Origin: an uncultured Schlesneria sp.
Lineage (GTDB): Bacteria; Planctomycetota; Planctomycetia; Planctomycetales; Planctomycetaceae
Assembly: GCA_903871875.1 (NCBI GenBank)
Contig: CAIQIR010000062.1
Span: 1-64,000, forward strand
Length of the DNA: 64,000 nucleotides
Direction of reading: 5' to 3'
Below the pieces are notes generated by a model, which saw only the letters and a list, made by a program, of their open reading frames with translations, had not been told where the DNA came from and did no database searches. Shown piece after piece: positions 1 to 64,000 of this stretch. The number at the start of each line of letters is the position of its first letter. The first letter of the stretch is position 1. The position numbers were made by a program, and so were the translations under genes.

Positions 1-175
1 CGCCCGGTGGAATCGTGGCCAGACGCTGCTTTAAGCGGAGAAGCAGGTAATCAACGTGTGCGGTTTTGGCTTGGGCTTCATCCTGGGAAACGTCACCCAC
101 CGTGAAGGCGTGTTGCTTTCCGTGATAACGAAAAATGACCCGGTAGCTACCATTGCGATGCTGAAGTGCGGCCAT
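1..175 (-). CDS. Site-specific integrase, N-terminal fragment (cut by window edge)
   Basis: About 58 codons are visible, reading leftward off the window from an ATG at 175. The N-terminus begins MAALQHRNGSYRVIFRYHGK and continues with a short beta-strand-rich segment and a helix rich in Leu, Lys and Gln (LLLRLKQRL). This pattern is typical of the N-terminal arm-binding region of tyrosine recombinases, where a 'X-R-NGSYRV-F' strand opens the protein. The catalytic domain lies outside the window, so the R-H-R-Y residues cannot be checked. The gene starts 111 bp beyond the 3' end of a tRNA-Leu gene on the same strand, the standard position for an island integrase relative to its attachment site. 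The family call is inference from the N-terminal pattern and this context. Confidence 0.6.
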   Translation of the reverse strand, partial: MAALQHRNGSYRVIFRYHGKQHAFTVGDVSQDEAQAKTAHVDYLLLRLKQRLATIPPG

Positions 176-202
176 GCGTGGCTCCAATGCCACAGCAATA
201 CT

Positions 203-224
203 GTTACCAATTTGTTACCAATTC
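203..224. repeat. Tandem 11-bp direct repeat upstream of the integrase
   Basis: Two adjacent 11-bp units, GTTACCAATTT and GTTACCAATTC, lie between the integrase start codon and the tRNA-Leu 3' end. Paired short direct repeats at this position are candidate arm-type integrase or excisionase sites. This function is inferred only from position and repetition. Confidence 0.4.
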
Positions 225-285
225 GCTGGGGCTGCGTTTTCAGATTATATCGAAGAACCGCATAAAACCCCAGTATTTCATGATT

Positions 286-369
286 AGCCGAGAAGGGGCT
301 CGAACCCTCACGGAGCTTTCGCTCCACAGGATTTTAAGTCCTGTGCGTCTGCCAGTTTCGCCACTCGGC
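286..369 (-). tRNA. tRNA-Leu (anticodon UAA)
   Basis: On the minus strand the 84-nt sequence begins GCCGAGUGGCGAAACUGGCA and folds as a class II tRNA. It has an acceptor stem with one U-U mismatch at the last pair, an anticodon stem CAGGA/UCCUG closing the loop CUUAAAA (anticodon UAA), a long variable arm GGAGCGAAAGCUCC, and a T arm with GGUUCGAGCC. Discriminator base is U; no CCA is encoded. The long variable arm fits leucine. An integrase lies directly downstream of its 3' end, so the 3' half is a likely integration target. Confidence 0.93.
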
Positions 370-557
370 CCGATTGAGTTCCGGATTGTCGCGTCGATGT
401 ATTGTCACTGCAAGGCATGGATCTCGAATGAGCCTCAGATCAAACAACTCGAAGCCAGTTGCCGACCGCTGGCCGAACCTGGCAACATTTCTGTGTGTCA
501 GCGTGCCGGACCATCCGAACGGGCACGATGAGGCAGAGCATCATGAGAAGTCGAATC

Positions 558-848
558 ATGTACATCGAGTCGAAAGCATCTGGACTTGTCGGGCCTGCTC
601 GGATCGGACGGGTAACATTTTCCCGGACAGGCGCGACTCTGTTCTACGATGGCAAGTCGTTTCAAAGCCTGAATGGAAACGGCTTCAAAAGCAACTATTT
701 CGACGTAGAGACAGGCGAAGAGTACTGGATCTCTGGCCCTCGGAAAGACGGTCAAGACAGCCTCTATCCCACAAATATCCTCCCCGAAGTTGATGCCGAT
801 ATTTACGATGAGTATTGGTCAAAAATCCGGAAGCCTACTTACAAATAG
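558..848 (+). CDS. Small conserved hypothetical protein (YWISG-type)
   Basis: This 96-residue soluble protein starts MYIESKASGLVGPARIGRV and carries the segment FDVETGEEYWISGPRKDGQD. I recognise the pattern as a small conserved bacterial family often mislabelled by automatic pipelines, without a known function. In-frame ATGs also occur at 528 and 543. The start at 558 is preferred because recalled relatives begin with MYIE and a GAGAAG purine run lies about 8 nt upstream. It sits alone between tRNA-Leu and a tRNA remnant, so it may belong to the tRNA-associated accessory segment. No signal peptide or membrane segment is seen. Confidence 0.6.
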   Translation: MYIESKASGLVGPARIGRVTFSRTGATLFYDGKSFQSLNGNGFKSNYFDVETGEEYWISGPRKDGQDSLYPTNILPEVDADIYDEYWSKIRKPTYK

Positions 849-1501
849 GCCAATCTCACAAACGTCACGGGATCACGACGTTTCATGTCCCGCGGGGTTT
901 TCCATCCTGTGCGTCTACCCGTTTCTCCACTCGGCCCGATCGAGACCCGCCCGCAACTGGTCTCACCCCCCCTTGTCGTGAGACTGTTGACTCGCTCCAA
1001 ATCAGCGACCGTCGCAGGCCCCTCGCTTCACACGCGTTCTCCCTAAATTCCGTCCTCGCGTGAGCTTCCGGCACGCCTTCAGCGCCACGACGGTCGCACT
1101 CAAGACATGAAAATCAAATTGATTTTGTAAAGTCCTGCCAACGTGATTTTCACATTTGAGATCCGCTCGCTTTCGAATGTCATTGGCTCACTCCTTCGCA
1201 ATGCCGGCGATTCTTGTTAGAGTTTTCACGCGAGAGACGCAGTCGCCACGAATTGGATAGCGACGAAGCTGAGTCCGCCTGACTGCGGCGGAACGGGGAA
1301 AGCCACTTTTGTGGCAAGCTCAGTTGTGGTCTGGAGGAGAATGCTCAACTCCCCCACCGACAACCACCCACGTAGGCAAGTCGAGGATGATGGACGAATA
1401 ACACGTATGACATTCGTGCGATCGCTCCTTCGTTGTCATCGGTCCCCGGGTCGGACCGGCCTCGCCGTCCCCGCTCATGGTGCGTCTCCAGGAGAGATTT
1501 A
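849..1501. other. Intergenic stretch before the permease gene
   Basis: Apart from the tRNA-Leu half-copy at about 900-940, I see no convincing gene here. Short open frames do not show family features. The last 20 bases hold the CCAGGAGAGA ribosome-binding site of the permease-USP gene; its promoter must lie in this stretch but no clear -35/-10 pair can be assigned. Confidence 0.5.
900..940 (-). pseudogene. Degenerate partial copy of the tRNA-Leu 5' half
   Basis: The plus-strand segment ATCCTGTGCGTCTACCCGTT followed by TCTCCACTCGGCCCGAT repeats the complement of the tRNA-Leu anticodon stem, D arm and 5' acceptor strand (333-372), with a few substitutions and the same flanking CGAT. The variable arm, T arm and 3' acceptor strand are missing, so no functional tRNA can form. 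It lies about 570 bp from the intact gene in the same orientation. It is either a decayed tandem tRNA duplicate or a recombination scar. Confidence 0.6.
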
Positions 1502-3262
1502 ATGTTGGTTCAGGGGAATCGGCCGCGCCAGTTGCACTGGTATCATGCGGGGCCGATGCTGTTCGGTGACTGGGGAACCAGTCGGCTATACGTCTTGGGC
1601 CTTTGTTTCTTTCATGCAGGACATGCCTCCTTCTGGTTCATGCTGGCGATGTCTTGCCTGCTGGTGGCCGTCGGTTGGGCTTATTCGGTCATCTGCCGGT
1701 TGTACCCCGACGGGGGCGGTGTCTATTCCTCGGCGCGGCACAAATCGCAATCGTTGGCGGTGTTTGGTGCGTTACTGCTGGGGGCTGACTACGTCGTCAC
1801 CGCCGCACTTTCCGCACTCGATGCCTTTCACTACCTGAACCTCCCGTATCCCGCCGTCTGGGCGGCGCTCAGTATCGCGCTGCTCGGAGTGCTGAATATC
1901 TTTGGGCCGACCAAGGCCGGCGCGGCAGCCCTGGTCGCGGCCGTGCTGACCGTCATCTTCAGTCTCGTCATCGGCATGGCGGCTGTCCCCAGTCTCTCGC
2001 ACTCGCACGTCTCTGTACTCTCCGGCTCACCGGTGAGCTGGTGGACGCAGTTCACGGGCATCATCCTGGCGATCTCGGGGGTCGAGGCGGTCGCGAACAT
2101 GACGGGCATCATGGTCGAGCCGGTCGAAAAAACGGCTCGTCGCGCCATCTGGCCCGTGCTGATCGAAATCGTCATTTTGAACCTCATTTTGACGCTGGCC
2201 ATGTCGGCCATTCCTCTCGAATATCTCGGTGACGGCAACGTCGAAAACGCCTATTCAGCCCATCGCGACGACATGCTGCGAGTCCTGGCTTCGTACTATG
2301 TGGGACCGACGTTTGCCGCCGTCGCCTCGGTCGTCTTCGCCCTGTTGCTGCTGTCGGCCGTCAATACGGCGGTCACCGACCTGGTCAGTATCCAATACAT
2401 GATGGCACGAGACCGCGAATTGCCGCAGTCCTTCGCCGGACTTAATAAATGGGGCATGCCGCTGATCCCGCTGGCGGTCTCGGTCCTGGTCCCGCTGGTC
2501 ACCGTGATTGCCGTCCCCGACGTAGGCAATCTGGCCGACTTGTATGCCATCGGTGTCGTGGGCGCTGTCGCCGTGAACCTGGGCAGTTGCGTCACCACTC
2601 TCAGCCTGCCGCTGAAGAAGTGGGAACGCACCATCATGACCTTTCTGGCGGTCTTGATGACTGCCGTCTGGATCACCATCGCTTATGAAAAACCACACGC
2701 CCTGGTCTTCGCACTCGGCATTGTTGCCACCGGACTGACCGCTCGCTGGTTGACACACCATCGAGAAGCCATCGGAGGCACCGTCACGTCGGTCGTCGGT
2801 CGCATCATCGACATGACCAGCAGCAGCACGTCGATCGAAGCGGTGTCGCATTCCACGCGATTCCTGGTCGCCACACAGGGAAGCCCCAAACTGGTGGCGT
2901 TTTCCCTGGAACAGGCCAAGTCGTTCCATGCCGAGGTTCTGTTCCTGTATGTCCGGCATATCGCCATTCCGATGATCGGACCGGCTCACAAACCCGACAT
3001 TGCCAATGATCCCGATGCACAAAAAGCGGCGCAATACATTCAAGAGCAAGCGGCCACCGCCGGAGTGCCGATTCGCTTCCTGTATACCGTGGCCGATAAC
3101 ATTGCCGAGACGATCGTGGATTTCGCCGTAACCTATGGCGTCAACCAGGTGATCATCGGGACGACCAAACGCGGAGCCCTGTGGCGAACGATGAAGGGAG
3201 ACGTCATTCAAGGCGTCGCTCAACATCTTCCCGACCGGACTCAATTGCTCATTCATGCGTGA
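1502..3262 (+). CDS. APC-family amino-acid permease fused to a universal stress (UspA) domain
   Basis: The 586-residue product has an APC-superfamily permease domain (about residues 1-430, roughly 12 hydrophobic segments, with a motif-like stretch ISGVEAVANMTGIMVEP) followed by a cytosolic UspA-like domain (about 440-586). The USP part opens with STRFLVATQGSPKLVAFSLE and ends with GVNQVIIGTTKRGALWRTMK, matching the position of the USP nucleotide loop but lacking the classic GxxGRG. Permease-USP fusions are known in the APC group, where the USP part is thought to be regulatory. An upstream in-frame start exists at 1433, but ATG 1502 has a strong GGAGAG site 7 nt ahead. Substrate cannot be predicted. 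The CitG-like gene follows 103 bp downstream. Confidence 0.85.
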   Translation: MLVQGNRPRQLHWYHAGPMLFGDWGTSRLYVLGLCFFHAGHASFWFMLAMSCLLVAVGWAYSVICRLYPDGGGVYSSARHKSQSLAVFGALLLGADYVVTAALSALDAFHYLNLPYPAVWAALSIALLGVLNIFGPTKAGAAALVAAVLTVIFSLVIGMAAVPSLSHSHVSVLSGSPVSWWTQFTGIILAISGVEAVANMTGIMVEPVEKTARRAIWPVLIEIVILNLILTLAMSAIPLEYLGDGNVENAYSAHRDDMLRVLASYYVGPTFAAVASVVFALLLLSAVNTAVTDLVSIQYMMARDRELPQSFAGLNKWGMPLIPLAVSVLVPLVTVIAVPDVGNLADLYAIGVVGAVAVNLGSCVTTLSLPLKKWERTIMTFLAVLMTAVWITIAYEKPHALVFALGIVATGLTARWLTHHREAIGGTVTSVVGRIIDMTSSSTSIEAVSHSTRFLVATQGSPKLVAFSLEQAKSFHAEVLFLYVRHIAIPMIGPAHKPDIANDPDAQKAAQYIQEQAATAGVPIRFLYTVADNIAETIVDFAVTYGVNQVIIGTTKRGALWRTMKGDVIQGVAQHLPDRTQLLIHA

Positions 3263-3365
3263 CTCCCGACTCCTACTTGAGTGACGTCTTGCTTGATCTC
3301 GTCGACCCATTGATCGTCGAATTCGTTCCAGACAATCGAAATTTCGTCCTGTCAGGAAATCGCGA

Positions 3366-4259
3366 GTGACACCGGCCGAACAGATCGAGCTTGCCTGCCT
3401 GATGGAAGCCACGGCGAGGAAACCAGGTAACGTCCACCCCGCCGCAGCTTTCAACGATCTCGACTACAACGATTTCGTCCAGGCCGCCAGCGCCATCGCC
3501 CGGCCCCTGGCGACAGCCCCCGATGTCGGATTGGGACGAGCCATTTTCGATGCCGTTCAAGCCACACGAACGGCCACCGGCACCAACGTCAACCTGGGCA
3601 TCGTTCTGCTGTTGGCGCCGCTGACCGCGGTACCCGAATCCCTGTCGCTGGAACAAGGCCTCCATCAGGTCTTGAACCAGACAACCGTCGCCGATGCCGA
3701 ACAGGTCTACGCGGCCATCCGTCTCGCTGTACCCGGCGGGTTGGGTGAAGCCGCGTCGCAAGATATTTCTCAAGCCCCCACGGTCACGCTCCAACAAGCC
3801 ATGGCTCTGGCAGCCGATCGCGATCGCATCGCCGAGCAATACATCAACGGGTTTGACCTGGTATTCCAAGCCCGTCGTCAACTCGAAAAGTTGTTCGCCG
3901 ATCAACTCGACTGGGAAGAGGCCATGATCCGGCTATTCCTGTGGATGCTGTCCCAATGGCCCGACACCCTGATCGCCCGCAAATGCGGGCCCGCCGTCGC
4001 CCAGGAAGCGTCATCCCGAGCCGCCGCCGTCATCAATCGAACCGACACGAACGGGAAGTCGCCCGGGTCAACATCAGGGACAATCAACGAACAACTACTG
4101 TTCGAGTTCGACACCTGGCTGCGAGCGGACGGTCATCGCCGCAACCCCGGCACCACGGCCGACCTGGTGGCCGCAACTCTGTTCGCCGCCCTGCGAGACG
4201 GATTGATCACGGCCCCCTCATTCGACGACGTTCGACAACGCGCCGCAGCCATTCGCTAA
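3366..4259 (+). CDS. CitG/MdcB-like triphosphoribosyl-dephospho-CoA synthase family protein
   Basis: This 297-residue, mostly helical, soluble protein has the CitG-family signature near its N-terminus (ACLMEATARKPGNVHPAAAF). The start is GTG. Classical CitG makes the prosthetic-group precursor of citrate or malonate lyase, but no lyase genes are present. CitG-like proteins of this type also occur near tetrahydromethanopterin-linked C1 genes of planctomycetes, methylotrophs and archaea. The adjacent PTPS-like gene 95 bp downstream supports a pterin or C1-cofactor context by inference. The C-terminal segment RRNPGTTADLVAATLFAALR is the usual conserved end of the family. Family membership is fairly secure; the exact reaction is not. 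Confidence 0.8.
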   Translation: MTPAEQIELACLMEATARKPGNVHPAAAFNDLDYNDFVQAASAIARPLATAPDVGLGRAIFDAVQATRTATGTNVNLGIVLLLAPLTAVPESLSLEQGLHQVLNQTTVADAEQVYAAIRLAVPGGLGEAASQDISQAPTVTLQQAMALAADRDRIAEQYINGFDLVFQARRQLEKLFADQLDWEEAMIRLFLWMLSQWPDTLIARKCGPAVAQEASSRAAAVINRTDTNGKSPGSTSGTINEQLLFEFDTWLRADGHRRNPGTTADLVAATLFAALRDGLITAPSFDDVRQRAAAIR

Positions 4260-4354
4260 GCAGCCCAGTGAAAACTCGCATGGAAACCGGCTGAAAACGA
4301 AGTACCATGGTCAGGTTCTCTCTCCCCTACCGCTGACATTCCCGAGACACGATC

Positions 4355-4861
4355 ATGAACAGCGAACGATATCGCGTGCGTGTGACTAAAGACCACCTGG
4401 TGTTTAGCGCGGCGCACTTCATCACGTTCAACGGCAACATTTGCGAACGTCTGCACGGCCACAATTGGCGAGTCGCCGTGGAAGTCGCCGGCCCCCTGGA
4501 CGAAAACAGCTACGTCTTCGACTTCATCGCCCTCCGCGATGCCACCCAGCGTCTGGTCACTGAACTCGATCATCACATCCTGCTGCCTACACAACATCAA
4601 GCAATCCATGTCACGGCCGACGAACGCGAAGTCACGGCCACGTTCGAAGAACGCCGCTGGGTCTTCCCCCGCGAAGACTGCATCCTGTTGCCGATCGAGA
4701 ACACCACCGCCGAATTGATCGCTCGTTGGATGGCCCGCCGGCTGAAGGATGTGCTGCGTTCGACTCCCGGCGGCCAGAAACTCGAATCACTGACCGTCGA
4801 GATCGAAGAAAACTTCGGTCAATGGGCCATCTACCAAACCGACATCACAAAAGTGAGCTAG
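4355..4861 (+). CDS. 6-pyruvoyl-tetrahydropterin synthase / 6-carboxy-tetrahydropterin synthase (QueD) family protein
   Basis: The 168-residue product has all the marks of the PTPS/QueD T-fold. Zinc-binding histidines are at H21 (FSAAHF), H34 and H36 (CERLHGHNW), the catalytic cysteine position is C30, LDHH sits at about 71-74, and a C-terminal PIENTTAE carries the pterin-anchoring glutamate. Such enzymes act on dihydroneopterin triphosphate in queuosine, biopterin or related pathways. An insertion of about 30 residues (around 80-110, AIHVTADEREVTATFEERRW) lengthens it relative to the usual 120-140 residues. The neighbouring CitG-like gene suggests a role in a modified pterin such as a methanopterin-type cofactor, which is inference. 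No other queuosine genes are nearby. Confidence 0.85.
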   Translation: MNSERYRVRVTKDHLVFSAAHFITFNGNICERLHGHNWRVAVEVAGPLDENSYVFDFIALRDATQRLVTELDHHILLPTQHQAIHVTADEREVTATFEERRWVFPREDCILLPIENTTAELIARWMARRLKDVLRSTPGGQKLESLTVEIEENFGQWAIYQTDITKVS

Positions 4862-5114
4862 CCGGTATCACCAACAACCAAAGCTTTCCGCCCCCCTCCT
4901 CTGACCTCTGTGCCCTCCTTTTCTCTGTGTTTCAAACTCCGAATTCTCTTCTGGCGCCACCCAGGCAACATGGACGCAGGACCGCGAAAATACGCGACGA
5001 AGCGTCTCCCACAAGCACGCCTGTCATTCATTAAATTGTGAAAGATCTGAATTGCCAGAGATCAAAGTCAGCTTGGTGCGCGACGCCCATCATCTCGAGT
5101 AAGACAAACAAAGA

Positions 5115-5143
5115 TTTGAAACACAGAGCGGCTGTGTTTCAAA
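5115..5143. repeat. Perfect inverted repeat, 12-bp stem
   Basis: TTTGAAACACAG and CTGTGTTTCAAA flank the 5-base loop AGCGG. The right arm belongs to a longer segment that repeats an earlier one at 4923-4951 (common core CTGTGTTTCAAACTCCG). There is no T-run after the stem on either strand, so it is not a typical intrinsic terminator. Confidence 0.7.
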
Positions 5144-5239
5144 CTCCGTATTCTCCTCTTCTTCCCCAGGTTCTTCTCCGAGGCTCATCGCACCCAGCAA
5201 ATGTTAAAATGGGAAAGAACGTGTTTTTTCAGAATCGGA

Positions 5240-5360
5240 TGATCAACATTGATCAAGTTGATAAACATTGACCAACACCCTTGTTTTGTAGTGTTTGGCC
5301 GATTTATCCCAATGATCAATATTGATCAACATCCGTATTTCGTAGGGTTTGACCGACTCT
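5240..5360. repeat. Cluster of TGATCAA(T/C)ATTGATCA palindromes within two direct repeats
   Basis: Three related 16-bp units occur: TGATCAACATTGATCA (5240-5255), TGATAAACATTGACCA (5259-5274) and the perfect palindrome TGATCAATATTGATCA (5313-5328). The last two are each followed by a similar about 35-bp tail: ACCAACACCCTTGTTTTGTA then GTGTTTGGCCGA, and ATCAACATCCGTATTTCGTA then GGGTTTGACCGA. A related piece (ATTGACCAACGCTCTTATTT) is at 11756-11775. The array could be operator sites for a dimeric regulator or a dispersed repeat; nothing in the window settles which. Confidence 0.65.
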
Positions 5361-6019
5361 GCGGATCTCAACATCCCCGCATCGCCGGAACGATCCCACA
5401 CCGTGGCCCCATTCCACGCGGCATGTCGCGAAGCTCCTTCTCCGACGATTCGATCCACCACCAAACTCTCCCGCGCCAATGTCACCAACAAGATCACCCC
5501 GATCGCGCCGAGTAACGACGCATCCCTCCAGACCATCAAACGAACCACCTCGACGAAACCGAATTCCACGTTCCTACCCCACCCATCAGCAAACGACAAC
5601 TGGCCCAGAACTTCAGGATCACCAGCAACAAATCCGAACCAAACGACGTACAAAACGGCACCACATCTCGATCATACGCAGACGACAGAGATTGTCGACG
5701 CCAATTTGACGCTTGTTTCCAAACGTTTGGAAGACTGGTCAAAAAGAACCCTCGCTCGCCAATTTTCAGCGTCAGACAACGACAACTAACTCAAATCAGC
5801 TTGAACCAGACCAGTCAGCACCAATCGCCCGGACCATTGGCAACTCAACGCCAAGCGACGCTGGATTTTCACGTTACGGCGACAGATCCAATATCTCACG
5901 CATGTGGACCGCGCCGGTGAGCCATAATTCATCGCGAGCAATGGCCAAATTGATCGGACACTGTCGATAATGCCAATATCGGGCTAGCCCCAAAAGAACG
6001 GGAATTCGTAGCTCCGCCT

Positions 6020-7354
6020 TCAACGCGTCGCGACAGTTCGCAGCCACCAATTCTTTCCGAAATACACCAATACCGCGCAAACACCGAAGACATCCAGGAA
6101 GACAATAGAAGCGGTCCAAAAGTCCCATTGCTGACCCGGACTCGACTGTTTCTGAAGCTCGAACTTGACCACAGTGAGATGAGTTTCCGCATCCTTCGCT
6201 GTTTTTGTCGTCAAGGGCTTTGCATCCTTCAACAACCGTGGCAGATAGTCTCGACCGACCCGAAGCAGCGACATCGACACCGAATCGAGCTTTACTGCGT
6301 CACGATTCAGCTTCGGAAGTAGCGTTGCAAGCTTTTCTTCGGATTGTTTTTGAAATGCCTCCCAGCTGGCGGGATCGACATCCTTCGAACGCAACTCTTT
6401 CAGTTTTGCAAACATCTCGGCCAAGTCTGCATAGACTTGCCTTTGGGTGATCAGAGAATCCGCAACTTGAGCAATGAGCGGCGGGGCGACTGCGACAGCC
6501 ACCGCGACGAAGACCGACACCTGAACGGCTCGGTACCAGAATGCTCGGTTGAGCAGCGAAAGAATTAATTCAAACGTCGACCGGAATGCACCCCATGCAT
6601 AACAAAAGGCGGCGCTGAGGCCCGATGTGATCTGAACGTTCAAATCACTCGATGACGACTTCAACTGGTCGCGTCGAGGCGTCGTTTTTTTAAATTGCTT
6701 GCTGTCGAGACATTCCGCGAAGAGCCGCTGCATCTCGATATTTGCCGGGAGATGAGTTGCCGCCGAATCTGGTTTCGCCGATTTTCCGGCAGGGGTAATT
6801 GGCGAGGATTGGGGAAATTCGAGCCCGGCGATTTCGGCCGCGGTCATCCATTGGAGGCTATCCGCCAATCGGACAAAGGTCTGTGGTACGACAATGCCGT
6901 TGCGAACGGCCAGCAGAAATTGCTCCGTATCAATCGGTCCGACGGCCCCCTCTTTTGTCCGGTAAATCCATCTGTTACTCGTTACCGGCATGTCCGACGA
7001 AGTCGGCACAGCTCCCGAATTTGTTTGCCGTTTCTCGAGATGATTGAGCGGGCGAGAAGCACCGGCTGGAGTTCGAACATCAGATTGTTTGGTTGGAGTT
7101 GTTCCCGTGGGAGACCGAGGCTCTGGCCGTGTCGGCTCGATGAGCTGAGTTGACGCCACCGAACCATCCTTCGACGGGAAACCTGTTTTCGTTGAAGCCG
7201 CAATCAGAAAGGAGACGTCGCGCCACGCCCCACCAACCCCGCAGTACTGGTCTCCAGCACTCAATGTTCCGCGGCCAATCAGCTCACGAATCGCGGTCAG
7301 CGAAACCGGACCGAATTCCATCCCAAGAGTTCTGTAGAAGTATTGATCCGGCAT
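6020..7354 (-). CDS. GYF-domain-containing membrane protein
   Basis: The 444-residue product carries two GYF_2-like domains. The first is at residues 1-45 (FYRTLGMEFGPVSLTAIREL); the second is at about 120-165 (WIYRTKEGAVGPIDTEQFLL), where the W/F-Y-R-x6-GP pattern with a helix is characteristic. A Pro/Thr-rich linker lies between them. The C-terminal half has hydrophobic segments at about 270-300 and near the end (about 410-435) around a long charged helical region, so the protein is probably an inner-membrane protein. GYF_2 domains bind proline-rich or peptide ligands and are common in planctomycetes. ATG 7354 is preferred over an in-frame TTG four codons upstream. It is the last gene of a leftward group. 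Confidence 0.75.
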   Translation of the reverse strand: MPDQYFYRTLGMEFGPVSLTAIRELIGRGTLSAGDQYCGVGGAWRDVSFLIAASTKTGFPSKDGSVASTQLIEPTRPEPRSPTGTTPTKQSDVRTPAGASRPLNHLEKRQTNSGAVPTSSDMPVTSNRWIYRTKEGAVGPIDTEQFLLAVRNGIVVPQTFVRLADSLQWMTAAEIAGLEFPQSSPITPAGKSAKPDSAATHLPANIEMQRLFAECLDSKQFKKTTPRRDQLKSSSSDLNVQITSGLSAAFCYAWGAFRSTFELILSLLNRAFWYRAVQVSVFVAVAVAVAPPLIAQVADSLITQRQVYADLAEMFAKLKELRSKDVDPASWEAFQKQSEEKLATLLPKLNRDAVKLDSVSMSLLRVGRDYLPRLLKDAKPLTTKTAKDAETHLTVVKFELQKQSSPGQQWDFWTASIVFLDVFGVCAVLVYFGKNWWLRTVATR

Positions 7355-7557
7355 CGTGAACCTCAACCGTCATTGACAGCGACCAAAGCCGATCGGAAAC
7401 CGTTGACATCAGAATCGACGCCCAGTTGTGATCGGCACAGGCCGATGAACTACTATTTCGTCGTTTGCCTTCGCAGCTAATTCATTCATCTCGTTGGGCA
7501 CGAACTTTTCACCCCCAAGGCAATCATCCGTTCTGGAATGATTGCCGATCGAGAAAA

Positions 7558-8883
7558 TTACACATGGTCATCTGCCGAAATCTCTGAAGGACTTAATGAC
7601 TCTTTAATCGGCTTACCAAGCTTTCGCCGCCGTAGTAGCCACATCGTCACCACAGAGACGGCAAGTCCGGTGCCCACGGTGATGTTGTATCTTACTTGTT
7701 GGGAACGCGAATCAACGAAAGCAGGTTCACAATTTCCAGTTAGCGACTTCAATTCGACAGGCGTTGGCCGCCGAGAAACACCGTTTTCAGCGACGACATA
7801 CACACGATTTGAAACCTGATCATTCACGACCGCACCGACCGGAATCTCCAGAGCAAATCGACGGGAGTCTTCAGGTTGATTGACTTCGTGGCGATCGACT
7901 TCAACCTGAACGGACTGGAACACTTCAGCCTGACCCGGATAGTCACCATCGGGATTGAACACCATGATCGTCCAGGCGTTCGGAAACCAGCCGGCATCCT
8001 GATCGTGCGCATATTCAATATCGAATTGCTGGCGAAGATGACCGCCCAAATAGTTCATCGCGCGAACCACGGAGAACCCCTTTTCGGGAACGACCCACAA
8101 TCGAGAAGACACCCCTTCGTCAGACTGAACAACGATCACCACGCAGGAATCGTTGCCAATGGTTGACGTTTCATCTTGCAGGACGAAACCTTGATCGGGT
8201 GATTTCACAACCAGAGGGATCATCGGACGAAAGGCCATCAATACAGGCCAGAATATCAGGCCTGGCGAAATTCGGCACTTTGAGTTCAGGACTAGTGAGG
8301 TTGATGAATCGCGAATCGTTGCAAGCGAGGGCCAGCCGCTAACTCCGTCCAGCAGCTCCCGATGATTAGCTGGTTCCCAGACCAACTTGAAGTGATAGGG
8401 AGAACGATCCCACTTCCTCACGTCGTCGTGGCCTCGTCGCATCGAGTCAACGAATTTCGGAAACAGGCTCTCCTTCGAATAGCCGGCAAACTCCCGGTCC
8501 AGTTCGGCGTACCAACGCCTCGCCTCGTAACAGATTTTATGGCCAGACAACCACAACGACTCCAAAACAGGTTGATGTTGCCGATCCGCCGGAGTTGAAA
8601 ACTCGGTCTGATAATTGTTCGGACTTTTCGCGGAATCACGGGCAACGTGCCAACTCATGTGTACGGTGTTGAAATGATGTTCGCGATTTGACCACTCGGT
8701 CGTAATGTCCGTCACGGAAAGAGAGTGCTGACGAAGATTTTCCTTCTCGTCCTGACCAAAAATGAAATTGGGCGTGACCAATAGCAACGCCCCAAAAATA
8801 GCAATCAACGCGGCGATGCCGCTAACCGACATGTGTCGGTCAGTGACCCATCTCAATTCCGTGCTCGTAATCTGGATTGCCAT
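7558..8883 (-). CDS. Unknown protein with N- and C-terminal membrane anchors
   Basis: This 441-residue product is not assigned to a named family. A hydrophobic segment near residues 20-42 (VSGIAALIAIFGALLLVTPN) acts as signal or anchor. A second segment close to the C-terminus (ITVGTGLAVSVVTMWLLRRR) is followed by a positive cluster, suggesting a large extracytoplasmic domain anchored at both ends with a cytosolic tail. The middle is a beta-rich region of the kind often seen in planctomycete outer-membrane-lipoprotein-carrier-like proteins. The start ATG overlaps the upstream esterase stop (TGATG), so the two are probably translationally coupled and may work together. Confidence 0.7.
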   Translation of the reverse strand: MAIQITSTELRWVTDRHMSVSGIAALIAIFGALLLVTPNFIFGQDEKENLRQHSLSVTDITTEWSNREHHFNTVHMSWHVARDSAKSPNNYQTEFSTPADRQHQPVLESLWLSGHKICYEARRWYAELDREFAGYSKESLFPKFVDSMRRGHDDVRKWDRSPYHFKLVWEPANHRELLDGVSGWPSLATIRDSSTSLVLNSKCRISPGLIFWPVLMAFRPMIPLVVKSPDQGFVLQDETSTIGNDSCVVIVVQSDEGVSSRLWVVPEKGFSVVRAMNYLGGHLRQQFDIEYAHDQDAGWFPNAWTIMVFNPDGDYPGQAEVFQSVQVEVDRHEVNQPEDSRRFALEIPVGAVVNDQVSNRVYVVAENGVSRRPTPVELKSLTGNCEPAFVDSRSQQVRYNITVGTGLAVSVVTMWLLRRRKLGKPIKESLSPSEISADDHV

Positions 8884-10280
8884 CACTCTACTTCACGAAG
8901 CCGAAAATGCCGCCACTGAAGACTCGCATCTTGTGGTTGTACTTTGATGGAAAAGGTTCCGGTATGGTTCAAAAGACCGTCGTGCCGAAGATCGTGCAAC
9001 TTCGATCCATTAACCTCCGCCAGCAAGTGGTTGCCATCGATTCGAATGCGCACGTCGTTCCAGATCCGCTGAAAAATCGCTCGCTGAGCGGTTGGGCTGG
9101 GCATCTGCAGACACTCCTGAGTAGCAACGTCGTAAACCCCTCCGCTACCAGATTCGGGGAGTGCAATCTTGATCACGATGTTGTCGCCATCCCTTGACGG
9201 AAACAGCAATTCGAACTGTCGCCCCGCTTCGTACCGGACCTCGAAATGCAGCTCGTACCCCCGAAACGTCGTGTCGTAAAACATCACGCCAGGGCGGCCA
9301 TTTGCCGTTGTGTTGTCGAAATGCAGGTTTCCCGCTTCGTCGACGGACCAACCTTCTTCCGCCGAGCGATTTGGCTCAGAGAATTCCTCGCGACCGACGA
9401 TCATCTTGAACAGGCGGCCTTTGTTCGCGGCATTGCCACTTCGCGAGTGACTCAACAGCCAGGAATAAGTAGCGTGATTGCGATACGCAACACCCCAAGC
9501 ATTGTGCTTCCACCAAACGTCGGAAAGCGTCCCATCAATCTCGGTCATCAAGGGGCTTGCCCCCCGTTTCAGCAACTGAATCTGCATCCTGCGATTTGCC
9601 TCCAGCCCTCTTTCGCTATCGCCACGAACATAGAAATCCCAGATCGGCAACTGGGCATCCGCAATCCTCTTGGCGGAATCTTCAAGACCAATGGCAGAAC
9701 CTTCAAAATCAGGCGCCCCTGAAACGGGTGCCGCTGCAGCGAAGAGCTGGGGGTACATTGAAACCAGCGACCAGACCCCAGTCCCGCCGGATGAAACACC
9801 CGTTAGATAAACTCGGCCTGGATCCGTGTTATAGTCACGCTGCGTCTTTTCCATGAGCGCCAATGTGAGCTTCCCCGCGATGTCATCTGCGCCCCAAGTG
9901 CTCCCTTTCACACACTGCGGAAAAACAACGACGAAAGGAAAGGCATCCCTCGTTTCCCACATCGGCGGCCCCAGACACTCGTAAATATGCTGAATCCCCT
10001 CGTCGCCATTCCCGGAATTTCCGTGCAGAAACACGAGCAGGGGTGGCTTAATGCCCGCTTGAAGACGGTAGGGTACGAATACGACGTATCGATGTTCTCC
10101 GCCACCATCATCAAAATAGGATCGTCGCAAGAAACCAGGCCTGCCACCTTTCGTGAAGCCATCATAATTATTTCGGATCGCCGCCCGTTCGGCGGGAAAC
10201 AACAACATCCCTGCGGCAGCATTAGCGCCGACAAAGCACAGAAACCCGAAAGCGCACCAAGCTAGAGATCGGCGATTCAT
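8883..10280 (-). CDS. Secreted esterase (PHB-depolymerase-like alpha/beta hydrolase) with DUF1080-like C-terminal domain
   Basis: The 465-residue product starts with a signal peptide (about 1-22). It then has an alpha/beta-hydrolase domain with an oxyanion region LLVFLHGNSGNGDEG, the nucleophile elbow GVSSGGTG (Ser as GxSxG), a likely acidic residue in YVRGDSE and the catalytic His in WWKHNAWG. The fold resembles feruloyl-esterase/PHB-depolymerase-type hydrolases. From about residue 285 a beta-sandwich of the DUF1080 (3-keto-disaccharide hydrolase, LamG-like) type follows, with GVMFYDTTFRGYELHFEVRY and a C-terminal LQWRHFRLREVE. Such two-domain exported enzymes are typical of planctomycetes that degrade polysaccharides. 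Its substrate, perhaps an acylated glycan, is inference. The downstream gene overlaps its stop. Confidence 0.8.
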   Translation of the reverse strand: MNRRSLAWCAFGFLCFVGANAAAGMLLFPAERAAIRNNYDGFTKGGRPGFLRRSYFDDGGGEHRYVVFVPYRLQAGIKPPLLVFLHGNSGNGDEGIQHIYECLGPPMWETRDAFPFVVVFPQCVKGSTWGADDIAGKLTLALMEKTQRDYNTDPGRVYLTGVSSGGTGVWSLVSMYPQLFAAAAPVSGAPDFEGSAIGLEDSAKRIADAQLPIWDFYVRGDSERGLEANRRMQIQLLKRGASPLMTEIDGTLSDVWWKHNAWGVAYRNHATYSWLLSHSRSGNAANKGRLFKMIVGREEFSEPNRSAEEGWSVDEAGNLHFDNTTANGRPGVMFYDTTFRGYELHFEVRYEAGRQFELLFPSRDGDNIVIKIALPESGSGGVYDVATQECLQMPSPTAQRAIFQRIWNDVRIRIDGNHLLAEVNGSKLHDLRHDGLLNHTGTFSIKVQPQDASLQWRHFRLREVE

Positions 10281-10416
10281 AAGCTACAGTTGGTAAATAA
10301 GGACAATCCAGGAGTCTTAGAATGTCGTTGTTTTTGTGCCACTAACAGACTGCGAACCATAACGATCTAAGAGCGTCCATCACGTGGAAACAGACCAGGC
10401 CAATTCGCGTACCACG

Positions 10417-11553
10417 TTAAAACGGGAGGTCAAATGCTTCATTGCTGTCACGCTTGTGCATGTTGTACCAGACGTTAAGGTCCACAACATCGCTGACAAA
10501 ATGGGCAGAACTATCAAGCATCAGGACGTGAACCCCCCCAGGATGCAGGCTTCGAGCAGTCGCTTGTCCGTTTGTTTCATTGGAGGTCACCAGACAAGGC
10601 ATCCGTTGTGCGTTGAAAGCACCGGCACCCATCGCTGTCACAGTGGCCGAGCACCCCACAATATCGTCCGCGCTCGCCAACTGGTTGTTGGGGCCACCAC
10701 CATCATTTTTGGGAAAAGACAGAAGACCATGACGTGCCGCACCACTCGCACCAATAAAACCAAGCGCCCAGGTTCCTCTCGAGTCAGCGAGATATACTCC
10801 TGAGCGCAACTCATCGACGGCCACCATGTTTGACTGCCCGACCGTCACGTCGGCAAGCGTGATTGACACATTAAAGCCACCAACTCCCGTACCGATCAAC
10901 GTCATGTCCTTGTTCATCAAATCGGGATTGTCAACAGTGAATCCATCTGTGCAAGTTGGTTGAAGCACCATCACGCAACCGCCGTCCGGGCCGATGTTCA
11001 TGCCGTAGTTGCCCCGCGCATATCTATTCATGTCGGCCCCAGTCCCATAGTCCCGTTGATAGTACTTTCCACTCTGGCTGTAAGGGTCACTTGGACATTT
11101 CAATACTGCCACATCGGCCATTCGCACCGCCGCGTTTTCTGCGGCGGACACGGGAACAAGAGGATTGTAATTCTGATACAAAGCGCCTTGATCGAGAAAT
11201 GGAAGCAACATCACGAGCCAGTTCGCATTCGTGCGATCGGGTTCCGATTCCGGCGCGAGCCCCCGCGCAACACGATCAATCACTCCGATCGGAAGCCGGC
11301 CCCCCCCAAGTGGCTCACCCGGCGGCCCCGACCAAACGGCAAACGGGGGCAACACTTTGTTTTGATCATGGTAGTTATGCAGCGCAAGCCCGATTTGCCG
11401 AAGATTGTTTAAGCATTGCGTACGCCGAGCAGCCGCACGCGATTGCTGAACTGCGGGCAAAAGCAGCGCCAGCAACAATCCAATGATGCCCACTGCCACC
11501 AACACTTCGATCAACGAAAATCCACGACGGCAACGATCCCGAGACGCTTTCAT
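10417..11553 (-). CDS. DUF1559 domain protein with type IV prepilin-like N-terminus
   Basis: The 378-residue product has a class III prepilin signal (RRGFSLIEVLVAVGIIGLLL), with a Gly-Phe cleavage site and the N-methylation motif. It is followed by the planctomycete DUF1559 core with NNLRQIGLALHNYHDQN and ends with a His-Gly motif region (LHPGGVHVLMLDSS). DUF1559 proteins are expanded by tens to hundreds of copies in planctomycetes and are thought to be pseudopilin-like cell-surface proteins. A leading MKASRDRC precedes the processing site. It heads a leftward group with the esterase (136 bp), the membrane protein and the GYF gene. The family call is secure; function is unknown. Confidence 0.92.
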   Translation of the reverse strand: MKASRDRCRRGFSLIEVLVAVGIIGLLLALLLPAVQQSRAAARRTQCLNNLRQIGLALHNYHDQNKVLPPFAVWSGPPGEPLGGGRLPIGVIDRVARGLAPESEPDRTNANWLVMLLPFLDQGALYQNYNPLVPVSAAENAAVRMADVAVLKCPSDPYSQSGKYYQRDYGTGADMNRYARGNYGMNIGPDGGCVMVLQPTCTDGFTVDNPDLMNKDMTLIGTGVGGFNVSITLADVTVGQSNMVAVDELRSGVYLADSRGTWALGFIGASGAARHGLLSFPKNDGGGPNNQLASADDIVGCSATVTAMGAGAFNAQRMPCLVTSNETNGQATARSLHPGGVHVLMLDSSAHFVSDVVDLNVWYNMHKRDSNEAFDLPF

Positions 11554-12111
11554 TCCCTTGGTCCTTTCGTTTTGGATCTCGATTTGAAATCGATAAATTT
11601 GCGCGGGCTATTCAGCACGAAACGCCGACCCGAGCCGCAATCACCCACTCCAAACCGTTCATTTATGAAGCATCGATGGATTTTCCAGCAAGACCCCTTA
11701 AGATTCTCGCATCACGGAAGCCACAATGCGCACATTCGATACACACGCAATCCATATTGACCAACGCTCTTATTTCAAACAGAGTAACGATGCCCAGCTT
11801 GTTTTCAAAGGAATAATCGGGTCGAGTTTTGTCAAAAGTCGCGAAAAAATGACAATGTGACTCAGGCGATTTCAGAGGGTGACATCGCTCGACGTTGACC
11901 GCCTTCGACGAGCCGACTGCAACGCCGACGAAAGAACGGCATTAGGAAGACGGATATACTTAGCAACTCCCCTGAAGCGACGTTGGCGACAGATATCGTC
12001 GAATATGAGAGATGCGCTTCGACCGATGTTTCTGCAAACGAAACAGAGATGCATCTTCGACAAGCGGTTTATTCCGCGCAGCGAGTATCTCAAGGGGCTT
12101 TGGAGAAACGG
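11554..12111. other. Divergent intergenic region
   Basis: About 560 bp between the leftward DUF1559 gene and the rightward chimeric ORF. It must contain both promoters. One copy of the ATTGACCAAC...CTTATTT element is at 11756-11775. Open frames in the right half extend the chimeric ORF upstream without a recognisable domain. I see no gene here. Confidence 0.5.
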
Positions 12112-13050
12112 ATGTCAATGAGACACATGAGCCGCGACTTTCGCCTGGATTTCTTACGTGGTATTGCTCTGCTTGTCGTTTTGATCGACCACATTGAAGC
12201 CCAGACTCCGATCGCTTTGATTCGTGCCTGGACCCCACGAACCATCTGTTTTTTTGACGGTGCCGACGCGTTCGTATTTCTGTCTGGACTCGTGTTTGGC
12301 CGAGTCTTTCGAACCAAGCTTGTGCAAGACGGATTTCTCGCCTGTCAAACAAAAGCGATCCGGCGCGCATTAAGAATCTATGCGACGTATTTGCTTACAG
12401 CATGGATTGCGATTGGTCTTGGAATCTACTTTCGGGATTTTTCGCCGAATCTTGCCTCATTGTTGACTCTGGAGACCGGCATTACCAATTGCGTGTACCG
12501 ATCAGTCTCGATGTCATACCAGCCGTACGGATTGGAGATTCTCGCGCTCTATGCGACGGTCTTTCCGTTCTTACCCAAGGCATTTTGCGGAGCTTGCGTC
12601 GCCGCCTCACTCCTTGGCAGCCTGTCAACCTTCCCTCATTCAATGTCATACTTCAATCTCGCCGCCGGAGGACCGCTGGGCGGGCCAAAGCATTTGCTGG
12701 ATGCAAATGCCGACTGGGGACAGGATTTGCTGGAACTGAAACGCTTCGTCGATTGCCATCCCGAAGTCGTTCCGATTCAACTTGCATACTTCGGTTGTGC
12801 GGACCCCAACATAGCCGGATTTCCTCACGAATCGATACTCCAAAACGAAAAGAATGAATTGGCACCAGCCTTTAAGCCAGGGTGGTATGCAATCAGTGTG
12901 AATCATGTCTTCGGCTATCGACACTATGACTACGACAAGCCAACATTTACTCGCTTCCAAAGTCTCACTCCAGATGCCATGGCTGGGTATTCAATCTATA
13001 TTTATCATGTGACCGAGGACGCGAGCGCTATACTTAATTCTGCACACTGA
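12112..13050 (+). pseudogene. Chimeric ORF: OpgC-like N-terminus joined to a glycosyltransferase-39-like C-terminus
   Basis: The 312-residue frame is open but looks like two truncated genes. Residues 6-158 match the start of OpgC-type acyltransferase membrane proteins (RDFRLDFLRGIALLVVLIDH, FDGADAFVFLSGLVFGRVFR), which normally run to about 370 residues with ten membrane helices. From about residue 160 (nt 12575-12610) the sequence becomes the extracytoplasmic tail of planctomycete GT39/ArnT-like membrane glycosyltransferases (FPHSMSYFN, LLDANADWGQDLLELKRF, AYFGCADPNIAGFP, GWYAISVN, AMAGYSIYIYHVTE). Neither half has its active-site-bearing core complete. ATG 12112 has GGAG 6 nt upstream. Probably a deletion fusion and non-functional. 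The neighbouring transposase remnants support past rearrangement. Confidence 0.7.
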
Positions 13051-13142
13051 CTTTCACACTCCGATGATTCACTGAGCGTTGCGCAACGAGCTTAACTTCT
13101 CTATTGCAGAAGCTCTAACAGCCCGTTGAAAGATGCCGCCAG

Positions 13143-13460
13143 TGGACACGGAGTTGTTCCGCCGTTGGCTTGAGGAAGCCGAAGTCGAGAAGCGCCTTGG
13201 ATCCTCGCACAATGCGGTCTCGCCTGGAACCGATGAAGCGGGTGGCTCGGATGCTGCGCGCCCATAGCCCTCTCATTCTCAACTGGTTCTGCGCACGGGG
13301 TACGATTTCCGCAGGCGCCGCCGAGGGATTCAATAACAAGGCGAAACTGGCAACCAAAAAGGCGTAGGGCGTTCGCACCTAGGAAGCGATCGAAATCGCC
13401 TTGTATCATCAACTTGAAAAGCTACCTGAGCCAGATTTCACCCACCGATTCGGGTGGGGA
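13143..13460 (+). pseudogene. ISL3-family transposase C-terminal remnant
   Basis: The frame reads TMRSRLEPMKRVARMLRAHS, then LILNWFCARGTISAGAAEGF, then NNKAKLATKKA, followed by a TAG. After that come GVRT, another TAG, and EAIEIALYHQLEKLPEPDFT. This is the well-known C-terminal end of ISL3-type transposases (SRLEPMKK...LILNWF...GLNNKAKL...GFRT...IALYHxLGxLPEP). Two in-frame stops and absence of the N-terminal two-thirds make it a pseudogene. Terminal inverted repeats are not identifiable. Confidence 0.8.
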
Positions 13461-13994
13461 GGCGATGTTTATGGGGTAAATCAAAGTCGTAGGTTATCAC
13501 GATGAATTCGTCGCCTGTAACCCGCTTAACCTAGAGCACTTACGCCTCTGGCTAACCGCATCAAAACAGATCGTGCATAAAATATCGTGCATACGCGACG
13601 CGATTGCGTATCTTTTCGCAAACATCATGTGTATTTTATCACCACGACCATTCACCCATCGCACCCAGCGAATCACACAGAGCCTGAATGTCTGCATTTC
13701 TACGACAGAAGCGTCAAACAACCTGAACGTCGGAAGCACAAATGCGAAACAGTATCATTCAAGACCCCACCCGCGCACAGCCTCGAAAGCATTGGGGAGC
13801 GACTTGCTCGCTTTTGCCCTGCACACGTCGCCTCACTTTCGAGCAACGAGCCAGCGCCTCAGGTGAACGAAGAGCTAACGCACCCACAAGAACCGACGCC
13901 ACCCCAAAAGCCACACCTGAATTGCCGACGACTAGGCTAGGCTTTCCCTGATTGAAAAGTCGATTGATTCGGTGACAGATTGCGACGAGGAAGT

Positions 13995-14225
13995 GTGCTT
14001 CGTCGGCGGATTTTCTGGGTGAAATTCCGCCTTGGTAGCTCTTAAAGCTGATGATACAAGGCCATTTCGATCACCGGGTAGGCACGAAAAGTGCCAGCGA
14101 TTTTTGGGCGTCAGGTTCGGTTTGTTATTAATGCCTTTTACCGCGCCTGCCGAAATTGCACTGCGGGTGTGAAACCCGTTGGGAATCAACGTGCGATGGC
14201 CTCGCAGCCTCCAGCGACACACTCC
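13995..14225 (-). pseudogene. Second ISL3-family transposase C-terminal remnant, inverted
   Basis: On the minus strand the translation runs RWRLRGHRTLIPNGFHTRSA, then ISAGAVKGINNKPNLTPKN, then after a frame change IEMALYHQL, a stop, and ELPRRNFTQ. It corresponds piece by piece to the ISL3 tail at 13143-13460 and is more decayed, with at least one frameshift and one stop. Nucleotide similarity is strongest at the end (GATCGAAATGGCCTTGTATC against GATCGAAATCGCCTTGTATC), so both derive from related elements. Upstream sequence toward 14400 shows no further homology I can recognise. Confidence 0.7.
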
Positions 14226-14429
14226 ATCAGTCCCAGGCAGGGTGGCAATGTTCGGGAATGCGGCTTGCACAGTCCCCGCACTGCCCAATCGGATTAGAAG
14301 CATCCACAAAGTCGCTGAAACCCTTGATTGGGCAAGTAGGCCCCGAACCGACGCAGCGCAGAGTCGCCGTTCGCTTATTGGTGATCTATTTGCCAAGAAT
14401 CCACACCGAGCAGATTTAAAAACGGAGGC

Positions 14430-15653
14430 TCAGTAATCGTAGGAGGTGCGAAGCATGAGGCTGTCTTGGGGGGAGTAGTTGCCGATGTCGGAGCGGTATT
14501 GGACCGAGCGGTCGAAGATCCAGCCGATTTCCAGACGAGAGACGTGGCCGGTCGCGTCTTTTGATTCGACTCCGGCGATCAGGCGGTAGTCGCGATAGGT
14601 CACGGTGTCGTACGACCGGTCGGAACGGCTGATCGCCCAGGAACCGCCTCCCAGTTCTCCGTTCAGATAGAGCCAGTGTTCGTATTGGCCGTTTTGACCG
14701 TAACGCCAGGCGATTCGGGGTTTGGGGAAGACGAGGTCTAGGCGGATGTCGCTGTCGGCGGGGGCGTAGATCATCCCGACGACGGGCAAATAGCGGATGT
14801 CCTGGCGGGCTAAATCGGTGACACCCAGGACCCAGCGGAGATCATTGTCCAGCTTGTAATACGAAACCAGGTGCCAGGGCAGGCGGAAGGCTTCGACGCC
14901 CTTGTTGGAAAAGTCGGTGTACCAGCCGGGCGAAATCATCGCGTCGATCATCAAGCGGTCATCGACTTCATAGGTCGAGCCGACGTTGATCAGGATGTTG
15001 AACAGTTGTGGCGGCAGGTCGGTGATGTTGGGGCCGGACAGCCATTTCGCTCCGAAGGTCGTGTCGAAGTAGATCGGGTTGGGACGTGTGGCGTCGTATC
15101 TCGTCCGCGCGAGCGGTTCAAAGTCGAGTTCCGTCATGCCCAGGCGGTTGTTGGAACCGGCGATCCAACCGAGTGACGTTCGACTGCTGAGTAGTGCGGG
15201 TTCGTCGTCCGGTTTGGTCCGCCCGTCTTCTCGGGGAGCCCCATCGAGTGGGATCGCTTCGAAGATTGGTCGGGTTTCGGGGTCGGAGATGGGAAAGTTG
15301 ATGGCAGGCGCGGGGTCGATCAATGTTTCCAATTCCTCGTGCTGAACCGGGATGATCGATGACGGCTCGCCCGTCTCTTTGGTCTCGGGAGTCTCGTCAA
15401 AGTACGGTTCGTTGACCGTCGGCGGGGACAGGAAGATGACGACGTCGGAACCGAAGGAAATCTCGGTTTTCAGTTCGAACAGCGATGATCGCCGGTTCGT
15501 GGACGGATCGGGCGGCAATAGCGACTGGGTGCGACCGGGCCGGAAGATGCGCGGCAGTTCGACGTTCGTTGATGGGTCGGGTGCCCAATCGCCGGCCTGT
15601 AGCACGGCACTGGAGATTCCCCAGAGCCAAGCAATGACGAAGCGATAGCGCAT
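14430..15653 (-). CDS. Exported protein, probably outer-membrane associated
   Basis: The 407-residue product begins with a signal peptide (MRYRFVIAWLWGISSAVLQA). A Pro/Thr/Glu-rich segment up to about residue 160 follows. The C-terminal 240 residues alternate short hydrophobic and polar strands with many aromatic and acidic residues (RYLPVVGMIYAPADSDIRLD, SRLEIGWIFDRSVQYRSDIG) and end with an aromatic C-terminus (TSYDY). That is the layout of an outer-membrane beta-barrel or barrel-like protein. I recognise it as similar to uncharacterised planctomycete proteins (DUF6268-like), not with certainty. The start at 15653 is chosen because the signal peptide follows it directly; an open frame continues 48 codons upstream. 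Confidence 0.65.
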   Translation of the reverse strand: MRYRFVIAWLWGISSAVLQAGDWAPDPSTNVELPRIFRPGRTQSLLPPDPSTNRRSSLFELKTEISFGSDVVIFLSPPTVNEPYFDETPETKETGEPSSIIPVQHEELETLIDPAPAINFPISDPETRPIFEAIPLDGAPREDGRTKPDDEPALLSSRTSLGWIAGSNNRLGMTELDFEPLARTRYDATRPNPIYFDTTFGAKWLSGPNITDLPPQLFNILINVGSTYEVDDRLMIDAMISPGWYTDFSNKGVEAFRLPWHLVSYYKLDNDLRWVLGVTDLARQDIRYLPVVGMIYAPADSDIRLDLVFPKPRIAWRYGQNGQYEHWLYLNGELGGGSWAISRSDRSYDTVTYRDYRLIAGVESKDATGHVSRLEIGWIFDRSVQYRSDIGNYSPQDSLMLRTSYDY

Positions 15654-15861
15654 GAACGCAGTCTCGGCCGAAGATCGAAGGGATTTGAGGGTGAAGAAGC
15701 CCGTCTGGTAACACGTCATTCCCAGGTGGTCAAGACGGAATGACAGATCCGTGTGGCCCCGGCAGGCGGACGACGGCGTAACCCGATTCTGCGTCACTTC
15801 TTCGGCTTTTCACAAAACCTTCCCGAGGGCTTCACAATCGGAGGCTACTGTGGGCGGACAA

Positions 15862-16185
15862 ATGATGGTGAAAACGGTTGAAAAAACAGACCTGGAATCG
15901 CACGGAAGACCCTTCCTGCCCATGAACACGACAGAACGCATCCCATCGCTGGCCGTCCTCGACGATCTGATCGATCATATTCGAGACCGCACCTTTGGCC
16001 GATTGCACGATCTGAATGTCGCTCGAGCCGAAAACGGCGTGATCACGGTCTCGGCGGTCGCGCATTCTCGATTCGTCGGACAGTTGGCCGAATGGGCCGT
16101 CTTGGAGCGTATCGCTGCCGCCGATGTGCAGCTTTCCATTTCTCTTCGTTTGCCGTCTCGTCACTTCATGGAGGTTCCGAAATGA
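15862..16185 (+). CDS. BON-like domain protein
   Basis: A protein of 107 residues. The segment DDLIDHIRDRTFGRLHDLNV, followed by ENGVITVSAVAHSRFVGQLA, fits the BON pattern (helix, strand, 'G-x-V-x-V-x-G-x-A', helix) as seen in short planctomycete BON-like proteins. The canonical glycine after 'VSA' is missing, so this is a divergent member. The exact start is uncertain (GTG 15850, ATG 15862, ATG 15865 or ATG 15922). Its TGA overlaps the ATG of the next gene (ATGA), so it is co-translated with the STAS gene. A role in partner-switching or envelope stress is inference. Confidence 0.55.
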   Translation: MMVKTVEKTDLESHGRPFLPMNTTERIPSLAVLDDLIDHIRDRTFGRLHDLNVARAENGVITVSAVAHSRFVGQLAEWAVLERIAAADVQLSISLRLPSRHFMEVPK

Positions 16186-16556
16186 CCATCGTCAGTACCC
16201 GCAGCTTTTATGTCGATCAGGTGCAGGATGTCACGGTCGTCTGCTTCACCGTGTCGTCAATCATCGACTCGACGTATGAATTCGTCTCCGATGAGCTGTT
16301 CGAATTCGTGGAATATGTCACGTCGAACGGTCCGATTCAGGTCGTGCTCGATCTGTCGAGCGTCCGCCAGATCGACGACTGGGGTCTGGCCATGCTGCGT
16401 GCCTTTCACGAGACGATCGAAAGCAATGCCGGCACAGTCATTCTCTGCCGGATCCCCCAAAACGTGTCCGACGCCCTGAATGACGTCGGTTTGGGTCGAT
16501 GGTTTCAGACCTGCAAGACGCGGGGCGAAGCGATCCAATCGTTTTCCCAAGCGTGA
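16182..16556 (+). CDS. STAS-domain protein (anti-sigma factor antagonist type)
   Basis: The 124-residue protein is essentially one STAS domain. It has an N-terminal strand pair (VQDVTVVCFTVSSIIDSTYE) and the core PIQVVLDLSSVRQIDDWGLA. The conserved serine of anti-anti-sigma factors (D-S-S-G-L) is replaced by 'IDDWGLA', so the normal phosphorylation site is an aspartate. This suggests a constitutively phospho-mimic or a different regulation. A terminal helix (GEAIQSFSQA) follows. The start overlaps the BON-like gene stop. No anti-sigma kinase is encoded nearby. Confidence 0.85.
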   Translation: MTIVSTRSFYVDQVQDVTVVCFTVSSIIDSTYEFVSDELFEFVEYVTSNGPIQVVLDLSSVRQIDDWGLAMLRAFHETIESNAGTVILCRIPQNVSDALNDVGLGRWFQTCKTRGEAIQSFSQA

Positions 16557-16722
16557 TGGACTCGGGGGCGTGATCGCAGCGGAGCATGATTGTCATGCCG
16601 CGTGATCGCCGCAGAGGAAGATCCCTGTGGAGCTTTGGATTTGGCTGCGGGCCTGCCGTGGGGATCGCAAACCGTCGGACGCACCGTCTACCGAGGTGCG
16701 GATCGCAGAAGGGAGTGATGTG

Positions 16723-17091
16723 ATGAGGGCCGAACAATTACAAGTCCCCCTGGTACGGATCAAACGGTCGCACGACGCCGTCTATGTGTCGTTTACCGTA
16801 ACGGCGATCGACGAGCAGAATTTTGCCGTCGTTGCTGATCAGCTCGAAGAGATTGTCCGCTGCCCTGCTCCGCAATCGCTGTTCATTGACCTGTCGGTTG
16901 TCCGGCGGATCGACGAACTGGGGCTGGCGGTGCTGCAGTCGCTGCAAGAGAGCGTCAAGGAAGTCGGCGGGACCGTGAGACTTTCGGGACAAACGGACCA
17001 GATCAAACGGTCGGTGAGCAACACGCAACCGGCGCGACCACGGGAAATTCGCGATTCACACCGCCAAGCGGCTCAATCAGCTTATTGGTGA
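16723..17091 (+). CDS. Second STAS-domain protein
   Basis: A 122-residue STAS protein similar in layout to the one just upstream. Its core is PQSLFIDLSVVRRIDELGLA, again with acidic residues (IDELGLA) where the phosphorylatable serine of SpoIIAA-type antagonists usually is, and it ends REIRDSHRQAAQSAYW. The ATG at 16723 follows a GGGAG site; an in-frame start at 16627 has no such site. The pair probably arose by duplication and lies 167 bp apart. It probably acts in the same signalling switch; the partner kinase is not in this segment. Confidence 0.8.
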   Translation: MRAEQLQVPLVRIKRSHDAVYVSFTVTAIDEQNFAVVADQLEEIVRCPAPQSLFIDLSVVRRIDELGLAVLQSLQESVKEVGGTVRLSGQTDQIKRSVSNTQPARPREIRDSHRQAAQSAYW

Positions 17092-17165
17092 GCGAGACTC
17101 GCAGGCGAAGTCGTGGGACGCTCAAGCGGTGCGGGGGTCATTCGTCGGACGACAACGACGTCAGA

Positions 17166-20100
17166 CTATTTCGGGTTTTCGCCACGCGGAGCCAGCGAGC
17201 TACTGAGGGTTTGCCAAAGCCAACGTCTGACCGGGTTCAGCGTGATTGTGTCCAGGATCAAGTGTCCGATGCGGGCGGGAACACCGCTCGACAGGATCTT
17301 CCATTCGGCCATGCGATCGATCACGTAGAAGAACACGGGTGTCAGAAAAATTCCGAAGAACGTCACGCCCAACATGCCGCTGAAGACCGCGGTCCCCAGG
17401 GCGCGTCGCATTTCGGCTCCGGCACCGCGTGCCACCACCAGCGGCACCACGCCCAGAATGAACGCGAACGACGTCATCAGGATCGGCCGCAGACGCAGTT
17501 CGCAGGCATGCAACGTGGCCTCGCGCCGGCCGGCTCCTTCGTCGCGGCGGAACTTGGCAAATTCGACGATCAAAATGGCGTTCTTGCAGGCCAGACCAAT
17601 CAGCACGATGAAACCGATCTGCGTGAACAGATTGATGTCCATCTGCGCGATGGCCACTCCGGTGATCGAGCTGAGCACGCACATCGGCACGACCAGAATC
17701 ACGGCCATCGGCAATGACCAGCTCTCGTACAATGCCGCCAGCACCAGGAACACAAAGACGACCGACAGGGCGAACACCACCATGCCGGTGTTGCCGACCA
17801 AACGTTCGAGATAGGTGATCTCGGTCCATTCCAGTGACATCGTGTCGGGCAGTTCGGCGCGACACAGGGCTTCGACCTGTTCGATCGCCTGGCCGGTACT
17901 GAAGCCGGTCTTCACGTTGCCGTTGATGGCGGCCGCCGGATACATGTTGTACCGCGTCAGCACCAGGGGCGAACTGACGCCGCGAATCGAGGCGATCGCC
18001 GCGATCGGCACCATTTCGTTCAGCCGATTGCGAACACACAACTTGCCCACGTCGTGGACTTCGTCGCGGAACTGCGTGTCAGCCTGCACCACCACCTGCC
18101 AGGTGCGGCCGAACAAATTGAAATTATTGACATACCGTGACCCCAAATAGGCCTGCAAGGTGCCGAACACGTCGTTCAGATTGATCCCTTGGGTCAGGCA
18201 TTCCTTGCGGTTGATGTCGACAAACAATTGCGGGGAGTTCGCCTTGTAAACTGTGAACATCCCGAGCAAGGCGGTTTGCTTGTTGCCCAGATCGATGATG
18301 TTGTCGGTTTGCTGCTGCAGCTTTTGCAGGCCGACCTCGCCGCGATCTTCAATCATCAACTTGAATCCACCGGCGCGGCCCAGGCCACTGACGGCGGGCG
18401 GCGGGAAAACGTTGACGACCGCGTCGGGAATCTCGGCCGCGTAACGTTTGCGGAGGGTCTTTAGAATCTCGTCGGCGGACATCGAGGGATCATGACGTTC
18501 GTCGAAATTCTTGAGGATGATGAACATCGAGCCGAAGTTGGAACCGTAGGCACTCAGCACGAACGAGTTGCCCGCGACCGAGTTCACGTTCTTTACGCCG
18601 GGCGTTTCCAGTGCGATGCGTTCGATGCGCGAAACAACTTCGCGGGTGCGGACCGCGGCGATCGAGTCAGGCAATTGAATGCTGGCGATGAAATAGCCCT
18701 TATCCTGTGTCGGAATGAAGCCGGTCGGAAGCTGTTGAAAGCCCCAGTAGGTCAGACCCAATAGTCCGACATAGACAATCAGCACCAGCGCCGGAACCCG
18801 CAGCATGCGACCGACGATCGAAATGTAAACTCGCGTCGATCCCCGAAAGGCCCGGTTGAACAGCCAGAAGAACCAGCCGAACAGGATGTCGATCAACCAG
18901 GTCAGCGGATCACGACCGGCCGATTTGGGCTTGAGCAACAACGCCGCCAGAGCCGGGCTGAGCGTCAACGAGTTGAAAGTCGAAATGATCGTCGAAATCG
19001 CGATCGTGAGCGCGAACTGGCGAAAGAACTGACCGACGATTCCCGTCAGGAAGGCACAGGGAATAAAGACGGCGCTCAGCACGAGTCCGACGGCGATCAC
19101 GGGGCCGGAGACTTCTTCCATCGCTTTGACGGCCGCCGCGTGCGGTGTCAGGCCTTTTTCGATGTAGTGCTCGACGGCTTCGACGACCACGATCGCGTCG
19201 TCGACCACGATTCCGATCGCCAGCACGAGTCCAAACAGCGTCAGGTTGTTAATGCTGAAACCGGTCATCGCCATGGCTGCGAACGTGCCGATAATCGCAA
19301 CGGGAACGGCGATCAGCGGAATCACGGCCGCACGCCAGCCCTGCAGGAACACCAGCACCACGATGGCCACCAGGATGACCGAATCGCGCAGGGCTTTGAC
19401 CACTTCTTCGATCGATTCACGGATGAACGGCGTCGTGTCATAACCGATGTCGTAGCGCACCCCCTCGGGAAAATCTCGCGACAACTCGGCCATTTTCGCC
19501 TTGACCATGTCGGCCGTTTCCAACGCGTTGGCGTCGGGCAATTGAAAGATCGCCAGGCCGACCGTCGGCTTGCCGTCGAAGCGGTTGCTGACGTCTTGCG
19601 AACGAGCTCCCAATTCGACGCGACCGATATCCTTGATGCACAGCACATCGCCGTCGGGCCCCGATCGGATCACGACATTCCCGAATTCTTCGACGGTCGA
19701 CAACCGCCCCAGAATGTCGAGCGGCATTTGATGCGCCGCGGCACCGCCCGCAACCGGCGTGGGAGGCTGTCCCAGATGTCCCGCGGCGATATCCAGGTTC
19801 TGTTCGCGCAGCGCGTTGACGACATCGCCGACCGTTAAGCCCAGTGTGGCGAGTTTGTCGGGGTCGACCCAGATCCGCATGCTGTAGTCTCGCTGACCGA
19901 ACACCAGCACTTCGCTGATTCCGGGCAGGCGCGACAACTCGTCCTTCACTCGCATCAGCGCAAAGTTGCTGAGGTACAGCTGGTCGTAGCGATTGCCAGG
20001 ACTGTTAACGCTGACGGTCAGCAGAATGTCGGGCGACCGTTTTTTTGTTGTGACGCCTGTCTGGCGAACCACGTCGGGTAAGAGCGGAATCGCGAGACTG

Positions 20101-20435
20101 ACGCGGTTCTGCACCAGCACCTGGGCGAGATTCAAATTGACCCCGGGCTTGAAGGTGACCGTCAATGTGTACGAGCCGTCGCTGGTACTTTGCGACGACA
20201 TATAGAGCATATTCTCGACACCGTTGACCTGCTGCTCGATGGGAGCGGCCACGGTTTCGGCGACGACTTTGGCACTGGCGCCGGGATAGTTGCAGTCGAC
20301 CTGCACGGTGGGCGGGGCGACGGGCGGATACTGGGCGATCGGCAATTCAAAAACGGCGATTCCGCCGGCCAGGGTGATCAGGATCGAGAGCACGGTGGCG
20401 AAGATGGGACGGTCAATGAAGAACCGAGAAAACAT
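17166..20435 (-). CDS. RND efflux pump inner-membrane transporter (AcrB/HAE-1 family)
   Basis: The 1089-residue product has the full HAE-1 layout. It starts MFSRFFIDRPIFATVLSILI, has two periplasmic loops and twelve membrane helices. The paired aspartates of the proton relay are in helix 4 (AIGIVVDDAIVVVEAVEHY) and the relay lysine is in helix 10 (LIGLACKNAILIVEFAKFRR). The porter-domain motif with QNRVSLAIPLLPDVV is also present. It exports hydrophobic or amphiphilic compounds using proton influx. The adaptor gene is 13 bp upstream, forming a two-gene operon; no TolC-type outer-membrane gene is in the window, so the pump probably uses a channel encoded elsewhere. Length is slightly above the usual 1030-1050. 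Confidence 0.96.
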   Translation of the reverse strand: MFSRFFIDRPIFATVLSILITLAGGIAVFELPIAQYPPVAPPTVQVDCNYPGASAKVVAETVAAPIEQQVNGVENMLYMSSQSTSDGSYTLTVTFKPGVNLNLAQVLVQNRVSLAIPLLPDVVRQTGVTTKKRSPDILLTVSVNSPGNRYDQLYLSNFALMRVKDELSRLPGISEVLVFGQRDYSMRIWVDPDKLATLGLTVGDVVNALREQNLDIAAGHLGQPPTPVAGGAAAHQMPLDILGRLSTVEEFGNVVIRSGPDGDVLCIKDIGRVELGARSQDVSNRFDGKPTVGLAIFQLPDANALETADMVKAKMAELSRDFPEGVRYDIGYDTTPFIRESIEEVVKALRDSVILVAIVVLVFLQGWRAAVIPLIAVPVAIIGTFAAMAMTGFSINNLTLFGLVLAIGIVVDDAIVVVEAVEHYIEKGLTPHAAAVKAMEEVSGPVIAVGLVLSAVFIPCAFLTGIVGQFFRQFALTIAISTIISTFNSLTLSPALAALLLKPKSAGRDPLTWLIDILFGWFFWLFNRAFRGSTRVYISIVGRMLRVPALVLIVYVGLLGLTYWGFQQLPTGFIPTQDKGYFIASIQLPDSIAAVRTREVVSRIERIALETPGVKNVNSVAGNSFVLSAYGSNFGSMFIILKNFDERHDPSMSADEILKTLRKRYAAEIPDAVVNVFPPPAVSGLGRAGGFKLMIEDRGEVGLQKLQQQTDNIIDLGNKQTALLGMFTVYKANSPQLFVDINRKECLTQGINLNDVFGTLQAYLGSRYVNNFNLFGRTWQVVVQADTQFRDEVHDVGKLCVRNRLNEMVPIAAIASIRGVSSPLVLTRYNMYPAAAINGNVKTGFSTGQAIEQVEALCRAELPDTMSLEWTEITYLERLVGNTGMVVFALSVVFVFLVLAALYESWSLPMAVILVVPMCVLSSITGVAIAQMDINLFTQIGFIVLIGLACKNAILIVEFAKFRRDEGAGRREATLHACELRLRPILMTSFAFILGVVPLVVARGAGAEMRRALGTAVFSGMLGVTFFGIFLTPVFFYVIDRMAEWKILSSGVPARIGHLILDTITLNPVRRWLWQTLSSSLAPRGENPK

Positions 20436-20448
20436 GGAGCCCTATTCG

Positions 20449-21741
20449 TTAATGACGGCCAGCAACTCCAGCGGTCGGCTTCGCCTCAATCGACTTCGCC
20501 TCGATCGTCGTTTTGGATTCATTTTTGGCGGGGGATTCGGCTGCCGGGGCATCGGCGTTCAGGGCCACCCGTTCCACCAGTTTGGGTTGGACTTTCTTGC
20601 CGACACGAACCCGCTGCAAGCCCGAGACGATCACCCGGTCAGCGGGCTCGAGGCCCTCTTCGATGACTCGTTTTCCCGCTTTCAAAAGACCGATGCGGAC
20701 TCGTCGATAAACGACTTCGTCATTTTCATTCAGGACGTAGATGTAACGTTGGCCCTGGTCCGATCCGAGTGCTTCTTCGGGCACCAAGAGAGCGGGATGG
20801 GGTTTGCCGATCGGCACTTGCACGCGAATGAACATCCCGGGCGAGAGCAGCAGGTCATCGTTTTCGACGGTCGCTCGCAAACGCAGGGTGCCAGTCGTGG
20901 GTGAGATATGATTGTCGAGAAAATCGATGGCGCCTTTGCGCGAGTAATCCTCTTCGTCGGCCAGCGAGAATTTCACTTCGTAAATCGCATCGCGGGGCGA
21001 TTTGACTTTACCGTCGCGTACCAGTCGTTCCAGACGCAGGACGGTGCGTTCATCAATGTCGAAGTAGGCGTAGATCGGATTCAGCGACATCACCGTCACC
21101 AGCGGCGTGTCATCGGCCTTAATCAAGTTACCGGGATCGACCAGACGTCGACTGATTCGCCCGGTGATCGGCGAGGTAATATGAGTGAATTCGCGATTGA
21201 GCTTCGCCAGATCCTTCATGGCGACGAGCGATTCCAGTCCCGCTTCGGCTTCGGCGCGATCCGCGGCCGTCAGGTCGAGATCTTCCTGCGTCGTATTTTT
21301 GCTGAGATACAACTTCCGTTTACGCTCTTCATCACGTTTCAATCGCTGTAACCGAGCTTTGGATTGATCGACATTGGCGGTGGCTCGCAGGTATTCGACT
21401 TCGTAGGGACGGGCATCGATCTGGAACAGCGGCTGGCCTTCCTGCACATTCGCGCCATCCGAAAAGAACGCCTTGTCCAGATACCCGCTGACGCGCGACC
21501 GAACTTCCACCGATTCTTTCGCCACCAGTCGACCGGTGGTCTCTTCGTATTCCAGCACATCGTCGGTGAGGGGGTGTTCGACGATCACTTCCGGCGGCTT
21601 GGCTTCGGAAGTCATGGCCACGGATTTTTGACAACCGCCGATCACCGAAACGATCGACAGCCCCGCAACAAACAGGCATACCGTGGCGAATCGGGCGAGA
21701 GCAAAAAAGACAGGGTTCACCTTGGCGGCGGGGTCTGGCAT
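20449..21741 (-). CDS. RND efflux periplasmic adaptor lipoprotein (AcrA/MexA type)
   Basis: The 430-residue product has a lipoprotein signal with lipobox SVIGGC, then a membrane-fusion adaptor. The first lipoyl half-motif is at VRSRVSGYLDKAFFSDGANV and QEGQPLFQIDARPYE. A helical hairpin follows (ATANVDQSKARLQRLKRDEE), then the second lipoyl half (NREFTHITSPITGRISRRLV) and beta-barrel and membrane-proximal domains (PGMFIRVQVPIGKPHPALLV). An open frame extends upstream to 21810, but ATG 21741 with a GCGAGG site ahead places the lipobox at the expected distance. It links the RND pump to an outer-membrane channel. The C-terminus has a low-complexity Ala/Lys/Glu tail. Confidence 0.92.
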   Translation of the reverse strand: MPDPAAKVNPVFFALARFATVCLFVAGLSIVSVIGGCQKSVAMTSEAKPPEVIVEHPLTDDVLEYEETTGRLVAKESVEVRSRVSGYLDKAFFSDGANVQEGQPLFQIDARPYEVEYLRATANVDQSKARLQRLKRDEERKRKLYLSKNTTQEDLDLTAADRAEAEAGLESLVAMKDLAKLNREFTHITSPITGRISRRLVDPGNLIKADDTPLVTVMSLNPIYAYFDIDERTVLRLERLVRDGKVKSPRDAIYEVKFSLADEEDYSRKGAIDFLDNHISPTTGTLRLRATVENDDLLLSPGMFIRVQVPIGKPHPALLVPEEALGSDQGQRYIYVLNENDEVVYRRVRIGLLKAGKRVIEEGLEPADRVIVSGLQRVRVGKKVQPKLVERVALNADAPAAESPAKNESKTTIEAKSIEAKPTAGVAGRH

Positions 21742-22189
21742 TTCGGAAAACCTCGCGAAGCTCGGGGCGAGCCTGGCAGGAAGCGGTGGGTCAGTTTCTG
21801 GCAGAGCCATCTATCTTAGGCGCCCGTCCTAGGTGGCGACAACTCGAATGCCCATCAGTCCCGAGCAATTGCCGGTCAAATGGCGGCACTATTTAAGGTC
21901 GAATTAGTGTTCGAATTTCCACAATGGGGTGGTCGGTCAGAGGCCCCGTTTCGACCTCGATCAATACCGTCCTCGCTGACGGCGACGCGGCGTGCAGCAG
22001 CCAGTCGCCTTTCGGAAATCCTCAGACGGTGGCGACGCAGACAACGGAGCTGCGTGGTCCTGATCGCCCAGACAATCAGCAAACCCGACGTACCATCCAA
22101 CAATCACGCCACTGTGGATCGAGTAAATCGGCACAGGGGGGGACTTGCACAGAGTTTAGATGAGGCCTCCACGATCGTCGCAGATCGAT
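21742..22189. other. Intergenic region upstream of the RND operon
   Basis: About 450 bp between the efflux operon and the STN-domain gene, both leftward. It must hold the efflux promoter. No TetR- or MarR-type local regulator gene is present and I see no clear palindrome that would serve as its operator. A poly-G run occurs near 22136-22142. Confidence 0.4.
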
Positions 22190-23404
22190 TCAGTCGAACT
22201 TCCGGAGCAGGCGACGATTCTGGTGCTTCAGACGGAGTGCTTCGTCGGCCGTGCAGATGACGACGATGTCGCCCTCGCGTTCGACGACATACCCGCGAAT
22301 TTTGGCGATCGCTTTCAGCGCCGCCTCGAAGGGAACCTCCCGCAGCGTCAGCGAAATCAAGCCCGTAACTTCGGGGCCGGGCAGGATGCTGACGCCGGCC
22401 ACTTCACTCAGTTTTTCAAAGAACTGCCGCACATCGGCGTCGTGGACCTCCATCGTGTAGACCTCGGAATGATCGCTGCCGAGTTTTCGACTGATGCGCA
22501 CGAATTCTTCTAATGAGGCGGACTTCGCGGGTGACGGATAAGACGGAACCTCGACCGCTGCGTTTAGCGATGCAGTCACCGGGTTTTTGAAAACCTCTTC
22601 CGTCGGAGCGGGATGCGAGAAACCGATTGCAGGGTTCGCCGCTTCGGCCACGACAGTCGCCTTCTGGACTGGACGAGTGGTGACTGGCGACTGTTCGACA
22701 CGCGCTTCTCGCCGGGGTTGTTCCTCGACCGTTTCCGAACTCGCTCGCAAGCGGAACTTCAACGTCTGTTCGGCCGCCTGCTGTCTGACGCTGGTCTCGC
22801 TGAGGTTTTTAATCGCGTCGAGGAAGACCGTTTCGCGTTGCAGGAACTGCGATTGCAGTTGGGCATTGTTTGATTGATGTTCGCTTTGTTGCTGCGCCAA
22901 TTGATCAAGGCGCTGCCGAACTTCCCGCAGCTGACCTTCTAATCGGCTGGTCGATACGGCCGGGACCGATTCACTTTCGTTTTCGGCAGAACGAGAGAAC
23001 TTGGGATGGCGGTGAGCACTTTCGTGATCAGCCGTCGATCGGTCGTGATCCAAAACCGGTGTCTCGGCCGATGGCGATCGGACGGGCATTTCGATCGAAC
23101 TGTGTCCCGTCACCGAACCGGTCAGGCTCGTTTCCGGTCGCGGATGACGAACCAACGGCGTGGGCGACGTTTCGTCCGATCGGATACTGGCGTTGCGGAC
23201 GGAAACTCGGCGGGAATCGCCATCAGTCGTGGGGTTTGTCGAGCCCCATCCCGTCACTTTGGCGAATTGAGCCCACCGGGGATTCGCCGTCGATTGCAAT
23301 TGGCGATTGCGGATCGTTCCGAACATGAACACGACACCGGGAATTGCCAAGGCCAGTAGCAGTGCCCAAAATGCCGTGTGGAATGAACTTCGGAATCCCT
23401 GCAT
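22190..23404 (-). CDS. Membrane-anchored protein with C-terminal secretin/TonB N-terminal (STN) domain
   Basis: The 404-residue product has one N-terminal membrane segment (FHTAFWALLLALAIPGVVFM). A long polar region follows, then a predicted coiled coil around residues 150-215 (LEGQLREVRQRLDQLAQQQS). The C-terminal 90 residues are an STN-like domain (YTMEVHDADVRQFFEKLSEV, PFEAALKAIAKIRGYVVERE, GDIVVICTADE). STN domains usually precede a secretin channel, but no channel domain follows, so this is not itself a secretin. It may be an accessory factor of a type II secretion or pilus machine. ATG 23404 is used; a GTG seven codons upstream lacks support. Confidence 0.75.
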   Translation of the reverse strand: MQGFRSSFHTAFWALLLALAIPGVVFMFGTIRNRQLQSTANPRWAQFAKVTGWGSTNPTTDGDSRRVSVRNASIRSDETSPTPLVRHPRPETSLTGSVTGHSSIEMPVRSPSAETPVLDHDRSTADHESAHRHPKFSRSAENESESVPAVSTSRLEGQLREVRQRLDQLAQQQSEHQSNNAQLQSQFLQRETVFLDAIKNLSETSVRQQAAEQTLKFRLRASSETVEEQPRREARVEQSPVTTRPVQKATVVAEAANPAIGFSHPAPTEEVFKNPVTASLNAAVEVPSYPSPAKSASLEEFVRISRKLGSDHSEVYTMEVHDADVRQFFEKLSEVAGVSILPGPEVTGLISLTLREVPFEAALKAIAKIRGYVVEREGDIVVICTADEALRLKHQNRRLLRKFD

Positions 23405-23462
23405 TGCATCATCCCTGATCGCCACCGATCGAATCGTTCGCCTGGGCCACGCTCGTCATTTT

Positions 23463-23855
23463 TCAGTCGGCTTCAAAGTCTAACTTCATTTCGAGCGCCG
23501 ATTGTTCGCCCGGCATGATTGGCAGCCGTAACGGCTTTCCGTCGACCGTCAGATCCACATGCGACAGGACAATCCGATCAACATGACAACTGGCACCGTT
23601 CAGGGTGACTGTTTGCCCTTCCCGAACGAGGTGGTCACAGATCATCGCTGTTCGCCGCGATTTGCCCAACTGGATCCACTGCAACACCAGTTGTGGACGG
23701 TGCGCGGCGACCGTGAGAGCCGAAAGGCCATTTTTTGTCAGAATTGTGCCCCAACAGGCCAACCCCAACAACAAAACGGCTGCCAAGGCGGTCTTTTGAA
23801 CCCTACCACTAGCAGTTGGACGCGAACGTCGCGGGCCTGAGAAGTGTGTGATCAT
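23463..23855 (-). CDS. Small single-pass membrane protein next to the STN-domain gene
   Basis: The 130-residue product has one hydrophobic segment (about 22-40, TALAAVLLLGLACWGTILTK). Its extracytoplasmic C-terminal domain has a strand-rich pattern with two cysteines (AMICDHLVREGQTVTLNGAS, VDRIVLSHVDLTVDGKPLRL). This size and topology resemble minor pilus-assembly or type II secretion accessory proteins, but no family is recognised. The gene ends 58 bp before the STN-domain gene and both read leftward, so they probably form one transcript. An in-frame GTG lies three codons upstream; ATG 23855 is preferred. Confidence 0.65.
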   Translation of the reverse strand: MITHFSGPRRSRPTASGRVQKTALAAVLLLGLACWGTILTKNGLSALTVAAHRPQLVLQWIQLGKSRRTAMICDHLVREGQTVTLNGASCHVDRIVLSHVDLTVDGKPLRLPIMPGEQSALEMKLDFEAD

Positions 23856-23864
23856 GATCGGCAC

Positions 23865-24512
23865 GTCTTGTGATAGTCATCCGGTTCGTCAAAGAAATGC
23901 GGTTGCGCAAACCTGACGGGTTACATCGATTATCGGACGCAGCCTCGACCCAACTGTTGGTGATTTCGATCGGTCAGCCACATTTATGGGTGACGGCAGA
24001 GATGCCCAAGACCATTCAAGACAAAACCTGTCGAATGGCGGAGGCTTGCGAAGAAGTGACCTGACCCGAGTTCAATGCTGACCAAACGATCAGAATTGTG
24101 CTGGCAGGCAAAGAAAGAAAAAACGCGGCAAGGTCCCCTCGAAGCTCCCAGCTTCTCCTTGCCGCGTTCGGAAGTTCGACTTTTTTCAAAGTCGAACTCA
24201 TTTTCGTAGAAGTCTTTGTGTCGAATTCGCTGACGTTCAGTGCGTCCCGATGCCAGAAAGATAGGTCGAGTATTCCGCATGTCAACTGGGCAATCTGCAT
24301 TGAGTTGGATATTTGCCAAGAAATCTCCTTTTTGGGGATTCGCGGAAGCTTCAGGAGCCGTTCCGCATGTGGTTTTCTTCGCTTTGCGGCAGCCAGAAAT
24401 CGACCAGAGGCCGGTCGCTGGTCGTTGACAGCGCCGCAGTTCTGTCGGCATGATGCCGCCCTCATTGGCTGCCCCCCTTCGAATTGTTCACTTTTGCTTG
24501 GGAGATCACATC
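23865..24512. other. Divergent intergenic region with strong hairpins
   Basis: About 650 bp between the leftward pilus-like pair and the rightward DUF3467 operon. It carries the two hairpins listed at 24115-24197. On the minus strand an AAGGAGA ribosome-binding-like site near 24327 precedes a TTG, from which a frame runs through the hairpins; the intrinsic terminator inside that frame argues against a real gene. No other feature is seen. Confidence 0.45.
24115..24197 (-). terminator. Double hairpin with intrinsic terminator (leader attenuator or sRNA 3' end)
   Basis: Read on the minus strand, a perfect 10-bp hairpin comes first (GTTCGACTTT / AAAGTCGAAC, 4-base loop, 24174-24197). A 12-bp stem follows (AACGCGGCAAGG / CCTTGCCGCGTT, 24122-24168) with a nested AAGCT/AGCTT helix in its loop, and then TTTTTTCTTTC. 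That is the form of a rho-independent terminator for a minus-strand transcript. The nearest downstream minus-strand gene begins at 23855, so the element could attenuate the pilus-like operon or end an independent small RNA. Confidence 0.65.
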
Positions 24513-24854
24513 ATGGCCGACGCAGCGCAACCCGTCCCCGAACCGGAACGAACCGCCACGACTCAACCTGTACAACAGGTCATCGAACCCACCGATCTGG
24601 AGCCGCTTTATGCGAATTTCGCTCGCGTTTCCGGGTTGCCGGAGGAACTGATTCTCGATTTTGGTCTGAATCCAGCCGCCGCAGGGGCACAACCGGTTCC
24701 CGTCAAGGTTTCGCAACGCCTGGTCGTGAACTACTTCACCGCCAAACGACTGTGGTTGGCGCTGGGAGCGTTCCTGCAACGGCACGAACAGGCCTTTGGT
24801 GAAATCCAAATCGACGTCAACAAGCGAATTCTTCCGCAACGCAGTTCCAAATAG
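24513..24854 (+). CDS. DUF3467 family protein
   Basis: The 113-residue soluble protein carries the DUF3467 layout. A middle segment (LEPLYANFARVSGLPEELIL) is the conserved 'Y-A-N-x-x-x-V-x-x-x-x-x-E-x-x-x-D-F' region, and the C-terminal helix (KRLWLALGAFLQRHEQAFGE) is typical. The N-terminal 30 residues are Pro/Thr/Gln-rich and probably disordered. ATG 24513 has GGGAG 8 nt upstream. It opens an operon with three membrane proteins: the next gene starts 9 bp after its stop. Function of the family is unknown; the operon context links it here to a complex-I-like membrane unit, which is inference. Confidence 0.8.
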   Translation: MADAAQPVPEPERTATTQPVQQVIEPTDLEPLYANFARVSGLPEELILDFGLNPAAAGAQPVPVKVSQRLVVNYFTAKRLWLALGAFLQRHEQAFGEIQIDVNKRILPQRSSK

Positions 24855-24862
24855 CTCGCACC

Positions 24863-25711
24863 ATGGACGAATCCTTCCTTCCCTGGTGGCTCGTGCTGTT
24901 GCTCGGAATGTGGGCCGCGGCGCTGACTCTTTGGCAGCATCCGTCGGTCCACCGCGAGGTCCGGCTGTGGGCAGGTCTGTCGACTCTGGTTTATCTGGGT
25001 CTGATTTTCCTGGCCCTGGGATTGGGCGGGCGCGTTGCCAATGCGGAAGGTTCGTGGCTGGCCGCGTTTCGGTTGGACAAAGTCGGCCTGGCGGGTTGCG
25101 TCATCGTCAGCCTGACCAGCAGTGTCTGGATGCTGGGGCGTCTTTCTGTTCGCAGTCGACGTCTTTGCTATGTCCTGCTGACGACCTCGAATGCCGCGTT
25201 TTGTGCGTTGGTACAAGGACCAGAAATGGCCCTGGGGCTGCTCGTGATCGCCGCCATTTCCGCGTGGCCCCTGATCCAGGAATGGCGACGGACGACATTG
25301 CGATCACCGCGTGAATGGCTGGTCGGCCTGGTCCGATTTACCGAAACACCGGTACCACGCGACCAGATCGGCCTGTTCTGGTTGATTGGCGGCTTAAACG
25401 GAATTCTGGCCTGTGCGTTGATCGGAACCCTCGCTTACTCGCTCAGAATCGAGACCTCGCGGATCTCCGCCAGCCCCCGGTATACAGCGTTGCCGTCGCG
25501 GGAACAGCTCGACCGAATGCAGACATCATTCCACGATCCGGCCGAGAAATCCGGTTTACTCGATCTGGCGACTGGTCAACGCGCTGATGTTGTGGTCCTG
25601 CTGGCGGCGATCGTCTTCCTTAGTCTGGCGACCAGCCTGAACGATGCGTCCTCGCAACAGGACGCATTGAAGGAACCCGCCCACGAGCATTCGTCGGAAC
25701 ATCTGATATGA
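24863..25711 (+). CDS. Membrane protein resembling complex I subunit NuoJ, with N-terminal extension
   Basis: The 282-residue product has about seven hydrophobic segments. Residues about 95-138 (SVRSRRLCYVLLTTSNAAFC, ALVQGPEMALGLLVIAAISA) align by eye with helices 2-3 of NuoJ, where R-N-P-x-x-[SA]-x-x-x-x-L and GAEFxAxxxVxVYxGA are conserved. The Y and G of NuoJ helix 3 are not kept. An extra about 90 residues precede this and a polar loop of about 45 residues (195-238) precedes the last helix. NuoJ normally has 165-200 residues and five helices. The NuoK- and NuoL-like genes that follow make the assignment more credible. Alternative: an unrelated multi-pass protein. Confidence 0.55.
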   Translation: MDESFLPWWLVLLLGMWAAALTLWQHPSVHREVRLWAGLSTLVYLGLIFLALGLGGRVANAEGSWLAAFRLDKVGLAGCVIVSLTSSVWMLGRLSVRSRRLCYVLLTTSNAAFCALVQGPEMALGLLVIAAISAWPLIQEWRRTTLRSPREWLVGLVRFTETPVPRDQIGLFWLIGGLNGILACALIGTLAYSLRIETSRISASPRYTALPSREQLDRMQTSFHDPAEKSGLLDLATGQRADVVVLLAAIVFLSLATSLNDASSQQDALKEPAHEHSSEHLI

Positions 25712-25720
25712 GGAACTCGC

Positions 25721-26011
25721 ATGGACGGTGATCTCTCGAGTTGGAGCAGCGGACTCTTACTGGCTGTCCTGTGTGTATTGCTCGGAACGATCGGGGTCGT
25801 GTCGGCATCCCGTTCCGAAGAACGATGGCTGGCGAGCGGACTGCTCTGGCAAGGGACGTTATTGACCTTCGTCGTCGCCGGAGCTTATTTTCATCGCTCA
25901 TCACCGCTTTATCTGGGAGGGCTGGTCGTGTTGGGATTGCTGATGATTCAGACGCTACAAAAAAGGGAATTCCACGACGACAGGCCCGCTAACCAGGACG
26001 AAGTGGAATGA
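25721..26011 (+). CDS. Small three-helix membrane protein resembling NuoK
   Basis: The 96-residue product has three hydrophobic helices (about 11-29, 36-55, 59-77), the size and topology of complex I NuoK. SASRSEERWLASGLLWQGTL lies where NuoK has R-R-N-L-[IV]-x-x-L-M-x-[IV]-E-L-M. However, neither membrane glutamate essential for NuoK proton transfer is present: GIELM corresponds to GLLWQ and the helix-3 glutamate falls in LGGLVVLGLLM. The resemblance is therefore structural and positional. It lies 9 bp after the NuoJ-like gene, and its TGA overlaps the next ATG. Confidence 0.5.
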   Translation: MDGDLSSWSSGLLLAVLCVLLGTIGVVSASRSEERWLASGLLWQGTLLTFVVAGAYFHRSSPLYLGGLVVLGLLMIQTLQKREFHDDRPANQDEVE

Positions 26012-26808
26012 TCGTGCCGGTCGCGAGCCTGTTGATTGTCACCGCCGCATTTCCGGTGCTGGGCGGCATTGCAGTGCTGGGGGCCAGCCTTCGAGGCCAG
26101 CGGAAAGCCAGCTTGCTGCTGACTCGACTGGGTCTGATCGGGGGGGCGGTCTGCGGAGCGATCCTGGCGGTCCTGCTCGCTCGCGAACCCGAGTCGGTGT
26201 CGCCGACGGTTCAATTGTCGCTCTGGACGTGGCTGTCCTGCTCCCTGCCGCTGTCGCCTTCGATTACCTTCGGACTGGAAGCCACTTCGATCAAAGCCTG
26301 CCTGGTCAGCCTGACCGGCGGACTGGCCCTGATCGCGTTATGGAACGCCGGTTCGTCCACAAAAAGTTCGCTGTCGGACGAGGCCATCCTGACGACAAGC
26401 CTGCTGTATGCCGCCGGGACCATTTTTGCCTTCGCGCCGAACACAGCTCAGGCCCTGCTCGGCTGGGCAGGGATCAGCTTGCTGGCGGTAATCTTAATTC
26501 GGCTGTCGCACCAACAACGGCCTCCGCAGTCCAGATACAACGAGACGACCCTGGCCCGTGGCACAACGACGTCCGGCGGCGAGCTGATGACCGACCGCTT
26601 GATGCACCGCTTGCGGTCCCTGGAATCGACCGCCGGATATCTGGAAAGTCTGTATCTCGAACGAGTCTGGCGGGCCTTCACCGGCCGTTGGCCCGATTGG
26701 GCGGCTGAGCAGACCGAAGTCCTGGAAGACCGTTCGGTCTCGATCCGACTTTTGGCGATGACCTTAGGAGCATCGGTCATCTGGCTAACCTGGCTGATCG
26801 GCATCTGA
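26008..26808 (+). CDS. Shortened NuoL-like membrane protein
   Basis: The 266-residue product looks like the two ends of NuoL (normally over 600 residues). The N-terminal 130 residues (VASLLIVTAAFPVLGGIAVL, SLWTWLSCSLPLSPSITFGL) match the first helices and the L-Y-x-W-[IL] periplasmic strand before 'F-x-L-D-x-L-S'. The last 70 residues (LESLYLERVWRAFTGRWPDW, SIRLLAMTLGASVIWLTWLI) match the NuoL end with its soluble connector and final helix. The central antiporter bundle with channel lysines and glutamate is absent. The ATG overlaps the NuoK-like stop codon, so the proteins are coupled. The assignment is by order and pattern only. Confidence 0.5.
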   Translation: MIVPVASLLIVTAAFPVLGGIAVLGASLRGQRKASLLLTRLGLIGGAVCGAILAVLLAREPESVSPTVQLSLWTWLSCSLPLSPSITFGLEATSIKACLVSLTGGLALIALWNAGSSTKSSLSDEAILTTSLLYAAGTIFAFAPNTAQALLGWAGISLLAVILIRLSHQQRPPQSRYNETTLARGTTTSGGELMTDRLMHRLRSLESTAGYLESLYLERVWRAFTGRWPDWAAEQTEVLEDRSVSIRLLAMTLGASVIWLTWLIGI

Positions 26809-26914
26809 ATCACCAACAATCGCGGCTGGTTCCACTGATCAGACTGGCCCCTGCCCTTTGGCAAAACGGCCCAGGATCCGCCAGAGAATTTCACTTCGCC
26901 TACAGACGTTGAGA

Positions 26915-29900
26915 TCAGGGTCGAGCCAAGCGAGCCCGGTACTTCTCATAGAATCGGGTTTGGCGGTTTTCGGGCTGGAACGGTTGTCCTTGGATCAACG
27001 TCCCTTTGATCTGGGTTGTCGGCTGAAGCAACGAACCGTCCGTAATCACCAGGTTGGCCCATTTGCCCACGGTCAACGATCCCATTCGATCGGCCACGCC
27101 CAGAATTTCAGCCGTCGAGAGTGTCACGCCGCGCAAGGCTTCTTTTTCCGGCAGACCGTACGCCACGGCCATCGCCGCTTCAAACGGGACATTGCGACTA
27201 TTCGATGCGGTGTCGGAACGGAAACAGAACTTCACGCCCGCTTCGTGTAATCGACCGGCGTTGGCATACGGGGCGTCGAACGGGTCATACTCCGCCATCG
27301 GCTTGCGCATCACCGGACCGACGATCAACGGAATGTTGGCCGCCTTGATCTTGTCGGCGACCTTCCAGCCGTCGGTGACACCGCACAACACGATCTTCAG
27401 TTGTTCCTGCTCGGCGAACCGCAGCGCCTCGACAATTTCCTGCTTGGCATCTGCTTCGATGAAGATCGGCTTTTCGCCCCGGATATAAGGACGCATTGCT
27501 TCGTAACGAGGATCGACCAGCATTTTGGTTTCACCGGAACGGGTTTGCGACGGCGACTTGGATTGGTTCTCCAGGCTGCGAGCCTTGTCATAGAGCCGTG
27601 CCTCCTTGAAATGACGCTTCAGATCTTCGATGGCCGATTTGCGATTGCTGCCGCCGGGCCAGAGTAATTGCAGTCCCTGCTCCAGATTCAAAACCATGTC
27701 GGGCATTGTCCAACCGGCCAACTGAATCAGCGACACCTGTCCGGGAACAATCGCGCCGTACGCTCGTTCGTGGGACGTCATATTGCCGCCTCCGGCGGGC
27801 AAACACAAAGTCGTGGTAATACCACCTGATCGGGCCACGGGAATCAGCTCCGAATCGGGGTTCACCGCGATACCGGCACGAAGGTCGGCCTGGAACTGCC
27901 CGATCTCACCCAAGTCGTCGGTGGCTCGCACCATGGCAATCTCGATCAGGCCGACCGAGGTACCGGCATCGATCAGACCGGGATAAAGATGCAGTCCGTC
28001 GGCGCGAACAATCGGCAGCCCGTCAGGCAGGGGCAGCTGCGGTCCGATCGCCGTGATCTTTCCCGCTTCCACAACGACAACGCCGTTCGGGATGTCGTCG
28101 GCATCGATAGGATGCAGTGTCGCACCGACGATCGCATACTTGGCCGTTTTGGCCGCGTCGAGATCGATCCGGGCAATTCGCCGATCCGGTGGCAACAGTT
28201 TCAATTCCGCGGGCTTCGCGGTACTGGCCACAGCAGCGGCACTCATGATGCTGGGCTGTTTGTCTCGCGTGAAGTAGGATTCGCCGGCGATCAAAGTCTG
28301 CTCGCAGCGCGAAAACGCGTTGAAGGGGTGACCACTGAAAATGGCGATGTCGGCTTGCTTGCCGACTTCAATCGATCCAAGCCGATCCGACAACCCGAGT
28401 TCCCTGGCCGAATTCAACGTGATGGCCTGCAACGCCGCGTCGGGGGGCATATTGCCATAACGAATGGTCTTGGCCGCTTCGACGTAAAGGTGCCGGATCA
28501 ACTCCCAGTCGTCACTTTTGATCACCGTGTTGGCACCCGCTTCGTGCAACAGAGCGGCGTTGTGAGGAACAGCGTCGAACGCTTCGACCTTGTAGGCCCA
28601 CCAGTCGGCGAAGGTACTGCAACTGGCGCCGTGCTTCACGATTTCGGGCGCGACTTTGTAGCCCTCTAAGACGTGCTGCAGCGACCAGACGCGAATGCCA
28701 TGATTTTCGGCCACACGCAGCAGCATCAGAATTTCGTCGGCTCGATAGCAGTGTGAATGGATGAACTTCTGATGGCTCAGAATGTCGGCCAAGGCTTCCA
28801 ATCGCAGGTCACGCCGCGGCGCGAGCAGTTTGTCGGCGACACCACCGGCTTGTTGCCGGGCCTGTTCATGGGCCATCCAGACGCGGCGATAATCCAAGGC
28901 TTCCAAAAATGCGCGATTCAAGGTGGCTTCCACGCCCAATCGCGTATTGGGAAACCGTCCACGAGAAAATTTCACGTTCTCGCCCAGGGCGAATTTGACC
29001 CCGGAATGCGCACCGGGAAAAAGATGCTCAGCGGCGGATGTGCCATGCTTCAACTGGACGACGGCGTCTTGTCCACCGATACAATTCGCCGATCCATGCA
29101 GCAGCCTGGCGGTGGTCACGCCACCGGCCAGCGCTCGGTATTCGCTGGGATCGGCCGTATTGACGACATCGCGAATGCGGACTTCGCAGACAATCGAATC
29201 GGTCGCCTCGTTGATGCCATTCGAAATCATGATATGACTGTGGGTATCGATAATTCCCGGCATGACGTACCGGTCGGTGGCATCGATGATCATCATCCCG
29301 GGCTCGGGTTGCAGGTTGGGACCAATCGCGGCAATCGTGCCGTTCTTCACCAGGATCGACGTGCGGGGTTGAGTGAGTCCCGTTGCCGTCAGGACCGTTC
29401 CGTGCTGAATCAGGACATTCCCCCCGGTCAGCACCGGACGAGCGCGGCGATCTTCGGGAAATTCGACCGGTTGTTCGATCACAGTGGCTGCGACCGTCGC
29501 GTCGGTGGACACGTTCGCGGGGCGAAGTGCACTGGGTGTTTCGGGGGAAGGAGTTGCTTCAGTGGCCTTGGCGTCCGACGTTTCGATCCCCGACAACTGA
29601 ACGGCCGCAACCGATTGTGGTTTGGCATCGACTCGTCTGGCAGACCATTTCGTCGGAGCACCGAACGGCGATTTCAACACGCCACGCAGTTCGGTCGGGG
29701 ACAGCGCCGTGGCCACAGCGGGCGGTGCGATCGCAACGGGTTGGGCCGGCGGTTCCCAACCCGTCGTGTCAAACTTCAATTGAATCGTGGTGTCCCCGGC
29801 GCCGATGGACACCACAAACTCGACACGGTCCTTGGTTGCTGTTCCCGACGAGAGACGTCCATCGCCCTGTTCGCTATGAAATCGTCCGGACAACGTTCGA

Positions 29901-31531
29901 TCGGTCTGCGTCAATTCCAGATCGCCGTGCAACGGCCCACTGGCGGAATCGATCTCGACAGTCCACGCTCCCGCGACTTGCAATGGCGGCGGTTCACCGG
30001 GCTTCGTGGGTTCCACCGGTTTGGCGTCTTTGTTGTACTCGTAGCGTTGTCCGTTAATGACGGAGTAACGCACCTTCGATTGTTCATTGTCAAACGGTCC
30101 CGTCAGCGCGACGAAGTACGCCGGCCGACCGACCGCGATGATGCCAAGATCTTTTTCGAGACCCAGAATGACCGCGGCTTGAGTCGTCAGTGCCGCGAGC
30201 GCGGCGTCGCGATCCAGGCCATTGGCGATCGCCTGACGCATCGCTTTCAGAATGTCGGCGGGCGTTTTTCCATCGCGGGAACCGACTGCGAAACGGACGC
30301 CCGCCTGTTGCAGTTCGGCCAATCCATGCACGCGTTGCTTCCACTCTGCCAGTTTTTGTTCGCGAACCCGTTTGGGTTCGGGAAGATCGGGATACGGGTC
30401 GTCGCCCGGTTTGGGCGGATCGATTTTGGGTTCATCGCCAAAGTCGACGTGCAACACCAGATCGGTCTCGGTTTTTTTCAGTCGGTCGGCCAGACGATAG
30501 GCCTCTTCACCACCCCAGATGGCGATCCGCAGCTGATGTTCGGCGGCAAAATTGAGCGCCCGATCGTGATCGTCGCGCGCGCCGGCAAGAAACATCGTGC
30601 GCAGTTTTCCGGAACGAATCTTGGTGAATTCTTCCAGGACGGCATCGGCAGCCGGACGATCGATTCCGGCCACTCCCTCGGCAAACAATCGCCCCTGCTT
30701 GGCATGCCGTTCGGCATCCAGGAAAGTTTGACGCAGATGAGCGTGAACGCCCATTTTGGTCGCGGGGTACTCTTGCGTCCGTCGTTCGGCCAATTGCAAC
30801 GTCGCGAAGGACGTCGACAAAAGCAGTGCCTCACGCGGGGGCAGCGAGGCCAGATTCACAACGGCTCCGTGTCCACTGGCAATCCGGCCTGTCGGCAAGA
30901 CATGTACGGCCACGAACCCGGTTTGTCGGTATTTGTCGAGTTCATTTGCGGCCAGCTTAAGATGTTCGGCCACGGCGTATTCGGGCGTCAGTCCACTGTG
31001 ATTGTCGCCTCGTAAACCCGCCAGGGCATATTTCGAAACATCAACCCCGCGCCCCTCGATCGGCACCGGCTTGGAATCGTCGAGCAGTGTCGCAGCGCCG
31101 GCATCGACGAATCCGGCATAAACGGTCAAACCTTGACCATCAATGACATCGGCATCGGAAGGAATCTCAATGTCGGGCCCGATGGCGGCAATTCGCCCGG
31201 CCCTGACGACGATGTTTCCCGCTTCCACCACCTGTCCAGGTGCCGTCACCAGGCGCGCGTTCTTCATTGCAAAGGTGCGGACCTGAAAACCGGGGGGTTC
31301 GTCGGCTGGGGCGGCGCCACACGCCAGGACCAGCCAGATGAGGCAAGCCACGAACCATGACTGGCCTGAGACCGCCCGTTCAAGTCTGGCCAAACTTTTC
31401 AATGCGCCAATCGGTTGTGGTTGAGTCGTTTCAACGCACGAAAGGCACAAATTCGCGTGAGGGGAAACGGTGTCTGCCTGCTGGCGTATTTCTGAATCGC
31501 ACGGCGAGGAATCAAGAGAAGTAGAAGCCAA
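26915..31531 (-). CDS. Very large exported protein with three amidohydrolase domains
   Basis: About 1538 residues: a hydrophobic export segment (around 58-77), then three amidohydrolase-type domains. The first spans about 85-490 and opens VYAGFVDAGAATLLDD. A small beta domain of about 110 residues follows (WTVEIDSASGPLHGDLELTQ). The second domain spans about 700-1110 and keeps the metal motif MPGIIDTHSHIMI with later FIHSHCYRADE, QHV and SDD, so it is probably catalytic. The third spans about 1125-1530, opening LYPGLIDAGTSVGL. The first and third lack the HxH metal pair. All three have the terminal 'G-x-x-x-x-G-K-x-A-D/N' motif. They resemble imidazolonepropionase-like hydrolases. The start is unclear: TTG 31531 or a later TTG nearer the signal peptide (about 31400); no ATG is available. 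Confidence 0.85.
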   Translation of the reverse strand: MASTSLDSSPCDSEIRQQADTVSPHANLCLSCVETTQPQPIGALKSLARLERAVSGQSWFVACLIWLVLACGAAPADEPPGFQVRTFAMKNARLVTAPGQVVEAGNIVVRAGRIAAIGPDIEIPSDADVIDGQGLTVYAGFVDAGAATLLDDSKPVPIEGRGVDVSKYALAGLRGDNHSGLTPEYAVAEHLKLAANELDKYRQTGFVAVHVLPTGRIASGHGAVVNLASLPPREALLLSTSFATLQLAERRTQEYPATKMGVHAHLRQTFLDAERHAKQGRLFAEGVAGIDRPAADAVLEEFTKIRSGKLRTMFLAGARDDHDRALNFAAEHQLRIAIWGGEEAYRLADRLKKTETDLVLHVDFGDEPKIDPPKPGDDPYPDLPEPKRVREQKLAEWKQRVHGLAELQQAGVRFAVGSRDGKTPADILKAMRQAIANGLDRDAALAALTTQAAVILGLEKDLGIIAVGRPAYFVALTGPFDNEQSKVRYSVINGQRYEYNKDAKPVEPTKPGEPPPLQVAGAWTVEIDSASGPLHGDLELTQTDRTLSGRFHSEQGDGRLSSGTATKDRVEFVVSIGAGDTTIQLKFDTTGWEPPAQPVAIAPPAVATALSPTELRGVLKSPFGAPTKWSARRVDAKPQSVAAVQLSGIETSDAKATEATPSPETPSALRPANVSTDATVAATVIEQPVEFPEDRRARPVLTGGNVLIQHGTVLTATGLTQPRTSILVKNGTIAAIGPNLQPEPGMMIIDATDRYVMPGIIDTHSHIMISNGINEATDSIVCEVRIRDVVNTADPSEYRALAGGVTTARLLHGSANCIGGQDAVVQLKHGTSAAEHLFPGAHSGVKFALGENVKFSRGRFPNTRLGVEATLNRAFLEALDYRRVWMAHEQARQQAGGVADKLLAPRRDLRLEALADILSHQKFIHSHCYRADEILMLLRVAENHGIRVWSLQHVLEGYKVAPEIVKHGASCSTFADWWAYKVEAFDAVPHNAALLHEAGANTVIKSDDWELIRHLYVEAAKTIRYGNMPPDAALQAITLNSARELGLSDRLGSIEVGKQADIAIFSGHPFNAFSRCEQTLIAGESYFTRDKQPSIMSAAAVASTAKPAELKLLPPDRRIARIDLDAAKTAKYAIVGATLHPIDADDIPNGVVVVEAGKITAIGPQLPLPDGLPIVRADGLHLYPGLIDAGTSVGLIEIAMVRATDDLGEIGQFQADLRAGIAVNPDSELIPVARSGGITTTLCLPAGGGNMTSHERAYGAIVPGQVSLIQLAGWTMPDMVLNLEQGLQLLWPGGSNRKSAIEDLKRHFKEARLYDKARSLENQSKSPSQTRSGETKMLVDPRYEAMRPYIRGEKPIFIEADAKQEIVEALRFAEQEQLKIVLCGVTDGWKVADKIKAANIPLIVGPVMRKPMAEYDPFDAPYANAGRLHEAGVKFCFRSDTASNSRNVPFEAAMAVAYGLPEKEALRGVTLSTAEILGVADRMGSLTVGKWANLVITDGSLLQPTTQIKGTLIQGQPFQPENRQTRFYEKYRARLARP

Positions 31532-32688
31532 TGTGGTTTTCCTGGCGAGTAAGGCCTGCTGAGTCGTCTTCTTCCGCAGTCAGAGTCAGCCTAATCCGTA
31601 AAGCCCCCCGCCCGCCAGTGGCACCTCGGTCAGATCAAGAGGGTTCGGCGGCAATTCCGCAGCGCGGTCTGGCAGCGACTTTTCCGCAACCAGGCTTGGT
31701 GGCGGAAGAATCGTGAGGAAAACGCATAATTGACATGGCCTGTGATGTCGAAACGACTTGGGGACAATTCCGTCACAGACCGTCCGATCCGACTTGCCGA
31801 CCATTTTTTTGACAAGACTCACAGAAATTGCCATTTTCAACAAAAGACTTGAATTGACATAACTCTTCCGCTCGATATGATCCCAGTGTCGATTCGTGCT
31901 TTCCGATCAGGCACAGATTCACGGGCGATTGCTCTTGAATCAGCTCGCTTCGCAAGATGTCCAAGTGTCCGTGACGGCCGGTGTTTGTCATGAACTGCGT
32001 TCTGCCTGAACCACGTTCTTGACGAATTGAGGGCTGTGGTATCTTGAGTCCGTCGTCATCAGGCTCTACGGTGCGGAACGCTTTCTGCTCGTGTTCCGTC
32101 AAGGCTTTTCGACGATCACTCAATTTGTTGCCACACTGGTGGTCCTCTGACATCCGCTCGTTTGTAGGCCAGTTTGCGTTGTTCGCGGTGAGGAATTCAT
32201 TCACCTTGGCGTGCTTCTGCTGACGGAATTTGTGATGGGCGAGTTCGCCCCGCATGCTGTTCTTTGGTTTGGAACAGATTGTGGTCTGGTGAAGTGAGTT
32301 TGAATCACGACGCGAGTCTTGCAAGGAGGCTTGGAGCAATTTTATATCGCTCGCGGCCATGAATGAGGCATTTGTCGAAGGTCCGATGTTGTGGCTGACG
32401 CGATGATCGCGTGAGGAAACAATCGGTTACCTCGATGCTGATTGTCTCGTTCAGAACCGCGAGAAATATGAAGTGGCTACTGGCCGCGTCTCGTTAGAGG
32501 ATTTCGGAAGCTGTTTTTCGTCGAATTCCAATCTTCGACCCCGTGTGACGGGGTCAGACCTTGAGAACGGAACCCGCCTGGATGCGCTGGGGATTCCTAT
32601 CTGGACCGATTTGTACTCCGCTGAATGGCGAATGCCGTTCGACAGCGTTGAGCTGTTCTTGTCCGCGCACGCTCAGTTTGTTTAGCCA
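31532..32688. other. Long intergenic region before rho
   Basis: About 1.16 kb. A leftward open frame of 195 codons (31773-32360) contains no family pattern I recognise and has a polar, unordered composition, so I do not call it a gene. A rightward frame (32473-32685) ends 3 bp before the rho start and also looks fortuitous. A perfect hairpin at 32537-32555 lies in the rho leader. The region must hold the promoters of rho and of the amidohydrolase. Confidence 0.5.
32537..32555 (+). promoter_or_regulatory. Hairpin in the rho leader
   Basis: GACCCCGT, loop GTG, ACGGGGTC is a perfect 8-bp GC-rich stem 134 bp before the rho start codon, without a following T-run. rho mRNA leaders in several bacteria are autoregulated by Rho-dependent attenuation, so a structured leader would fit; function is inferred only. 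Confidence 0.35.
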
Positions 32689-34647
32689 ATGGAAATGTTT
32701 ATGACCGCAGAGCAAAGTTCCGGTTCCCCAAAACGAGTCACCCGTCGCCGCACAAAGAAGGCTGACGCGACAGAATCTGTCGATTTGCGAGAAACCGGAT
32801 TGGGCGACGCCCAGTCGCCGAAGCCCTTCATCGAAGATGTGTTTGATGAGATCGCCGCCGTGCGACGGGAATCCGAGGGCTACCCCACCGAACAAGACAT
32901 GGATTTTGAGGCCCTGGACGAAGCGCCCGCTCCCCGACGCAGTCGATCCCGACGAGCGGAAGCGGCTCCCGCAGAAACAACCGCTGAACGTCCGGCAACG
33001 AGTGAACCACCGCGACGCGGTCGAGCTCCTCGAAGAACCGAAGCGCCGGCCGAATCGACTTCTTCCGCCGAGACACATGCGGCTCCCGCGGAACGGGCAG
33101 AGCCCGTATCCGAATCGTCGAGTCACTTCCACGCCGATTCGTCCGCAGGCGACAAGTCCGACTTTGTCGGCGAGGCCGGTGGCGAACCGTCGTCCGCAGG
33201 CCCCAACGATTATCCCACCGGTCCCGAAGGCTTTCCGGATGGTGGACAAAACCGCCGTCGTCGTCGTCGACGCGGACGTGGCCGCGGCCCCGGTGGTGGA
33301 CCAGAAAACGCGACTGGTGGTGGCTATGCCCAGCAGTCTCAACAACGACCACCGCAGGGACGATATAATCAGCCTCAAGGCCAAGGGGGCTATGGCCAGC
33401 AAAACCAAGGACGCGGCGGTCACCGCCGACCACCGCAAGACAACCGCCGGCCGCAATACAACAACAATAATAATGTTGGCGGTAACGCCCGGTCTCACGC
33501 GGAACCTCGCAACAGCAATCAGGAACGTGGTCCCGAGACCGTGACGCTGGTTCAGGGGATCCTGGAATTGCATCCAAAGGGATACGGTTTCCTGCGAGAT
33601 CCAAAGGCCGGTTATGTTTCACAGGAATCAGATTCGTTCGTGTCGGGTTCGCTGCTGGAGAAGTATGGCATTCGCGAAGGTGTGCTGATCACCGGCGAAA
33701 GCATTCCCGGCGGACGCGGTCAGGGCCCGCGGTTGCGATCGATTCAATCGATCGAAGGCCGACTTCCTGAACTGTATGCCGAAGTCAAGAACTTCGATTC
33801 GCTGACACCGATTAATCCTCACGTCCAGATCAAGCTGGAAACGGGGCCGACACCGGTCACGATGCGAGTGATGGATCTGTTGACCCCGATCGGTAAGGGA
33901 CAACGTGCCTTGATCGTGGCTCCGCCGCGTACGGGCAAGACGATGCTGCTGCAGGAAATCGCCGATTCGGTCAGCACGAATTATCCAGACATCTATCTGA
34001 TCGTGCTGCTGATCGACGAACGTCCCGAAGAAGTCACCGAAATGCGTCGTCGCGTGAAGGGCGAAGTGGTCGCTTCGTCACTGGACCGCGAAGTCGAAAA
34101 CCATATCCGCGTCAGCCAGCTGGTTTTCGAACGAGCCAAACGAATGGCCGAATCGGGCCGCGACGTCTTCGTGCTGCTCGACAGCATCACGCGGACGGCA
34201 CGGGCGTTCAATAAATGGACGAACACCGGTCGCACGGGCACTGGCGGTCTCGACGTGAAGGCGATGGACTTGCCGAAAAAGATGTTCGGTATGGCCCGTC
34301 AGTTCGACGAAGGTGGATCGATGACCGTCGTCGGCACGGCGCTGATCGAAACCGGCAGCCGCATGGACGAAGCGATTTTCCTGGAGTTCAAAGGCACCGG
34401 CAACATGGAAATGGTGCTGAGCCGGGAACTGGCCGAACGCCGCATCTGGCCGGCGATCGATATTTCGAGATCGGGAACGCGACGCGAAGAAAAGATTCTG
34501 GCACCCGATGTTCTAGAAGGGGTCACGCTGCTGCGTCGCAGCCTGGTCTCGCTCAGTCCGGTCGAAGCGATGGAACAACTGACTCGCATCCTGCAGAAAT
34601 ACCCCACGAACGCCGATTTCCTCGCCAAGGTGCGGTCGATTCTGTAA
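32689..34647 (+). CDS. rho: Transcription termination factor Rho with long disordered N-terminal insertion
   Basis: The 652-residue product combines a low-complexity N-terminal region (residues 1-280: acidic, then Arg-rich, then R/G/Q/N-rich, including QGQGGYGQQNQGRGGHRRPP and a run of asparagines) with a complete Rho core. The core has the primary RNA-binding fold (GILELHPKGYGFLRDPKAGY), the P-loop APPRTGKTMLLQEIA, the LIDERPEEVTEMRRR Walker B region and the Q-loop/R-loop segment DSITRTARAFN, KATGALD-like TGTGGLDVKAMD. E. coli Rho is 419 residues; the extra length is all at the N-terminus. Rho is the ATP-dependent hexameric RNA translocase that ends transcription. Start codons at 32689 and 32701 are both possible; neither has a strong Shine-Dalgarno. 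Confidence 0.97.
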   Translation: MEMFMTAEQSSGSPKRVTRRRTKKADATESVDLRETGLGDAQSPKPFIEDVFDEIAAVRRESEGYPTEQDMDFEALDEAPAPRRSRSRRAEAAPAETTAERPATSEPPRRGRAPRRTEAPAESTSSAETHAAPAERAEPVSESSSHFHADSSAGDKSDFVGEAGGEPSSAGPNDYPTGPEGFPDGGQNRRRRRRRGRGRGPGGGPENATGGGYAQQSQQRPPQGRYNQPQGQGGYGQQNQGRGGHRRPPQDNRRPQYNNNNNVGGNARSHAEPRNSNQERGPETVTLVQGILELHPKGYGFLRDPKAGYVSQESDSFVSGSLLEKYGIREGVLITGESIPGGRGQGPRLRSIQSIEGRLPELYAEVKNFDSLTPINPHVQIKLETGPTPVTMRVMDLLTPIGKGQRALIVAPPRTGKTMLLQEIADSVSTNYPDIYLIVLLIDERPEEVTEMRRRVKGEVVASSLDREVENHIRVSQLVFERAKRMAESGRDVFVLLDSITRTARAFNKWTNTGRTGTGGLDVKAMDLPKKMFGMARQFDEGGSMTVVGTALIETGSRMDEAIFLEFKGTGNMEMVLSRELAERRIWPAIDISRSGTRREEKILAPDVLEGVTLLRRSLVSLSPVEAMEQLTRILQKYPTNADFLAKVRSIL

Positions 34648-35005
34648 GAGGTTTTCCGCTTGCGATTAGTGGAAATTGCTGTCGACGGCCCGATCATCCG
34701 CAAGGATGGCCAGGCCGCGATCGAGCGGCAACGTCGGATCATCAGACAAGAACCCTGCGGCGGAGGGAAGTTTCTTCCTTCGCGCGGGGCGGCGTTGCCT
34801 GGTCAAGAGGACTTATTGTTCGCCCTGATTGGCTGACGAAGTCCGTTCGCGTCGGCCCCCAAGCCGCCCTGGATCCGTCTTCCGCAAAGTTCAACTTTCC
34901 CATAAAGTCCCGCGTTTCGTAATTCCAACCCAAATGGAATCGAAGACGCGTATTCAGGGGACGGAGTCCCTTCCGCCATGTCGCGGCACACAAGGATGTG
35001 AAGCA
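34648..35005. other. Intergenic region after rho
   Basis: About 360 bp without a convincing gene. An in-frame extension of the next gene reaches back to 34829 but codes for a composition unlike a protein N-terminus. Part of the first 160 bp can be read in several frames with no family pattern. No clear terminator follows rho. Confidence 0.45.
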
Positions 35006-35632
35006 ATGCTCGAAATCTGTCTCTTGGCGCTGTCGTGGATGGCCGATCCCGCCGCGATTGAACGATCCGGGCCGAACGCCCTCACGCCATTAGCGACCTG
35101 TGCCCGGCCAGCGGTCCTGGTCACCGAAGCCAACACAGTGTGTGCCCTGACGCCAGCTCGGCAAGCTGACTCCCCGGCGATCACAACATGGCTGCGGCGA
35201 TGGGAACGCGCGACTCGAAATGCTCCGGAACGCAGTCGGTCTGAACGCGAAGAGTTTCGCCGTCAGATCCATGAAGAGTTCAATGAACACGCGCTGGCGG
35301 CCGTCGAACAGGTTGTGGGGCAGGTTAAAGCGGATCAGTTGAACGAACTATTTGAATGGCGGATCGTCGAACGAACCCGCGACCGAGTCTGCCTGGAAGC
35401 GACCCCGCGCGACGAAATGGAGCGATTGTTCTATCGATCACTTCGCATTTCGCTCGAGGCTGACACGGCAATCCCCGAACAACTGGTGATCGTCAATCGA
35501 AACCAACTTCGTCGCACGGTGTGGCAAGCGGATCAGGATTCGGCGAATCCGATTGAGTTAGTCCATTTCGAAAATGATGTCCCCCCGGCTCCCAAGGTCT
35601 TGTTAAAAACCGCGAACGCGCAGGTCGACTAA
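35006..35632 (+). CDS. Uncharacterised protein, possibly exported LolA-like
   Basis: The 208-residue product begins with a short hydrophobic stretch (MLEICLLALSWMADPAA) that could be a weak signal peptide. The body has a helical segment (EREEFRRQIHEEFNEHALAA) and then a strand-rich part (LFEWRIVERTRDRVCLEATP, LRISLEADTAIPEQLVIVNR) reminiscent of the half-barrel of LolA-like planctomycete proteins. This resemblance is tentative and no family is named. The ATG at 35006 follows AAGGA 11 nt upstream. The gene lies 66 bp before the HtrA-like protease and may be co-transcribed, which would suggest envelope function. Confidence 0.55.
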   Translation: MLEICLLALSWMADPAAIERSGPNALTPLATCARPAVLVTEANTVCALTPARQADSPAITTWLRRWERATRNAPERSRSEREEFRRQIHEEFNEHALAAVEQVVGQVKADQLNELFEWRIVERTRDRVCLEATPRDEMERLFYRSLRISLEADTAIPEQLVIVNRNQLRRTVWQADQDSANPIELVHFENDVPPAPKVLLKTANAQVD

Positions 35633-35698
35633 ATCGGTTCGAACGAGCCTGAAAACAGAGTGTGTTGGATGTCATTGAGGGTTGATTGAGGTTCTTCA

Positions 35699-36859
35699 AT
35701 GCGTTTCTTTCTGGGTTGCGCGCTGTCGGCATTGTTGGCCAGTCTGGTCACCATCTGGCTGGTCAATACGTCACGAGATAACTCATTGGTCGCACAAGAC
35801 CGTCGCTCGCGGGCAGAATCGCCTGTCGAACGCATCCGGCCGGGTGTCGCCAGAATGTATGACCAGGAAGGCTACACGCCGGAAGAGGCGGTCGCCGTTG
35901 CCGTCTATGAAGCGGTCAATCGCGGTGTCGTCAACATCACCGCCAAAGCGGTTACCGATCGGCTGCTGACCAAGGAACGTTCAGAAGATACCGGTTCGGG
36001 TGCGATCATCGATCAGGAAGGACATATCCTGACGAACTTTCACGTCGTGAATGGCGCGAAGGAAGTCGCCGTCGCGTTGTTCAATGGAAAGTCTTATCCC
36101 GCCACATTGATTGGCGCCGATCCACTCAACGATCTGGCCGTGATTCAAATCGAAGCGGAACAGGACGAATTATTTCCGATCGAGTTGGGAAATTCGAGAA
36201 GTCTGCGTGTCGGCATGCGGGTCTTCGCTCTGGGTAATCCGTTTGGCCTGGAACGGACGCTGACCACGGGCATCATCTCGAGCCTGAATCGTTCGCTGCA
36301 GATTCATGGTCACTGGAAGATCAAATCGATCATTCAGATCGACGCCGCGATCAATCCCGGAAGCTCCGGCGGACCGCTGCTCGATTCACACGGCTGGCTG
36401 ATCGGCATCAATACGGCCATTGCCACCACGTCGGGGCAAAGTGCGGGTGTCGGATTTGCGATTCCGGTCAGCTTGATCTCACGGGTGGTTCCTCAATTAC
36501 TGAAATACGGACGCGTGATTCGACCCGAAAGCGGGATCGACAAGGTTTATCAGACTGACAAGGGCCTGCTAATCGCTGAAATGCGGCCCAATGGTCCGGC
36601 CGAACGAGCTGGCCTCAGGGGTCCGAAGATCACCAAATCGCGACTGCCGTTCGGGATCAAAGGTGAAGACCGTACGGCCGCCGATCTGATCGTGGCGATC
36701 GACGATCAGAAAGTCGTCACCGCCGAGGATTTCCTCAGTTACATTGAAGGAAAGCGACCCGGCGATGAAGTCACCTTGACGATCGTTCGTGAAGGACGTC
36801 GCGTCCCGATGCCGCTGCAATTGGCCAATTCGGAACCCGTCGAACGGACCGAACAGTGA
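35699..36859 (+). CDS. Membrane-anchored HtrA/Deg-type serine protease with one PDZ domain
   Basis: The 386-residue product has an N-terminal anchor (FFLGCALSALLASLVTIWLV), a chymotrypsin-fold protease domain and a C-terminal PDZ domain. The catalytic triad is visible: His in ILTNFHVVNG, Asp in DPLNDLAVIQI, Ser in NPGSSGGPLLD. The PDZ part spans about 285-375 (GLLIAEMRPNGPAERAGLRG, RPGDEVTLTIVREGRRVPMP), with an insertion around RLPFGIKGEDRTAAD. Deg proteases degrade or refold damaged envelope proteins. Length is typical of the DegS/HtrA2-like single-PDZ group. The operon partner is probably the gene 66 bp upstream. Confidence 0.93.
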   Translation: MRFFLGCALSALLASLVTIWLVNTSRDNSLVAQDRRSRAESPVERIRPGVARMYDQEGYTPEEAVAVAVYEAVNRGVVNITAKAVTDRLLTKERSEDTGSGAIIDQEGHILTNFHVVNGAKEVAVALFNGKSYPATLIGADPLNDLAVIQIEAEQDELFPIELGNSRSLRVGMRVFALGNPFGLERTLTTGIISSLNRSLQIHGHWKIKSIIQIDAAINPGSSGGPLLDSHGWLIGINTAIATTSGQSAGVGFAIPVSLISRVVPQLLKYGRVIRPESGIDKVYQTDKGLLIAEMRPNGPAERAGLRGPKITKSRLPFGIKGEDRTAADLIVAIDDQKVVTAEDFLSYIEGKRPGDEVTLTIVREGRRVPMPLQLANSEPVERTEQ

Positions 36860-37013
36860 AGATCCTTGGCCGTCGTCGCTTGACAGTCGCTGCCATCACG
36901 AGAAGAATCGGCGCGCATTCAACATCGCTTTTGACGATCCGCCGGTATGATGGCGGTACCGTGTTGATCAGATCGCGTAATTTCGAGTTTGTATTTACAG
37001 GAGCATCTTCTCA

Positions 37014-37196
37014 ATGAGTGGCCCGATTGTCCGTACCGGAACGACACCCAAGTTCTGGGAAAATTACGATCGCATTTTCAAAAGTGCGAGTTCCAAGAAA
37101 AGTGCTTCCGCAAAGAAAGCACCTGCCGTGAAAGCGGAAACAAAGTCGACGAAGAAGGCTGCCACGAAGAAAGCCGTCGCAAAGAAGAAGAAATAA
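37014..37196 (+). CDS. Small lysine/alanine-rich basic protein
   Basis: The 60-residue product starts MSGPIVRTGTTPKFWENYDR, then becomes a Lys/Ala/Ser-rich tail ending in a run of lysines. The tail resembles histone-H1- or AlgP-like nucleic-acid-binding tails. The short conserved-looking head matches my recollection of small planctomycete proteins without function. A GGAGCA purine stretch precedes the ATG by about 8 nt (AGGAGCATCTTCTCA). The next gene starts 24 bp downstream. The product is very basic and probably binds RNA or DNA, which is inference from composition. Confidence 0.7.
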   Translation: MSGPIVRTGTTPKFWENYDRIFKSASSKKSASAKKAPAVKAETKSTKKAATKKAVAKKKK

Positions 37197-37219
37197 CGAG
37201 AGTAGAATCTGAGCCTTTC

Positions 37220-38857
37220 ATGAATGGCCCACGCAATCGAAATCTTCAAACGTGGCTCGTGACACTGTCGACATGGGCCACGTTTCTGTTCTTTGGTGCG
37301 ATCGCGGCCCCGCTGCCCGGCGTTAACGAACCGCACTATCTGTGCAAAGCGAAGCACTTCTGGCAACCTGAATGGTGTTCGCAGGACTTTTTTCTCGCTT
37401 CACCGAATGCCCACACGGTGTTCTTCGCCACTATTGGCAGCCTGACGAATTTCGTTACGTTTGAACAAGCGGCCTGGATCGGTCGCGCTCTGGCCACGCT
37501 GGTGCTGGCCTGGGGCTGGATCAGATGCCTGTCACCAATGTTCTTTACCCCTTGGGCGACGCTCTGGTGTGCGTGGATTTTTCTGGCCTGTGCCGCATGC
37601 GGAAATTTCTCGGGCGAATGGCTGGTCGGAGGAGTGGAAGGAAAGGTCTTTGCCTACGGATTTTTGTTTGCCGCATTCGGCGATGTCCTGCGCCGTCGCT
37701 GGCGGTGGGCGGCCGTCTGGACTGGCGCCGCCATCAGCTTTCATCCCGTCGTCGGCGTGTGGGGTCTGCTCGCGTTCAAAGCCAGCATGTCCTTGCACTG
37801 GCTGAAGGAAATCCGTCGTGCCCGCCGAACCGCGTCCATTGCGGAAAGCCACCCTGCGGGAACGGCACTGCGGACATCACGGGCAACGGAGCCTCTATTC
37901 GATTGGGCGACCTTGGTTCAATCGGGCGTGATCCTTGTATTGTTGTCGCTGCCCGGTCTGATCCCCGTGATTCGCCTGTTGACCGAACACGTCTCGGCAG
38001 AGACTCGATATGCCGCCAACTATATTCAGGTTTACTTTCGACTCGCCCATCATCTGGATCCGATGCTGTTCCCGGCGCGAGCCTATTGGGGATATGCGGC
38101 GTTGCTGGTGTTCTGGCTATTCAGTCTGGTTTGGGGTGGTCGAAACAATTCCAAACGGGCGTTTGATCAGATCGTCGCCTGGTCCATCGTATTTGCCGTC
38201 GTCGGCATCGCCATTGGGTATGGTCCCCGCCCTCCGAAATTGATGCCCTGGTTTGCCCTGCGGATGAACTTGCTGAAGTTCTACCCCTTTCGACTGGCAG
38301 ACGTCTTACTGCCGATAGCCGTCGCGGTCAGTCTGGTCGGCGTTCTGGAACGAACGGTACTAAACGCTTCGCCCTCGATGACGCGGCGGTCTCCGATTCC
38401 GATTCATGTCATCATGATGCTGCTGGTGTTTGTATCCAGCTTACTGCGTGCGTACTCGGTCAGCGAAAGTAATCGATACTCGCACGAAGACCGCCGCGAT
38501 TGGTTGGACGTCTGCCACTGGATCAACACCCACCTTCCACCCGACGCCGTAGTGCAATCACCAACCAACGGCTGGGCATTCAAGTGGTTCGCACAACGAG
38601 CAGAATATGTGGCCTTCAAAGATTGCCCGCAGGATGCCGCGGGGATCGTCGAATGGAATCGCCGGCTGAACTTTCTGCAGAAGTGGTATGAACAGAAGTA
38701 CGCGGACCAACTTTATTCGGCCAGCGAGCTCAAAGGACTGCGCCAAGAAACAGGACTGACGCATCTGCTGACCGACCGCCTGGGTCCACTGGAACTCGAA
38801 CCGGTTTATCACAATGGAACGTTCCAAGTTTACGATCTGCGGATGCTGGGCGATTGA
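37220..38857 (+). CDS. Multi-pass membrane protein with conserved C-terminal domain (DUF6798-like)
   Basis: The 545-residue product has about ten hydrophobic segments between residues 12 and 430 and a soluble C-terminal domain. The early loop NEPHYLCKAKHFWQPEWCSQ, followed by DFFLASPNAHTVFFATIG, is conserved in planctomycete membrane proteins of this type. The C-terminal part (WAFKWFAQRAEYVAFKDCPQ, DAAGIVEWNRRLNFLQKWYE) is the segment I associate with DUF6798; this name is a recollection. The overall layout (integral part plus extracytoplasmic tail) resembles GT-C glycosyltransferases, so a glycosyltransferase-like role is possible. An open frame upstream overlaps the small basic gene; ATG 37220 is the first start after it. 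Confidence 0.7.
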   Translation: MNGPRNRNLQTWLVTLSTWATFLFFGAIAAPLPGVNEPHYLCKAKHFWQPEWCSQDFFLASPNAHTVFFATIGSLTNFVTFEQAAWIGRALATLVLAWGWIRCLSPMFFTPWATLWCAWIFLACAACGNFSGEWLVGGVEGKVFAYGFLFAAFGDVLRRRWRWAAVWTGAAISFHPVVGVWGLLAFKASMSLHWLKEIRRARRTASIAESHPAGTALRTSRATEPLFDWATLVQSGVILVLLSLPGLIPVIRLLTEHVSAETRYAANYIQVYFRLAHHLDPMLFPARAYWGYAALLVFWLFSLVWGGRNNSKRAFDQIVAWSIVFAVVGIAIGYGPRPPKLMPWFALRMNLLKFYPFRLADVLLPIAVAVSLVGVLERTVLNASPSMTRRSPIPIHVIMMLLVFVSSLLRAYSVSESNRYSHEDRRDWLDVCHWINTHLPPDAVVQSPTNGWAFKWFAQRAEYVAFKDCPQDAAGIVEWNRRLNFLQKWYEQKYADQLYSASELKGLRQETGLTHLLTDRLGPLELEPVYHNGTFQVYDLRMLGD

Positions 38858-38938
38858 ACCAGTGGAACAGTGAGAAACGGCATTTCATCCAATCCGGCTT
38901 CGTGAAGCGGATCTGGATCTGGTAATCAGAACAATCTC

Positions 38939-41900
38939 TTATTCACTGTGATAGGCCTTGTCAGCGAATTGCGGCAGCTCGGATTCCAAGACGGTCTTCA
39001 ATAATTTCAATAGCTCTTCCGGTTCGGTCAGCCGCGGCGGCAGGACGAGACAGGCTTCGCGATCGTCGACGACCCGTAGCGGAATAACGCTCAGCCGGGA
39101 AAGCTTGTTGATCTTCTTCGGGTTTCGATAACCAAACACGGCATAACCCGGTTCGAGATGAATGTCGTCGATCTGCCAGCGTACGGCCAAAATCTGCAGT
39201 TCGCGAATCTGCACCATCTTCTCCACCGATTCGGGCAGTGGCCCATAACGATCGCGGAGTTCCGTCTTCAATTCGTCGAGCAATTCGAGTGTCGCCACGG
39301 TCGAGAACTTACGATACATCTCAATCTTTGGTCGACCGTCGGGGATATAGTTCGACGGCAGGAAAGCGGTCACCGGCAGATTCACTTCCACGTGACGATG
39401 TTCTCGCAATGGTTGTCGCTTGGCCGCTCGCACAGCGTTCTCGAGCAACTGGCAATACAACTCGTATCCCACCGCCGCGATATGTCCTGATTGCTCTGTG
39501 CCAAGAATGTTCCCCGCACCGCGAATTTCGAGATCCCGCATGGCGATCTTAAACCCTGCACCCAGCTCGCTGAATTCCTCGATCGCCTTCAATCGTCGGG
39601 ACGCCTGTGGTGTCAGTGTCTTGCCTTCGTCAAGCAGCAAATAGCAATAGGCCCGATGCTTGAATCGCCCGACCCGCCCTCGCAATTGATGCAGGTCGGC
39701 CAGTCCATAGTTGTTCGCCTGATTGATGAAGATCGTATTGGCATTAGGAATATCCAGACCGCTTTCAATGATCGTGGTAGCGACCAGGACGTCGGTCCGA
39801 CCTTGAACGAAGTTCATCATCGCCAACTCCATCGGTTCCTCGGTCATCTGACCATGAACGATGTCGACGGTGGCTTCGGGAACCAGACTGCGAATCTTAT
39901 CGGCAATCGATTCGATGTTGTGGACCCGATTGTGGACGAAATAAACCTGTCCATCACGATTCAATTCGCGCACGATCGACGAACGGATTAGTTCACGGTC
40001 CCAGCGGCAGATACGCGTTTCCACCGCCTGACGATCTTGCGGGGGCGTTTCGAGGTTCGAGATGTCTCGCACGCCGACAAGCGACATGTGCAATGTCCGA
40101 GGAATCGGCGTCGCCGACAGCGTCAGCACGTCGACTTCCAGTCGCATATGCTTGAGCAGCTCTTTCACTTCCACGCCGAAACGCTGCTCTTCGTCGATCA
40201 CCAGCAATCCCAGATCTTTGAATTTCACGTCCTTGCTGACCAGCCGATGAGTCCCGATGCAGATGTCGATCGCACCCGAAGCCAGACCTTGCAACGTCTC
40301 GCGAACTTCCTTGGCCGATTTGAATCGGCTCAGCGAGGCGATATTCACCGGGAATTCAGCCATCCGCTCGCTCAGGCTGCGAAAATGCTGTTCGCACAGG
40401 ACCGTCGTCGGGACCAGAATCGCCACTTGCCGGCCGGCGTCCACCGCCTTGAACGCGGCTCGCATGGCGACTTCAGTTTTGCCGTAACCGACATCACCAC
40501 AGATCAGGCGGTCCATCGGTCGGACTCGTTCCATGTCGCCTTTCAGATCCACGATCGCGCGCAGTTGATCACCCGTTTCGGTGTAAGGAAACGCCGCGTC
40601 GAATTCTTGCACCCAATGGCTGTCGGGCGGACATTGCAAACCGGGCTTCATGTCACGTTCGGCCTGCAGTTTGATCATGTCCGAAGCCATATCGCAGACC
40701 GCTTCAGTGACGCGTTTCTTCTTGTTTGCCCAGCTCGATCCGCCCAATTTCGACAATTCGGGTGACGACTTCGCCCCACCGATGTATTTCTGGACGAGAT
40801 GAATCAACGAGACCGGCACGTACATCTTCACGCCGCCGCCGAACTCCAACGACAAGTGATCTTCGGTGTGATCTCCTTTCTGCTGAATCTCCATCCCGCG
40901 AAACCGAGCGATCCCGTGAGACAGGTGCACCACCAGATCACCGGGACTGAGATCGAGAAAGCTGTCGATCGCTCGCGATTCGATTTTGCTGCGGCGAGTC
41001 GTCCGCTGAACCTCAGTGCGCCCAAACAGTTCGTTGTCGCTCAGGACGACAATCTGCTCGGAACGAAGTCGAAATCCGTTCGAGACATGTCCAACGCACA
41101 GGCGAATCCGCGACAAGAGGGGGTGCGTGAAACTCGGATCGACTCCCTGCCCGCCGTTCACTGCTGCCTGTACGGATGAAGAATCCGCGAGCGGAACTTC
41201 CCCAGGTACCTTTTCATTGGCAGGTTTTTCGCTGGCGGGACTTTCACTACCGGCATCGTCCTTCGTCGGCTTCCGCAAAAACCGTTTCAGCCCCCCACCC
41301 GCCCCCGCATCCATCACGGCACGACTGGTCACCGAGTCTCGCGGCGGCAACGGTGTGGTTTCTTTTGGCACCGACTTCGAAGAGGTGGGTTTGGATTCCC
41401 CGACATCGCTGGCACCAGCAGAACCGCGAGCTGATGCCGTTCCCGGTTTTTCCGGGCGTTGGGCCGCTTCGCCCGGGCCACCCAGATAGACTTCTGTCAT
41501 GAGCTCGCTCAAACGCATCCGCGCCGCGTCGTTATGACAGGCGATCAGGACCATCTCGTCCTGTTGAACGACTTTCGCCAGTTCTTGCAGGGCCTCGCTA
41601 CGTGGCCCGCCAAATCGTTCGATCGATTCGATTTTCAGATGGCACGTCGGCGCCAGAGTGTCCGCGAGCAAGGGAGCGATTGTCACATAAGGCCGACGCG
41701 TACAACGTTCCAAGGTCGCTTCCACGCTGAACAATCCGCGTGGATCGGCCAATCGATCCAGATAGCGTTTCCCTTCGCTCACGATTTCCGCGAGTTGCAC
41801 CAGCACGACCCAGGACGATTCGGGTAACGAATCAAGCGGCGACGAATTCAGCACAAACTGGGGCGAATCCGCGAGCGAAGTCGATTCCGGCGGCGATGCT

Positions 41901-42676
41901 GACGTCGAAGGACCGTCAGGATCAGCGAGATCTGTGATCGGATTATTCGCGACTGCCTCACCAAGCATCGGCGAAACGATCGTAATCGCAACTTCATCGA
42001 GGTCTTTGACTTTCCGCTGCGATTCGACATCGAACAGGCGAATCGATTCAATCTCGTCGCCAAACAATTCGATACGGACCGGGTCACTGGTATCCGGCGA
42101 GAAGATGTCGACGATGCCACCATGGATGCTGAATTCACCCGGCAGCTCGATCGCGGTCACACGTTCGAAGCCACGCTCGACGAGCCAGGCGGCCATCTCT
42201 TCCACGTCCAATTCGCCGCCCAGGCGCATGGTCCGTGACGCAACCGTCCGCGCCTCATGACTGGGCACCGGTTGCAGTAACGCCTGAATGGTCGTGACCA
42301 CGATTCGCGGCGGAGCAACAGATTCAAACGCTCTCAGAATGCGCAGTCGGTTGGCCAACACCGGATCGATGATGCTCAACTCTTGCGGCAAGGCGGCCCA
42401 CGACGGAAAGCTTTGCGATTCCACACCAAACGCCGCGACATCCGCCTGAAACCCATCGACGTCTTTTTCATGCGGCAAAACGACGATCAGGCTATTGGGT
42501 GCCTGTTGGCTGAGCGTGACAGCAGCAAGTGCCGTGGAAGACCCCCATGCCCCATCAATTGTTGCATCGCGTCCTTCGCGCAGCAGAGTGACGACATCGG
42601 CCATTCCTGGCTGTGCCAGTAAACGGGACGAAAGATCCGTTAATTGTGAGATCGAATTGTCCGCAGCCCCAGCCAT
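38939..42676 (-). CDS. mfd: Transcription-repair coupling factor Mfd
   Basis: The 1245-residue product shows the Mfd domains in order. First comes an UvrB-like N-terminal module (about 1-340: [20 protein letters not shown]). A low-complexity insertion of about 120 residues follows at about 400-520 (Ser/Pro/Glu/Lys-rich). Then come the RNA-polymerase-interacting domain ([20 protein letters not shown]), the helicase core ([67 protein letters not shown]) and the C-terminal TRCF domain. Mfd displaces stalled RNA polymerase and recruits UvrA. ATG 42676 is used because the N-terminus aligns there; the frame is open a further 55 codons upstream. Confidence 0.96.
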
Positions 42677-43039
42677 ATCTCGGCGAGTCCTCAACCATGA
42701 GCGCAAACGCCAGCATCCCAAAAAAGCCAACCACGGCTCCTCGGGACACGGCAAACGAACGCACTTCGCAGAATTGTAGAGCAGATCCCCCCCGACAGCG
42801 AGTGGCAGCAGCCAAAGGATTGACCTCATGGTTAAAGTCACCGAAAAGCCGAGCGACGATTACCAAAATAACGAAAGAAATTACGAGAGACGGTGGCAGC
42901 GAGTCGATGCTCCGGGGCCAACGGATCGGAAAACGGTCGATCAAGTACGGCTCTTGCCATTCGCAGGCCGTTGGATCATCGTCTTAGGCGTCGATTTGAC
43001 TCAGCAACCCGATAGGTTCCACCAGGAAACGACATTCGC

Positions 43040-43738
43040 ATGAAGCCCCGCGCGCTGCTCTCTTGGAGTTCCGGAAAAGATTGTGCCTGGGCGTTGCATC
43101 TGCTGCGGCAACAGGCGGAAGTCGAAGTCGTTGGCCTGGTCACGACATTTAACGAGGCCTTTCATCGAGTAGCGATGCATGGCGTGCGAATGGAACTGGT
43201 CGAAGCCCAGGCTGCGGCCACAGGCCTTCCCCTGTGGTCCATACCGCTTCCGTGGCCTTGTTCGAACGACATCTACGAACAACGCATGCGTCAGGTCGTC
43301 GAACGAGCCCGCGCAGCAGGGATTACCGTATTCGCTTTCGGAGATCTGTTCCTGGCCGAGATTCGCGCGTACCGCGAACGACAATTGGGCGGAACAGGAA
43401 TTGGGCCGATCTTCCCCTTATGGGGCACGGACGCCGATCCCCCCCGCCTCGCCCGGACGATGATCGACGCCGGGCTGCGCGCCACACTGGCCTGCGTGGA
43501 TCCAAAACAGCTGAACCCCCGATTTACAGGACGAGAATTCGACCAGACGCTGCTCACGGAACTTCCCGTGGAAATCGACCCCTGTGGCGAACGCGGCGAA
43601 TTCCACACGTTCTGTCATGCTGGACCGATGTTTGACCGCCCGATTTCGATTCAGGTCGGAGAAATCGTCGAACGTGACGGCTTCTGGTTTGCGGATCTCG
43701 TGCGGAAGCCGGACTCAGCCGAGACAGATCTTGGCTGA
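43040..43738 (+). CDS. Dph6-like ATP pyrophosphatase (adenine nucleotide alpha hydrolase)
   Basis: The 232-residue product begins with the PP-loop signature ALLSWSSGKDCAWALHLLRQ and continues with the family motif MHGVRMELVEAQAAATGLPL and the central YRERQLGGTGIGPIFPLWGT. The closing ERGEFHTFCHAGPMF (G-E-x-G-E-[FY]-H-T) is the hallmark of the Dph6/MJ0570 group. Eukaryotic Dph6 performs diphthamide amidation. Bacteria lack diphthamide, so the bacterial substrate is unknown, possibly another carboxylate amidated through adenylation. The gene is divergent from mfd with 363 bp between the starts and stands alone. Confidence 0.85.
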   Translation: MKPRALLSWSSGKDCAWALHLLRQQAEVEVVGLVTTFNEAFHRVAMHGVRMELVEAQAAATGLPLWSIPLPWPCSNDIYEQRMRQVVERARAAGITVFAFGDLFLAEIRAYRERQLGGTGIGPIFPLWGTDADPPRLARTMIDAGLRATLACVDPKQLNPRFTGREFDQTLLTELPVEIDPCGERGEFHTFCHAGPMFDRPISIQVGEIVERDGFWFADLVRKPDSAETDLG

Positions 43739-44077
43739 GTCCCATTTTTCGGTCGCTTTCATCGATCTGGCGGTTCCCCCCCAAATTCGTTTCACTCTCT
43801 GCCAGAAGCAAGGACCCACGTTTCGCCAAGACAGCGAGGAAGCCCGACTGCTTCCAATCGCATTTCTTGATCGAGTCGAGATAAAACGAACAATTTATGT
43901 AAACTGGCCGTGGGAAATGCTTTTCGTCGGATCGCCGGTAAGTTGCGAAGAATGGCCGGGGAGTTTATGATAACGGGCTCGTTCCGGCTCCTGGGCTGAA
44001 TTCGCCTGGATCGTCGTTCGCTCGACGCCGTGTGTTTGCCACACGCTCCGGATCTTTTTAACCCGAAATGGTTGCAA
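43739..44077. other. Intergenic region before ffh
   Basis: About 340 bp, with no convincing gene. It must contain the ffh promoter. I looked for a 4.5S/SRP RNA, whose conserved GGAAGCAG tetraloop region would be expected; a GAGGAAGCCCG at 43839 is only a weak partial match and no fold supports it. Confidence 0.45.
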
Positions 44078-45556
44078 ATGTTTGAAGGTATCACAAACGG
44101 ACTGAGGTCCGCGCTCTCGATGTTGGGGCGTGGCGGAAAGCTGACCGAAGCCAATATTCGGGACGGCTTGGCTCAGGTTCGTAAGGCATTGCTCGAAGCC
44201 GACGTCCACTACGACGTCGCCACCAACTTTATCAAGCGGTGTACCGAGCAAGCCCTGGGTGATGCGGTGATGAAATCGCTGCGCCCCGATCAGCAAATTG
44301 TCGGGATCGTTCACCAGCAACTTGTCGAAATGATGGGTCCGACGGACCATTCTCTCCATCTTCGTCGAGATGGAATCAGCAAGATCATGATGTGCGGACT
44401 GCAAGGAAGTGGTAAAACCACGACTTGCGGTAAACTCGCCCGGATGCTGAAAGATCAGAACAAGCGGGCCATGCTGGTCGCCGCCGACTTGCAGCGTCCC
44501 GCCGCGATCGAACAACTGAAGATCATCGGACAGCAGCTCGATGTCCCCGTCTACAGCGAGTCCCCCGCCGGCACGACGCCGTTGAAAGTTTGTATCAACG
44601 GTCTGGCAGCGGCCAAGCTGGCCAATGTCGATGTCGTCATCTTCGATACTGCCGGTCGTTTACACGTCGATCAGCAATTGATGGACGAACTGGAACAGAT
44701 CGATCGGAAAGTCCAACCCGATCAGATTCTGCTGGTTTGCGACGCGATGACCGGTCAAGACGCCGTGAACAGCGCCAAAGCGTTCAACGAAGCGCTTGAG
44801 CTGGATGGCGTGATTCTGACAAAGCTGGACGGCGACACCCGCGGGGGAGCGGCAATCAGCGTCAAAGAAGTGACGGGTGTGCCGATCAAGTTCGTCGGGA
44901 TGGGCGAACAACTCGACAAACTCGAACCATTCCATCCTGACCGGATGGCCGGCCGTATTCTGGGCATGGGTGATATCGTCACCCTGTTCGAGAAGGCTGC
45001 CGAGCAGATGGACGAGGACGAAGTCGCTCGCCAACAGGCGAAGATGGCAACGGGCAAGTTCACGCTCGAGGATTTCCGCGACCAGATGAAGATGATCCGC
45101 AAGATGGGATCGTTGAAAGATCTGATGAAAATGATCCCCGGCTTGGGCGGAATGCTGGCTTCGAATCCCGATATTGATGCCGACGCCGATATGGGTCGCA
45201 TCGAAGCCGTAATCAGCTCGATGACGCCTTATGAACGAAGTCATCCCGACAAAATCGATCGCAGTCGCCGTCATCGCATCGCCCGTGGTGCCGGAACAGA
45301 ACCTTCGGAAGTCAATCGTCTATTGAAAGACTTCCAGGGGATGGCAGGCATGGCTCAGAAGATGTCTGGCATGGGCGTGATGGACAAAATGCGAGCCGTT
45401 CAGGAACTGTCGAAAGGCGGGATGTCCAATCCGGCCGGCGGTTTCAAGATGTCGAAAGAACGATCCAAGCGAGGGCCTGCGGATCCTGAACTGGCCGAAG
45501 AAAAGCGAAAGAAGGCCCGCAAGGAAGCCAAGAAACAGAAGAAGCGAAACCGCTAA
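44078..45556 (+). CDS. ffh: Signal recognition particle protein Ffh (SRP54)
   Basis: The 492-residue product has the N domain ([20 protein letters not shown]), the GTPase G domain with G1 [21 protein letters not shown]3 [13 protein letters not shown]4 [12 protein letters not shown], and the M domain with the methionine-rich helices ([34 protein letters not shown]). It ends in a very basic lysine/arginine tail. Ffh binds signal sequences and 4.5S RNA and targets ribosomes to the SecYEG translocon via FtsY. The ATG at 44078 gives the usual N-terminus; the frame extends upstream to 44030. It heads the ffh-rpsP-trmD-rplS cluster; rpsP begins 77 bp later. Confidence 0.98.
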
Positions 45557-45633
45557 CCGCCTATTTTCTGCGGTCAAGCGGATCACTGACAAATACGTGG
45601 GACAAACTTTTAACCTGGAACAAGGAGCTTTGA

Positions 45634-46002
45634 GTGGCTGTTCGTATTCGAATGAAGAAGATTGGACGGAAACACCGACCGTTCTACCGTATCTGTGTTA
45701 TGGATTCTCGCGTTCACCGTGAAGGAAAGGCGATCGAAGAGATCGGCTGGTACGACACGTCGGTCGCGGACAAGTCGAAACGCGTCAAAGTGGACCTCGA
45801 ACGCGTGGAATACTGGGTTTCGGTCGGCGCGAGCATGTCAGATCGAGTGGCGACACTCGTGAAGAAAGTGAAGACCAACAGCTTCACGACCGCGGCAGCC
45901 CCCGCTCCGATGCAAGCTCCCAAAATCAAGGAAGTACCCGCACCAGCTGAAGAAGGCGCGGAAGGAGAAGCCGCTGCCCCAGAAGAAGCGGCTGCCGAGT
46001 AA
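45634..46002 (+). CDS. rpsP: 30S ribosomal protein S16
   Basis: The 122-residue protein begins AVRIRMKKIGRKHRPFYRIC and continues DSRVHREGKAIEEIGWYDTS, which is canonical S16. It starts with GTG, preceded by AAGGAGC 7 nt upstream. Typical S16 is about 80-90 residues; here an extra about 35-residue tail rich in Ala, Pro and Glu (acidic) extends the C-terminus. S16 is needed for 30S assembly. The gene is in the conserved ffh-rpsP-trmD-rplS order. Confidence 0.98.
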   Translation: MAVRIRMKKIGRKHRPFYRICVMDSRVHREGKAIEEIGWYDTSVADKSKRVKVDLERVEYWVSVGASMSDRVATLVKKVKTNSFTTAAAPAPMQAPKIKEVPAPAEEGAEGEAAAPEEAAAE

Positions 46003-46149
46003 CTCTGTTCGAGGCAAAGCCATCGCCTGAGATCCAAGAATCGGATGGCGGTGGGATAGCTCCGATCAGGTAAACCGTCGAATGTTTTCAAGACTCGTGT
46101 TCGGGATCGTCAGGCTGTCGCCCTGCGAGTGAATTTCGTTGGCGTCATC

Positions 46150-46830
46150 ATGCGTTTCGATGTCCTTACCCTGTTTCCAGAACTGTTTCACAGTTACTTG
46201 CAACAAAGCCTGCTGAAGCTCGCTATCGAGAAGACGCTGGTCGATGTGCGGTTGTGGAATATTCGAGATTGGGCGACGGACAAACACAAATCGGTGGATG
46301 ACACACCGTATGGCGGCGGACCGGGCATGTTGATCGCCTGCCCGCCGGTTTATAGCTGTGTCGAAGCCGTGCAGGCGGATGGGAATGAACCGGGACAATT
46401 GGTCATGCTGACGCCGCAAGGCCGCAAGCTGGACCAATCGCTGGTCAGGGAACTGTCGACGTATTCTCGATTGTTATTGTTGTGTGGAAGATACGAGGGT
46501 TTTGACGAACGGATCAACCTGGGCCTGAAGCCGTTGGAAGTCTCGGCCGGAGACTTCATCTGTAACGGTGGCGAAGTTCCTGCGATGATGATCATCGACA
46601 CGGTGATTCGACTGGTACCGGGAGTTCTGGGAGACGAAACCAGCAGCAAATATGACTCGTTTGGAGAAAGTGGACTGCTGGAATATCCGCAGTACACGCG
46701 GCCTCGCGAGTTTCGGGGACTCTCGGTTCCTGATGTGCTGCTGAGCGGAAATCACGAAGTCATCGCGGAATGGAGACGCCAGCAAAGCCTCGAACGTACT
46801 CGTCGCAAACGCGGCGATTTGATGAAGTAA
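46150..46830 (+). CDS. trmD: tRNA (guanine-N1-)-methyltransferase TrmD
   Basis: The 226-residue product starts MRFDVLTLFPELFHSYLQQS and has the SPOUT trefoil-knot motifs. These are DDTPYGGGPGMLIACPPVYS, then LLLCGRYEGFDERI and GDFICNGGEVPAMMIIDTVI, and the C-terminal LEYPQYTRPREFRGLSVPDV with LLSGNHEVIAEWRR. It methylates G37 of tRNAs to prevent +1 frameshifts. An in-frame GTG 21 bp upstream (46129) is possible, but the family begins at the ATG used. It lies between S16 and L19 as in most bacteria. Confidence 0.98.
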   Translation: MRFDVLTLFPELFHSYLQQSLLKLAIEKTLVDVRLWNIRDWATDKHKSVDDTPYGGGPGMLIACPPVYSCVEAVQADGNEPGQLVMLTPQGRKLDQSLVRELSTYSRLLLLCGRYEGFDERINLGLKPLEVSAGDFICNGGEVPAMMIIDTVIRLVPGVLGDETSSKYDSFGESGLLEYPQYTRPREFRGLSVPDVLLSGNHEVIAEWRRQQSLERTRRKRGDLMK

Positions 46831-46925
46831 ATCAAGTGTGGGCCAGGCCCACCCGTCCAGAGATTCGTCTCGGGCGAACGTGAGTTTACGGCGAGACTGC
46901 TCGCCTTGGAAAATTGGAACAGATC

Positions 46926-47348
46926 ATGATTCGTCCATTGATTAAGCAGGTTGAAGAACAATACCTCCGCAAAGAGCCGCTCAATTTCGAAATCGGTGAC
47001 ACCGTCGAAGTGCATCAACGAATTCTCGAAGGGGACAAAGAGCGAATCCAGATTTTCAACGGTGTGGTCATCGCCCGACGTGGCGGCGGCACTCGTGAAA
47101 AGTTCACCGTTCGCCGCATCGTCTCCGGCGAAGGCGTCGAGCGAACCTTCCCGTTCCATTCACCGAAGATCGCCAAGATCGAAGTGAAGCGTCACGGTAA
47201 GGTCCGACGTGCCAAACTGTTCTTCCTGCGTGATCGTATCGGTAAGGCCACCAAGCTGGTCGAACGAGTCGATCGTGCGGAAAAGGACGCCGCCCGAGCC
47301 GCCAAGAGCGAGAGCAAAGCGAAGGCCAAGGCGGCCAGCAAGGAATAG
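46926..47348 (+). CDS. rplS: 50S ribosomal protein L19
   Basis: The 140-residue product begins [20 protein letters not shown] and holds the L19 core ([78 protein letters not shown]). A basic Ala/Lys tail of about 28 residues ([20 protein letters not shown]) exceeds the usual 115. L19 sits at the 30S-50S interface. A TTG four codons upstream is in frame; ATG 46926 fits the family. Confidence 0.98.
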
Positions 47349-47397
47349 TCGTGATTCGCCGCCCAGAGCGAATCCGTCCGTTAAGTTCCCCGTAAAA

Positions 47398-47422
47398 CAG
47401 GGGGTTGGTACCCCACCCCCTG
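47398..47422. terminator. Hairpin between rplS and yraN
   Basis: CAGGGGGT, loop TGGTACCCC, ACCCCCTG is a perfect 8-bp stem 50 bp after the rplS stop. No T-run follows on the plus strand, so it may be a pausing site, an mRNA-stabilising 3' structure or a translation control element ahead of yraN. Confidence 0.45.
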
Positions 47423-47520
47423 CCTGATATCGTGGAATGGGCAATCTGGCCCGTTCCAGCGGGTCGGTGCGCGATGGAAATTGGCGGAAGCGTCTGGCGA
47501 GGACTCAAGGCGGTGCCCGT

Positions 47521-47946
47521 ATGTTCGGCTGGTTCACCAAGCTACTGAGCGCTGGACGTGGTGCGAGGAAACAGCTTGGCAACAAAGGCGAACTGGAAGC
47601 CGCAACGTTCCTTGAAGGACTGGGTTATCAGATCCTGCATCGCCAGCTGCGCGGTCGATTCGGCGAATTGGATCTGGTGGCCCTCGACGGCCAAACGATT
47701 GTATTTGTGGAAGTGAAAACACGTGCTTCCACCGCTGCCGGTCATCCGACCGAATCGATTACTCGCAGCAAAGAGACCAACCTCACTCGGTCGGCCCTCG
47801 CGTTTCTCAAGAAGCATCGCTGGCTGAATCGACGCGCTCGATTCGATGTGGTCGCCATCATCTGGCCCAGTGGCAATCAGCCGCCTCAAATCCAGCATTA
47901 TTTGAATGCATTTGAGCCCGTCGGCTTTGGTCAGATGTTTTCCTGA
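47521..47946 (+). CDS. yraN: YraN/UPF0102 family endonuclease-like protein
   Basis: The 141-residue product has the YraN nuclease-fold pattern: KQLGNKGELEAATFLEGLGY, QILHRQLRGRFGELDLVALD (GExDLIxxD), TIVFVEVKTRAS (FVEVKxR), then TRSKETNLTRSALAFLKKH. Glu-Asp-Glu-Lys residues of the restriction-endonuclease-like fold are present. Its role in bacteria is unclear; a nuclease in DNA processing is suspected. It commonly follows rplS/rnhB; rnhB is missing here. An open frame extends 28 codons upstream, but ATG 47521 is the family start. Confidence 0.92.
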   Translation: MFGWFTKLLSAGRGARKQLGNKGELEAATFLEGLGYQILHRQLRGRFGELDLVALDGQTIVFVEVKTRASTAAGHPTESITRSKETNLTRSALAFLKKHRWLNRRARFDVVAIIWPSGNQPPQIQHYLNAFEPVGFGQMFS

Positions 47947-48042
47947 CACAGCCAAACAGTCATTTGCTGCCCAGAGACGCAGCGGATCACGCTGGTCAAT
48001 GAGCGGCAGAACGACCAGCAATGGACGCCTGAGAAACTCGCG

Positions 48043-49848
48043 TCACATTTCTTCGCCAAGCTCTTCCTGCAATTGACACCAGCGATCTTCCGCAGCCGCC
48101 AATTCCCCGGTCAGCGATTCGACTTCATTGTGCAAGCGTAACGATTCGGCGGCGGCGGTGGTTTCCATCAACCGCGCGTTCGACTGACGCTTTTGATCGT
48201 CCAACCGAGCAATCGTCTTTTCGATGGTCGAGATTTCCTTACGAACCTCACGTTCGTTTCGTCGGGCCGCTCTGGCAACGGCGGCCGGTTTCGCGGCTTC
48301 AATCGTTTTGGCCGCGGATGGCGGTACCTTGGCACGACGCGTCGCTTCTTCGCGTTCGCCGTCGTCGATTTCCTTGTTCACGTAATACAGATAGGCTTCG
48401 TAGTTGCCGGAATAATTCATCACGCGTCCATCACGGACCTCGATGATGTTGGTCGCGACTCGCTTCATGAAGTGCCGATCGTGGGTCGTAAAGATCACGG
48501 TGCCTTTGTAAGCCACCAGCGCTTCAGCCAACGCTTCCACGGTATCAACGTCCAAATGGTTACCAGGTTCGTCCAGCACTAGAATGTTGTATTGGCTCAG
48601 CAACAGCCCGGCCAGACACAGCCGTGCTCGCTCACCCCCGGACAAAACGGAGACTTTCTTTTGGACATGATCGTCACGGAATAACAGAGCTCCGGCGACG
48701 CTCAGAATCTCTTGAGCTTTGGTCCCCTTAGCGGCGGTCGCCTCCAGATACTCCAGCACAGTCTGCTTCTCGGACAGGCTGGTATACACGTGCTGGGCAT
48801 AGACGCCGATCTGACAGCCGTAGCCCCATCGCACTTCGCCGTTAATCGGTTTCAGCGAATCGACAATCGTCCTCAGGAAGGTCGTCTTCCCCTGCCCGTT
48901 ATCACCGACGATGGCGGCTCGCGAACCATGCTCGATCTCAAGATCGATGCCGGACGCGATCGCGCGTTCAGGATAGCCAATCGTCAAATTGAGTGCCCGC
49001 AATGCCGGCCCCTGACGGGGGTCGACCTGCGGTGCTCGGATCCGCGCGGTCGGATCTTCACTGGCAATTTCGGCGACTTCGAGACGTTCCAATTGCTTCG
49101 TCTTCGAACGTGCCTGGGTGGCCGTACTGGCCCGAGCCTTGTTCTTGGCAATAAAGGTTTCAAGATGTTTTCGCTTGGCGAGCACAGCGGCATTCGATCG
49201 TTCCAGCATCTCGCGCTGGTCGCGTTGATATTCGAGAAACGCATCGATCTTGCCCGGAAACATCGTCAGCTTGCCGCGGGTCAGATCCAGCGTATGGGTA
49301 CAGGTCGCCCCCAGAAATCCTCGATCGTGCGAAACGATCAGGCAGCCTTCGCGATAATTGCGCAGAAAATGCTCGAGCAGAATTTGTGTTCGCAAGTCGA
49401 GGAAGTTGGTCGGTTCATCGAGCAGCAACAGGTTGGGCTCGTGAAGCAGCAAAGCCGCCAGCTTGACGCGTGTCTGCCATCCCCCCGACAGCTTGGCGAT
49501 GGGCCCCTCGAGATAGGCGCCTTTCAATTCAAACTGTCCCGCGACCTCACCGCATTTCCAGTCGGGTTGGCCGCTATCGCGCATCAAAAACTCCTGCGCA
49601 GACTCACCCGGTAGAAACGGGTCGTGCTGACGCAGATAACCGATCTGCAGCTTGGGATGGCGAAACACTTCACCCGTGTCGAGCTCCTCTTCGCCCAGCA
49701 GGATTCGCAGCAGCGTACTTTTCCCCGCCCCGTTCCGTCCGACGAAACCCACTTTGACATCTTCCGAGAGAGTCGCTTCCGCGTTATCCAGCAACACCTG
49801 GTCGCCATAACTTTTGGTAGCATTTTTAATCTGCATCAACACGGCCAT
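48043..49848 (-). CDS. ABC-F family ATPase (ribosome-associated or Uup/EttA type)
   Basis: The 601-residue soluble protein has two ABC domains. Domain 1 contains GFVGRNGAGKSTLLRILLGE, LSGGWQTRVKLAALLLHEPN and LLLLDEPTNFLDLRTQILLE. The 80-residue linker is charged and coiled (AKRKHLETFIAKNKARASTA). Domain 2 contains AIVGDNGQGKTTFLRTI, LSGGERARLCLAGLLLSQYN and LVLDEPGNHLDVDT (Thr of Walker B D-E-P-T replaced by Gly). A C-terminal coiled-coil extension of about 90 residues ends the protein. ABC-F proteins act on the ribosome or on stalled complexes, with no transport role; the subfamily cannot be fixed. Starts: TTG 49854, ATG 49848 (preferred, GAGGA upstream) or ATG 49836. Confidence 0.93.
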   Translation of the reverse strand: MAVLMQIKNATKSYGDQVLLDNAEATLSEDVKVGFVGRNGAGKSTLLRILLGEEELDTGEVFRHPKLQIGYLRQHDPFLPGESAQEFLMRDSGQPDWKCGEVAGQFELKGAYLEGPIAKLSGGWQTRVKLAALLLHEPNLLLLDEPTNFLDLRTQILLEHFLRNYREGCLIVSHDRGFLGATCTHTLDLTRGKLTMFPGKIDAFLEYQRDQREMLERSNAAVLAKRKHLETFIAKNKARASTATQARSKTKQLERLEVAEIASEDPTARIRAPQVDPRQGPALRALNLTIGYPERAIASGIDLEIEHGSRAAIVGDNGQGKTTFLRTIVDSLKPINGEVRWGYGCQIGVYAQHVYTSLSEKQTVLEYLEATAAKGTKAQEILSVAGALLFRDDHVQKKVSVLSGGERARLCLAGLLLSQYNILVLDEPGNHLDVDTVEALAEALVAYKGTVIFTTHDRHFMKRVATNIIEVRDGRVMNYSGNYEAYLYYVNKEIDDGEREEATRRAKVPPSAAKTIEAAKPAAVARAARRNEREVRKEISTIEKTIARLDDQKRQSNARLMETTAAAESLRLHNEVESLTGELAAAEDRWCQLQEELGEEM

Positions 49849-50020
49849 CAGCAACGGATCCTCAGCAGCGACGAAAAACAGGGGAATCGAACGGGCCGAA
49901 TTTTAGCGAAATCCCAGCAAACAGAAGAGGGACTCTTCCGAAGCGTGGCTCGACCCTGCCGCAAGCCGGTTCTATAATCCGAATTGTGACCGGATTTTTC
50001 TCGAACTTGCCTGAGATCCC

Positions 50021-50617
50021 ATGGAAATTCTGCCCTATCCCCATCCTGCCTTGCGCTGGAAATCCAAGCCCATTCTCGAGATCAATGACGACCTGCGGCG
50101 GGTTGTGGCAGAAATGTTTGAGTTGATGTATGCCGCTAAGGGAATTGGCCTTGCGGCAAATCAAGTGGGACTGCCCTATCGACTTTTCATCCTGAACCTT
50201 TCGGCCGATCCCGAGGTCAAAGACGAAGAGATCGTGTTTATCAACCCCGATATTCTCAAGCGCAAGGGGTCCACCGAAGGCGAAGAAGGTTGTTTGAGTT
50301 TTCCCGGCATGTACGGTCAGGTCAAACGAGCCGCCAAAGTGGATATCGAAGCGTTCGACCTGAAAGGCGAATGTTTTGAATATTCGCTCGATGAACTCGC
50401 AGCCCGAGCCGTCCAGCACGAATCCGACCATTTGGACGGGGTGCTGTTCATCGATCGCATGACTGAAACGGCACGGCGAGAACTGGATCCGGTGATCGGT
50501 GACTTCGAAACACAATTTCGTCGCTGGCAGGCGGAAGGCCGCTTTGGGTCGGATGAAGTTCTGAAACGGGAACTCCTGAGCCTGGAACCAAAGTCTCCCG
50601 AGAAGAAGACGAAGTAA
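50021..50617 (+). CDS. def: Peptide deformylase
   Basis: The 198-residue product carries the three deformylase motifs: GIGLAANQVG, EGCLSFPG and HESDHLDG (metal ligands Cys and the two His, catalytic Glu). The N-terminus MEILPYPHPALRWKSKPI is typical. The C-terminal extension after DETFIDR-like VLFIDRM contains a Lys-rich end. Def removes the formyl group from nascent Met. fmt starts about 12 bp downstream, so the genes act as a pair in formyl-Met cycling and are co-transcribed. Confidence 0.97.
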   Translation: MEILPYPHPALRWKSKPILEINDDLRRVVAEMFELMYAAKGIGLAANQVGLPYRLFILNLSADPEVKDEEIVFINPDILKRKGSTEGEEGCLSFPGMYGQVKRAAKVDIEAFDLKGECFEYSLDELAARAVQHESDHLDGVLFIDRMTETARRELDPVIGDFETQFRRWQAEGRFGSDEVLKRELLSLEPKSPEKKTK

Positions 50618-50629
50618 GGACTTTTGACC

Positions 50630-51583
50630 GTGACGCTGCGCATTTTGTTTCTCGGAACGGGACCGCTCGCGCTGCCCACGTTTCAAGCCCTCTGTGACTC
50701 AAGAGAGCACCAGCTCGTGGGCTTGGTGACTCAACCTGACCGAACGGGCCGGGGACATCACCAGCACCTGAACCCGCTGAAGGAATTAGCGGTTGCAAAG
50801 GGCCTGGCGGTCATGCAGCCCGACCTGATCAAAGCGCCAGAAAGTGTCGACAGCCTACGCAAGTCCGAGGCGGATTTGTTCGTGGTCGCGGCCTACGGCC
50901 AAATCCTGTCGAACGCGGTGCTGGCAGTCCCACGGCGGGGCTCGATCAATATCCATGCGTCGTTGCTCCCGAAATATCGCGGGGCCACGCCCATTCACGC
51001 CGCCGTCCTGAACGGCGATGCGGAAGCCGGCATCACGATTATCGAAATCGTCCAGAAACTCGACGCCGGACCAATGCTGGGCCAAGTCAGCACAGCGATC
51101 CAACCGAACGAAACAACAGGACAACTGGAGCAGCGTCTGGCAGATCTGGCCATTCCGTTGACGCTGCAGGTCATCAACGAAATTGGCCAGGGAACGGCAA
51201 CTCGAACACCGCAGGACGAGGCGTTGGTCACCCATGTCCGCAAGCTGTCCAAACTTGACGGCCTGGTTCCCTGGTCAAAATCGGCCGTGGAAATCGAACA
51301 CCACGTTCGCGGAATGCAGCCCTGGCCGGGTCCGTTCAGCCATTTGCACCAATCCGACAAGCCCAGTTTGCGACTGCAGATTCTTTCGGTCAAAGCGGTG
51401 GAAATCGCGTCAGGCCCGCAATTGCCGGGCACCGTTATTGGCGTTACCGCTCAAGATTTCACCGTTCGTTGCGGTACGGGAGCGGTGACGATTCTGACGC
51501 TTCAACCTGACGGCAAACGAGCGATGCCCACATCAGATTTCCTGCGTGGTCGCAAAGTCGCCGTGGGCGATACGCTGAGTTGA
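50630..51583 (+). CDS. fmt: Methionyl-tRNA formyltransferase
   Basis: The product of about 317 residues begins LRILFLGTGPLALPTFQALC. It has the formyl-transfer signature INIHASLLPKYRGATPIHAA (catalytic Asn and His) and KLDAGPMLGQ, followed by a C-terminal OB-like domain (LDGLVPWSKSAVEIEHHVRG, MQPWPGPFSHL). The start is either TTG 50624 or GTG 50630; AAGGA lies 10 nt before the GTG. It formylates initiator Met-tRNA using 10-formyl-tetrahydrofolate. It is downstream of def in the same operon. Confidence 0.97.
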   Translation: MTLRILFLGTGPLALPTFQALCDSREHQLVGLVTQPDRTGRGHHQHLNPLKELAVAKGLAVMQPDLIKAPESVDSLRKSEADLFVVAAYGQILSNAVLAVPRRGSINIHASLLPKYRGATPIHAAVLNGDAEAGITIIEIVQKLDAGPMLGQVSTAIQPNETTGQLEQRLADLAIPLTLQVINEIGQGTATRTPQDEALVTHVRKLSKLDGLVPWSKSAVEIEHHVRGMQPWPGPFSHLHQSDKPSLRLQILSVKAVEIASGPQLPGTVIGVTAQDFTVRCGTGAVTILTLQPDGKRAMPTSDFLRGRKVAVGDTLS

Positions 51584-51645
51584 ACGATTTGCACATTCCA
51601 CTGGAACAATGTGGAACGCCATCGGGAAATCACCACTCTCTGACA

Positions 51646-52323
51646 TCAAGCGTTGATCGGGCTCTGGAACATGATACGGGGTACACCAATGTCGACGACA
51701 TGGACCAGGCCAGTCCATTGATCAGCCTGAGGAACGTTGAAACCCGGCTTGCGGGCAACGAAAGTCGCCGTATGAGTGGCACGAATGCAACAGCCCAACG
51801 GCTGACCCGTATCGCAATCCAGCCCAGACGGCAGATCGATCGAAAACACCGGGCGACCAGAACGGTTAATGGCAGCGATCACCGAGGAAAATGGTTCGCG
51901 GACGATTCCTTGTGTGCCCGTCCCCAATAACGCATCCACAATCCAGTCTGCGTCCGCCAATTCCGTTTGCCAATCGCTTGGCGTCAATACCATCGGAGTC
52001 TTCGCCTGTTGAAGAACATGGAAATTTGTCGCAGCGTCACCTGCCAGCGACGTCGAATCCACACAAAGCAGAACTCGGACGTCCACCCCTGCGTTTTCCA
52101 AATGCCGCGCAATGACGAACCCATCCCCACCGTTGTTTCCCTTGCCACAACAAATCACGACCCGGCCGGCGATTCCCAGCGATCGCAGTAATTCCGCCGA
52201 GTTTCGTCCGGCATTTTCCATCAAGACCAGGCCAAGCAATCCGAATTCAGCCAAGGCGCGCCGATCAACCTCTCGAACTTGCTCACGAGACAAGACTTGC
52301 GGGACGGCGGAGCTGTCCGGCAT
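51646..52323 (-). CDS. nnrE: NAD(P)H-hydrate epimerase (YjeF N-terminal domain)
   Basis: The 225-residue product is a stand-alone YjeF_N domain. Motifs are MENAGRNSAELLRSLG, VICCGKGNNGGDGFVIARHL (nucleotide/cation loop) and DWIVDALLGTGTQG (catalytic Asp), then FSIDLPSGLDCDTG. It interconverts the R and S epimers of NAD(P)HX so that a dehydratase can repair them; the partner dehydratase (YjeF_C) is not fused and not in the window. ATG 52323 is preceded by GGGAGG at a good distance, better than the in-frame start at 52356. Confidence 0.92.
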   Translation of the reverse strand: MPDSSAVPQVLSREQVREVDRRALAEFGLLGLVLMENAGRNSAELLRSLGIAGRVVICCGKGNNGGDGFVIARHLENAGVDVRVLLCVDSTSLAGDAATNFHVLQQAKTPMVLTPSDWQTELADADWIVDALLGTGTQGIVREPFSSVIAAINRSGRPVFSIDLPSGLDCDTGQPLGCCIRATHTATFVARKPGFNVPQADQWTGLVHVVDIGVPRIMFQSPINA

Positions 52324-52579
52324 TTGTCGACCTCCCATTCCAAAGGTGAGCCACAACGATACTGAACCAATTACCAGGATCTACGCAATACGAAGTCAAC
52401 AAATGATTTGCAACCGAATTCCCTGCCTGATCGGCAGAATCGGAAGTCGATGGCAAATCTCGATCAAACAACATCACAGGACGAGCTAATCGAAGCGGCG
52501 CAAACTTGACGGCTCATCCTCGCATGTTAGAATCCAGCTCACACTTCTGCTCTCGCAGTGGGTGCACCTCATTTAGCGA

Positions 52580-52653
<74 letters not shown>

Positions 52654-52661
52654 CTTCACTT

Positions 52662-52686
52662 GCCCCTGAACGTCAGGGGCTTTTTT
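52662..52686 (+). terminator. Intrinsic terminator of tRNA-Asp
   Basis: GCCCCTGA, loop ACG, TCAGGGGC followed by TTTTTT, nine bases after the tRNA end: a classic rho-independent terminator. Confidence 0.93.
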
Positions 52687-52861
52687 CGTTCTTTGGGGCG
52701 AGTCGAAGAAAACCGGCCGCTGCCTCAGAACAAGGCCCATTCATTTGAGGGTGTAAAGCGCCACCACCCCTCTTTCAATTCGGCTCGGCTCTCCGCCAAT
52801 ACGATTTCGAAAGAGGGAGAATTGGTTGTTCGACCGAGTGAAGAAGGATCTTCGAACGGCG

Positions 52862-53116
52862 CTAGCTCGCCCTTTTGCGAGATGTGCTGGGTGTTTTGGC
52901 CATCTTCAACGGAGGCGGATCCACCGCAACCAGCGAGGCCTTGATCGATCGCCCGCGACTCGCCGTCGCCGGCTTCGACTCGCACTGCTCTTGTGCGCAC
53001 AATTCCTTCTCGGCTTCCAACCAGAAGTTCACGCCGTCACCCGAGGGGCATCCTGACTGCTCCCATTTCGAGTAGGCGATCTCCCGAATGGTATGTTCCC
53101 GTGAATCGCAGCCCAT
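52862..53116 (-). CDS. DUF2934 family small protein
   Basis: The 84-residue product has the DUF2934 pattern in residues 10-45: IREIAYSKWEQSGCPSGDGV followed by NFWLEAEKELCA (I-R-x-x-A-Y-x-x-W-E-x-x-G-x-P-x-G...W-x-x-A-E-x-E-L). The remaining C-terminal part is basic and Ser/Pro/Lys-rich. DUF2934 proteins are small, of unknown function, and common in alphaproteobacteria and planctomycetes. Overlapping leftward frames at 52725-53000 are shadows. Confidence 0.75.
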   Translation of the reverse strand: MGCDSREHTIREIAYSKWEQSGCPSGDGVNFWLEAEKELCAQEQCESKPATASRGRSIKASLVAVDPPPLKMAKTPSTSRKRAS

Positions 53117-53299
53117 TTGTCGCTCCTTCTGACAAGTTCCGTGACCGGCGTACCATCCCTACATGACGAGGCTATGAGATAGTGTCCCCGATCTCTGTTG
53201 CAGATTTCAACAGGAATCTGTGGAAGATGACGAATGTGATAAGAAATTCTGACCAGGGTCAAACGGACGATATTTGCCTTCCGCAACAAACCGTCGAGC

Positions 53300-53995
53300 T
53301 TATCCGATCCACTTGGCAATCAGGAATGCGGCCGACGCGGCCAATCCCCCCACAAAGACGGTTTGCCAGGCACTTCGCAGCGGATAGGTCGTCGTGAAGC
53401 GGCCCTTCACATAGCCGAATACGAACAAGGCCAGCAATGTGATGACGACCGACCCCATCAAACCCGTCCGCACCGACGTGAAAAAGAAGTAGGGGGCCAG
53501 AGGGATCATTCCCCCGGCGATGTAAGACAACGCGATCGTGAGCGCGCTGCGACCGGCTCGTTTCGGATCCGGTTCTTCCAGCCCCAATTCAAATCGCATC
53601 ATAAAATCGACCCACCGCTTTTCGTCGGCACAAATCGACTTCGTCACGGTGGTCACGATGTCTTCCCCCAAGCCGTAAGATCGAAGAATGTCAGCCACTT
53701 CCTGGATTTCGAAATCCGGAACCTCTTTGATCTCGCGATACTCGCGTTCGCGTTCAGCAACGAAGTGTTCGGCATCGGTTTTCGCCGCCAGATAGCCACC
53801 AAGGCCCATCGCGATCGATCCCGCGGCGACTTCAGCCAGTCCCGCCGTAATCACGATATTGCTGGCATCGACAGCCCCCGAAAGCCCTGCGGCCAAGGCA
53901 AAAGGGACCGTCAGACCGTCCGACATGCCAATCACGATGTCTCGTACGGCCTCTGATGAGGTGAAATGCTTCTCGACATGGGGTGTTTGCGGCAT
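53300..53995 (-). CDS. VIT1/CCC1-family metal transporter (VIT family)
   Basis: The 231-residue product has the VIT signature near the N-terminus (RDIVIGMSDGLTVPFALAAG, SNIVITAGLAEVAAGSIAMG, LGGYLAAKTDAEHFVAERER). A cytosolic helical metal-binding loop with Glu-rich helices follows (EREREYREIKEVPDFEIQEV), then three C-terminal helices. VIT/CCC1 proteins move ferrous iron or manganese against a proton gradient. ATG 53995 is the family start; a TTG 15 codons upstream is possible. No regulator adjacent. Confidence 0.9.
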   Translation of the reverse strand: MPQTPHVEKHFTSSEAVRDIVIGMSDGLTVPFALAAGLSGAVDASNIVITAGLAEVAAGSIAMGLGGYLAAKTDAEHFVAEREREYREIKEVPDFEIQEVADILRSYGLGEDIVTTVTKSICADEKRWVDFMMRFELGLEEPDPKRAGRSALTIALSYIAGGMIPLAPYFFFTSVRTGLMGSVVITLLALFVFGYVKGRFTTTYPLRSAWQTVFVGGLAASAAFLIAKWIG

Positions 53996-54284
53996 AGAAA
54001 GCTTCTCATTCAAGTCAGTGTCCAGCAGCGACTCTGGCAAACAGTGGGAATCAAAACCACAGAGTCTATGTCAGGCCTGCGGTGAGATGCCACTCAGGGC
54101 AATTCAATCATCGGTGACGGCTGATGAACCGTTCGGACATCCGTAGAGTCGATTCACCGGAAAAGAAGTGTCACGACTTCATCTTCACCACAGGCACCGG
54201 AACGTGTGAGATGCCAAAGCGCTCCCACCATAACCTAAACGGCGAAGACGATCCTGGCGTCGTTAGGAGAGTCACGCTCGTCGT

Positions 54285-54767
54285 CTAGCTCGACTGGCCA
54301 AGCACCTGCGACATTTGGATCAGTGTCAGCCAGAGCGAATCGCCCTCTTCAACATAGGCCGCTGTCGACACAGCCAGCACGCCCACCACACAATGAGTGG
54401 TCGAATCTTCGATAGGCACGGCGAGCGAGGTGTTGGCCTCAAACCTGGCAATCCAACTGGCTGAACCGTCCAGCCCTGTTGCCCCAGCATCGCGACGACC
54501 GATCGCCGGTTTTCTGCTGATGGCGGCTTTGACAACCCCCAACCCCACCTGATCGAGCGACAGATGTCGAGTGGCGTCTTGAAAACCCTGACTCACTGCG
54601 CCAGGCATACCAGAGGCCCAACCGAAACCGATCAAATCGAGATGATCTTCTGCCAGCCGCCAGCAACCGGCGGCCCGCGATGCGGTTTCCACCACCAGCC
54701 GAGAAAGAGGCCCGTCCAATGAGACTCCGGCTCGCCAGGCGGCGCGGAACTCGTCCGTCAGTTTCAT
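54285..54767 (-). CDS. GAF-like sensory domain protein
   Basis: The 160-residue product is a single small domain with alternating helices and strands. It begins KLTDEFRAAWRAGVSLDGPL and ends with a long hydrophobic-polar helix (EEGDSLWLTLIQMSQVLGQS). SWIARFEANTSLAVPIEDST, then THCVVGVLAVST, resembles the central strands of a GAF domain (VPI...G-V-L-x-V). No catalytic part is attached, so it may be a signal-sensing partner. Start may be ATG 54782 or ATG 54767. The large AsmA-like gene is 61 bp upstream on the same strand, so they may be co-transcribed. Confidence 0.6.
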   Translation of the reverse strand: MKLTDEFRAAWRAGVSLDGPLSRLVVETASRAAGCWRLAEDHLDLIGFGWASGMPGAVSQGFQDATRHLSLDQVGLGVVKAAISRKPAIGRRDAGATGLDGSASWIARFEANTSLAVPIEDSTTHCVVGVLAVSTAAYVEEGDSLWLTLIQMSQVLGQSS

Positions 54768-54828
54768 CCCACATTCTTTCATCGATTGCCCGAAGAGACA
54801 TCTCTACGCTGCGATGACTCGGCACCAA

Positions 54829-57800
54829 TCACTTTCGGCCTCGCAGCAACTTGTCGAGTCCGTCGTTGATCACTCCGTTCAAACCGTCGCCGACCTTATC
54901 TTGTAATAGACCTTCGATCGCGGAGCCACCGAGTTGCTGAAGCAGGCTCGTGAACACGCTCGGATCGATCTGTGGTCGAGACGTCGTCCCTGTGATCGGA
55001 ATTTGAATCGACTTTCCTTTCAGACCGGCAACCGCTTTGTTGTTCCCCAGCCATTCGTCCTTGATCGCGATCTCGGCGATCAGATTCAACGTATTGTCCA
55101 ACCCGACCGAACCACTGGTCTTTACTGAGACATTCGAGACCATGAACGTCATGCCTTCGTGATACATGCGTCCCTGCTCGAGTCTGAAGGGGACTTGCTG
55201 CTCAGTCATTTCCAGCCAGACCTGGTCTCGATTCGGACCGTTCGCTTGCCGACGAGTGATCATGGTTCGTACCTGATCGATGGCACTCGTGATTTGCAGC
55301 GCCACCGTACCAGGCCGGGCCTGAGCCCGATGAATCGACAACACACCGCTGGCCGTTCCGGTCGCGGGAGCGAGCAACGGCAACGATGCGGCTTGCATGT
55401 CGACCGAGATCTTGCCCTCGACCTGGGCACTGTCCGCCAGCATCGGCAAGATCAGTTTGAGCGAGTTACTGCACAGATTTTGAGACAGACTGATCTGATC
55501 AATCAATTTCTCTTGCGGCAACACCAGCAAAAAGGGATTGCGATCCATATAGATTGTGGGAGTCAGATGCAGCTTGCCGTCATTGACCACCAGGTCGAGC
55601 GGCGCAAATCGGCAGACTCCCTGTTCGATCTGGGCCGACAAGTTTCCTGCTCCCGTGGTGATTCCATAAACATTCGCAGTCGTCCACCCGAAGCCGGCCT
55701 GACCACTCAGATCGACCAGTCCGCCAGCCGCCGGGAGATTGCCACCCCCCTGCCCCGAAATCGCCCCCGGCTGAAACGACACCGGTGATGCGGGAACCGC
55801 CGCCACTGGTGCGGGTCCGGCCGACGACCTAACGAGTGATCCTTTGATCGAGAACGGACGGTGATCTTTGCCAGTTAACTGCAGGTTCTGCCCCAACTGC
55901 GGCCCCAGTCGCTTCATCAGCATATCCCAATCGTAGGCCAAGTCGCCCGTCACATCGATTCGTTGATTCGTCGAACAACCGTCCAGCTTTCCACTGACCT
56001 CTGCCGCCAATCCGCCCAGATCAAGATGACTCAAATCCAGCGTCAGTTTGTCCGCCGCGGAATCATAGGAACCTTTGCTGACCAGCTTGACTACAGGTTC
56101 CTTCCAGAGTGCGACCCATTGAGGCTGCCCGCTGGAACCGATTCCCTGCCCGGCCACGATGAACTTTTCGGCTTGCGCATCAAGTTGCCCCACCAACAAA
56201 TTGTCTTGTCGGGTGATTCCCGCCGTACCCGAAAGCGAACCAATCAGATAGTACGAAGGGTTCTTGATCGCCAGATTCTTCCAGTTGGAAAGCTGCGTCA
56301 GATCAGCACGGTACGACGCTGTGCCCGTCAGACTGGCCTGTCCTGGTGGTCCGACTGTCCATTCCAGATCGGCAACGTCCAATGTGAGGGCCTTACCCGT
56401 CAACGTGATCTTCGGCGAGGTCCACTTTCGCGATGGGACATCCCAATACCCGGTCGTCTCCAGCTTCAGCTCGGGATCTTGAATCAGCCATTCGGGACCA
56501 TCGACTTCCAACGTTTGCAGCACCACAGACAATTGGCTGACATCAACTTGTCGGGCATTGGCGGTAACTGTCGTTGCCAGATTGATATTGCCCGTGATTC
56601 TCCAATCGTTAACGGAGACAAACGGTCGCAACCGGTTTTGCCATGAAGCGAGATTGCCTTTCAGACCGCCGGTCGCAACATAGGTCGGCGACGCGGAAAC
56701 CAGATCAACGGGCTGCCGCAAAACCAGATCGAGTGTGTCACCACCGCCGTTGAGATGGATCTCACCCGTATCAATTTTTGTCAGCGCCGGTTTTACATCG
56801 GTCTGGCCTGCACCGACGACCGACAGCTCCAGATGCCGTTCGCTCCAGACATTGTTTTTGGAAACGACATAAGCAAAGTCATCCAACAGTATCTTGGACG
56901 TCAGCGAAATGTGATTGGCGTCGCTCCGTCGGATCTCTCCGCTGGCCTTCATCTGACCAGCAAGGCGTTCGATTCCCAGATCGAGAAAACGTTCGACGTT
57001 CGTCAGCAATTTGGACAGATCGCCGCTCGCCGTGAAACGAGCATCGTCAAAGGTTCCTTTGCCGGAAATCTGCAGGAAGTCGGATCGACACTCTGCCAGG
57101 TCCACGACAATCGCATTCCGATCACGATGGGCGTTCACCCGAGCGACAAGGGGCTTGTCCCACGGAATCACCTGCCCTCGATTGAGGGCGCTCAATCCCA
57201 CAATTCCCGCTGCGCCGGACCAGCGTCGCACACCATCGACGGCCACACCCACAAACTGCACTTTGACATCGCCGGCGGTGATTTCGATTCCGTCTCGAAT
57301 TCGGAGCGTTTGAGGCAGCAACGTCGCCAACTTCTTCAAATCAACGCGCCCGTCAATGTGGTAGTCTTCGTCACTCAGCAGAGATTGAACCAGTTCCAGG
57401 GACGTTTTCTGAGAATGACCATTCAAAGGCATGTCACCCGTCGCCGTCAATTCGCCGATGTCGGTTGTCAATTTGACGTCGTGCATCGCCAGCCGGCCTT
57501 CGGTCGTCGCGGCACGCCCCGTAAGTTCCACCTGCTGCAGCATCAAGCGGTCTCGCTTCAGTGATTCAATTCCCGCGACCAGTAACTGTTCGATCGAAAC
57601 AGTTCCATTCCAATCCCAATCCATGCCAGCCGAGCTCGGCGCCAACACGATTGAGGTGTCTGCGTTTAACTGACCGCCTAATTCGGCATTGGGCAGGAAT
57701 CGCGGCAGAATGGGGCTCAAGCGATCCAGCTTCCAGTGCATGGCTCGCAGGACGGCATGTTTGCCGGGGGCAGCATTCGGTGACTTGTTGGCATCCGGCG

Positions 57801-58533
57801 ACGGCTGATCATCCGAGGGATTTCCATAACGGGCCACCAACCAGTCGGTGGCTGAAGCGCCACCGACCGTGCTGGGTGGATTCCCGATCGAGAGTTCAAA
57901 TTCCTCCACGATACCCTGATTCGAAACCAGTCGGATCGAAATCGGATCCACCTGGGACGTTCGATTCGACACGGAATGCTCAAGCTCCACTCGAGCGTTA
58001 TCGATCTCGACGACGAAGCAGGCAGCGGATTTAGTGGGACCGGAATCTCCAGTGACAGGCTCATCAACACCACGTGAGCGATGTCCGAGCTTGGCAAGAA
58101 CACGTTCGACGTTGGAATCGGAGTCGCTCAGCGAAACATGAACCACCGGGTCGAGAATCTTGAATGTCCCCATCTGTCCGGGTCGCGTCACCAATGTCCA
58201 AAGAGTTTCACTGGTGGAGAATTCCGCCACTTCGAGCATTGTGCGATCGTCTTCATCTTCCAGGCGAAAGTTTTTAATGACGATCGGCGAAGCCCAACCG
58301 ATCGACATCTCACCACAGTCGATGACGCCGGAAAAATCGGGGAACAACCGTTTGACCAACTGATTTCGCACGACGCTGGTCGCCACGATCGTCGGCGCAA
58401 ACCAGCCGAAAATGCCGAGCAGTATCAGCAGAACGAATGCGAGTTTCATCCAGCGACCGCGTTTGCGCGGCGGTGAAGTTTTGGCAACTTGTTGCGGGGA
58501 ACTCGTTTTCGGAGTAGCGGTGGGATCGGCCAT
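54829..58533 (-). CDS. Large AsmA-like exported membrane protein
   Basis: The 1234-residue product has a Pro/Thr/Lys-rich N-terminus, one membrane helix (MKLAFVLLILLGIFGWFAPT), and a very long periplasmic beta-rich part with many short strands and recurrent 'G-x-L-x-x' motifs. The AsmA/TamB-type segments include VIDCGEMSIGWASPIVIKNF early and VGLDNTLNLIAEIAIKDEWL with KSIQIPITGTTSRPQIDPSV near the C-terminus, where AsmA-family proteins carry a 'V-x-G-T-x-x-x-P' motif. AsmA/TamB proteins bridge the periplasm for phospholipid or outer-membrane protein transfer. The ATG at 58533 precedes a normal N-terminus; an open frame runs 30 codons upstream. Confidence 0.75.
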   Translation of the reverse strand: MADPTATPKTSSPQQVAKTSPPRKRGRWMKLAFVLLILLGIFGWFAPTIVATSVVRNQLVKRLFPDFSGVIDCGEMSIGWASPIVIKNFRLEDEDDRTMLEVAEFSTSETLWTLVTRPGQMGTFKILDPVVHVSLSDSDSNVERVLAKLGHRSRGVDEPVTGDSGPTKSAACFVVEIDNARVELEHSVSNRTSQVDPISIRLVSNQGIVEEFELSIGNPPSTVGGASATDWLVARYGNPSDDQPSPDANKSPNAAPGKHAVLRAMHWKLDRLSPILPRFLPNAELGGQLNADTSIVLAPSSAGMDWDWNGTVSIEQLLVAGIESLKRDRLMLQQVELTGRAATTEGRLAMHDVKLTTDIGELTATGDMPLNGHSQKTSLELVQSLLSDEDYHIDGRVDLKKLATLLPQTLRIRDGIEITAGDVKVQFVGVAVDGVRRWSGAAGIVGLSALNRGQVIPWDKPLVARVNAHRDRNAIVVDLAECRSDFLQISGKGTFDDARFTASGDLSKLLTNVERFLDLGIERLAGQMKASGEIRRSDANHISLTSKILLDDFAYVVSKNNVWSERHLELSVVGAGQTDVKPALTKIDTGEIHLNGGGDTLDLVLRQPVDLVSASPTYVATGGLKGNLASWQNRLRPFVSVNDWRITGNINLATTVTANARQVDVSQLSVVLQTLEVDGPEWLIQDPELKLETTGYWDVPSRKWTSPKITLTGKALTLDVADLEWTVGPPGQASLTGTASYRADLTQLSNWKNLAIKNPSYYLIGSLSGTAGITRQDNLLVGQLDAQAEKFIVAGQGIGSSGQPQWVALWKEPVVKLVSKGSYDSAADKLTLDLSHLDLGGLAAEVSGKLDGCSTNQRIDVTGDLAYDWDMLMKRLGPQLGQNLQLTGKDHRPFSIKGSLVRSSAGPAPVAAVPASPVSFQPGAISGQGGGNLPAAGGLVDLSGQAGFGWTTANVYGITTGAGNLSAQIEQGVCRFAPLDLVVNDGKLHLTPTIYMDRNPFLLVLPQEKLIDQISLSQNLCSNSLKLILPMLADSAQVEGKISVDMQAASLPLLAPATGTASGVLSIHRAQARPGTVALQITSAIDQVRTMITRRQANGPNRDQVWLEMTEQQVPFRLEQGRMYHEGMTFMVSNVSVKTSGSVGLDNTLNLIAEIAIKDEWLGNNKAVAGLKGKSIQIPITGTTSRPQIDPSVFTSLLQQLGGSAIEGLLQDKVGDGLNGVINDGLDKLLRGRK

Positions 58534-58935
58534 GATTTCCCGATCAGCAAGGATTGAGAGTCCGCGTCCGTGCGGAATGCGAGTGGGCGAATCATATGCC
58601 ATTCTGACTAAATCGGTCGACATCAGATTTCGACACGATTACGGTCTTGTGGGCAATTCGAGTCGGTTCTATAACCCCGCCGTTCGGCGTTCGTCATACG
58701 ATTCCGTCGGAGGTGCCAAACCTTTTGCGAGGGCTTGGATCGATTCAACAGTGAGTGCTAGACACTACTGGATCCCGCCCTATTCGCCTGCGACTCCACC
58801 GTCGCAATCCCGACGTCCGCCGAACTACCAGCAGCCGCGATGCCCTTCCCAGAGCATCGCGGTTGCTCGTTTTATGCCCCTTCGCCAAATGACGAAATCA
58901 CCTGAGGAGCGAATTCGCAAAAAAAGGAAACGGCG
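58534..58935. other. Intergenic region with a long hairpin
   Basis: About 400 bp between two leftward genes. It includes the hairpin at 58830-58867 and the terminator of the DUF3592-like gene at its right end. No convincing gene is seen. Confidence 0.45.
58830..58867 (+). terminator. Long hairpin, possible terminator or small-RNA structure
   Basis: AGCAGCCGCGATGC and GCATCGCGGTTGCT form a 14-bp stem (one G-U pair) around a 10-base loop. On the plus strand CGTTTT follows, a weak terminator. No plus-strand gene ends just before it, so its transcript is unidentified. Confidence 0.45.
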
Positions 58936-58947
58936 TCACTCCGTTTC
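58919..58947 (-). terminator. Intrinsic terminator overlapping the DUF3592-like stop codon
   Basis: Read on the minus strand, GAAACGG, loop AGTGACG, CCGTTTC forms a 7-bp stem followed by CTTTTTTT. The loop contains the TGA stop codon of the gene ending at 58936, so termination and stop coincide. Confidence 0.7.
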
Positions 58948-60480
58948 TTGTCGCAATTGCTGTAGGGCAGGCTGCATCAGTTCGTCCGGTGGAACCGCGT
59001 AGGATCCGTCGGGCAAGACCAAGACGGGAAGCAGTTTGATCGTCTGGCCGGCTCTCGCAGCGAACGGGGGAATTTCTTCCAAACCGTTGCCAAGTTCAAG
59101 TCGCTTCAAGGCGGCTTGCTGCCACTTTTGACGATCGATCGAAACCGCGCGATCTTTGTCCGGCAGTGCGGCATTGTCCGGCAGCGGAACCCATACCAGC
59201 GGATGAAACCCGGCCACCCACTTCAGATCGAGAGACCCCTGCCGAATCTCCATCGCCGCCAGCTTTTCCGCTCCTAAGCGCAGTTGATTTTCCACCGAGA
59301 CATGTGTCCTTTCGGACTTGTTTTTCCCGAATTCCGTATACTCAATTTCATAGCTGCACAGGAACAGACCGTGGATCGTCCTCCAGTGACCGTCAATGGT
59401 CACCGCGCGATAGGTGGGCACCGAACGATCAAAAACCGCATTGACCGATCCCATCCCCATGGCGCCCGCCAGGATCCCCAGAAATCCACAGACGACAGCC
59501 AGTGTCGGAGGTGACGATTGAGGTTGTCCACAATGCTGCTCTAATCGCCCGATGCACCAGCCGAAGACCGCACCGCAAACTATCCCAATGCACATCGATA
59601 GCAACGTGATCGGCAATCTCCATTCCAGCGGAAAACAGAACGTCATCAGTAACTGCAGACCGGCAATCAGACACAATCCGGGAACGACCAGTTTGGAGAT
59701 CAAAATGGCGTTCAGCGAGGAAGTAGATGCCAGCGGGTGGCCGCGATAAAGCAGGAACTCTCGCTTCGGATCCAATCCCAGAAAGCCATACAGCTTCAAC
59801 GTTTCTCGGAACTGCGCCGGCAGCCCCACCAGCGTGACATAATCTCCGGGATGGAGATCCACGGCGTACTCGGAAAACTGCGAATACTTCCAAACCTCGT
59901 CGTTGACGATGGTCGCGAATTCATGCTTTCGAGTTTCTGGATCGTCATATTCGACCGTCACCTGAAATTGGAAATAGTCGGCGACTGGTATGGTATTCTC
60001 ATGCTGCGATCGAATGACCCAAGGTTCGACTGACAAGACTCGACCAATGATCGGCGTCCCGGCTGTCACATATTCAAATCGTTGCAACGACAATCGATCC
60101 CGAATCGCCCTGAGGATCGCGACGACGATTAAGGCATAGCCGGCTGGACCAAGATAACCCAGCGGAATCACATAGAACGACAACCTGTGAACGAGATCCC
60201 AGGGAGCAAAGATGAGAAAACTTGTCCCGAGTGCTGCAATGAAAAACGCGACTCGACGTTGACCACGAGCGAACGACCCCTTCCGCAAAAAAACAGGAAT
60301 CGGTCGGGGGATGTGTGCGGCGAATTCCTCTCCGTGATCGAAGTCTGCTGGCGGTTGAAAAGGCCCGCACTCGCTTGCCCGTTGTTCGAGCGACGGCGGA
60401 ATGAGACCATGATCTTCGGCCTTGGCACCTTCTCCGCTCTGCGCGCCCGGGATCTCATGGGGCGGATCGGAAGGGCTCAT
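58936..60480 (-). CDS. Multi-pass membrane protein with DUF3592-like domains
   Basis: The 514-residue product has membrane segments at about 80-105, 110-130, 255-280, 285-305 and 320-345. Two similar soluble regions lie outside. The first spans about 140-240 (AGTPIIGRVLSVEPWVIRSQ, YFQFQVTVEYDDPETRKHEF, PGDYVTLVGLPAQFRETLKL); the second spans about 355-450 (THVSVENQLRL). The V-E-Y-x-x-x-x-x-[KR]-x-x-x-x pattern with a P-G-D-x-V motif is DUF3592-like. A charged, proline-rich N-terminus precedes the membrane part. ATG 60480 has GGGAAG upstream; an open frame reaches 60621. Function is unknown. Confidence 0.65.
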   Translation of the reverse strand: MSPSDPPHEIPGAQSGEGAKAEDHGLIPPSLEQRASECGPFQPPADFDHGEEFAAHIPRPIPVFLRKGSFARGQRRVAFFIAALGTSFLIFAPWDLVHRLSFYVIPLGYLGPAGYALIVVAILRAIRDRLSLQRFEYVTAGTPIIGRVLSVEPWVIRSQHENTIPVADYFQFQVTVEYDDPETRKHEFATIVNDEVWKYSQFSEYAVDLHPGDYVTLVGLPAQFRETLKLYGFLGLDPKREFLLYRGHPLASTSSLNAILISKLVVPGLCLIAGLQLLMTFCFPLEWRLPITLLSMCIGIVCGAVFGWCIGRLEQHCGQPQSSPPTLAVVCGFLGILAGAMGMGSVNAVFDRSVPTYRAVTIDGHWRTIHGLFLCSYEIEYTEFGKNKSERTHVSVENQLRLGAEKLAAMEIRQGSLDLKWVAGFHPLVWVPLPDNAALPDKDRAVSIDRQKWQQAALKRLELGNGLEEIPPFAARAGQTIKLLPVLVLPDGSYAVPPDELMQPALQQLRQETE

Positions 60481-60705
60481 GAATTTTCTTCCCGTCAACA
60501 ATGTCGAGGAACTGACAACATCGTTCTGTGATGGAATCAATCGTGCATCGACGCCCCGTCTTACTACCCGGGGAATTCGGCAGGCCTGTCGATCAGTTGC
60601 CTCGCGGCCGTTGATCGCCAATTATTTCGTATGGCCGCGCGGTGGTGACAGCCCTGTCATTCGTCAAAACCGCGTTTTCATCCTACATCAACCGGCGAGA
60701 CATCA

Positions 60706-61219
60706 ATGACCACGTTACTGCGTCTGTCCACGGAAACCGATCTCGCGACGATTAACGAAATCTATAACGAATATGTCTTACGGTCTACCTGCACGTATCA
60801 ATTCGAACCGGACACTCTGACGGATCGACTCGCCTGGTTTCAGGACCATCCCCCCGAACAAATACCCGGTCATCGTCGCTGAAGTTGATGGCCAAGTCGC
60901 CGGTTGGGGGTCGCTATCGAAATTCCGTCCTCGGCCAGGATATGCCCCGACGGCCGAAGCCACCGTCTACATTCACCACCAGAGGCATCGCCGTGGACTG
61001 GGAAAAATGATCTTAACCAACCTGATCGAACGCGCGCGTCAAATCGGATTCCACTCGATCATCGGCGGCGTGAGTGCCGAGCAAACGGCCAGCATCGGTT
61101 TACAAGAAAGTTTGGGCTTTCAACGCGTGGCCTACCTGGCAGAAGTAGAACTTAAGTTCGGTCAGCGACTGGATTTGATGTACCTGCAATTGATGCTGCA
61201 CCCTGACAAAAACGGTTGA
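60706..61219 (+). pseudogene. GNAT N-acetyltransferase (phosphinothricin acetyltransferase-like) with +1 frameshift
   Basis: The first frame (60706-60882) gives TTLLRLSTETDLATINEIYN and EYVLRSTCTYQFEPDTLTDR, the usual start of the family, and ends prematurely. The remainder continues in another frame: PVIVAEVDGQVAGWGSLSKF, ATVYIHHQRHRRGLGKMILT (acetyl-CoA loop R-x-x-G-x-G/A), SIGLQESLGFQRVAYLAEVE. A run of six C at 60850-60855 marks the shift: five C restores an intact gene of about 170 codons with the expected PPNKYPVIVAEVD. It is either a recent pseudogene, a phase-variable homopolymer, or a sequencing error. Such enzymes acetylate small amines. Confidence 0.9.
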
Positions 61220-61473
61220 CCCGCGCATCGCGACTTTTGCCAAAACATTCACCTTTTGAATCACTTTTTGCGGAATTTCAGTTTGAAACAGTGTCGCGAC
61301 CGTCATAACCGCTACGAGCCCACAGCCCGCAATGTTTCCTTTATTTAACATCGCTTCGCAACCTTTACTCTCAGCGCAATCGACAAACTGGCGGTCATAA
61401 TCTTCTTGTCACGAGGAACGACTCCCAGCGATGGATTGCCCCCCTCTCGGTCCGCAGGCGAGGAAGAAGAACA

Positions 61474-61806
61474 ATGATCAAGATGAGTAATAGTGCAGAC
61501 GCGATCGCAGCCGCCGAACGCCGCATGCAAAATCGCAGAATCGGTGGCGACCGCCGACGTACCGGCGTCGACGCCGACTTTAAAGGCGTGGAAAAACGGA
61601 CGCCCGAACGACGTAAGGTTGAACGTCGTCGTCTGATCGATCCGACGACTTGCGAACGAGATTACTCGTTGGATGAAGTCGAATTCATGAAAGCCATGGA
61701 CGAATACAAGCGAAAAAGCGGTCGGATGTTTCCCACATGGAGCGAAGTCCTGGAAGTCGTTCGTGGGCTGGGCTATGCGAAGGCCTCACACGAAACGACC
61801 GTCTGA
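61474..61806 (+). CDS. Small basic conserved hypothetical protein
   Basis: The 110-residue soluble product has an Arg-rich N-terminal half ([40 protein letters not shown]) and an acidic-aromatic C-terminal helical segment ([40 protein letters not shown]). The C-terminal motif F-M-x-A-M-[ED]-x-Y-K...F-P-T-W-S-E-V-L is conserved in small planctomycete proteins, as far as I recall, without function. ATG 61474 follows GGAAGAAGA; ATG 61483 is also possible. The Arg-rich half may bind RNA or DNA. Confidence 0.7.
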
Positions 61807-61890
61807 CGGACCGTCCAGCAGATCACAGCGGTCAAATGGAAATGCCTGCAGTGAGCGGGGTTTGGAAGATCCCCCGACCGATTGAGAATC

Positions 61891-61930
61891 CCCGATGTCG
61901 GGCCAGACATCGGGTGATCGTCGGATCACC
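61891..61930. terminator. Two overlapping hairpins between convergent genes
   Basis: CCCGATGTC ... GACATCGGG (61891-61899 with 61906-61914) forms a perfect 9-bp stem. GGTGATC ... GATCACC (61913-61919 with 61924-61930) forms a perfect 7-bp stem. They share two bases and so exclude each other at full length. No T-run follows. Their place between convergent genes suggests a bidirectional transcription end. Confidence 0.5.
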
Positions 61931-62038
61931 GGTCGCCCCAGCAGGAAGTTGGTCAGGCAAAACCGTCACGAACCAAATTCCGCCACTGCGATGGGAGTAA
62001 ACTGGAATGCCCCCCAGCGTCGCGATGCTTCGTCGGCC

Positions 62039-62227
62039 TTAATTCAAATGCTTAAAAGCATCCCAGCCGAGGTAGCCGACGATTCCGGCGCTCAGGATGA
62101 ACAGGACGTCCATTACGATGTAATGGCCGAACGGCGTGCCGAGAATAATGTCCAATAACGCCAGAATGGCAACAAATCCGGCCACACCGAACGAACCGAA
62201 GACCAAGTTCCTCGAAAGATTTGCCAT
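62039..62227 (-). CDS. Small two-helix membrane protein
   Basis: The 62-residue product starts MANLSRNLVFGSFGVAGFVA and has two hydrophobic segments (LVFGSFGVAGFVAILALLDI, IVMDVLFILSAGIVGYLGWD) joined by a short polar loop (LGTPFGHY), ending in DAFKHLN. Such small planctomycete membrane proteins have no known function. ATG 62227 is preferred to upstream starts because the hydrophobic pattern begins there. It stands alone between convergent and tandem neighbours. Confidence 0.65.
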   Translation of the reverse strand: MANLSRNLVFGSFGVAGFVAILALLDIILGTPFGHYIVMDVLFILSAGIVGYLGWDAFKHLN

Positions 62228-62345
62228 CCGTACGGTTCCTCGCGTCATCCCCAAAACGTGAATTGTCCTGACCAATCATCGGAAATCAGCCGACCTCAAG
62301 TATAGCCCAGTCATCAAATAAGACGCCAGCGGCAATTGATTTTGG

Positions 62346-63023
62346 TCAGCAACTGTCAGGATTCAGTGGCCCATTCGGCGGCAACAGCGGTTGGAGTGGA
62401 CAGCCGTCACAACGAGGTTCGCGGCCACAATGCGCCTCGGCCACTCGCGTGATCAGTCGCGAAAACTCGCGGAGATCGATCGCGGCATCTCTCAAGCCAC
62501 GCACAAAGAAGGCTTGCGACTCGTCATCCTCGACGGGCAGATCCAGCCAGCCGTGCCGGATGGCGACTCGCAAAGTCCCGCGATCCAAGGAAAAGACATC
62601 AAGTCGGGCCACAAACAGGAGAAGTTCATCCACCGTGGCTGGCCCCAGCCCCCGAATTTTACGTAGCGATTCCCGATAATAGTCCAGACCGTGTGACCAA
62701 TCAGGTTCGTCAGTGTCACCGAAAGTCGTCAGCCACCAATTGGCAGTCGTGCGCAGCAAACTCGCCTTCTGCGAACCGCGCGGTACCTTCGCCAATAATT
62801 CGACCAGGTCGGCCGTGCTTGTCTGCGAGGTCGCCTGGGGGCAGGCCAGAGCCGACGATTCCAAAGCTTCCCGTACCGCTTCGCTGATGGGATCCGCCAC
62901 CGGCCCGATCAACAGCGTCCGAACAAATCGCTGCCATCCGCTGGACGATTCCGGCAGTTCCGGAGATCCGTAAGCGGCGCGAAGATGGGCGTCAGCATTC
63001 GCCAGTCGCGTTAACTCTGTCAT
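62346..63023 (-). CDS. HhH-GPD superfamily base-excision-repair-like protein
   Basis: The 225-residue product follows the endonuclease III/HhH-GPD outline. The HhH hairpin is KIRGLGPATVDELLLFVARL and the catalytic Asp lies in VFSLDRGTLRVA (Asp of the G-P-D motif). The lysine of bifunctional glycosylases (L-P-G-V-G-R-K-T-A) is absent (G-L-G-P-A-T-V), so AP lyase activity is not expected. The C-terminus has C-GREPR-C-DG-C, which resembles the Fe-S loop but with one residue less in the first gap (X5 rather than X6) and a distant final Cys at the very C-terminus. ATG 63023 has GGGAAT upstream. Confidence 0.75.
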   Translation of the reverse strand: MTELTRLANADAHLRAAYGSPELPESSSGWQRFVRTLLIGPVADPISEAVREALESSALACPQATSQTSTADLVELLAKVPRGSQKASLLRTTANWWLTTFGDTDEPDWSHGLDYYRESLRKIRGLGPATVDELLLFVARLDVFSLDRGTLRVAIRHGWLDLPVEDDESQAFFVRGLRDAAIDLREFSRLITRVAEAHCGREPRCDGCPLQPLLPPNGPLNPDSC

Positions 63024-63182
63024 GAAATTCCCAAGAACAGTCCAGATGACGGAACGCAATCAGAGGCGTCTGCGAACTTGTCAGACTTCGTCAGCAATAC
63101 CCACGAACTCGCGGGAATTGAAAAGTGCTCTTCGTGCCTGGCCAAATGAGAATGCGCCAGGCAGGTTCGCCGAGCATTACCC

Positions 63183-64000
63183 TCATTTGCGGCCGAAAAC
63201 CATGATGGTGATGTCGTCGTTTTGGGGTCGTCCATTAGCGAATTTGCGAACGTCGTTCAGAATGACCTTGCCCAAGGCATCGGCCTGACCACCCACGCCT
63301 GCTCGCATCAGTTCCCGCAGACGATCGACCCCATACAGGTCGCTCGCCGGATTCATTGCTTCACTGACGCCATCGGTATAGATGACACAAGTTTCACCAG
63401 GACTGATGACACGGGTTGCCACCTCGTAAGTAAAGCCATCAATCACACCGATCGGAACCCCCACCACTTCTTCACCGAATTCGATGATGCTTCCATCAGT
63501 CTTTCGAATCATGATGGGCATATGCCCGGCGATGCCAATCGTCATTTCACCGCTTTTCAAATTGATCACGCAGAGGACGAACGTGACGAACCGGCCTTCG
63601 ATAGCGCGAGCGCACATCTGATCGTTAATTCGATTCATCGCTTCGCGGACGTCACCGACGAAGGTCATGACGTTCGTGACGACAGTGCCAATCCGCGACA
63701 TGACCAGCGATGCCGGCACGCCCTTCCCGGCAACATCGCCAAATGCCAGACAGACTTTCGCACCACCGTCGAGCAAAAATGCGTCGTAATAATCGCCGCC
63801 CACGGCCTGAGCCGTATCGTACGAGGCGAAAAACTCCCAGCCGTCGGCGCTGGGCAATTTCGTGGGTAGCATCGCTCGCTGCACCCCCATCGCGATTTCC
63901 ATTTCCTTGTCTTGCTTCAGTTTCTCCGTCGCAGTGACAAGCAGTTTCGCCTGTTCGTAACACATGGCGGCCTGACCAGCCACCGCCATCAGCAGGTCGA
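63183..64000 (-). CDS. SpoIIE/RsbU-type serine phosphatase, C-terminal part (cut by window edge)
   Basis: At least 272 residues are visible and the frame is open to the window end. The visible N-terminal piece is the end of a sensory domain (AAMCYEQAKLLVTATEKLKQ), probably GAF. The PP2C-like SpoIIE domain follows: MEIAMGVQRAMLPTKLPSAD, FASYDTAQAVGGDYYDAFLL (metal Asp pair), LAFGDVAGKGVPASLVMSRI, GIAGHMPIMIRK, YTDGVSEAMNPASDLYGVDR and the closing NDDITIMVFGRK. It dephosphorylates STAS-type antagonists, so it could work with the STAS proteins at 16.2-17.1 kb; that link is inference. Confidence 0.93.
   Translation of the reverse strand, partial: DLLMAVAGQAAMCYEQAKLLVTATEKLKQDKEMEIAMGVQRAMLPTKLPSADGWEFFASYDTAQAVGGDYYDAFLLDGGAKVCLAFGDVAGKGVPASLVMSRIGTVVTNVMTFVGDVREAMNRINDQMCARAIEGRFVTFVLCVINLKSGEMTIGIAGHMPIMIRKTDGSIIEFGEEVVGVPIGVIDGFTYEVATRVISPGETCVIYTDGVSEAMNPASDLYGVDRLRELMRAGVGGQADALGKVILNDVRKFANGRPQNDDITIMVFGRK

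Follow-up and report, generated by a model that had tools for sequence, protein, structure and literature searches.

We think there is about an even chance that three adjacent membrane-protein genes of an uncultured Schlesneria sp., here called B, C and D, belong to a retained complex I membrane arm of five subunits (NuoJ to NuoN, abbreviated J to N) that no longer pumps, is scattered and is still shrinking. The broader proposal, that Planctomycetaceae of several genera have turned a J-K-L-M-N arm into a separate non-pumping assembly with a new job, we hold tentatively, at a little under an even chance. NuoJ, NuoK and NuoL are proton-pump subunits of complex I with conserved channel residues.

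The trio lies in a window of 64,000 nucleotides (the whole stretch of DNA analysed) on contig C62 of a 7.6 Mb genome, behind a gene for a DUF3467 protein (Table 1). The four open reading frames were found as placed by the initial annotation and are as tightly packed as it had described (9 bp between B and C, a 4-bp overlap between C and D), except that the first spacing, between DUF3467 and B, is 8 bp and not 9. A profile search detected B in 14 of the 15 Schlesneria genomes and not in the remaining one, G140, which is 89% complete. B, C and D are adjacent in 14/14 of the genomes with B. The order of the trio is conserved within the genus, and we confirm that the window observation is real and more than chance.

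Table 1. Genes of the DUF3467-B-C-D locus in the window.
Feature	Coordinates	Strand	Length	Basis
DUF3467 (ORF 1)	24513-24854	+	113 aa	Pfam PF11950, E 8.8e-14
B, degenerate NuoJ paralogue	24863-25711	+	282 aa	hhalign, profile search, alignment
C, degenerate NuoK paralogue	25721-26011	+	96 aa	hhalign, PDB profile matches
D, shortened NuoL paralogue	26008-26808	+	266 aa	NCBIfam NuoL, mapping, hydropathy

Searches with single sequences were weak. None of B, C and D, from the window or from three relatives, matched a Pfam family above the cut-off. In NCBIfam the best match of the window D was NuoL (E 6e-4), with only its N-terminal part aligned (residues 7-166 on positions 3-154 of 615), and one of three relatives of C matched NuoK (E 0.008); a further NuoK match was weak (E 0.21). 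A search of the contigs with the window D sequence alone gave no match. When profiles were run against the PDB, all seven matches of the C profile up to E 10 were chains of NuoK or of the plant and cyanobacterial subunit 4L (E 0.06-0.87), and the top match of the B profile was a NuoJ chain (8e9g_J, E 0.19). The profile of the short D forms gave three unrelated matches at chance level only.

We built profiles of canonical J, K, L, M and N from the window genome, its relatives and E. coli and compared them with the profiles of the trio using hhalign. B scored 42.8 against NuoJ and at most 14.1 against the other subunits, and its columns 1-292 aligned to columns 16-282 of 282, a full-length match. 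C scored 42.3 against NuoK and at most 16.3 against the others, with columns 1-113 on columns 5-133 of 170. The short D forms scored 22.1 against NuoL and at most 3.7 elsewhere; the longer D forms scored 212.7 against NuoL, followed by NuoM at 42.6, and aligned over columns 1-602 to columns 1-676 of the NuoL profile. Reversed profiles, used as a control, scored at most 9.5, and the best of 100 column shuffles each reached 11.4 for B, 8.8 for short D and 10.2 for long D. Shuffles of C exceeded 120 in 1 of 100 in one set and in 2 of 200 in another, the latter two being single-column alignments, and the next-best C shuffles scored 13.3 and 11.3, respectively.

Other features agree in kind. B carries a two-helix N-terminal extension, as in planctomycete NuoJ, and C, with three hydrophobic stretches, shows the NuoK pattern of three helices in about 100 aa. 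Across 170 genomes of the family the B profile also matched a canonical nuoJ (contig C506 of genome G058, E 4e-7) that sits in an operon to which the canonical profiles assign the order J-K-L-M-N. Modelled with AlphaFold from six sequences each, B and D gave a pLDDT (48 and 42, respectively) too poor to add structural support. Since profile comparisons decide where single-sequence searches are weak, we take the identity to be settled: judged by these profiles, B is a homologue of NuoJ, C of NuoK and D of NuoL, and not of other subunits. The assignment made in the initial annotation thus holds, no other complex I subunit giving a better profile match.

That annotation had also called the subunits reduced, which is correct for D; B and C are not shortened, nearly all of the conserved part of the NuoJ and NuoK profiles being aligned. 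In Schlesneria, D measures 235-298 aa in eight genomes, the window's included, 491-493 aa in two and 627-633 aa in four. The six longer forms (491-633 aa) carry a Proton_antipo_M domain above the Pfam cut-off and match NuoL with E 1e-12 to 1e-29. When the window D is mapped on E. coli NuoL, it retains approximately residues 1-165, which hold five helices, and residues 568-613, which by mapping and hydropathy are the end of the lateral region and the last helix. The middle of NuoL is missing, in agreement with the earlier claim that this 266-residue protein lacks the central antiporter helices, and the channel region is wholly absent from D of the window type. The 491-aa form lacks about residues 322-480 of E. 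coli NuoL. L has been shortened step-wise inside the genus.

The trio had been read as a full unit. We found instead that the window genome has M- and N-like genes away from the trio and that in G007, from another genus, a single operon carries B-C-D followed by a NuoM-like and a NuoN-like gene, which is the order J-K-L-M-N; the trio is therefore not the whole system. With the N-like protein of G007 as query, a match away from the trio was obtained in 15/15 Schlesneria genomes. In the window genome the N-like gene stands alone on contig C169 and the M-like gene alone on contig C123, so that J-K-L, M and N occupy three places. Arrangements elsewhere vary. G108 has J-K-L-M together and N elsewhere, G111 has J-K apart from M-N, G112 has J apart from L-M-N, and G073 and G087 have L-M-N with no J found in a genome profile search. 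G008 has M-N, with J elsewhere (B on a separate contig at 55 bits, its ORF scoring 62 bits on the B profile). B itself was found in the 14 Schlesneria genomes, in G007, in G008 and in 11 of 12 genomes of genus g49. The link of M and N to J-K-L consists solely of their co-occurrence and the operons in G007 and G108. A HEAT-like gene is a neighbour of N in the window genome, and a counterpart with 49% identity is a neighbour of J-K-L in G136. We rejected this neighbour as a trace of old linkage, since just one of 12 other N loci, some of them short, had it.

The degenerate genes are set apart from true complex I by score. Degenerate L, M and N reach 19-273 bits on the canonical profile of their own subunit, compared with 436-872 bits for the L, M and N of true complex I, some of which are cut by contig ends; the N-like protein of G008 fell below threshold on the canonical profiles (E 1e-3). 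For a survey of N and M we took 32 genomes whose genera were already known to carry the set. Of these, 31 have the N-like gene, 30 as rows at 418-671 bits and one, in G114, as two pieces (327 and 161 bits); no N-like gene was found within this survey in G009, which is 64% complete. All other N rows, of canonical type, scored 176 bits or less, a clean gap, and each of the 31 genomes has at least one of them: true complex I genes are still present in the same genomes. M-like matches outside complex I operons occurred in at least 30 of the 32 genomes; G147 and G009 had no M-like row among the matches listed. Scores among those listed were 438 bits or more in 17 genomes, 290-352 in seven Schlesneria and 208-272 in six Schlesneria. 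The last six were first placed by position, because their scores lie inside or below the canonical band; five of them (G136, G138, G139, G141, G143) have open frames of 537-596 aa whose proteins match NuoM best. The M-like frame is open in all 29 genomes read, and M-like counts use these 29 of 30 matches, G114 being left out as it had no complete ORF. Across the 170 family genomes the N profile gave 53 matches at E 1e-55, namely the 31 degenerate ones, 16 at 271-316 bits and six at 191-225 bits. Among 392 genomes across the phylum (E 1e-50), scores above 400 bits occurred only in the window genome and G007.

The distribution of DUF3467 is different. The first reading had made it the partner of J-K-L in one dedicated system. 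The four-gene order does recur, in that 12 of the 14 Schlesneria genomes carrying B have DUF3467 immediately before it, and the gap of a few base pairs in the window is in keeping with such a system. However, DUF3467 is present in 154 of the 170 family genomes, far beyond the range of B. G137 and G138 keep B-C-D and have no DUF3467 match genome-wide at E 1e-3, and in G007 some 125 kb separate DUF3467 from the J-N operon. We therefore regard it as a mere neighbour; as a dedicated partner it was rejected on its distribution, and we give the dedicated system almost no credence. The dN/dS of DUF3467 is 0.05-0.07. In the excerpts of the literature available, DUF3467 appears in work on chlorhexidine and Porphyromonas.

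Residue roles for NuoL, NuoM, NuoN and NuoK were taken from the available part of PMC9271201, and six canonical or intact rows were trimmed at the N-terminus where the ORF call overran the gene start. NuoL K229, K342, K399 and D400 were kept in 14/14 canonical rows and in 0/10 degenerate rows (the long D forms), K229 being arginine in nine of the ten; D178 was kept in 14/14 and 8/10. For NuoM, K234 was found in 16/16 canonical and 0/29 M-like proteins, K265 and E407 each in 16/16 and 12/29, and E144 in 15/16 (one row being cut) and 6/29. Before G136, G138, G139, G141 and G143 were added, the last count stood at 1/24. NuoN K247 and K395 were kept in 14/14 canonical and 0/30 N-like proteins, with arginine in place of K395 in 24 of the 30, and E133 in 14/14 and 18/30. 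NuoN K217 is not decisive because it is arginine in 7 of 14 canonical rows. NuoK E36 and E72 were present in 14/14 canonical rows; neither is kept by any of 16 C proteins, which retain no glutamate in helices 2 and 3, as had been noted for the membrane glutamates of the window protein. Of the 14 canonical NuoJ rows, 12 have the segment VYAGA in helix 3, the pi-bulge region, and the other two have a variant; in B the segment is missing, with a 3-column gap and no YAGA in 16/16 rows.

In these alignments, proton-path residues are seen to be lost or eroded in all five subunits. The loss is incomplete in some lineages, at K265, E407 and E144 of M, D178 of L and E133 of N. Because every row of L and N has lost the central and distal lysines and every row of K both glutamates, and because the window-type L has no channel region, canonical proton pumping by the degenerate set is very unlikely. 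The earlier proposal of a complex I origin combined with lost pumping residues is borne out by the homology of J, K and L and by the residue counts.

The same counts bear on a different idea, that the set is an altered transporter, comparable to a distant antiporter of the Mrp type, in which an ion or small solute takes a path outside the canonical Lys/Glu chain. The frequent change of lysine to arginine (K229 of L, K395 of N) and the M-like proteins that keep K265 or E407 are compatible with it. It is harder to reconcile with a window-type L that lacks the entire channel region, with a C that lacks glutamate in helices 2 and 3, and with the fact that the Lys and Glu residues essential in Mrp, according to the available part of PMC5703873, are mostly missing. 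The Mrp (CPA3) cation/proton antiporters are similar in that MrpA and MrpD share homology with NuoL/M/N, as MrpC does with NuoK (PMC5703873, same excerpt). They differ in that five of the six longer L-like proteins had NuoL as their best family and the sixth had NAD(P)H-quinone oxidoreductase subunit 5, MrpA being the best in none, and in that the lysine equivalents are absent from the L-like rows and Lys/Glu are mostly gone from the degenerate set. No mrp-like neighbours were seen by eye around B-C-D at the Schlesneria loci. We consider an altered transporter distinctly unlikely.

The set resembles the membrane arm of complex I in its five-subunit homology and in the order J-K-L(-M-N), and its J and K are like those of the arm in size and helix content. 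It differs in lacking the pumping residues, in an L as short as 266 aa and in its scattered genes. In ORF lists inspected by eye, no NuoH, NuoA or electron-transfer genes were seen beside B-C-D in the 14 genomes or beside the G007 operon, though such partners could be encoded at a distance. One could picture B, C and D (and M and N) as spare parts, swapped into the real complex I to give an alternative, less coupled form. The subunits do correspond position by position, and the 31 genomes with a degenerate N each have a canonical-type N as well. However, the short L is without most of the lateral helix, which in E. coli NuoL is needed for assembly and activity (available part of PMC5703873), and we judge the exchange highly unlikely.

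The closest canonical NuoN by score belongs to an intact complex I of other genera of Planctomycetaceae, that of the 16 genomes at 271-316 bits. In the five of these that we examined (G058, G075, G103, G165 and G166) the N gene lies in a run of canonical-type complex I genes. The B profile matches 6 of the 9 genera with this type, weakly, and some other genera too. Unlike the degenerate set, the intact type has the pumping residues in the rows aligned, and by eye a NuoH-like gene precedes J in G166 and G075 and a NuoI-like gene is present in G058. The intact type and degenerate N occur together in 0/32 genomes. The N score band suggests that the nearest canonical type may be that of G058, G166 and others; the trees leave the nearest type undecided. 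Maximum-likelihood trees place the degenerate rows in a single group (support 99/99 for N, 96/96 for L and 84/97 for M). Several of these rows sit on very long branches, so a single origin is tentative and the grouping may be long-branch attraction.

We computed pairwise dN/dS among relatives by the Nei-Gojobori method; saturation affected one B pair, and comparisons that include the window, with dS of 2-3, are approximate. Values were 0.21-0.29 for B, 0.22-0.38 for C, 0.20-0.32 for D, 0.19-0.26 for M-like and 0.15-0.22 for N-like genes, and canonical genes of the same species gave 0.02-0.09 for NuoJ and 0.00-0.06 for NuoK. The range of 0.15-0.38 indicates that the genes are retained under purifying selection, with weaker constraint than on NuoJ and NuoK of true complex I. 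This is where the main rival must be weighed, namely that an extra complex I lost its catalytic part and that its membrane genes are a decaying relic, fading slowly. Constraint several times weaker than on true NuoJ and NuoK is what such decay would leave, and L sheds whole helix blocks within one genus, the genes are scattered and the sets look incomplete in places. Decay is opposed by the frames themselves: B is open in 14/14 Schlesneria genomes with B and the M-like gene in all those read. The N-like gene is present in 31 of 32 genomes from the chosen genera. Moreover, dN/dS is well below 1 in every unsaturated pair computed, and B-C-D remain adjacent. We place simple decay on the unlikely side.

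A retained non-pumping arm would work by keeping the contacts of complex I and losing the pump, which in our judgement is the likeliest mechanism. The five proteins would still line up next to one another in the membrane, as in complex I, to form a rod unable to pump, and L, the outermost, would shrink to the helices that touch its neighbour. L can shrink because an outermost subunit meets mainly one neighbour, which fits the series 630, 491 and 266 aa. Since no electron-transfer arm was seen beside the copies examined, nothing would drive the rod, and it would conserve no energy. Its persistence in several genera under purifying selection points to some use. It may serve as a structural or regulatory membrane assembly that docks, for example, on genuine complex I or some other complex of the membrane.

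In the open-access literature searched, going by titles and abstracts among the matches listed, no such set is described. The accessible part of one report gives a planctomycete strain (Stieleria) with nuoL alone annotated (PMC11588811). Annotations of 'nuoL only', or of a partial nuo set, in planctomycetes could be degenerate copies and not complex I. If our reading is true, the NuoL series would be a natural dissection of contact helices from transport helices. The membrane subunits of complex I are usually viewed only as a pump; from five conserved subunits without pumping residues it would be clear that the arm can serve another purpose.

The window's genome carries a second nuo cluster of canonical type, whose genes run H-J-K-L-M-N and whose pumping residues are intact; by eye, we found no A-G or I genes within 7 kb upstream or 5 kb downstream of it. 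Additional Proton_antipo_M proteins, of other kinds, are encoded on contig C59, as two diverging pairs, and on contig C142, in an operon that by eye looks hydrogenase-4-like.

The window, like seven relatives of the same genus, has a divergent gene past DUF3467 and the degenerate J-K-L trio. Judged by eye, the end of the window copy resembles a secretin/STN-type domain. In the window's genome a HEAT-like gene (L149) adjoins the degenerate N-like gene; G136, a Schlesneria genome, has another (L048) close to its J-K-L cluster.

Features and their positions (relative to the locus where an L number is given)
Feature	Locus	Position	Remark
Divergent gene	window	22190-23425	counterparts in L018-L024
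Second canonical-type nuo cluster	L026 (C58:155001-175000)	6958-15062	
J-K-L-M, single run	L270 (G108 C549:3000-11000)	1475-6892	
HEAT-like gene	L149	8209-9552	49% identity to L048 copy
HEAT-like gene	L048	4860-6278	

In another genome, G108, degenerate J, K, L and M form one run and the N-like gene lies away from it on a separate contig (C343), which is one more arrangement of the five.
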